A DNA stretch of 22,620 bases from contig DFFM01000003.1 of NCBI GenBank assembly GCA_002369515.1, positions 5,944 through 28,563 of the forward strand, in the 5' to 3' direction. The notes beneath the pieces were generated by a model. That model did not search any database and was not told where the DNA came from. It saw nothing but the letters and a program-made list of their open reading frames with translations. The first letter of the stretch is position 1. Every line of letters begins with the position of its first letter. Made by a program: the position numbers and the translations under genes. This DNA is from Prevotella sp. UBA3776. GTDB lineage: Bacteria; Bacteroidota; Bacteroidia; Bacteroidales; Bacteroidaceae. Below are positions 1-22,620 of the stretch, piece after piece.

Positions 1-821
1 CACCATGAGGCCCAGCAGATGACGAGCGTCAACTTGTCCTTGTAGTAGTCGGAGGCACGGACTTGCTGCCCGTCCATCGTGCGCACGTCGTAGTCGTTGT
101 ACTTTCGCCCGCAAATCTGATAGCCCACGGCCTCTTGCTCAGCGATTCGCTGATGCACGGGGTGACCAGGATAGAGCGTGGTGTATTGGCTGTGGTAGAT
201 GTCGAGCATAGCGGCAAGGCCCGAGTCGTTGAAGTGAAACCCTTTGAGCCGTTCGCCGAGTTCTAGGAGGAAACCGAGCATCGGATGGGTCTTATAGTAG
301 TCGAGCGTCCATTGATGATATTCGTTTTCCAATGCCTTCATCGCCGTTTCATCGTTCTCGTCCAGTGTCTCATAGGCTGTCATGAACTTCGCCTCAGCTT
401 CTTGTTCCATAGCGTGCCATGCTTGGTATTCCTTGCCTGTGGATTGGATGTCAAACTTATCGCCGTCAAGACGGACAGTGACAGTTGCACCGTCCTCAAC
501 AAAGAACGCCTCACTTCGGCTTGTCATCCCTTTCTCCATCACCTCACCGAAGTCCACGATGTGCCAGCGTTCTATCTGCGCATCCTCCACGTCGCACTCA
601 AAGCGTCCGTCCTTCAACGCAAGGCGCAGTGTACTGTTCTTCGGGTCTTCACCTTCGCGGTATATCCTCAGTTCTACAGGCGTTGTCCCTTCAGCTACTG
701 AGCCTACAACATGGCATTTCACTTGCCCCTGTCCCGCAGCCTCACTCCTAACCCCTCTCCAAGGGGCGAAGGGAACTATGAGAACAAGCATGATGGTGAT
801 GATGGTTAGTTTCTTGTTCAT
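1..821 (-). CDS. DUF4369/thioredoxin-like secreted protein, 3' end cut by window edge
   Basis: This frame is open from an ATG at 821 down to the window edge, giving 273 codons without a stop. Residues 1-16 are a basic-plus-hydrophobic signal segment (MNKKLTIITIMLVLIV). From about residue 33 the protein resembles the N-terminal DUF4369 domain of Bacteroidetes thiol:disulfide interchange proteins. From about residue 240 a thioredoxin-fold domain begins (GQQVRASDYYKDKLTLVICW), and the last visible residues are W-A-S-W, exactly where TlpA/AhpC-like proteins have WASWC-x-x-C. The catalytic CxxC itself would lie outside the window. Such proteins act in the periplasm on thiol redox or cytochrome maturation; the substrate cannot be read here. 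Residues of about 17-32 are encoded by a GC-rich repeat that sits inside the signal peptide. No clear promoter was found upstream. The family call is fairly sure, the specific role is not. Confidence 0.85.
   Translation of the reverse strand, partial: MNKKLTIITIMLVLIVPFAPWRGVRSEAAGQGQVKCHVVGSVAEGTTPVELRIYREGEDPKNSTLRLALKDGRFECDVEDAQIERWHIVDFGEVMEKGMTSRSEAFFVEDGATVTVRLDGDKFDIQSTGKEYQAWHAMEQEAEAKFMTAYETLDENDETAMKALENEYHQWTLDYYKTHPMLGFLLELGERLKGFHFNDSGLAAMLDIYHSQYTTLYPGHPVHQRIAEQEAVGYQICGRKYNDYDVRTMDGQQVRASDYYKDKLTLVICWASW
726..773. repeat. GC-rich palindromic repeat inside a signal peptide
   Basis: On the - strand this stretch reads CCCCTTGGAGAGGGG followed by TTAGGAGTGAGG. It contains a short hairpin (CCCCT/AGGGG) and resembles the GC-rich elements at 911-1017, 9048-9094 and 10417-10515. 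It encodes roughly P-F-A-P-W-R-G-V-R-S-E-A-A-G-Q in the thioredoxin-like protein, directly after the hydrophobic core of the signal peptide, without breaking the frame. Membership in the same repeat family is inferred from similarity by eye. Confidence 0.5.
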
Positions 822-910
822 TTCGTTCTATTTCAATACATTATTTATTTTATACACGCCATTTTTGCTAAATTATTCTGCTGCTAGGCTTAAAAAAATA
901 TAATCTTATC

Positions 911-1017
911 AAGCCTCCCCTACGGGGGAAGATAGTTGACGGTTTACAGAAAGGCGAAAAGTGTAAACTATCAACTGTAAACCGTAAACCGAAAAAACCC
1001 TACGGGGCGCTTGGAGG
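911..1017. repeat. Intergenic GC-rich palindromic repeat element
   Basis: The left edge, AAGCCTCCCCTACGGGGG, is identical over 18 bases to part of the element inside tatD (10479-10496). The right edge (CCCTACGGGGCGCTTGGAGG, 998-1017) is a degenerate second copy of the same motif. Between them lies an inverted repeat, ACGGTTTACAG (939-949) against CTGTAAACCGT (975-985). The whole reads as a compound, non-coding, potentially foldable element in the 401-bp gap between the thioredoxin-like gene and the thiamine operon. The rest of that gap holds the operon promoter and TPP riboswitch. Confidence 0.6.
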
Positions 1018-1045
1018 ATGGTGCAAAAAAAACTCGTCCGTTCGC

Positions 1046-1076
1046 TTGGCCGTGTGTTTGAAAATTCGTACCTTTG
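1046..1076 (+). promoter_or_regulatory. Promoter of thiamine operon (Bacteroidetes type)
   Basis: TTG at 1046-1048, a 20-bp spacer and TACCTTTG at 1069-1076 match the Bacteroidetes sigma-ABfr consensus TTG-N19/21-TAnnTTTG. The expected transcription start, around 1082-1084, lies just ahead of the TPP riboswitch, which supports the assignment. Confidence 0.8.
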
Positions 1077-1088
1077 CGGCGGCTTACA

Positions 1089-1172
1089 GAATGTAGGCTA
1101 AGGGGTGCCCGAGTGTTCGGGCTGAGATTATACCCTCTGACCTGATCCGGACAATGCCGGCGTAGGGATTCC
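1089..1172 (+). promoter_or_regulatory. TPP riboswitch (THI box)
   Basis: The conserved THI-box cores are present in order: GGGGTGCCC (1102-1110), CGGGCTGAGA (about 1118-1127), ACCC, then CCTGATCC and AATGCCGGCGTAGGGA (about 1153-1168). GAAT at 1089-1092 can pair with ATTC at 1168-1171 as closing helix P1. The aptamer binds thiamine pyrophosphate and lowers expression of the downstream genes when the cofactor is plentiful. A run of seven T (about 1177-1183) follows the aptamer directly, and the start codon of the receptor is 50 bases downstream. Whether control is by transcription termination or translation cannot be decided by eye. Confidence 0.95.
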
Positions 1173-1222
1173 ACAGTTTTTTTCTCTCCCCTTCATTTTG
1201 TTCATTATTATAATAATAAGGT

Positions 1223-3475
1223 ATGAAGAAAAGTGCATTCACACTGCTGGCACTGGCCTGCGCTATGGCGGCCAGTGCTGAGCGCATCGACACAACCAAG
1301 ACTTATCAGCTGCAGGAGGTGCAGGTGGCGGCCACACGCGCTACGAAGAAAACGCCCGTGGCCTTCACCAACATGTCGCAGGAGCAGATAAGGCGCATCA
1401 ACCACGGACAGGACGTGCCGTTCCTGCTCTCGCTCACGCCCAGCGTGACGATGACCAGCGACGCGGGCAACGGCATCGGATACACGTCGCTGCGCATCAG
1501 GGGCACCGACCCCAGCCGCATCAACATAACGGCCAACGGCATCCCGATGAACGACGCGGAGAGCGCACAGGTGTTCTGGGTGAACACGGGCGACCTGGCG
1601 TCGAGCATGCAGTCCATGCAGATACAGCGCGGCGTGGGCACCTCGACCAACGGCGCCGGCGCTTTCGGCGCCACGCTGAACATGCAGACCGAGAACATCG
1701 GCGCGCAACCCTTCGTGGGGCTCGACCTGTCGGGGGGCTCCTACTACTCGCACAAGGAGACGCTGCGCTTCGGCACGGGGTTGATGGGCGGACACTGGGG
1801 CATTCAGGGACGTCTGTCGAACATCGGGTCGAAGGGCTATCTGGACCGCGCATCGACCAAACTGAACTCCTACTTCCTGCAGGCGGGATACTTCAGCGAC
1901 AACACGGCCCTGAAGCTCATCACCTTCAACAGCACCGAACAGACCTACCACGCATGGAACTACACGTCGAAGTATGAGCAGGAGCTCTACGGACGCACCT
2001 ACAACTCGTGTGGCGAATACTGGGACGAGCAGGGCAACCCCCACTACTACAAGGACCAGACCGACAACTACCATCAGCAGAACTATCAGCTGATTCTGAA
2101 CCAGGTGATAAGCGGCAACCTGAACCTCAACGTCGCCCTGCACTACACCAAGGGCACTGGCTACTACAACGAGTACAAGACCAAGCGGACGCTCTTCGAA
2201 TACGACCTGGACAACGGGCTAACCTGGGCCAAGAGCGACCTGGTGCGCCAAAAGAAGATGGAGAACGACTTCTACGGCACCGTGGCCTCGCTCAACTTCA
2301 ACAACCACAACGGTCTGCAGGCCACGCTCGGCGGCGGATGGAACAAATTTGACGGCGACCACTTCGGACTCGTCACCTGGGTGAAGAAACCTGTTGACGA
2401 GCTCAGCCCCAACCACAAATACTACGACAACAACACCAAGAAGACCGACACCAACATCTACGGAAAACTGACCTACGACTTCGTGCCGGGGCTCAACGGA
2501 TATCTGGACCTGCAGTACCGCCACATCGGCGTGAAGATGGTGGGGCCCACCGACGAAATAAACTGGGACGAGAGCAAGCGCATTGTTTATGACATGAACG
2601 AGTCGTTCGATTTCTTCAACCCCAAATTCGGACTGAACTACGACATCACCGACCGACACAAGGTGTATGCTTCGTATGCCATCGCCCACAAGGAGCCAAC
2701 GCGCAACAACTTCGAAAACAACATCAACGCCCAACTGGAGATGCCCAAGGCCGAACGGCTGAACGACCTGGAGTCGGGCTACAAGTATCAGAGCACGGTG
2801 TTCTCCGCCGGAGCCAACATCTACTGGATGGACTACAAGGACCAGTTCGTGCTGACGGGCGAGATAGACAAGATTGGCGAGGCCATCACCCGAAACCTGC
2901 CCGACAGCTACCGGCTGGGCGTAGAGCTGGAGGCCGCCCTGAAACCGGTGGATTGGTTCCGCTGGGACGTGAACGCCACATGGTCGCGCAACCGCGTGAA
3001 AAACATTACCGTGATGCTGGCGGACAAGAGCGTGGCCAACCTGGGCGACCAGCCGCTGGCTTTCTCGCCCGAATGGATTGCCAACAACATCTTCACCTTC
3101 AGCTACAAGGGATTCACGGCAAGCGTGGCTACGCAGTATGTCAGCGACCAGTACATGACCAACACGGGATTCAAGAGCTACATTGACACGGAAAGCAACA
3201 AGGAGGTGGGCATGATGCTCGAAGGCCACTGCGCTACGAACATCGACCTGAGCTACCGTTTCGCCCTCAAGAGCCTGGGGCTGAAGGAGGCCACGGTGGG
3301 CATGACCATGTACAACGTGTTCAGCGCCAAGTTCGACAACAACGGCTGGGCCGCCCCCTCCTACACCCTGGGCGCACAGGGACAGGTAGTGGCCGTGGCC
3401 GACGGCCCGTGGAACGCCGGCTTCGCCCCCTCGGCTCCGTTCAACATGATGGCCCACCTGTCACTGAACTTCTGA
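1223..3475 (+). CDS. OMthi: TonB-dependent outer-membrane thiamine receptor
   Basis: This 750-residue protein has the layout of a TonB-dependent receptor. Residues 1-19 are a signal peptide ending in A-S-A, a TonB-box-like segment follows (YQLQEVQVAATR), then a plug domain with the typical IRG-T and NGIPMND motifs at about residues 80-150, and a long beta-barrel ending in an aromatic residue (LSLNF). Its place directly behind a TPP riboswitch, and ahead of a PnuT-type permease and thiamine pyrophosphokinase, matches the known Bacteroidetes thiamine-uptake operon (OMthi-pnuT-tnr3 in Bacteroides thetaiotaomicron). It most likely brings thiamine or its phosphates across the outer membrane with energy from TonB/ExbBD. 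The start at 1223 is chosen because the signal peptide begins there and the riboswitch leaves no room for more. The substrate is inferred from context. Confidence 0.93.
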   Translation: MKKSAFTLLALACAMAASAERIDTTKTYQLQEVQVAATRATKKTPVAFTNMSQEQIRRINHGQDVPFLLSLTPSVTMTSDAGNGIGYTSLRIRGTDPSRINITANGIPMNDAESAQVFWVNTGDLASSMQSMQIQRGVGTSTNGAGAFGATLNMQTENIGAQPFVGLDLSGGSYYSHKETLRFGTGLMGGHWGIQGRLSNIGSKGYLDRASTKLNSYFLQAGYFSDNTALKLITFNSTEQTYHAWNYTSKYEQELYGRTYNSCGEYWDEQGNPHYYKDQTDNYHQQNYQLILNQVISGNLNLNVALHYTKGTGYYNEYKTKRTLFEYDLDNGLTWAKSDLVRQKKMENDFYGTVASLNFNNHNGLQATLGGGWNKFDGDHFGLVTWVKKPVDELSPNHKYYDNNTKKTDTNIYGKLTYDFVPGLNGYLDLQYRHIGVKMVGPTDEINWDESKRIVYDMNESFDFFNPKFGLNYDITDRHKVYASYAIAHKEPTRNNFENNINAQLEMPKAERLNDLESGYKYQSTVFSAGANIYWMDYKDQFVLTGEIDKIGEAITRNLPDSYRLGVELEAALKPVDWFRWDVNATWSRNRVKNITVMLADKSVANLGDQPLAFSPEWIANNIFTFSYKGFTASVATQYVSDQYMTNTGFKSYIDTESNKEVGMMLEGHCATNIDLSYRFALKSLGLKEATVGMTMYNVFSAKFDNNGWAAPSYTLGAQGQVVAVADGPWNAGFAPSAPFNMMAHLSLNF

Positions 3476-3504
3476 GAAAACGGAGAACATAAAACTCACA
3501 GGCA

Positions 3505-4098
3505 ATGGAATATCTCTCAGCCCACTGGCTTGACATAACGACCACGGTGCTCGGCATTCTCTACATCTGGCTGGAGTACCGAGCCCACATCGCCCTATGG
3601 GTGGTGGGCATCATCATGCCCGCCATGGACATCTACCTCTATTGGAGCCATGGCCTCTACGGCGATGCGGGCATGGCCGTCTATTACACCCTGGCAGCCA
3701 TCTACGGCTACGCCGTGTGGAAATTTGGAAAGAAAAAGAACCAGGCCGAGGGCATGCAACTGCCCATCACGCATTTTCCACGGCGGCTCGTGGTGCCTAC
3801 TGCCGTGTGCTTTCTGGCAGCCTGGGCGCTCACCTACTATGTGCTCGTCACGTGGACCAACTCTACGGTGCCCGTGCTCGACTCGTTCACCAACGCCCTG
3901 TCGTTCGTCGGATTGTGGGCCTTGGCCCGCAAGTACGTCGAACAGTGGGCTTTCTGGATTGTGGTGGATGCGGTGTCGGCCATCCTTTACGTGCAAAAGG
4001 GCATTCCCTTCAAAGCCGGGCTCTACAGCCTGTACGTGGTCATTGCCGTCCTGGGCTGGCGCAAGTGGAAAATGATGAGCAAATCCCAACCTGTATGA
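3505..4098 (+). CDS. pnuT: PnuT-type thiamine permease (PnuC family)
   Basis: This is a 197-residue, very hydrophobic protein with about seven membrane spans, the size and layout of the PnuC/PnuT family. Characteristic pieces are the tryptophan-rich first helices (residues about 15-70) and the late segment EQWAFWIVVDAVSAILYVQK, typical of the family's penultimate helices. PnuC proteins import nicotinamide riboside; members in TPP-riboswitch operons of Bacteroidetes import thiamine by facilitated diffusion, pulled by phosphorylation inside the cell. The gene starts 29 bases after the receptor and its stop overlaps the start of the pyrophosphokinase (ATGA), so the three are co-transcribed under the riboswitch. 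The assignment of thiamine rather than a nicotinamide nucleoside rests on this context. Confidence 0.92.
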   Translation: MEYLSAHWLDITTTVLGILYIWLEYRAHIALWVVGIIMPAMDIYLYWSHGLYGDAGMAVYYTLAAIYGYAVWKFGKKKNQAEGMQLPITHFPRRLVVPTAVCFLAAWALTYYVLVTWTNSTVPVLDSFTNALSFVGLWALARKYVEQWAFWIVVDAVSAILYVQKGIPFKAGLYSLYVVIAVLGWRKWKMMSKSQPV

Positions 4099-4745
4099 AC
4101 CATTATCCTCTGATAGACAGCAGATACAAGCCCGAAGCAGTGATTTTGGCCGACGGCGACTACCCTACACACCCCACTCCGCTGGACGTGCTCCGCAGGG
4201 CGCACTACCTGTGCTGCTGCGACGGAGCCGCCCGGCAACTGGCAGCCCGCGGCCTGCAGCCCGACGCCATCGTGGGCGACGGCGACTCCATCGGCGAAGA
4301 ACTCAGGCAGCGGTTTGCCGACCGGCTGCACATTGTAGGCGAACAGCAGGACAACGACCTGACCAAGGCCACCCGCCACTGCATGGCGCAGGGCTACCGC
4401 AGCATGGCCTATCTGGGGGCTACGGGCAAACGCGAAGACCACACGCTGGGCAACATCAGCCTCATGGCCCGCTATGCGTCGGAAATGCAGCTCGACGTGG
4501 CCATGCTCACCGACCATGGTTACTTTGTGCCCATCGAGGGCTGTGCCCTGCTTGAGACTTTCTGCGGCCAGCAGGTGAGCATCTTCAACCTGAGTTGCAC
4601 CCGTATAGAGGCCGAAGGACTCAAATGGGACACGTACGCCTATCAGCAGTGGTGGCAAGGCACACTGAACGAGGCCACAGGACAAAGCGTAATGCTGCGT
4701 GGAGACGGGAATTTAATGGTTTTCCGTACTTACAACTGCAAATAG
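4095..4745 (+). CDS. tnr3: Thiamine pyrophosphokinase
   Basis: The product is 216 residues, normal for the family. It transfers pyrophosphate from ATP to thiamine, making the active cofactor TPP and trapping the imported vitamin in the cytoplasm. Visible family motifs are CCDGAARQL (about 36-44), PDAIVGDGDS (about 56-65), QQDNDLTKAT (about 86-95) and GATGKREDHTLGN (about 109-121), all belonging to the catalytic domain that binds ATP and Mg. The C-terminal half matches the smaller thiamine-binding beta domain. The start codon is the ATG at 4095, overlapping the pnuT stop by four bases, which implies translational coupling. In other bacteria the same enzyme is called ThiN. No terminator is seen directly behind it. 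Confidence 0.95.
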   Translation: MNHYPLIDSRYKPEAVILADGDYPTHPTPLDVLRRAHYLCCCDGAARQLAARGLQPDAIVGDGDSIGEELRQRFADRLHIVGEQQDNDLTKATRHCMAQGYRSMAYLGATGKREDHTLGNISLMARYASEMQLDVAMLTDHGYFVPIEGCALLETFCGQQVSIFNLSCTRIEAEGLKWDTYAYQQWWQGTLNEATGQSVMLRGDGNLMVFRTYNCK

Positions 4746-4789
4746 ACGTTAAAAAACATGGATTTCGGAAACAAAAACAACCAAAATCA

Positions 4790-4819
4790 TTGCTGATTTC
4801 AAAATTATGTGTACTTTTG
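4790..4819 (+). promoter_or_regulatory. Promoter of a putative small RNA
   Basis: TTG at 4790-4792, a 19-bp spacer and TACTTTTG at 4812-4819 fit the Bacteroidetes promoter consensus closely. The start would fall near 4825. No plausible coding sequence begins between here and the strong terminator at 4909-4942. Confidence 0.7.
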
Positions 4820-4825
4820 TGCAGC

Positions 4826-4942
4826 GAAGGTAAGTGTATCACTTACATTTACCTCTGCTCGCGAGAGTAGTTTTTTTCATAAAGTTAATTTAGTTTAATT
4901 AAAGTCTCGGCGCTGTATCTGTGAAGATGTGGCGCTTTTTTT
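4826..4942 (+). ncRNA. Putative small RNA, about 117 nt
   Basis: This stretch lies between a consensus promoter and a strong intrinsic terminator and has no credible reading frame. It begins with a hairpin, GTAAGTG (4830-4836) / CACTTAC (4840-4846). This competes with an alternative pairing of AGGTAA (4828-4833) with TTACCT (4849-4854), so two folds are possible. A weak CTCGCGAG-centred stem followed by seven T (near 4872-4878) could be an earlier end. The downstream gene has its own promoter after the terminator, which argues against a simple leader. I do not recognise it as 6S, SRP RNA, tmRNA or RNase P RNA. An attenuated leader is the main alternative. Confidence 0.5.
4909..4942 (+). terminator. 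Intrinsic terminator with GNRA loop
   Basis: GGCGCTGTATCT (4909-4920) pairs with AGATGTGGCGC(T) (4925-4936), including a few G-U pairs, around the loop GTGA, and seven T follow (4936-4942). It ends the putative small RNA and probably any read-through from the thiamine operon. Confidence 0.75.
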
Positions 4943-4955
4943 ATGCCCGCAAGCA

Positions 4956-4985
4956 TTGAAATGTCATTTGTTTTCATTATCTTTG
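4956..4985 (+). promoter_or_regulatory. Promoter of the YbjN-like gene
   Basis: TTG at 4956-4958, a 19-bp spacer and TATCTTTG at 4978-4985 give a full consensus match. Transcription would start near 4991, about 30 bases ahead of the ATG at 5021. This excludes the longer reading frame beginning at 4943. Confidence 0.82.
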
Positions 4986-5020
4986 CAGCTGAAAAGATAC
5001 TGACAACGAAGAAAACCACA

Positions 5021-5695
5021 ATGGAAATAGTATTGCTCATACTGCTCATTGCCATCATCGTGATGCTCGCGCTCATTGCCAAGTCCATTGGCAACCAGAT
5101 GCGCGCGAACAAGCAGCAAATGGCGCTCAAGGCCGAACAAAAGGCTGCTGAGGAATCGGAACGGGCCAGGAAAGCGCAAGAGCAAGCCCAACAGGAAGCA
5201 CTCAAGGCGCAGCTGCCCACCGACGGCAACGCCGACAAGGGCGAACAGGGCGAAGAGCAGGTGGCCACACGCCAGTTGGTCATCGACACGCTCTGCAAGA
5301 TGAACTGCACCCCACGTGTGCAGGAGAACACGGGCATAGCCTTCAACTTCCAGGGGGGCAACTTCGTCATCGACGCCGAGGACGGGTGCAAGTTCATCAT
5401 CGTTTACTACCCTTTCTGGTACACTTTCCGACCTGACGACATCGAAATGTTGGCGGCATGCCAAAAAGCCGTCAGCCGAGCCAACCACAAATACAACTGT
5501 ACGACGCTCTACTCCATCTACAAGGACGAAAACGCCGTGGCACTGCACACCAAGCGGCAAATGCTGTTCATCAAGGAAATCCCTGCGCTGGAGCAGTATC
5601 TGCCCAGCATGCTGGCCGACTTCTTCAGGTCGGCCCACGAGGTGGCCGCCGAAATGGACAAGGTGAAGGAGCTGGAAGAAACGGGGTCTCACTAG
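5021..5695 (+). CDS. Membrane-anchored coiled-coil protein with YbjN-like domain
   Basis: The product is 224 residues. Residues 1-22 form one membrane segment (MEIVLLILLIAIIVMLALIA). Residues about 25-75 are a charged Ala/Glu/Gln/Lys-rich coiled coil, and residues about 80-215 form a globular domain reminiscent of YbjN or type III chaperone-like folds (VIDTLCKMNCTPRVQ, VYYPFWYTF, SRANHKYNC). The start is set at 5021 because the promoter's -7 element lies inside the longer possible frame. The protein is likely anchored in the inner membrane with the domain in the cytoplasm. Its function is unknown; YbjN itself is a poorly understood regulator or chaperone-like protein. The gene stands alone between a promoter and a terminator. 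The gene is sure, the fold is a tentative reading. Confidence 0.85.
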   Translation: MEIVLLILLIAIIVMLALIAKSIGNQMRANKQQMALKAEQKAAEESERARKAQEQAQQEALKAQLPTDGNADKGEQGEEQVATRQLVIDTLCKMNCTPRVQENTGIAFNFQGGNFVIDAEDGCKFIIVYYPFWYTFRPDDIEMLAACQKAVSRANHKYNCTTLYSIYKDENAVALHTKRQMLFIKEIPALEQYLPSMLADFFRSAHEVAAEMDKVKELEETGSH

Positions 5696-5773
5696 ACTCG
5701 CCGCGTCACACGCCAGACAAGGACACACGCCGCAGCCAAACCGCAACAACCGCCGCCACTCGACCGCAACACC

Positions 5774-5799
5774 GAAAGCCCTCGGGGCTTTCTTTTTTT
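5774..5799 (+). terminator. Intrinsic terminator
   Basis: GAAAGCCC (5774-5781), loop TCG, GGGCTTTC (5785-5792) and seven T form a textbook terminator behind the YbjN-like gene. It lies only about 40 bases ahead of the next receptor gene, for which no consensus promoter is visible. Confidence 0.9.
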
Positions 5800-5840
5800 A
5801 TACTCAATCACAACAAAAACAAAGAAAAACAAAACAAGAA

Positions 5841-7922
5841 ATGAAAACCAAAAGTTTCAATGCGCGACGAGCGCTTCGCTTCAGACAGTTCAGCCGCAAG
5901 AACTACGCGCTGTTCAGCTGCCTGGGACGTGAGGTGCTCATCGGCACACTGAGCGTGGCCACCTTGACCTATGCCAAGGCCGACGGCGTGAGCGTGGAGC
6001 CGATGAAGCCCGACACGGTGAAGACGAGCCGCGAGGTGAGACTGGACGAGGTAAGCGTTACCGGATCCAGGGCACCGCTGACAAGGAGTCAGCAGGCACG
6101 CATGGTGACTGTGCTGGACCGCGCCGACATTCAGGCGGCGCCAGTGCAAAGTATGAACGATTTGCTCAAATACGCCGTGGGCGTAGATGTCCGTCAGCGC
6201 GGACCCATTGGAGCGCAGACTGACGTCAGCATACGAGGCGGCAACTATGAGCAAATAACCATCCTGCTCAACGGCATCAACATTTGCGACCCGCAAACCG
6301 GCCACAATGCCTTCGATTTTCCCCTCGACATTGCCGACGTGGAGCGCATAGAAGTGCTCGAAGGGCCTGCCGGACGAGTCTATGGAACGTCGTCGCTGGT
6401 GGGGGCCATCAACATCGTCACCAAGCAAGACCGCGAAAACGCATTCGACGCAAGGGTGGAAGGCGGATCCTACGCCTGGCTCAGCACAGCCGCCAGAGCT
6501 GCCATCGCCACCCAACGCCCAGCCTCCACCACCCTCCTGTCCAACAGCATCTCGGCCAACTACACTCGCAGCGACGGCTACAGCCGCAACAAGGCGGGCG
6601 GCCTCAACGCCGACTTCAGCGGCGCAAAACTGTTCTACCAAGGCCACTACGACGACAGCAACGCCCAGGTGAGCTGGCATGCTGGACTGAGCGTGAAAGG
6701 ATTCGGCTCGAACACCTTCTACGGGGCTAAATGGGACGACCAATACGAACGCACACTCAAGACTTACACCGCACTGCAAGCCGAAAACAAACACGGGCGC
6801 TTCCACATGAAGCCCTCCATCTACTGGAACCGAACGATGGACCGCTTCGAACTGTTTCGCGGAAGTCCCGAAAGCTACCCCTTCAACTATCACCGAACCG
6901 ACGTGTTCGGCATCAACCTGAACAGCTACTTCGACTGGGCGCTGGGGCGCACGGCCGTTGGAGCCGAACTGCGCAACGAAGACCTCGTGAGCGGCAACCT
7001 GGGCGAGCCGCTCGCCAAGAAGCACCACATCCACGGCACCGACCGCTACTATGAATACGGGCTCAACCGCACCAACATCAGCCTCATGCTGGAACACAAC
7101 ATCCTGCTGGAACGATTCACCCTCTCGGCTGGCATCGTGGCCGTGAAAAACTCGTGGAGCGAGATGAACATGCGCGTCTATCCAGGGGTGGACGCCAGCT
7201 ACCGCATAGGCGACCACTGGAAACTGTATGCCTCGTACAACACATCGCTGCGCATGCCGTCGGTCACCGAACTCTACTACTCGGTGGGCGGACACAAGGC
7301 CGACAAACACCTCAAGCCCGAAGAACTCGCGGCCATCGAGGGCGGCGTGAAATATGCCTCGCGCACCGTGGACGGTTCGCTGAGCGTCTATCACAACCGT
7401 TGCAGCAACCTCATAGACTGGATTCGCCGAACCCACGACGCCGACGCGCCGTGGGAGTCGGTGAACTTCACCAGAGTGAACGCCCTGGGCCTGGAAACGG
7501 CCCTCACGCTCAACTTCCAGGAGCTGTTGCCCCAGCAGAACGTGCTCCGAAAAATCAACCTCGCCTACAACTACATCGACCAGGACAAGGAGGAGACCGA
7601 AGGCATACAGAGCCAATACTCGCTGGAATACCTGCGCCACAAACTGGTGTGCAACCTGCAGATGCATCTCGTAGGACTGCTCAACCTCGGACTGAACTAT
7701 CGATTCCAAGACCGCACGGGCACCTACACCGACAGCAATGGCAACGTGCAGGACTACAAGCCCTACGGCATCATCGACGCCCGGTTGAGTTGGGACGCAC
7801 CCACATACAAACTCTACGTGGAGGCCAACAACCTGTTTGACAAGACCTACGTGGACTTCGGCCACATTCCGCAGCCCGGCATCTGGATCATGGCAGGAGC
7901 CAGCATCCATCTGCCGTTCTGA
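5841..7922 (+). CDS. TonB-dependent receptor with extended signal region (BtuB-like)
   Basis: This 693-residue outer-membrane receptor has a TonB-box-like segment (residues about 65-73, EVRLDEVSV). Its plug domain (about 90-195) carries SIRGGNYEQ, LLNGINICDPQTG and VERIEVLEGPAG-VYG, and a barrel follows that ends in an aromatic residue (HLPF). The overall look is BtuB/siderophore-receptor-like. The first ~47 residues are unusual: a long basic and aromatic stretch (about 9-31, with RFRQFSRKNYALFS) precedes the hydrophobic core (EVLIGTLSVATLTYA), unlike the short signal peptide of the thiamine receptor. I recall a similar start in other Bacteroidetes receptors. The ligand is unknown; no riboswitch or metabolic gene lies next to it. 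A TonB transducer gene follows about 390 bases downstream. Confidence 0.92.
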   Translation: MKTKSFNARRALRFRQFSRKNYALFSCLGREVLIGTLSVATLTYAKADGVSVEPMKPDTVKTSREVRLDEVSVTGSRAPLTRSQQARMVTVLDRADIQAAPVQSMNDLLKYAVGVDVRQRGPIGAQTDVSIRGGNYEQITILLNGINICDPQTGHNAFDFPLDIADVERIEVLEGPAGRVYGTSSLVGAINIVTKQDRENAFDARVEGGSYAWLSTAARAAIATQRPASTTLLSNSISANYTRSDGYSRNKAGGLNADFSGAKLFYQGHYDDSNAQVSWHAGLSVKGFGSNTFYGAKWDDQYERTLKTYTALQAENKHGRFHMKPSIYWNRTMDRFELFRGSPESYPFNYHRTDVFGINLNSYFDWALGRTAVGAELRNEDLVSGNLGEPLAKKHHIHGTDRYYEYGLNRTNISLMLEHNILLERFTLSAGIVAVKNSWSEMNMRVYPGVDASYRIGDHWKLYASYNTSLRMPSVTELYYSVGGHKADKHLKPEELAAIEGGVKYASRTVDGSLSVYHNRCSNLIDWIRRTHDADAPWESVNFTRVNALGLETALTLNFQELLPQQNVLRKINLAYNYIDQDKEETEGIQSQYSLEYLRHKLVCNLQMHLVGLLNLGLNYRFQDRTGTYTDSNGNVQDYKPYGIIDARLSWDAPTYKLYVEANNLFDKTYVDFGHIPQPGIWIMAGASIHLPF

Positions 7923-7943
7923 AAGAAACGATTGGGCTGAGGA

Positions 7944-8022
7944 AAGTCCCGAATGGACAGATATAAGCCTCGATAGGGCTGACAAAAGCCTCGAATGGAC
8001 GTCCTAAAAGCCCCGAATGGGG
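7944..8022 (+). repeat. Degenerate 21-bp tandem repeat
   Basis: Four copies of a unit close to AAGCCTCGAATGGAC start at 7944, 7965, 7986 and 8008, a period of 21-22 bases with diverged spacers. It lies directly after the receptor stop codon and does not code. It could be a protein-binding array or a decayed insertion; nothing in it decides this. Confidence 0.6.
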
Positions 8023-8055
8023 AGTCAACGACGTGAATTGACAAAACATTAGCTA

Positions 8056-8161
8056 GCAACCCAAAAATATCTCCCGACGCGGCGCTCAAATTTTCTAGAG
8101 AATTTGAACGCCGCGTCGGGAGATATTTTTGGGTTGCCGGGAGATAATTTTTTATCTTCCG
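8056..8161. repeat. Long near-perfect palindrome plus adjoining hairpin
   Basis: Positions 8056-8096 are the reverse complement of 8097-8137 with only two mismatches (8085/8108 and 8093/8100), giving 41-bp arms centred on CTAG. A second hairpin follows at once: GGGAGATAA (8139-8147), TTTT, TTATCTTCC (8152-8160). Its arms repeat the CGGGAGATA motif of the large palindrome. No T-run follows, so it is not a standard terminator, although it sits between two + strand genes. It may be a MITE or REP-like mobile palindrome. The 386-bp gap it lies in also holds the 21-bp repeat and a promoter. Confidence 0.85.
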
Positions 8162-8225
8162 ACACGAGCGGGCTAAACAATTATTAAAAACATGGCTACG
8201 AGGATGGATTGTTGGGGTTTTCGTC

Positions 8226-8254
8226 TTTGTTTTCCTAAAACTTTTGTAATTTTG
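8226..8254 (+). promoter_or_regulatory. Probable promoter of tonB
   Basis: TAATTTTG at 8247-8254 fits the -7 consensus; TTTG at 8226-8229 is a possible -33 element, but its spacer (17 bp) is slightly short. The start would lie near 8261, about 48 bases before the ATG at 8309. This argues against the upstream start at 8192. Confidence 0.6.
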
Positions 8255-8308
8255 CGGCGTGTTGGGAGCTCCAGGCTCCACACAACAACCATTACCACAA
8301 CAGCAGCC

Positions 8309-9016
8309 ATGGAGGTAAAAAAGTCATATCAAGCCGATCTGGAGCGTCGCCGTCCCGCGAGATTTCTCTTGGGACTGGTGGTGGCGTTGGCATTGTTCTT
8401 CGTGGCCTTGGAGTGGAATTTCAGCCAAGACGACTCGTTCGACGAATCGCTTCTCGAGGACATCGCCCAAGACCTTGAGGCGCTGCCTGTACGCCAGCCC
8501 GAGCCCATGATGATTGTGGAGCAGGTGCGCAAGGAACCCGTGGTGGCCGAAAAGATAAACGTGGTGAAGAACGCCGTTGAGGAGAAAGCGGCCGAACTGT
8601 CGCCCACCGCGCAGGTGGAGACCGAGGGCATGGTGGACGAGGCTGTCATCGAGGAGACCACTCCCGAAGCGCTCACCCCTGCCGACGCGAAGAGCGACGA
8701 GGTGCTTCACTTCAGGGTGGTGGAAGAGATGCCCGAATTTCCCGGAGGCATGGTGGCCTTCATGAAGTGGCTCACCCAAAACCTGCACTACCCGCCTCAG
8801 GCCAAGGAGCAGAAGCAGCAGGGAACGGTGGTGGTTTCGTTTGTGGTCAATGCCGACGGATCGGTGAGCGACGCCCGCCTGGTGAAACCCAAGCATGTGC
8901 TGCTCGACCGCGAGGCCATGCGCGTTTTGCGCCTGATGCCGACATGGAAACCCGGCAAAGACCATGGGCAGCCCTGCCGCACACTGGTGTGCATCCCCAT
9001 CGTGTTCCAGCTGTAG
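8309..9016 (+). CDS. tonB: TonB-family energy transducer
   Basis: The product is 235 residues. A short cytoplasmic N-terminus leads into one membrane helix (about 18-36, LLGLVVALALFFVALEW). A Glu/Val/Pro-rich periplasmic linker follows (about 40-135), and then a TonB C-terminal domain (about 143-235) with FPGGMVAFMKWL, YPPQAKE, GTVVVSFVVNADGSV and the closing ACRT/PIVFQL-like end. TonB transmits proton-motive force from ExbB/ExbD to outer-membrane receptors. Bacteroidetes have many TonB paralogues, so partnership with the receptor encoded just upstream is only suggested by position. The start at 8309 is chosen because it leaves a normal TonB N-terminus and follows the promoter; the extra upstream residues have no family resemblance. 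No exbB/exbD is in the window. Confidence 0.88.
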   Translation: MEVKKSYQADLERRRPARFLLGLVVALALFFVALEWNFSQDDSFDESLLEDIAQDLEALPVRQPEPMMIVEQVRKEPVVAEKINVVKNAVEEKAAELSPTAQVETEGMVDEAVIEETTPEALTPADAKSDEVLHFRVVEEMPEFPGGMVAFMKWLTQNLHYPPQAKEQKQQGTVVVSFVVNADGSVSDARLVKPKHVLLDREAMRVLRLMPTWKPGKDHGQPCRTLVCIPIVFQL

Positions 9017-9047
9017 CCGCTGCAATAGACCCAACGCACAGACAATC

Positions 9048-9094
9048 TCTCCCCCCAGGGGGAGTCGGAGGGGGCTGACTCCCGCTAACTCCCA
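9048..9094. repeat. GC-rich palindromic repeat, intergenic copy
   Basis: CTCCCC...GGGGAG (9049-9064) and GGAGTC (9061-9066) / GACTCC (9077-9082) form overlapping hairpins, and the block GGAGGGGGCT is shared with the element inside tatD (10503-10512). It lies in the 144-bp gap between tonB and the polyprenyl synthetase gene, where I found no consensus promoter. Confidence 0.5.
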
Positions 9095-9160
9095 GAAAGC
9101 GGAGCTTTCGAAACTTGAATCATTCATCATTTCATTTGACATAATTGCACAAACAAACCC

Positions 9161-10135
9161 ATGCTAACATCCAACGAAATCCTGAGTCTTGTCAACGACT
9201 ATCTTGACCGTCTGCCCTACGACCGCCAACCGGCCAGTCTTTATGCCCCCATCCGTTATGTTCTCTCGCTGGGCGGCAAGCGCATAAGGCCCACGCTCAT
9301 GCTCTTAGCCTACAATCTCTACAAAGACCACCCCGAAGACATTCTCGCCCCGGCCTGCGCACTGGAGACCTACCACAACTACACCTTGCTGCACGACGAC
9401 CTCATGGACAACGCAGACCTGCGCCGCGGCCATCAGACTGTCCACAAGAAATGGGACGCCAACACTGCCATCCTGTCGGGAGACTCCATGCTCGTGCTGG
9501 CCTACCAGCGCATGGCCCAGTGTGCAACCGACAAACTGAAGCCCGTGCTCGACCTCTTCACCGAGACTGCCCTCGAAATAGGCGAAGGGCAACAGTACGA
9601 CATGGACTTTGAAACGCGCACCGACGTTTGTGAAGAGGAGTACATAGAGATGATTCGACTAAAGACAAGCGTATTGTTGGCCTGCGCCACAAAGATGGGG
9701 GCCATCCTGGCCGACGCTCCCGAGGCCGACGCCGACAACCTCTACAAGTTTGGCGAACAGATAGGGCTGGCCTTCCAGCTGCAAGACGATTTTCTGGATG
9801 TCTATGGCGACCCCGCCGTGTTTGGCAAGGCCATCGGCGGCGACATCACATCGAACAAAAAAACCTACATGCTCATCAACGCCCTCAACCGGGCCGACCA
9901 AGCCCAGCGCGCCGAACTGATGCGCTGGATTACGGCTGCCGACTTCGACCGACAGCAGAAAGTGGAAGCCGTCACCGACTTGTATAACAAAATAGGCATC
10001 GACCGCCTGGCGCAAGAACGCATTGAATTCTACTTTTCCGAAGCCAGCAAATATCTCGCAGCCGTGCGCTTGCCTGACGAGCGGAAGGCGCAGCTCAAGG
10101 CCTATGCCGACGAAATGATGAAACGCGAGAAGTAA
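9161..10135 (+). CDS. Polyprenyl (short-chain isoprenyl) diphosphate synthase
   Basis: The product is 324 residues, normal for trans-isoprenyl diphosphate synthases. These enzymes add isopentenyl diphosphate to an allylic diphosphate, supplying precursors for quinones and cell-wall carrier lipids. The hallmarks are GGKRIRP (38-44), the first aspartate-rich motif DDLMD (79-83) followed by RRG, a central K-T-S segment, and the second aspartate-rich motif LQDDFLD (207-213) followed by GD. It could be a farnesyl, geranylgeranyl or octaprenyl synthase; product length cannot be judged from the motifs with confidence, so no symbol is given. The gene is followed after 26 bases by tatD. A 21-bp tandem duplication covers its stop codon. 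Confidence 0.93.
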   Translation: MLTSNEILSLVNDYLDRLPYDRQPASLYAPIRYVLSLGGKRIRPTLMLLAYNLYKDHPEDILAPACALETYHNYTLLHDDLMDNADLRRGHQTVHKKWDANTAILSGDSMLVLAYQRMAQCATDKLKPVLDLFTETALEIGEGQQYDMDFETRTDVCEEEYIEMIRLKTSVLLACATKMGAILADAPEADADNLYKFGEQIGLAFQLQDDFLDVYGDPAVFGKAIGGDITSNKKTYMLINALNRADQAQRAELMRWITAADFDRQQKVEAVTDLYNKIGIDRLAQERIEFYFSEASKYLAAVRLPDERKAQLKAYADEMMKREK

Positions 10136-10155
10136 ATGATGAAACACGAGAAGTA
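10114..10155 (+). repeat. 21-bp tandem duplication across a stop codon
   Basis: Positions 10114-10134 and 10135-10155 are identical in 20 of 21 bases (unit AATGATGAAACGCGAGAAGTA). The first copy contains the end of the synthase gene and its TAA; the second repeats the same codons after the stop. It is a recent slip or duplication of seven codons and probably has no coding role. Confidence 0.9.
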
Positions 10156-10161
10156 ATAGTC

Positions 10162-11025
10162 ATGTTGCAGTTCATCGACACCCATGCCCATCTCGACGGC
10201 GAAGAGTTTGCCCTCGACCGCCACGAAGTGGTGCAGCGCGCCCGCCTGGCTGGCGTGAGCAAGATATTCATTCCGGCCATCGACCTGCCATCGGTTAGCA
10301 CGGTGCTGGCTGTCTGCAGGCAGTACCCCGGCTTTGCCTACCCCATGATAGGGCTCCACCCCGAGGAAGTGCGCGCCGACTGGAGCGACGTGCTGGCCCA
10401 AATGAAGCCATACGTAGCTCCCCTCTCATCCAATGCCCCCCTCTCATCCCCCCTGGGGGGGAAGTCCTGCGCACAGGAAGCCTCCCCTACGGGGGGAGGT
10501 TTGGAGGGGGCTTTTCCCATTGCCATTGGCGAAGTGGGGCTCGACTACTACTGGAGCCGCGAGTTCGAACACGAACAGATGGAAGCGTTCGAAGAACAGG
10601 TGCGTTGGTCGGTGGAGACGCGTCTGCCGCTGATGATACATTGCCGAAAGGCGCAGAACGAAATGGTGAAACTGCTCCGCCAGTACGAGCGCGATTTGCC
10701 TGGCGGCGTGTTCCACTGCTTCACCGGCAACGAGCACGAAGCCGAGGAACTGCTCCAGTTCGACCGATTCGTACTCGGAGTGGGTGGCGTGCTCACTTTC
10801 AAGAAAAGCCACCTGCCCCAAACGCTGCCCGCCGTCGTTCCACTCGACCGCATCGTCCTGGAAACCGACAGCCCCTACATGGCACCCGTCCCCATGCGCG
10901 GCAAACGCAACGAGAGTGCCTTCGTGCTCTACGTCCTTCAGCGCATGGCCCAAAGCTACGGCATCAGCGAACAGCAGCTGGCCGACATCACCAACGCCAA
11001 CGTACGCCGCGTCTTCGGGGTGTAG
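10162..11025 (+). CDS. tatD: TatD-family metal-dependent deoxyribonuclease with repeat insertion
   Basis: This TatD/YcfH-type hydrolase (287 residues; the family usually has about 255-265) is a TIM-barrel nuclease using two metal ions, thought to act in DNA repair or RNA quality control. The ligands are visible: H8 and H10 (FIDTHAHLD), E124 (AIGEVGLDYYW), H160 (LPLMIHCRK), H185 (GGVFHCFTG) and D236 (LETDSP). The motif PVPHRGKRN reads PVPMRGKRN here. Residues 86-118 are extra: they are encoded by a GC-rich palindromic repeat, inserted in frame just ahead of the conserved AIGE strand. All catalytic residues are intact, so the enzyme may tolerate the insertion as a surface loop. The gene lies 26 bases behind the isoprenyl synthase and is probably co-transcribed with it. 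Confidence 0.93.
   Translation: MLQFIDTHAHLDGEEFALDRHEVVQRARLAGVSKIFIPAIDLPSVSTVLAVCRQYPGFAYPMIGLHPEEVRADWSDVLAQMKPYVAPLSSNAPLSSPLGGKSCAQEASPTGGGLEGAFPIAIGEVGLDYYWSREFEHEQMEAFEEQVRWSVETRLPLMIHCRKAQNEMVKLLRQYERDLPGGVFHCFTGNEHEAEELLQFDRFVLGVGGVLTFKKSHLPQTLPAVVPLDRIVLETDSPYMAPVPMRGKRNESAFVLYVLQRMAQSYGISEQQLADITNANVRRVFGV
10417..10515. repeat. GC-rich palindromic repeat inserted in frame in tatD
   Basis: These 99 bases (33 codons) have no counterpart in TatD proteins as I know them. They contain an 18-bp-period duplication (CCCCTCTCATCC at 10420-10431 and 10438-10449) and three hairpins: CCCCCC/GGGGGG (about 10450-10460), TCCTG/CAGGA (10465-10478) and CCTCCCC/GGGGAGG (10481-10499). An 18-base block matches the intergenic element at 911. 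The behaviour, a palindromic repeat placed in genes without breaking the frame, recalls Rickettsia palindromic elements. Confidence 0.8.
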
Positions 11026-11083
11026 GGAAAGGCTTTTCATTTGGATTGCTTACGCTGTCCGACAAACTCCATGAAAATGTAAA

Positions 11084-11235
11084 AACAACGAATATAGCGA
11101 ATTTTCCGAATACACCCATGGCGGCAGCGAATGGCCTCAAGTGGCCAACGAATCATTCGAATCGCTGCATTCGTCAACATTCGTTGCATCTTCGATGCAT
11201 TGATAAGATTCGTTTTATTAGTTGAATTCGTTGTT
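11084..11235. repeat. CGAAT/ATTCG array with terminal inverted repeats
   Basis: Eleven copies of CGAAT or its complement occur in about 140 bases: CGAAT at 11089, 11098, 11107, 11128, 11149 and 11158, and ATTCG at 11155, 11169, 11179, 11208 and 11226. The first orientation fills the left half and the second the right half. The ends, AACAACGAAT (11084-11093) and ATTCGTTGTT (11226-11235), are perfect inverted repeats. It accounts for most of the 376-bp gap between tatD and the lipoprotein gene; the rest is A-rich with a -7 box. Confidence 0.6.
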
Positions 11236-11360
11236 GTCAAGAAAACAACCGAAACTTCAGCTAAATGTTTTTTGTCTGTGAACAAAAACATGATGAATGT
11301 GAAAACAAAGACAAAAGCAAGAAAAAAAGGGAAAAAATGGCAGAGAAATGAAAAAAGTTG

Positions 11361-11368
11361 TAAATTTG
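11361..11368 (+). promoter_or_regulatory. Probable -7 promoter element of lipoprotein gene
   Basis: TAAATTTG fits TAnnTTTG and lies 33 bases ahead of the ATG at 11402. No TTG is present at the expected -33 position, so the assignment is partial. Confidence 0.5.
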
Positions 11369-11401
11369 TAGCCGCATATTTACCTCAAAAACCATTTTGT
11401 C

Positions 11402-12676
11402 ATGAAAAGAAACATCTTCTGCGAAACAAGAATAAGAAAGAACTGGCTGTGGCTGCTGGTTGCAGTCATGGCATTGTCTGGCCCTGCGGTGCTGACATCC
11501 TGCAGCAGCGACGATGACCCGGCGACGGAGCAACTGCCCGAGGAAGAGAAACAGCTGCCCGAGGCGCGTATCTACGAGACCGTGCGCTACGATAAGGAAA
11601 AGACCACAGCTTACAACTTCGAGTATCCATCCACCGACCCGTTTGGGAAACCCGTCACACTCTCGGGCACCATCACCGTGGGCGACGAGGTCAATGCTGA
11701 AAGTCCGGCGCGAGGACTGCTGCTCTACAACCATTTCACTGTCTATAGGGCCGACCAGTGCCCATCGAAGGGCGACCTCGATGTGCAGAAAGCGGTGACG
11801 GGAAGTGGTCTGATTACCGTTTCGGCCGACTATTACGGTTTCGGCGTCACCGAGGACAAGCAGCAGGCTTACTGCATAGCGGCAGCGAACGCCCAAGCCA
11901 GCGTCGATGCACTGCTGGCCGCCAAGAAACTGTTGCCCACGCTGGGGCTGCAGTGGGACGACAATGTGCTCTTCAACGTAGGCTATTCTCAAGGCGGGCA
12001 GACCTCAATGGGCGTGGTGAGACTCATCGACCAGAAATACCCCGACCTGCACATCACATGGACCATGGCAGGCGGCGGTTCGTACGACATTCCCGAAACC
12101 TACCGCCAGATGATAGCCTCCGACACCTCGGGCATGCCCTCGACCGTCATCAGTGTGCTCCTGGCCTACAATGAATATTTCCAGCTGGGCATCCCCCGCG
12201 AGCAGATATTCAAGGAGCCCGTGCTCAGCCACATCGACGAGTGGGTGCTCAGCAAGAAGTACAGCCGTTCGGAGATTGACGACAAGGTGGGGTCGCTCTC
12301 CGTCAGCCAATTTGCCACACCCGCCATGCTCGACCTCAATTCCAGCCTTTCGCAAAGGTACATGGAAGCACTCGAAAAGGACAACCTGTGCAAAGGATGG
12401 CATCCGCGCTCTGAAAACCACATCCTGCTGGTACACAACACAAAGGACATCACCGTGCCCGTGGAGAACACCGAGAATCTTCGCCGCTACCTCCTTGAGC
12501 AGGGCGTTCCCGAGGGCAACATCTCCTACCACGTAAGCAACATGGGCAAATTGCCCAACCGTCCGGCCCACGAGATGGGAGCCGTCTTTTTTGCCATCCA
12601 CGCCATCGAAAAAGTGTGCGAATGCCTGGACATCAAGGTTTGGATAGACCCCAACCTTTTTGTCAACGCACTGTAA
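11402..12676 (+). CDS. Surface lipoprotein of the alpha/beta hydrolase fold
   Basis: The product is 424 residues. A basic N-terminus and hydrophobic core lead to the lipobox L-T-S-C, so C34 is lipidated. It is followed by S-S-D-D-D, which fits the acidic lipoprotein export signal that sends Bacteroidetes lipoproteins to the cell surface. The enzyme part shows a nucleophile elbow GYSQGG (S196), a likely acid D349 (HNTKDITVPV) and a likely histidine H390 (RPAHEMG), i.e. a Ser-Asp-His triad of a secreted esterase or peptidase-like hydrolase. The substrate is unknown. Its last 56 coding bases (12614-12669) recur at 22475-22530, beyond the signalling cluster. A terminator follows 10 bases after the stop. 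Confidence 0.88.
   Translation: MKRNIFCETRIRKNWLWLLVAVMALSGPAVLTSCSSDDDPATEQLPEEEKQLPEARIYETVRYDKEKTTAYNFEYPSTDPFGKPVTLSGTITVGDEVNAESPARGLLLYNHFTVYRADQCPSKGDLDVQKAVTGSGLITVSADYYGFGVTEDKQQAYCIAAANAQASVDALLAAKKLLPTLGLQWDDNVLFNVGYSQGGQTSMGVVRLIDQKYPDLHITWTMAGGGSYDIPETYRQMIASDTSGMPSTVISVLLAYNEYFQLGIPREQIFKEPVLSHIDEWVLSKKYSRSEIDDKVGSLSVSQFATPAMLDLNSSLSQRYMEALEKDNLCKGWHPRSENHILLVHNTKDITVPVENTENLRRYLLEQGVPEGNISYHVSNMGKLPNRPAHEMGAVFFAIHAIEKVCECLDIKVWIDPNLFVNAL
12614..12669 (+). repeat. Left copy of 56-bp direct repeat
   Basis: This segment is the 3' end of the lipoprotein hydrolase gene (encoding about CECLDIKVWIDPNLFVNA). It matches 22475-22530 in 52 of 56 positions; the mismatches are at 12618, 12628, 12647 and 12661. 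The match stops abruptly on both sides. Confidence 0.9.
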
Positions 12677-12686
12677 AAAAACAACG

Positions 12687-12732
12687 AGCCCCCGCTCATT
12701 CCTTATAAGGAAGACGGGGGCTTCTTTTTTTA
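12687..12732. terminator. Bidirectional intrinsic terminator
   Basis: AGCCCCCG (12687-12694) pairs with CGGGGGCT (12715-12722), with the inner palindrome CCTTATAAGG in the loop. A run of T follows on the + strand (12725-12732) and a run of A precedes it (about 12675-12681), so it can end both the lipoprotein gene and the converging signalling operon. Confidence 0.9.
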
Positions 12733-12763
12733 TGGGCGTATGGAGGGGTGCCTTCTAAACTGT

Positions 12764-14179
12764 TCAAAACGCGACTCCCACACCAATTGAAATACGACTC
12801 TTACCAACGAAATCGCTTAGTTTAGACTCTATGGCCCATCGGTATTGATAAGTCAGTCTGAAAGCGAAATAGCTGTATTTGGCGGTGATACCCACGACCG
12901 GGGAGATGGCAAATGCGAAATTTGTTTTTTGCCAAGCCTCCAGAAGGTTGTCATTATTACTATTCTCAACCTGTTCTTTGGTCAAGTCAGGATTTGTATC
13001 GAATCCCATTTTTTTCTGGTCCAAAAGATCTTTTTCATCATATCCCTTTTCAGGATACTGTTTTGACAAATAAGTTCCATAATAGAACTTTCCTGTGACA
13101 CCAGGTCCGACATGAATCCAGATGGGGTCAGCTATCTTCACTGTCCAACCAAACGACATGTTCACCTCGGGGAAACTCTTGTCGCCATAATAGCAGTCTT
13201 TGCGAATGGCATCAAAGATGTGAGTATTGATGTCCATTTGGAAGAATCCACCAACCTTGTGCTGGTTGTATTTTCCATAGTGGATGCCTATGGGTACATC
13301 TTTCCGCCACTCATATGAGAAAACGCGCGAATGGTCTCGTTTGGCCGTAGCGAGCGAATTGATTGTATGGATACGCATTTCAGCCGATTGTGCATAGCGA
13401 CATTCTTTGTCAATTACGCGCTGATAGAGTTCCTTGGCCTTCTCATAGTCCTTTTCCATGTAATACGATTCTGCCTTATTGAAGAACAGTTCACAGTCGC
13501 TGGCGAAACTGTTGCTGCACTGTGCATACTGCTCAGCTGCATAAGAATCGTATGGGTTTAGTTTTGTTATCTGCATGTAGTCCTTCATGGCTTTCACATA
13601 ATCCAACGTCTTGAATGCCTCGTCTGCCGATTTCCGCAGAGCTTGAAGAGTGTCGATGGTGGCGATGTTCCGCTCGTTTTCCTCTTTGTCAACATCTGTA
13701 CACTCTCGTGCCACTTCAAACTGGTTGCGGGCCTCCTCGTAGTTCATGTTTTTCATCTCAGCCATGCCGCGGTTGCGGTGTTCGCGATAGCATCCTGCAT
13801 CAACCATGGCATTGGGGTCGGTCAGCCGGAAAGTCAGCAGTTGCTTGGGCTGTAGTTCCAGTGGTATTTCTACCGAGCTGTAGCCGGGTGCAGAGGCAAT
13901 CAGCACACGCCCCCGATAGCGGTTGCCAGTAGGGAAAGCTATATAATATATAGAGTCACTTCCCTGAATGTCAGTTTTAAAAGGAGTAGCACTTTTGTCC
14001 ATCGTGGAAACAAAAGTCAGCGGAATGGACTGATGGCAGAAAATAGCCACAGCAGCTTCGTCTTTAGCACTTGAATAGACATCATTCGGTTGAGAAACAT
14101 TACTTACTTCCAATACGTTCTGCGCTTGGGCAAGGCTGGGAGCCAATGCCAACAAGCAGATAATCATTTTTTTAATCAT
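12764..14179 (-). CDS. Secreted TPR protein with probable outer-membrane C-terminal domain
   Basis: The product is 471 residues. Residues 1-20 are a signal peptide (MIKKMIICLLALAPSLAQAQ). Residues about 45-125 look like a small beta domain of the PEGA/regulatory type (APGYSSVEIPLELQPKQ). Residues about 130-285 contain TPR-like helices (NYEEARNQFEVA, DYVKAMKDYMQITKLNP, DYEKAKELYQRVI). The last ~180 residues are rich in alternating aromatic strands and end in IGVGVAF, the usual end of an outer-membrane beta-barrel. I infer an outer-membrane protein with a periplasmic TPR arm, the last gene of the signalling operon, 30 bases behind its upstream neighbour. Its role could be sensing or output at the outer membrane; no enzyme motif is visible. 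Confidence 0.85.
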   Translation of the reverse strand: MIKKMIICLLALAPSLAQAQNVLEVSNVSQPNDVYSSAKDEAAVAIFCHQSIPLTFVSTMDKSATPFKTDIQGSDSIYYIAFPTGNRYRGRVLIASAPGYSSVEIPLELQPKQLLTFRLTDPNAMVDAGCYREHRNRGMAEMKNMNYEEARNQFEVARECTDVDKEENERNIATIDTLQALRKSADEAFKTLDYVKAMKDYMQITKLNPYDSYAAEQYAQCSNSFASDCELFFNKAESYYMEKDYEKAKELYQRVIDKECRYAQSAEMRIHTINSLATAKRDHSRVFSYEWRKDVPIGIHYGKYNQHKVGGFFQMDINTHIFDAIRKDCYYGDKSFPEVNMSFGWTVKIADPIWIHVGPGVTGKFYYGTYLSKQYPEKGYDEKDLLDQKKMGFDTNPDLTKEQVENSNNDNLLEAWQKTNFAFAISPVVGITAKYSYFAFRLTYQYRWAIESKLSDFVGKSRISIGVGVAF

Positions 14180-14209
14180 AGCATTACTTTTATGTTAATA
14201 ATATTTTTC

Positions 14210-15205
14210 CTATTCTTTCAAAATTCTGAAACTTCCAAGATGGAACACGTCGTTTTCCGATGTTATCACTTCTCCCTGTTTGTTCTTGTAGGGCTGCCAT
14301 GTACGCACCTGGATGAGGGGAAAGTCTGCATCGCGGAAATCCACCATCAGGAAAAGATAACCCTCGTCTTGATAGCGGTCTGTATGCCACTGTTGCTTCA
14401 ACGTCACGCCATAGATGTCATCATACTTTGGATGCTGAACCACCTCGATGTCTTCAAACTTCACGTTCACATATTTTGTAGTTTTGAAAACGTGTTCCAA
14501 ATTCTTAAGATATTCCTGTTTAGACTGTTTGATATAGACGACACGATTATTGTTGAGTGTCATTTTTGTAATGTCCGAATTAGGTTTCTCTTTGAGCACT
14601 TTTCCTGTGATGATAAGTGCTCTGTCACTATACACGCTGTTGAGCAATTTCAGGTCTTTTCGGTTGTAAGCTGTGCGGAAATTATCTACGAAGTTGACAA
14701 TGATCTGCTTGCGCGCATAGTCCATGTCCGAGGACTGTTCGGCCATTATTTCGTCGTAACGGTGCATTTCGATAGCAATAGACACATTGCTGATTTTTCC
14801 ATCAGAAGTAAAATCAACGGCCAGTTCCTGGCGTTTCTCTCCAGAGTCTGCCTCTACCACATCAACAGGGATGCCTCGTACCTGATATCCCGAAGGGGTT
14901 TTCAGGCATCGAGCGTTGATGTTCATGTCGGGAATAGTCATCCCACTGCTTTTCCAGATGGCACTCAGTTCCTTGATTGCTTCGCTCGTGAAATTTTGTT
15001 TTGAGAGCTTGACAGACTTTTCACCCGCTTGAACGGTTTCATTGAAAGTGCTAATCATTTGGTTTACATTTGCCTCGATGGTAGATTTCAGTCTGTTGTC
15101 TGATATGCCTTCCATAATTTTGAACACCCCACTGGCCATGGCTTTAGCTGACAAAGCCATGAAAAGTACAATGAGCAGTTTTGTTCTTATGTTATTCTGT
15201 TTCAT
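14210..15205 (-). CDS. Secreted protein with NTF2-like domain
   Basis: The product is 331 residues with a signal peptide (residues 1-25, ending A-M-A-S). Residues about 30-160 have no fold I recognise. From about 165 to 300 the sequence looks like an NTF2/SnoaL-like domain (NFVDNFRTAYNRKDLKLLNS, VYSDRALIITG, and later W-H-T-D-RYQDEGYLFLMVDF). NTF2-like folds are small alpha-beta cones that bind ligands or dimerise; many serve as extracytoplasmic sensor modules. The gene begins four bases after the preceding stop, so it belongs to the operon of the kinase and phosphatase. A role as periplasmic partner of the kinase system is inferred from position only. Confidence 0.82.
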   Translation of the reverse strand: MKQNNIRTKLLIVLFMALSAKAMASGVFKIMEGISDNRLKSTIEANVNQMISTFNETVQAGEKSVKLSKQNFTSEAIKELSAIWKSSGMTIPDMNINARCLKTPSGYQVRGIPVDVVEADSGEKRQELAVDFTSDGKISNVSIAIEMHRYDEIMAEQSSDMDYARKQIIVNFVDNFRTAYNRKDLKLLNSVYSDRALIITGKVLKEKPNSDITKMTLNNNRVVYIKQSKQEYLKNLEHVFKTTKYVNVKFEDIEVVQHPKYDDIYGVTLKQQWHTDRYQDEGYLFLMVDFRDADFPLIQVRTWQPYKNKQGEVITSENDVFHLGSFRILKE

Positions 15206-15209
15206 GTCT

Positions 15210-15851
15210 TTATTTGATATTAAGTGATTTTATATTGTCTTGTGGAATATTGGCGTAGAACTCTGCATGCAGTGGAATTTCCGGGTCGAAGAGTTGCTTG
15301 GCTGGCATCCTCAGTTCCAGCAGATGGATATATTTTGACTGTTGTTCGTAGAACACCAACCACGCCTGCAGCTCATGATTATCGACTATGGCTACCCGGC
15401 TGTATATTTTCATAATAGGTCCCCAAAGGTTGAACAACCGACTCAGGGGTACAGTCATCAGAGCAATGTGATTGCCATACTGATGGTGGCGTAATTCAAT
15501 CTGACGTTTTCCTGCAGGCACTCGGGCCAGAAGCAGGTTCACCATCGACTCTACAGGATAGCGGCTATCAAAGAGAGGTTGCCACTTGCCGTGTACACTC
15601 TTGACAAAAAAGTCGGAGCGTAGTGATTTGATCTGAAAGGCTTCGCCTTCTACACGGAAGATTCCCCGCTCGTTGGTCTCCCTGAGGCAGGTCTTCTCAA
15701 TGCTTTGTTCTGGATGCCAATTCTTTGTCTCACTGCCTTTGAGCAAGTCCATGAGTACATGCTGATCGGCTTCTGCTTTGTCTTCTACTTTCTGTGCATT
15801 CGCGCAAACAGTGCATAAAGCAAGAATAACAGACATTAATACCTTTTGCAT
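15210..15851 (-). CDS. Secreted protein of unknown function
   Basis: I do not recognise this 213-residue protein. It has a signal peptide (residues 1-19, MQKVLMSVILALCTVCANA). The mature part is mixed alpha/beta with two conserved-looking blocks, HGKWQPLFDSRYPVESMVNL and LRMPAKQLFDPEIPLHAEF. Only two cysteines occur in the whole protein outside the signal peptide or near it, so no metal site is evident. The gene lies 41 bases behind the FGE-fold gene and four bases ahead of the NTF2-like gene, so it is a periplasmic member of the signalling operon. Nothing further can be supported. Confidence 0.8.
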   Translation of the reverse strand: MQKVLMSVILALCTVCANAQKVEDKAEADQHVLMDLLKGSETKNWHPEQSIEKTCLRETNERGIFRVEGEAFQIKSLRSDFFVKSVHGKWQPLFDSRYPVESMVNLLLARVPAGKRQIELRHHQYGNHIALMTVPLSRLFNLWGPIMKIYSRVAIVDNHELQAWLVFYEQQSKYIHLLELRMPAKQLFDPEIPLHAEFYANIPQDNIKSLNIK

Positions 15852-15892
15852 ATCATTTATTGTTTAGATGGTTATAAATACAGGGGCGAAGA

Positions 15893-16795
15893 CTATTCTG
15901 CAAGCCTGAGTCCGACCGTATTAAAACGCTCCATTGCATCGTCATCAAATCGGAACGAAACTCTGCATAGTTTTTCACTACTCCGCCAACTTCCTCCACG
16001 ATTCACTCTGCTGTCCGACGACTGTTGACCAGACGAAACTTCCGCAGGTGTATTTTCACTGCCGCTTTCGTAAGCAGTCTTATGGTCGCTGCACCATTCC
16101 CACACATTTCCAGCCATGTCGAAAAGCCCTAATTCATTGGCTTGTTTCTTACCAACTTCATGCGTTTCGCTGTCACTGTTGTAATCATACCAAGCCACCT
16201 TGTCGGCATCGCTGCTACCAGCAAATTTTGTACACTTGCTTTTGCCTCCACCACGCGCGGCATATTCCCACTCGGCTTCTGTGGGCAGGCGAAACTGCCT
16301 GCCGGTCATTTTGTTGAGTTTCTCAATAAATTGCAGACAATCATTCCACGAAACCCGTTCCACTGGCCGTTTGTTGCCTTTAAAGTGTGAAGGGTTGCTG
16401 CCCATTACAGCAGTCCATTCTTCTTGTGTAACCTCGTATTTCCCAATCGAGAACGATGCCACCATGACTCGATGGGCTGGTTTCTCGTCATCGCCAGCAT
16501 CCTTTCCTTGCTCCTCGGTAGCTCCCATTCTGAATGTTCCTCCTTCAACTTGTACCATATTGTTCAGCATATTTTGTATGATGGTTTTAGAGGAGAGTCG
16601 TTGTTCGTCTGTTCGCTTCTGCATACTTTTTTTTGTCTTTTTCTTTCGTCGAGAAGCATCAGAGGTGTTCTTGCCTTTCTTGGAGATCTTTTCTATTCTT
16701 GGGCCGATGCTTATGGTTTGCCCCATTGCCACGTTGGCGCTGAGAAACAGGAGCAAGAAAGATAGAATCAGGTGAAGTCTTTTTTCCATTTTCAT
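15893..16795 (-). CDS. Secreted SUMF1/FGE-fold protein, probably not a formylglycine-generating enzyme
   Basis: The product is 300 residues. Residues 1-25 are a signal peptide, 33-75 a basic linker, and 77-300 an FGE-sulfatase (SUMF1) domain with GGTFRMG (85-91), KYEVTQEEW, PVERVSWNDC, RLPTEAEWEYAARGG, DMAGNVWEWCSD and NRGGSWRSSEKLCR. In true FGE two cysteines bind copper in the motif GGSYMCHRSYC. Here the first is serine (S272) and only the second (C277) remains, so sulfatase activation is unlikely. Inactive members such as GldK or C-type-lectin-like proteins serve structural or ligand-binding roles. Its ATG overlaps the kinase stop (ATGA), suggesting matched synthesis. Domains of this kind are often found with bacterial Ser/Thr kinases, as sensor domains or partner proteins; that role is inferred here. 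Confidence 0.9.
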   Translation of the reverse strand: MKMEKRLHLILSFLLLFLSANVAMGQTISIGPRIEKISKKGKNTSDASRRKKKTKKSMQKRTDEQRLSSKTIIQNMLNNMVQVEGGTFRMGATEEQGKDAGDDEKPAHRVMVASFSIGKYEVTQEEWTAVMGSNPSHFKGNKRPVERVSWNDCLQFIEKLNKMTGRQFRLPTEAEWEYAARGGGKSKCTKFAGSSDADKVAWYDYNSDSETHEVGKKQANELGLFDMAGNVWEWCSDHKTAYESGSENTPAEVSSGQQSSDSRVNRGGSWRSSEKLCRVSFRFDDDAMERFNTVGLRLAE

Positions 16796-18285
16796 TTACC
16801 GTTGCTTATTTTTACGATTATCTTGCCATTCTGGTCATACCATGTACCGTTATAAGGCTTTCCTTTGCTGAAAGAACCTTCAAAATATTGCCCAGTAGAG
16901 TTGATAGTCAGTCGACCTTTTGCATACAAATTGTTTTCGAAAGAACCCTCGAACGTGTTTTCGGTTCCGTATTTGAATGTGGCCTTTGAGCCCGAAAATA
17001 CGCCATGATCCATGGAGCCTTCATAACTGTTACCGTTGGGCTTACCATCCTTGATGAATATAGCTTTGCCAATGCCATGAGGCTCACCTTTTTCATCAAC
17101 TTGTCCAGTATAGATATATTCTCCCAAGACGGCATTCATGAAAGTCTTGCCCTCTACATTCTTAATGCTGCTGATATCATTGTTTTCGATACTTTCTTCA
17201 AGGCTGTTGGCTTGAGAACTGCGTCCTAATGCAAAGATTAATCCAAAAGCTATGATTGCAATCAGTGCCACACCTACCCATAACATTTTTTTATGTTTTG
17301 ATGCTTGGTCATTTTGTGTTGGTTGCTGCTTAGCAGAGGCTGTTGACCTAGGGGCAAATACCGTACCTATTTCGGTGTTAACGTCAACCTCTTTTCCATC
17401 CTGAAGAAAGGCTTTGATTTCATCTACCGATTGAGGACGGGCATTTCTGTTATACTCCATCATCCAGACAATCAATTTTCGCATCTTCTCACTCACGTTC
17501 GTTGGGAAGTGAAAAGCTTTCTCACGCTCATCCTGTATGTCGGTTCCATCGGGAGGAGTGTTGCCTGTCAGTACATAATATATGGTTGCTCCCAAAGAAT
17601 AGATGTCTGTCCATGGGCCGAACTTGTCAAAACGCAAATCTTTTTGCTCCATAGGTGCATAACCTGGTGTATAGCAGAGTGCAGAACTTGCTGATGCCCC
17701 GCTTCCATCAGCCTTTTGCTGCTTGCTGGCTCCAAAATCGATCACCCTCAGTCGGTCTTGCTTGTCAACCATCAGGTTGGCCGGTTTCAAATCCAGATGG
17801 AATATTCCCTTGCGATGTACTTCCTGCAGGGCGCGAAGCGTTTGGTCAAGATAGCGCAAGGCCGTCTGTTCGTTAACCGGGCCATGCTGTTTCACAATGT
17901 CACGCAGAGACTGCCCGTCGATAAAGTCCATGACATAGTAAGAAGTTTCGTTCTCGTCGAAAAGGTCTGTTACCTTTACGATGTTCTCACAACTGAGTTT
18001 GCGTATGCGCTGGGCTTCCTTGTTGAATTTTTCACGTTGCTCAATAAATTTTGGAGTATTGGTGGTATTGCTCACGCTGACGGTATTGTCTTTTTCACGC
18101 TGGTTGACCCCTTTCATGAAAAACTCCTTAATAGCCACCTTTTCATCGAATCTTAAGTCAGTGGCTAGATAGGTGTTGCCGAAGCCTCCTGACGAGAGAT
18201 AACGCTCAATGCAATATCTGCCTTGCTGAAGAGTTGTGCCATTGCTGAGCATTTCTTCGTTGAACTGTTTTTCTTGACTTGCCAT
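16792..18285 (-). CDS. Transmembrane Ser/Thr protein kinase with MORN-like outer part
   Basis: The product is 497 residues. Residues about 24-300 are a eukaryotic-like (PknB-type) kinase domain: glycine loop GGFGNTY (33-39), lysine K53 (VAIKE), catalytic loop HLDLKPAN (163-170) and DFGASK (183-188), all intact. Then come a linker with a T-V-F sequence (about T308), one membrane helix (about 334-355, LWVGVALIAIIAFGLIFALG) and about 140 outside residues. This last part has MORN-like repeats (GEPHGIGKAIF, GNSYEGSMDHGVF, NTFEGSFENNLYAKGRL, QYFEGSFSKGKPYNGTWY). The start at 18285 is two bases behind the phosphatase stop and gives a normal kinase N-terminus; the frame extends upstream to 18360 but only over phosphatase sequence. 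It should phosphorylate Thr/Ser on cytoplasmic proteins in response to an envelope cue. Confidence 0.93.
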   Translation of the reverse strand: MASQEKQFNEEMLSNGTTLQQGRYCIERYLSSGGFGNTYLATDLRFDEKVAIKEFFMKGVNQREKDNTVSVSNTTNTPKFIEQREKFNKEAQRIRKLSCENIVKVTDLFDENETSYYVMDFIDGQSLRDIVKQHGPVNEQTALRYLDQTLRALQEVHRKGIFHLDLKPANLMVDKQDRLRVIDFGASKQQKADGSGASASSALCYTPGYAPMEQKDLRFDKFGPWTDIYSLGATIYYVLTGNTPPDGTDIQDEREKAFHFPTNVSEKMRKLIVWMMEYNRNARPQSVDEIKAFLQDGKEVDVNTEIGTVFAPRSTASAKQQPTQNDQASKHKKMLWVGVALIAIIAFGLIFALGRSSQANSLEESIENNDISSIKNVEGKTFMNAVLGEYIYTGQVDEKGEPHGIGKAIFIKDGKPNGNSYEGSMDHGVFSGSKATFKYGTENTFEGSFENNLYAKGRLTINSTGQYFEGSFSKGKPYNGTWYDQNGKIIVKISNGK

Positions 18286-18287
18286 GT

Positions 18288-19304
18288 TTAAAAGATAATT
18301 AAAGTTACCAACAAAAGAACGATGGCCACAAGGGCACATAACGCACAGATTATCCACCAAATAGGCTTTCTCTTGTCAGAGAGATCAGCATTCTGCTGGG
18401 GCATAGGTTGATAATGTGTCGCTTCGGTATTTTCTTCATCATTCACAACTCTCACGTCCTGATCGGTCTGCAAAACGGGATGGATGTGAATAGCATTGAA
18501 GCGCACTTTCTGTTCGTCATTTTGCAGCGCATCATCACCCTCTTCTGCTTGCATGTCACTGATATGTATTAAGTAGGCCGAATGGTTGTCTGCGTTTCCT
18601 TTTGTCATATCTATCAGTTTCCGGCGTTTTTGCTCGTCGTTGTCATCGGCGGTCAACCAGGCCATCAATTCATCATCGTCAATTCGTTCCAAAATACCAT
18701 CAGAGCAGATAAGAAAATAGTCTCCGGGGAGTATGTCAGTAATGTGTGCGATGTCCATCCGCTGCCGGTTTTCTTTCCCTGCAATCATGGCTTTGCTAAT
18801 CTGGTTCCTCCGTGGGTGGGTTTTCATCTCCTTGTATGAGATTTCGCCTGCTTGATAGAGTTCGAAAACGAGCGAGTGGTCACGCGACTTGTATAAAATC
18901 GACTTTGACGAGGGACGAAAGTGGTAGATGCGGCTGTCGCCTATATGAGCTGCAGTGCAACCGCCACGATGGAAATAGAGCAGCGTCATGGTGGTTCCAG
19001 CTTTGCGGAATTCTCCGTTGTCTTTGCTGTCAAGAAGCAGATAAGCTTGTTCTAATGCTGCCTGTAGTTGCTCATCGGTCAGAACTTCGCTGCTTAGGAT
19101 GTAGGTTTCAAAATAGTCGGACAGTCCCTGACATACAGCGTTGCTTGCCACTTCTCCACGCTCATGGCCTCCCATGCCGTCGCACAAAACGAACAGACGA
19201 TCGTCTTGCGTGGCTTCACCTGGTGCAGGATAGATGCAGTCTTCCTGATTGGTGCGGTTGCCCATTTCAAGAACTGCTTGTGGGGGAAAGAGTTTTACTA
19301 TCAT
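18288..19304 (-). CDS. Tail-anchored PP2C-type Ser/Thr phosphatase
   Basis: The product is 338 residues. Residues about 8-255 form a PPM/PP2C domain with GNRTNQEDC (E21-D22), LFVLCDGMGGHERGE (D42-G43), HIGDSRIY, RDHSLV, LICSDGILE and the final NADNHS aspartate-asparagine motif, so the metal-binding acids appear intact. An acidic linker of about 60 residues follows, and the last ~24 residues are a single membrane helix (PIWWIICALCALVAIVLLLV) with nothing beyond, i.e. a C-terminal anchor. The enzyme would dephosphorylate the targets of the kinase encoded two bases downstream. It stands eight bases behind the zinc-ribbon/FHA gene. The kinase-phosphatase-FHA trio is the standard layout of bacterial threonine-phosphorylation switches. 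Confidence 0.93.
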   Translation of the reverse strand: MIVKLFPPQAVLEMGNRTNQEDCIYPAPGEATQDDRLFVLCDGMGGHERGEVASNAVCQGLSDYFETYILSSEVLTDEQLQAALEQAYLLLDSKDNGEFRKAGTTMTLLYFHRGGCTAAHIGDSRIYHFRPSSKSILYKSRDHSLVFELYQAGEISYKEMKTHPRRNQISKAMIAGKENRQRMDIAHITDILPGDYFLICSDGILERIDDDELMAWLTADDNDEQKRRKLIDMTKGNADNHSAYLIHISDMQAEEGDDALQNDEQKVRFNAIHIHPVLQTDQDVRVVNDEENTEATHYQPMPQQNADLSDKRKPIWWIICALCALVAIVLLLVTLIIF

Positions 19305-19312
19305 TTCGTTTG

Positions 19313-19864
19313 TTATTCTTCTGTATATACAATTAATGTATGGCCCATTTTTAGGTGAGTACCGTTCGTGAGTACCACTTCGTCGTCGGTTTCCAACTGC
19401 AAATCATTTACAATAGTAACAAGATTATCTTTGTAATTGCGGATGAGGGTCCTGATGCTGCCGTCTGCAATTCTTTTTATGTTGATGACAGCATGCTCGC
19501 GGCTCATTTGGTAGTCGTTAGTTGGAATTTGGACATCTGCATTCGATGTCTTCGATTCTCTTCCTACCAGATTTCTTCCTAAGCGCAAGGGGTATTTCTT
19601 GTCTTTGAAAAGCAATGCTCCGGGATGTTCAGACACGGCTTGTGGCAATTGCGTAAGCGCATTGTCGTCAGAACAGTTTTGCCGTGTGATGCCTTGCATG
19701 CCGCCATAGACAGTCTTGCCCTTTTCATCAGGCAGAGAGTCACCGAAAGTGACTCTCTGCTGATGGTTGCAGTTCGGACAATGAATATCCCTGTACGGTT
19801 CTCCGTTGCGTTGCGGAACATCTAAGGTGATTCCACAGGAGTTGCAACAGATTCTCTTTACCAT
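19313..19864 (-). CDS. Zinc-ribbon/FHA phosphothreonine reader
   Basis: The product is 183 residues. A zinc ribbon at the start uses C7-x2-C10 and C29-x2-C32. A flexible segment with K-T-V-Y-G-G-M at 50-56 follows, then an FHA domain (about 90-183) with LGRNLVGR, MSREHAVI and a final beta strand. FHA domains bind phosphothreonine peptides, and the SREH motif carries the usual phosphate-contacting serine/arginine. A threonine motif just ahead of an FHA domain recalls GarA/OdhI, where it is phosphorylated and then bound intramolecularly. The same T-[IV]-Y-G-G-M occurs in the next-upstream gene product. It begins five bases behind that gene and ends eight bases before the phosphatase. The protein is soluble; its partner is unknown. 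Confidence 0.9.
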   Translation of the reverse strand: MVKRICCNSCGITLDVPQRNGEPYRDIHCPNCNHQQRVTFGDSLPDEKGKTVYGGMQGITRQNCSDDNALTQLPQAVSEHPGALLFKDKKYPLRLGRNLVGRESKTSNADVQIPTNDYQMSREHAVINIKRIADGSIRTLIRNYKDNLVTIVNDLQLETDDEVVLTNGTHLKMGHTLIVYTEE

Positions 19865-19869
19865 GGCTC

Positions 19870-20769
19870 TTAAATATGTGAAACGTCAGTTGCAGAAGTG
19901 TCGTCAGCACCGGAATCAGCCATGAGATTTCCCATGTTGGGATCGTGCAGAGGATTGAGATTGGCATCGAGCAACTCGTCTGTAACAGCGTCCATGGCCT
20001 CGCCATTGTCAATCTGCAGATTGTCGTTCTTGTCAACGATTACGATGTCGTGCTTGTCATCGTCGTGGAAGTTAACAACGGCAGCATTGTGTCCGTCAAC
20101 TACATAGTTGTCAACGCTGAACTCCGTCTCGTTCACCTTGACGTTGTCTGTGCTTACGTATGATACAACATGTACGTCGTCGTCTTTGGGCTCCTGGGGC
20201 TGCTCCTGGGGGTCGTTAAGAACATAGTTGTGCTCGTGAATCTCCAGATTGTCAATGTGGATGTCGGGCTCTTTCTCTGTGATGTGGATGGTTTCGATGC
20301 GTTGCACGGGGTACTGCGGGTGTACGTTTGATGCAAAGGTCAGCTTGTCGTGGTCGTTCAGTGCATCCCATTCTTCCTTAGTGTAGGTGTTGTAGATGCC
20401 GCCATGCCACTCGAAGAGTCCACCAGGACCAACCTGGGCACGAGCCTCGGCAAATGCATGCTCGAACGAATCGGTGGGTACATTCTTGGCAACAGGCATG
20501 CTGGTTGCTTTAGCTGTACCTTCAGCATTGCCAGCTTCTTCTGCATTGGGGGTCTCAGCAGGCTGTTCGTCAGCAGATTCAGCTGTTCCTGCAGCCATGG
20601 CATCTGTTGCGTAGAGAGCACCGGCTCCCATCAGGATTCCCGTAGCAGCACCTAAACCGATGAACTTCCAGGGCACATCCTTCTTGCCTTCCTTTTCGTT
20701 TACTACTTGAGGATTCTCCTCGTTCTCTACTGGCATTCCGCCATAAATGGTCTCATCATTTGGTTTCAT
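19870..20769 (-). CDS. Membrane protein of unknown function with N-terminal TIYGGM motif
   Basis: I do not recognise a family for this 299-residue protein. The N-terminal tail (1-33) carries D-E-T-I-Y-G-G-M (5-12). One membrane helix spans about 36-54 (FIGLGAATGILMGAGALYA). Ala/Glu-rich sequence follows (58-95), then a block with FEHAFAEARAQVGPGG, FEWHGGIYNTYTKEEWDAL and a long Asp/His/Val-rich stretch (about 160-299) of short repeated strands such as VDNYVVDGHNAAVVNF and DDDKHDIVIVDKNDNLQID. The tail is probably cytoplasmic and the rest periplasmic, so the threonine at position 7 would be within reach of the kinase. It is the first gene after the internal promoter at 20813-20843 and may be a main substrate or structural member of the system. 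Confidence 0.82.
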   Translation of the reverse strand: MKPNDETIYGGMPVENEENPQVVNEKEGKKDVPWKFIGLGAATGILMGAGALYATDAMAAGTAESADEQPAETPNAEEAGNAEGTAKATSMPVAKNVPTDSFEHAFAEARAQVGPGGLFEWHGGIYNTYTKEEWDALNDHDKLTFASNVHPQYPVQRIETIHITEKEPDIHIDNLEIHEHNYVLNDPQEQPQEPKDDDVHVVSYVSTDNVKVNETEFSVDNYVVDGHNAAVVNFHDDDKHDIVIVDKNDNLQIDNGEAMDAVTDELLDANLNPLHDPNMGNLMADSGADDTSATDVSHI

Positions 20770-20812
20770 AATCTTTAATGTTTTAAGTGGTTAATAATCA
20801 TGTTTGACAATG

Positions 20813-20843
20813 CAAAGATAGTTCATTTTGAATCGGTTGTCAA
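20813..20843 (-). promoter_or_regulatory. Internal promoter of the signalling operon
   Basis: Read on the - strand: TTG (20843-20841), a 20-bp spacer and TATCTTTG (20820-20813). This is a full consensus match in the only large gap (134 bases) of the cluster, and it starts transcription near 20806, about 37 bases ahead of the TIYGGM protein gene. Confidence 0.82.
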
Positions 20844-20903
20844 TACTTTAGCCACGATACGTTATGAAATGATATGGTTGCGTTACAAAATGGCCGATAA
20901 TCG

Positions 20904-21590
20904 CTATTTTCTGAACAAAGACTTGCAATAGGGACAATTGTCGTTGAGAGACAACTGGTCGTAGGGCTGTGAGAAATGCCGTTTACAATGAGGGCAAGCA
21001 TAGTCGCGCTGGAATTTCTCATTCAATTTCATGCGTTCTTTGGGGAGTTTGCTCGCATCAACATACGACTTGATAAAGAATGTCAGCGAAAGCAGGATAG
21101 CCACACTATATAATATGGTATATATCATTCCCGAATTTTCTCGTCCGATAATGAATCCACAAGCGATGGCCGCCATTGTAATGATGCCGGTGCCCGTGCG
21201 AAGGGCGTTAAACTTGTTCTGCTTCACGGTTAACTCAAGTGTGTCTTTGTTATATTGGTCCCATATTTTTTTAAGTGGCCTGATATCGGCTACCTTTGGT
21301 TTAAACTGGCTTACGAGTGACCAGTCCAGCAAAAAATGGTCTTCGCCCAATTCCACGACGTCTTTTTCTGTCACTTTCTTGACTTCGATGGGAACACCAT
21401 TTACATAAGTAACATTTTGTGCCTTTAGGTTCTTCAATTCGTAAGTGCCGTCAGAATTGATGGTAATGCAGCAGTGGGGGCGACTTACCGACTTTGGCAC
21501 ACTGCCTTCCGCTCCGATGAGTTTCTTCAGTTGTCCCACAGCGATCATCAGTTTTGAGGCTTCTGCGTCTCGTCCAATAATGATTTCCAT
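20904..21590 (-). CDS. FHA domain / two-TM / zinc-ribbon protein
   Basis: The product is 228 residues. An FHA domain fills about 1-90 (IIIGRDAEASKL, SVSRPHCCITI, NVTYVNG), with the serine-arginine of the phosphothreonine pocket at 36-37. Two membrane helices lie at about 132-149 (TGTGIITMAAIACGFIIG) and 154-174 (MIYTILYSVAILLSLTFFI). The C-terminus is a zinc ribbon with C199-x2-C202 and C219-x2-C222. Both ends are therefore in the cytoplasm, with a short hairpin in the membrane. It probably brings phosphorylated partners to the inner membrane. The gene starts three bases behind the LytTR gene, so the two form a transcription unit ahead of the internal promoter. Confidence 0.9.
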   Translation of the reverse strand: MEIIIGRDAEASKLMIAVGQLKKLIGAEGSVPKSVSRPHCCITINSDGTYELKNLKAQNVTYVNGVPIEVKKVTEKDVVELGEDHFLLDWSLVSQFKPKVADIRPLKKIWDQYNKDTLELTVKQNKFNALRTGTGIITMAAIACGFIIGRENSGMIYTILYSVAILLSLTFFIKSYVDASKLPKERMKLNEKFQRDYACPHCKRHFSQPYDQLSLNDNCPYCKSLFRK

Positions 21591-21593
21591 ATT

Positions 21594-21959
21594 CTATACC
21601 TTTTTACTTATTAAAAGTTCTTTCATCTTCCTGAGTGCTTCTTTTGATACAGGCAATTGGAAGGTGAAGTTATGATAGTCTGAAAGTATTAATGTCTGTT
21701 TGGCCACATGGATAGAATAGATGTAGCTGGTGTTAATGATGAACCTTTTCCCCAGTCTGAAAAAAATACTGGCTTTTTCTCCATATTGCAAAGCTAGAAA
21801 TTCTTCCATTTTGCTAAGGTTCATGCTTACTGTCCCTTTAATCTTGTTGGGAGTGACAATATATGTCAGATTGCCGTCTCCTTCAAAATAGACAATCTCT
21901 TGTAGGTCTATTCGAAGGAGCTGGTCGCGCGAATTGAATATGATAAAATTTGATTTCAT
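21594..21959 (-). CDS. Stand-alone LytTR DNA-binding regulator
   Basis: The product is 121 residues from the ATG at 21959; another in-frame ATG at 21980 would add seven residues and cannot be excluded. It consists almost wholly of a LytTR DNA-binding domain: LLRIDLQEIVYFEGDGNLTY, the middle segment with MSKMEEF-like helix, and KRFIINTSYIYSIHVAKQ near the end. There is no receiver domain, so it is not a classical response regulator. LytTR proteins bind direct-repeat sites and regulate surface or stress genes. As first gene of the cluster it may regulate this locus, possibly its own long leader. Input could come through protein partners or phosphorylation by the kinase; the sequence does not decide this. 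Confidence 0.88.
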   Translation of the reverse strand: MKSNFIIFNSRDQLLRIDLQEIVYFEGDGNLTYIVTPNKIKGTVSMNLSKMEEFLALQYGEKASIFFRLGKRFIINTSYIYSIHVAKQTLILSDYHNFTFQLPVSKEALRKMKELLISKKV

Positions 21960-22371
21960 CTGGATAAAAAAGGCGTGCAACCATTCGTTACTTGTTTATC
22001 CATATCGGTTACCGCCAAGTGACCTTTTCCATTAACAAGTGCAGAATAGCTCACGCCTTACAGCGTGAACTTCATGACAACTTGTTCTCATGGAAATGTA
22101 AACACTTGTGTTCACAAGAATTGAATATTGGCGGTATTCATATGGAGAGAACAGAAGCCGAAGCTCTATATCATAAAAAAGTACGAACGGGAACAACGCA
22201 ATCATTAAGGTTCATAGATACGTCTTATATAGTTCCCTTGGAGTCATCGCGTCTGTGCGATTATTCTCCCTTGTTGTTTTTCGTTTTTTCTGGTTCCTAG
22301 ATAATAATTTTCGAGTGTTAATAAATATTTTCTAACAGCAGGGAATGTACACCTGCGTGTAAGTTCAGTTG
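21960..22371 (-). promoter_or_regulatory. Long A/T-rich leader ahead of the LytTR gene
   Basis: No convincing gene is seen in these ~410 bases. They hold a 9-bp inverted repeat TACCGCCAA (22010-22018) / TTGGCGGTA (22128-22136), a hairpin TCACGC (22051-22056) / GCGTGA (22063-22068), and several CTTGT or ACAAG motifs (near 21990, 22034, 22079, 22104 and 22113). If transcription starts from the -7 box at 22372-22379, this is a ~400-nt 5' leader. It could carry LytTR sites or a structured RNA; neither is established. Confidence 0.35.
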
Positions 22372-22379
22372 CAAAGATA
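22372..22379 (-). promoter_or_regulatory. -7 promoter element for the LytTR transcription unit
   Basis: TATCTTTG on the - strand is a perfect -7 box and the only TAnnTTTG match upstream of the cluster. No TTG lies at 19-21 bases ahead of it, so the promoter may be weak or depend on an activator. Confidence 0.45.
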
Positions 22380-22474
22380 CATATTTCTTTTATTTTATCC
22401 TCGGAATTATTCAAAAAATATATAAAAATATTATACATATGTTTTTTCTTTCTCTGTCTTACGTTTTTTTCGAA

Positions 22475-22530
22475 GTGTTCGAATGCCTAGACATCAAGGT
22501 TTGGATAAACCCCAACCTTTTCGTCAACGC
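22475..22530 (+). repeat. Right copy of 56-bp direct repeat (3' end of lipoprotein gene)
   Basis: It matches 12614-12669 in 52 of 56 positions. Two differences are silent (CTG/CTA, TTT/TTC) and two change residues (Cys to Phe, Asp to Asn) in the frame of the lipoprotein gene. Upstream it breaks off into very A/T-rich sequence, downstream into an inverted repeat. The frame stays open from an ATG at 22439 to the window edge, but the upstream part is low-complexity, so this is more likely a remnant or junction than a gene. Confidence 0.88.
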
Positions 22531-22586
22531 TAACGCTAACGTTACCCCAAGCAGCTTACGGATGGCCGTTGACGTTAGCGTTAGCG
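22528..22586. repeat. 14-bp inverted repeat of AACGCT units
   Basis: CGCTAACGCTAACG (22528-22541) is the exact reverse complement of CGTTAGCGTTAGCG (22573-22586), with a 31-base loop. It begins inside the end of the right direct repeat. It may be a terminator-like stem, an end structure of the island, or a repeat element; no T-run follows. Confidence 0.8.
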
Positions 22587-22620
22587 AATTCATTTCGACC
22601 TATAGCTCATTTTGCAGGAT

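Follow-up and report, generated by a model that had tools for sequence, protein, structure and literature searches.

The window (the whole 22,620-nucleotide stretch of Prevotella DNA that was analysed) contains a gene cassette that we interpret, with a probability of roughly one in two, as a phosphothreonine switch centred on the membrane and including a transcription loop of its own. The sequence alone gives its gene content and order, a near-invariant threonine, a motif present in two proteins, the geometry of a promoter and its repeats, and a joint decay of several of these parts. In bacteria, the best-known cases of Ser/Thr phosphorylation read by FHA domains come from mycobacteria and type VI secretion, according to the sections of PMC3953482 consulted. 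In a literature search, we found no earlier description of the cassette; the threonine motif of the TIY tail and of ZnR_FHA, the clade of joint decay and the 21-bp repeats at the TIY promoter are new here. The features, in transcription order, are the following:

21594..21959, minus strand: gene 1, stand-alone LytTR DNA-binding protein without receiver domain (Pfam)
20904..21590, minus strand: gene 2 (FHA_TM_ZnR), FHA domain (Pfam FHA, 39.6 bits), two transmembrane segments (by eye), C-terminal zinc ribbon
20881..20892, minus strand: LytTR-type direct repeat 1, CATTTTGTAACG (21-bp period in relatives compared with shuffles)
20860..20871, minus strand: LytTR-type direct repeat 2, CATTTCATAACG (same basis as repeat 1)
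20813..20843, minus strand: gene 3 promoter-like sequence, with TTGACA at 20843-20838 and the -7 box TATCTTTG at 20820-20813
19870..20769, minus strand: gene 3 (TIY), N-terminal tail of about 33 residues with Thr7 (DETIYGGM)
20749..20751, minus strand: Thr7 codon of gene 3, candidate site for phosphorylation and FHA binding (family conservation)
19313..19864, minus strand: gene 4 (ZnR_FHA), zinc ribbon, linker with KTVYGGM, FHA domain (Pfam FHA, 28.9 bits)
18288..19304, minus strand: gene 5, PP2C phosphatase with C-terminal transmembrane segment (Pfam PP2C_2, 49.0 bits)
16792..18285, minus strand: gene 6, Ser/Thr kinase, transmembrane segment, MORN-like outer part by eye (Pfam Pkinase, 148 bits)
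15893..16795, minus strand: gene 7, exported FGE-fold protein (Pfam FGE-sulfatase, 167 bits)
15210..15851, minus strand: gene 8 (U3), exported protein with no assigned function (50 matches at E<=0.001, one being the window's own)
14210..15205, minus strand: gene 9, exported protein with C-terminal NTF2-like part
12764..14179, minus strand: gene 10, exported TPR protein (Pfam TPR) with a possible C-terminal outer-membrane barrel (by eye)

The preliminary description had announced ten genes in one orientation with defined domains, and this is borne out: ten open reading frames lie on the minus strand between 12764 and 21959, and Pfam recovers, above its curated cut-offs, LytTR in gene 1 (45.2 bits, E 1.1e-11, its sole Pfam match), FHA in genes 2 and 4, PP2C_2 in gene 5, Pkinase in gene 6, FGE-sulfatase in gene 7 and TPR in gene 10. 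Genes 3 and 8 gave no convincing Pfam match, and the NTF2-like assignment of gene 9 is reduced to a weak Cds6_C match (E=1.7e-4, below cut-off). Signal-peptide-like N-termini were seen by eye on genes 7-10. From gene 1 to gene 10, the intergenic gaps are 3, 134, 5, 8, 2, -4, 41, 4 and 30 bp; the spacing of 2 to 41 bases first described thus holds for most of them, except for one 4-bp overlap and one 134-bp gap. The latter, between genes 2 and 3, contains the promoter-like sequence and the direct repeats. The GC content is 0.39-0.49 in the cassette vs 0.52-0.60 in the left flank.

Counts at loci anchored on gene 3 support a recurring unit of kinase, phosphatase and FHA genes. Using gene 3 (TIY) alone as query, we obtained 79 loci outside the window, i.e., 70 after removal of four without the anchor motif (L058, L100, L121 and L126) and of five near-duplicates. 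In relatives, the genes tend to occur together and their order is kept, so that the scattering that would have refuted the preliminary description is not borne out: in diverse Bacteroidales, LytTR is followed by FHA/TM/zinc ribbon, TIY, in some loci an exported caspase-like protein, zinc ribbon/FHA, PP2C and the kinase. Where at least 6 kb were available upstream (n=52), LytTR was found in 39/52 loci and the FHA/TM/zinc ribbon gene in 45/52; where at least 8 kb were available downstream (n=44), zinc ribbon/FHA was found in 40/44 and PP2C in 35/44. In 36/44 loci, the 8 kb flanking TIY on one side or the other include an intact kinase, always on the strand of gene 3. Among the excluded loci with 8 kb downstream, L121 possesses PP2C and no kinase, and L058 possesses both. 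The distribution of the cassette is patchy, in gut and rumen Bacteroidales. On the other hand, the initial notion of a ten-gene pathway is too broad. The complete set is present only in the window and in L054, two of the 103 loci surveyed; L077 presents nine of the ten genes, lacks an FGE domain and has its kinase cut by a contig end. Since genes 8, 9 and 10 and the FGE domain are found in few loci (4/44, 7/44, 2/44 and, by a strict rule, 8/44, respectively, within 8-9 kb downstream), they are accessories, the last three exported genes being a lineage-specific addition. The recurring core amounts to six or seven genes, often with the exported caspase-like protein, which occurs in 26/44 loci and is without counterpart in the window.

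Beyond its tail, TIY is composed of one hydrophobic segment and an acidic exported part, in which a GGxFxW motif is found; its structure model is poor (pLDDT 61.7). The short tail carries an acidic-T-[I/V]-[Y/I] pattern, whose Thr7 is a threonine in 119 of the 120 family members among the matches listed, window included. In an alignment of 27 diverse sequences (A1), this Thr is kept in 27/27 rows and is the sole invariant residue N-terminal of Trp34. Outside the decayed clade discussed below, 70 of 75 distinct main-type tails contain the acidic-Thr motif (shuffled mean 27, maximum 39), and tails of Bacteroides, Alistipes and other relatives contain two. Exceptions exist: an Ala lies near the site in two TIY proteins (P0096 and L064), L072 has a cluster kinase and no tail motif, and of 36 TIY-like ORFs that have no GGxFxW, most of them a short second paralogue, 21 are devoid of the motif. 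In ZnR_FHA, T-x-Y-[GA]-G is present in 21/21 close relatives having the linker, window included. Of eleven families, each taken whole, TIY (96 observed vs 42.8 shuffled) and ZnR_FHA (34 vs 11.4) alone show an excess of [DE].?T.[YF], and 173 other ORFs show no enrichment (65 vs 73.5). This conservation suggests that Thr7 is a phosphosite read by the FHA proteins. In FHA switches of the GarA/OdhI type, an N-terminal ETTS phosphothreonine adjoins the FHA domain; in ZnR_FHA the Thr motif similarly precedes the FHA domain, but the cassette has a like motif also on a second, separate membrane protein, and the OdhI model gives gene 2 only 16 bits (cut-off, 200 bits) and does not match gene 4.

As for the putative reader, writer and eraser, gene 2 has a complete FHA core (G-R, S-R, H and N-G) and gene 6 has the kinase strings VAIKE, HLDLKPAN and DFG. 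Gene 6 is not a PASTA kinase of the Stk1/PknB kind, whose model covers residues 45-321 only and reaches 175 bits against a cut-off of 450. Against the Stp1 model, gene 5 scores 155 bits, below the 230-bit cut-off. The cluster kinase is less tightly kept than the other parts. Outside the decayed clade, 4/39 loci (L089, L107, L118 and L128) have no intact same-strand kinase within 8 kb. A kinase domain was not found at L031, L035, L039, L090, L100, L121 and L128; L118 and L126 also score none, but contig ends cut both. Most loci without a cluster kinase retain the Thr motif. PP2C is also absent at L090 and L100. The genomes of L090, L100 and L121 contain 5, 4 and 15 kinase matches, respectively, so kinases may act in trans.

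The predicted signal end at the DNA could be located as a LytTR-type repeat at the TIY promoter. TATCTTTG corresponds to a -7 box of Bacteroidetes type. TAnnTTTG is present in 41/69 gaps upstream of TIY vs 0/77 and 1/77 control gaps, and a 21-bp repeat period in 23/40 TIY promoter gaps (shuffled mean 0.8); none of the periods scanned from 10 to 32 stands out but 21. The -7 box is 48-49 bp downstream of the repeats in 24/27 cases and, in the window, 49 bp downstream of the TTT start of repeat 2, the two repeats being the only exact pair in the source genome. Repeats precede gene 3 in 52/100 loci and, over 300 bp searched, LytTR in 6/81, the window not among the latter. TIY hence appears to have its own promoter with a fixed control site to which LytTR would bind. 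The relatives of gene 1 are mostly 116-147 aa long, up to 179 (mechanical ORFs), and FHA_TM_ZnR follows LytTR at 3 bp in the window and at a median of 8 bp in 77 loci.

According to the sections of PMC6193735 consulted, LytTR Regulatory Systems (LRS; HdrRM, BrsRM) have a membrane gene directly after the LytTR gene, and their repeats, in most cases 12 bp apart, immediately precede a promoter. A soluble LytTR first, a membrane protein next and repeats of about 21-bp period upstream of a promoter are thus common to LRS, as far as these sections go, and the cassette. By contrast, the cassette membrane partner carries FHA and a zinc ribbon and matched no LRS membrane-protein family in Pfam, its repeats precede gene 3 and rarely the LytTR operon's own first gene, the distance from repeat to -35-like box is 16 bp in the window vs typically 10 bp in the LRS described there, and kinase and phosphatase are added. 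The LRS-like Bacteroides operons in these sections also differ, with a TM-bearing LytTR, an NfeD/DUF2154 partner and 11-bp repeats.

From these elements, we infer phosphorylation, FHA binding, LytTR binding, a contact between FHA_TM_ZnR and LytTR, and a cue. An envelope cue would be sensed by the kinase through its outer parts, which are MORN-like in the window and of FGE type in some relatives, together with the exported FGE protein. The kinase would phosphorylate Thr7 in the cytoplasmic TIY tail and the matching Thr in the ZnR_FHA linker, both FHA proteins would bind these phosphothreonines in a complex at the inner membrane, and PP2C would dismantle it. LytTR, on the 21-bp-spaced repeats upstream of the TIY promoter, would set the supply of TIY, and FHA_TM_ZnR, encoded next door, probably controls LytTR as in LRS, judging from gene adjacency. 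In its operation, the switch would resemble the type VI threonine phosphorylation pathway to which an LRS has been added. More speculatively, and we hold this extension to be doubtful, phosphorylated TIY tails would cluster FHA_TM_ZnR and multi-site ZnR_FHA, LytTR would be freed and the TIY promoter would fire, producing more tails. If true, envelope and DNA would be connected by a switch that reinforces itself, can be reset by the phosphatase, depends on no secretion system and occurs here and there among gut Bacteroidales. Sequence alone is enough to point to a probable phosphosite, reader, eraser and DNA target within the cassette, and the pathway is therefore testable by one peptide-binding and one reporter assay. 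It also suggests that LRS and phosphothreonine signalling can be coupled.

A natural loss experiment is provided by a decayed clade of nine loci, forming one branch (support 100/99). Their TIY tails are 9-13 residues long and devoid of the motif; in ZnR_FHA, the FHA Arg is kept in 1/9 vs 88/89 elsewhere and the FHA Ser in 0/9 vs 83/89. PP2C is found in 0/5 loci with 8 kb downstream, and three loci retain a shortened kinase-like ORF. LytTR, FHA_TM_ZnR, TIY and a repeat-like sequence upstream of TIY are retained. The joint loss of tail motif, FHA residues, PP2C and intact cluster kinase is one evolutionary event, not nine, and the eight genomes of the clade that were searched each still have 1-6 kinase matches. 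This selective retention speaks for two modules sharing one locus, i.e., a phosphorylation-free LRS (LytTR, FHA_TM_ZnR and the TIY promoter) and a kinase, PP2C and ZnR_FHA acting elsewhere. The published LRS, in the sections cited above, are likewise made of a LytTR gene, a membrane gene and promoter repeats, and several motif-bearing loci have no cluster kinase. However, the tail motif and FHA residues on the LytTR side decayed along with PP2C and the cluster kinase, which ties the two halves together, and gene order is strongly kept; we consider this separation possible, though on the unlikely side.

In another rival reading, the threonine would not be a phosphosite and would serve membrane targeting, N-terminal processing or translation. 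The motif Thr stands at residues 5-11 in 64/70 motif-bearing tails, upstream of a possible signal-peptide h-region. An A-x-A closes the TIY hydrophobic segment (Ala in 91 of 121 sequences at aligned position 57 and in 117 at position 59), which may thus be a cleaved signal peptide, a point against the switch. Such another role of the threonine is improbable, given that the linker of an unrelated FHA protein also contains a T-[V/I]-Y-G-G string, that some tails carry two motifs, and that the motif vanished together with FHA residues in one clade.

A defence or conflict system, with a kinase resembling anti-phage kinases, a caspase-like executor and FGE-type binding proteins, is slightly less probable still. 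PADLOC models of the MADS6 and PD-T4-6 kinases match gene 6, the caspase-like proteins of relatives keep their motif strings (GHG-type in 66/68, DxC-type in 68/68), the distribution is patchy and cassette GC is below that of the left flank. But gene 6 matches many PADLOC kinase models, the other nine cassette genes match no PADLOC model at E<=0.001, so that no MADS or PD-T4-6 partner gene is among them, and the caspase-like proteins, absent from the window, start with signal-peptide-like sequences in those inspected by eye. The kinase/PP2C/vWA and FGE conflict systems of PMC7159879 have kinase, PP2C, FGE and caspase-like parts in common with the cassette, whose core is unlike them in having no vWA or NTPase; LytTR has 0 occurrences in the portion of that article consulted.

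The type VI threonine phosphorylation pathway comprises PpkA, PppA, Fha and TagQRST (available sections of PMC10482370); a membrane Ser/Thr kinase, a PP2C-type phosphatase, an FHA reader and an exported activator are common to it and the cassette, the first three being encoded together in the window (Pfam), whereas the LytTR gene with its repeats, a further FHA protein bearing TM and zinc ribbon and, often, the caspase-like exported protein are peculiar to the cassette. That the cassette regulates secretion, of type VI or another kind, through a system whose genes lie elsewhere in the genome is very unlikely: gene 6 has PpkA as best PDB sequence match, sub-cut-off matches link gene 7 to GldK/GldJ, gene 2 to Yop-YscD_cpl and gene 5 to DotU, and Agrobacterium TssL is a membrane protein whose N-terminal cytoplasmic pThr14 (peptide DLPpTVVEI) is bound by Fha (PMC3953482, sections consulted), but, in line with the reported lack of secretion genes, no secretion-system family reached its cut-off in the ten window genes or, with Pfam, in ten neighbour proteins of relatives, and the sheath protein VipB was found in 0/24 cassette genomes, with a search in which only E. 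coli matched among controls and which a Bacteroidetes subtype may escape. TIY shows no likeness to the TssL/DotU family in Pfam.

Concerning the exported accessories, the AlphaFold2 model of gene 8 (pLDDT 85.9) has no PDB match at E<=0.001. In FGE, the first of the paired Cys is catalytic, and TagR has an FGE-like fold. In gene 7, aligned to a bacterial FGE, Ser replaces this first Cys, so that the catalytic pair of formylglycine-generating enzymes is incomplete. Both Cys are present in 1/34 cassette FGE domains scored, 20/54 not being scorable. The pathway was initially drawn from outer membrane to DNA: its DNA end can be placed at the TIY promoter repeats, and its outer end, where gene 10 or the FGE protein would pass a signal to the kinase, is hinted at by kinase-FGE fusions, present in 12 loci. 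Stand-alone FGE genes adjoin a kinase in 24/41 cases.

The ten genes reported in the preliminary description are all present in the window, on the minus strand between 12764 and 21959. The cassette and the elements around it are as follows.

1223-9016, plus strand: by eye, a TonB-dependent receptor, a thiamine pyrophosphokinase-like ORF, a second TonB-dependent receptor and a TonB-like protein; this may be a locus for thiamine uptake, without relation to the cassette
12764-21959, minus strand: the cassette, i.e., genes for LytTR (1), FHA_TM_ZnR (2, FHA/TM/zinc ribbon), TIY (3, Thr7 in its N-terminal tail), ZnR_FHA (4, zinc ribbon/FHA), PP2C (5), a Ser/Thr kinase (6), and exported FGE-fold (7), other (8), NTF2-like (9) and TPR (10) proteins
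20593-20664, within gene 3: hydrophobic segment of TIY
22372-22379, minus strand: the string TATCTTTG, by eye resembling the -7 box of gene 3, some 410 bp before the start of LytTR; a possible operon promoter
22540-22600: by eye, GTTAGC-type units in inverted repeat ahead of the operon; a terminator-like structure or a regulatory site

In the window, LytTR, two FHA domains, PP2C_2, Pkinase, FGE-sulfatase and TPR stand above the Pfam cut-off, the NTF2 assignment is weak, and no family convincingly matches gene 3 or gene 8. The gene 6 kinase carries the strings VAIKE, HLDLKPAN and DFG. The genome of the window (2.4 Mb, 66.7% complete) has two FHA matches, both inside the cassette, and one kinase match besides the cassette kinase. 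The AlphaFold2 model of TIY was too weak to assign a fold (pLDDT 61.7), and nothing in the PDB matched this protein at E<=0.001; for gene 8, a confident model showed no more than a weak likeness to NTF2-like folds (best E 0.035), which was not taken as an assignment.

Named genomes were searched with gene 3 alone, and the best 80 of 159 matches gave 79 loci, mostly in Prevotella-like assemblies, many of them from rumen, the other carriers being Prevotellaceae HUN156, Bacteroides caecigallinarum, Muribaculaceae, Alistipes and Lentimicrobiaceae. The counts that follow, all drawn from these best 80 of 159 matches, exclude 4 of the 79 loci because they lack the anchor motif and 5 more as near-duplicates, and they are not independent since many loci are related. 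Where 6 kb upstream were available, LytTR was found in 39/52 loci and FHA_TM_ZnR in 45/52; where 8 kb downstream were available, ZnR_FHA was found in 40/44, PP2C in 35/44 and a caspase-like gene in 26/44, with an intact kinase within 8 kb on either side in 36/44. The order LytTR, FHA_TM_ZnR, TIY, optionally the caspase-like gene, ZnR_FHA, PP2C, kinase is common among relatives, and the cassette is a real unit, as had been proposed. Its ten-gene extent was drawn too broadly, since gene 8 occurs in 4, gene 9 in 7 and gene 10 in only 2 of the 44 loci; FGE, under a strict rule, lies downstream in 8/44, and its domain is absent from L077, one of the relatives' loci. The caspase-like proteins, none of which is encoded in the window, carry GHG-type (66/68) and DxC-type (68/68) strings, and both exported ones tested match Pfam Peptidase_C14. 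In two other loci (L031 5884-8180, L039 7168-9466), the cassette is immediately preceded by genes for a vWA and a second PP2C_2 protein, assigned by Pfam for both proteins of L031 and for the PP2C only of L039; this pair resembles the vWA/PP2C modules found in conflict systems. L032 (Pfam LRR_5), L036 and L045 also encode exported proteins of a BspA-type, LRR-like family.

Gene 2 is present in 24/201 family genomes, including that of the window, in 9/131 high-quality family genomes, and in 0/12 sampled other genomes of the genus, and gene 3 in 10/295 order genomes, again including that of the window, several of these being partial matches. Hence, the cassette is patchily distributed. Its lower GC content (0.39-0.49, against 0.52-0.60 in the left flank) fits a horizontal gain.

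TIY consists of a short tail followed by one hydrophobic segment. In an alignment of 27 diverse TIY proteins, Thr7 is the sole invariant residue N-terminal of Trp34. In a larger set of 120 sequences, made up of the window protein plus 119 of the 120 homologues listed out of 480 (P0020, which is the window's own TIY with a later start, was left out), 119 have Thr at this position and P0096 has Ala. The start of P0020 would cut off the tail; since the tail is conserved, the longer start is favoured. The tail motif reads acidic-acidic-T-[I/V]-[Y/I/F]. Between the two domains of ZnR_FHA, T-x-Y-[GA]-G is found in 21/21 close members having the region, window included and the fragment P0163 excluded, and distant ZnR_FHA proteins have one or several related Thr strings, e.g., GETQLAG. 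The motif occurs in 70/75 distinct main-type TIY tails outside a decayed clade of nine loci (shuffled mean 27, maximum 39); left out of this count are the 36 ORFs, among 128 labelled TIY, that lack GGxFxW, and 15 of these 36 carry the motif. It also occurs in 40 among 76 ZnR_FHA linkers (shuffled mean 18.9, maximum 32), the linker boundaries being cut crudely and overlapping counts possibly scoring one site twice, equally in shuffles. When eleven families were compared (three had 3-4 sequences each), a stricter form was enriched in TIY and ZnR_FHA only; 173 other mechanical ORFs showed no enrichment. L036, L038, L045, L101, L103, L109 and others also encode a second, short TIY-like protein that mostly lacks the Thr motif. 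The hydrophobic segment of TIY closes with a conserved A-x-A; signal peptidase may therefore free the outer part, and the Thr tail may then remain as a long signal peptide.

The best mechanism, to which we give a probability of about 0.5, is a writer, eraser and reader scheme in which phosphorylation, binding and regulation are all predicted. The kinase would phosphorylate Thr7 of TIY and the linker Thr of ZnR_FHA, PP2C would remove the phosphate, the FHA proteins would bind both sites, and LytTR would determine the supply of TIY. A rival in which two modules share the locus is held less likely; loci without a cluster kinase lend it some weight and lower that of the main scheme. A precedent for FHA reading of Thr7 is Agrobacterium Fha, reported to bind TssL pThr14 peptides weakly (Kd 0.5-1.6 mM, PMC3953482); PpkA condensates have also been reported (PMC12607579). 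No description of the cassette was found in one library of open-licence papers. A link to type VI secretion was rejected, the sheath gene VipB being found in 0/24 cassette genomes (among controls only E. coli matched), and the claim that the unit has no secretion genes nearby was borne out; a defence-system link was also set aside, PADLOC matches among the ten genes being confined to the kinase. The present analysis adds to the preliminary description the threonine motif common to two proteins, the repeat-bearing promoter and the decayed clade.

When 92 gene 2 proteins are placed in a tree, the nine decayed loci (L067, L070, L075, L076, L079, L080, L085, L086, L123) form one clade (support 100/99); their decay is one event. 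The 4.7-10 kb available downstream showed neither a cassette PP2C nor an intact cassette kinase; in L075, a separate set of kinase and PP2C lies upstream, and L076, L079 and L080 retain a shortened kinase-like ORF. In 9/9, the TIY tail has 9-13 residues and the motif is absent. ZnR_FHA retains its FHA Arg in 1/9, against 88/89 elsewhere, and its FHA Ser in 0/9, against 83/89; for the SR pair of gene 2, the Arg is kept in 0/9 (71/88 elsewhere) and the Ser in 4/9 (84/88). LytTR, gene 2, the TIY outer part and a repeat-like sequence upstream of TIY are still present. Against a strict pairing of motif and cluster kinase stand L072, which has a kinase and no tail motif, and seven loci (L031, L035, L039, L090, L100, L121, L128) without a kinase domain in the single-domain search, most of which retain the Thr motif; PP2C is absent too from L090 and L100. 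Kinases elsewhere in the genome may serve loci without a cluster kinase; genome-wide, eight searched genomes of the decayed clade have 1-6 kinase matches each.

Across the 103 loci taken in by the single-domain searches, near-duplicates kept, 150 kinase-domain ORFs were found in 79 loci, one to four per locus, the outer parts of cassette kinases being FGE, MORN-like or other. It is mainly because of kinase-FGE fusions (13 ORFs in 12 of the 103 loci) and of stand-alone FGE genes adjoining a kinase (24/41) that the exported FGE protein is proposed to serve the kinase. As the Cys pair of the FGE enzyme is broken in cassette FGE proteins, this protein is probably a binder and not a catalyst. The mild motif excess in kinase stretches behind the catalytic domain (27 against 14.3 shuffled, shuffled maximum 28) was set aside as evidence.

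The gap upstream of TIY is 134 bp in the window (median 106 bp, 69 loci). TAnnTTTG is present in 41/69 of these gaps, against 0/77 between LytTR and gene 2 and 1/77 between ZnR_FHA and PP2C, control gaps that are mostly shorter; with gaps of at least 60 bp only, the counts are 41/60, 0/6 and 1/13. Direct repeats of period 21 occur in 23 of 40 distinct TIY gaps with TAnnTTTG (mean 0.8, maximum 3 in 20 shuffles), and all other periods between 10 and 32 stay at 4 or below. A core repeat pattern, composed after viewing the sequences (the period scan is independent of that), matches 38/64 gaps before TIY (shuffled mean 0.1, maximum 2 of 200). The -7 box lies 48-49 bp downstream of the core repeat in 24/27 and 69-70 bp, one period more, in the remaining 3. 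Within 300 bp upstream, the core pattern is found for TIY in 52/100 loci, LytTR in 6/81, ZnR_FHA in 0/94 and PP2C in 0/80. In the LytTR Regulatory System (LRS), repeats are described as mostly spaced by 12 bp, with 10 bp commonly separating them from the -35 box downstream (PMC6193735). The repeat period of the TIY promoter is the same as that of LRS; however, the cassette site precedes gene 3 and not LytTR, and its repeat lies 16 bp from the -35-like box.

The exact repeat pair of the window occurs once in its 66.7% complete genome, before TIY. Two inexact repeats elsewhere in this genome (2 and 3 mismatches; reversed-pattern control 0) were not counted as LytTR targets, the one inspected looking unconvincing. 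A relaxed pattern, run over 24 genomes, matched 38 places spread over 17 of them, against 8 for the reversed-pattern control; many of the 38 lie outside cassettes, so the claim of a single exact site is limited to the genome of the window. In one of the genomes (G173), 11 of the 12 relaxed-pattern places are a different-looking repeat; these eleven places of 21-bp period, off the cassette contig on contigs C7, C13-C15, C25, C26 and C48, have a different, more palindromic sequence (ATTTCATACTTTGAAACGT...).
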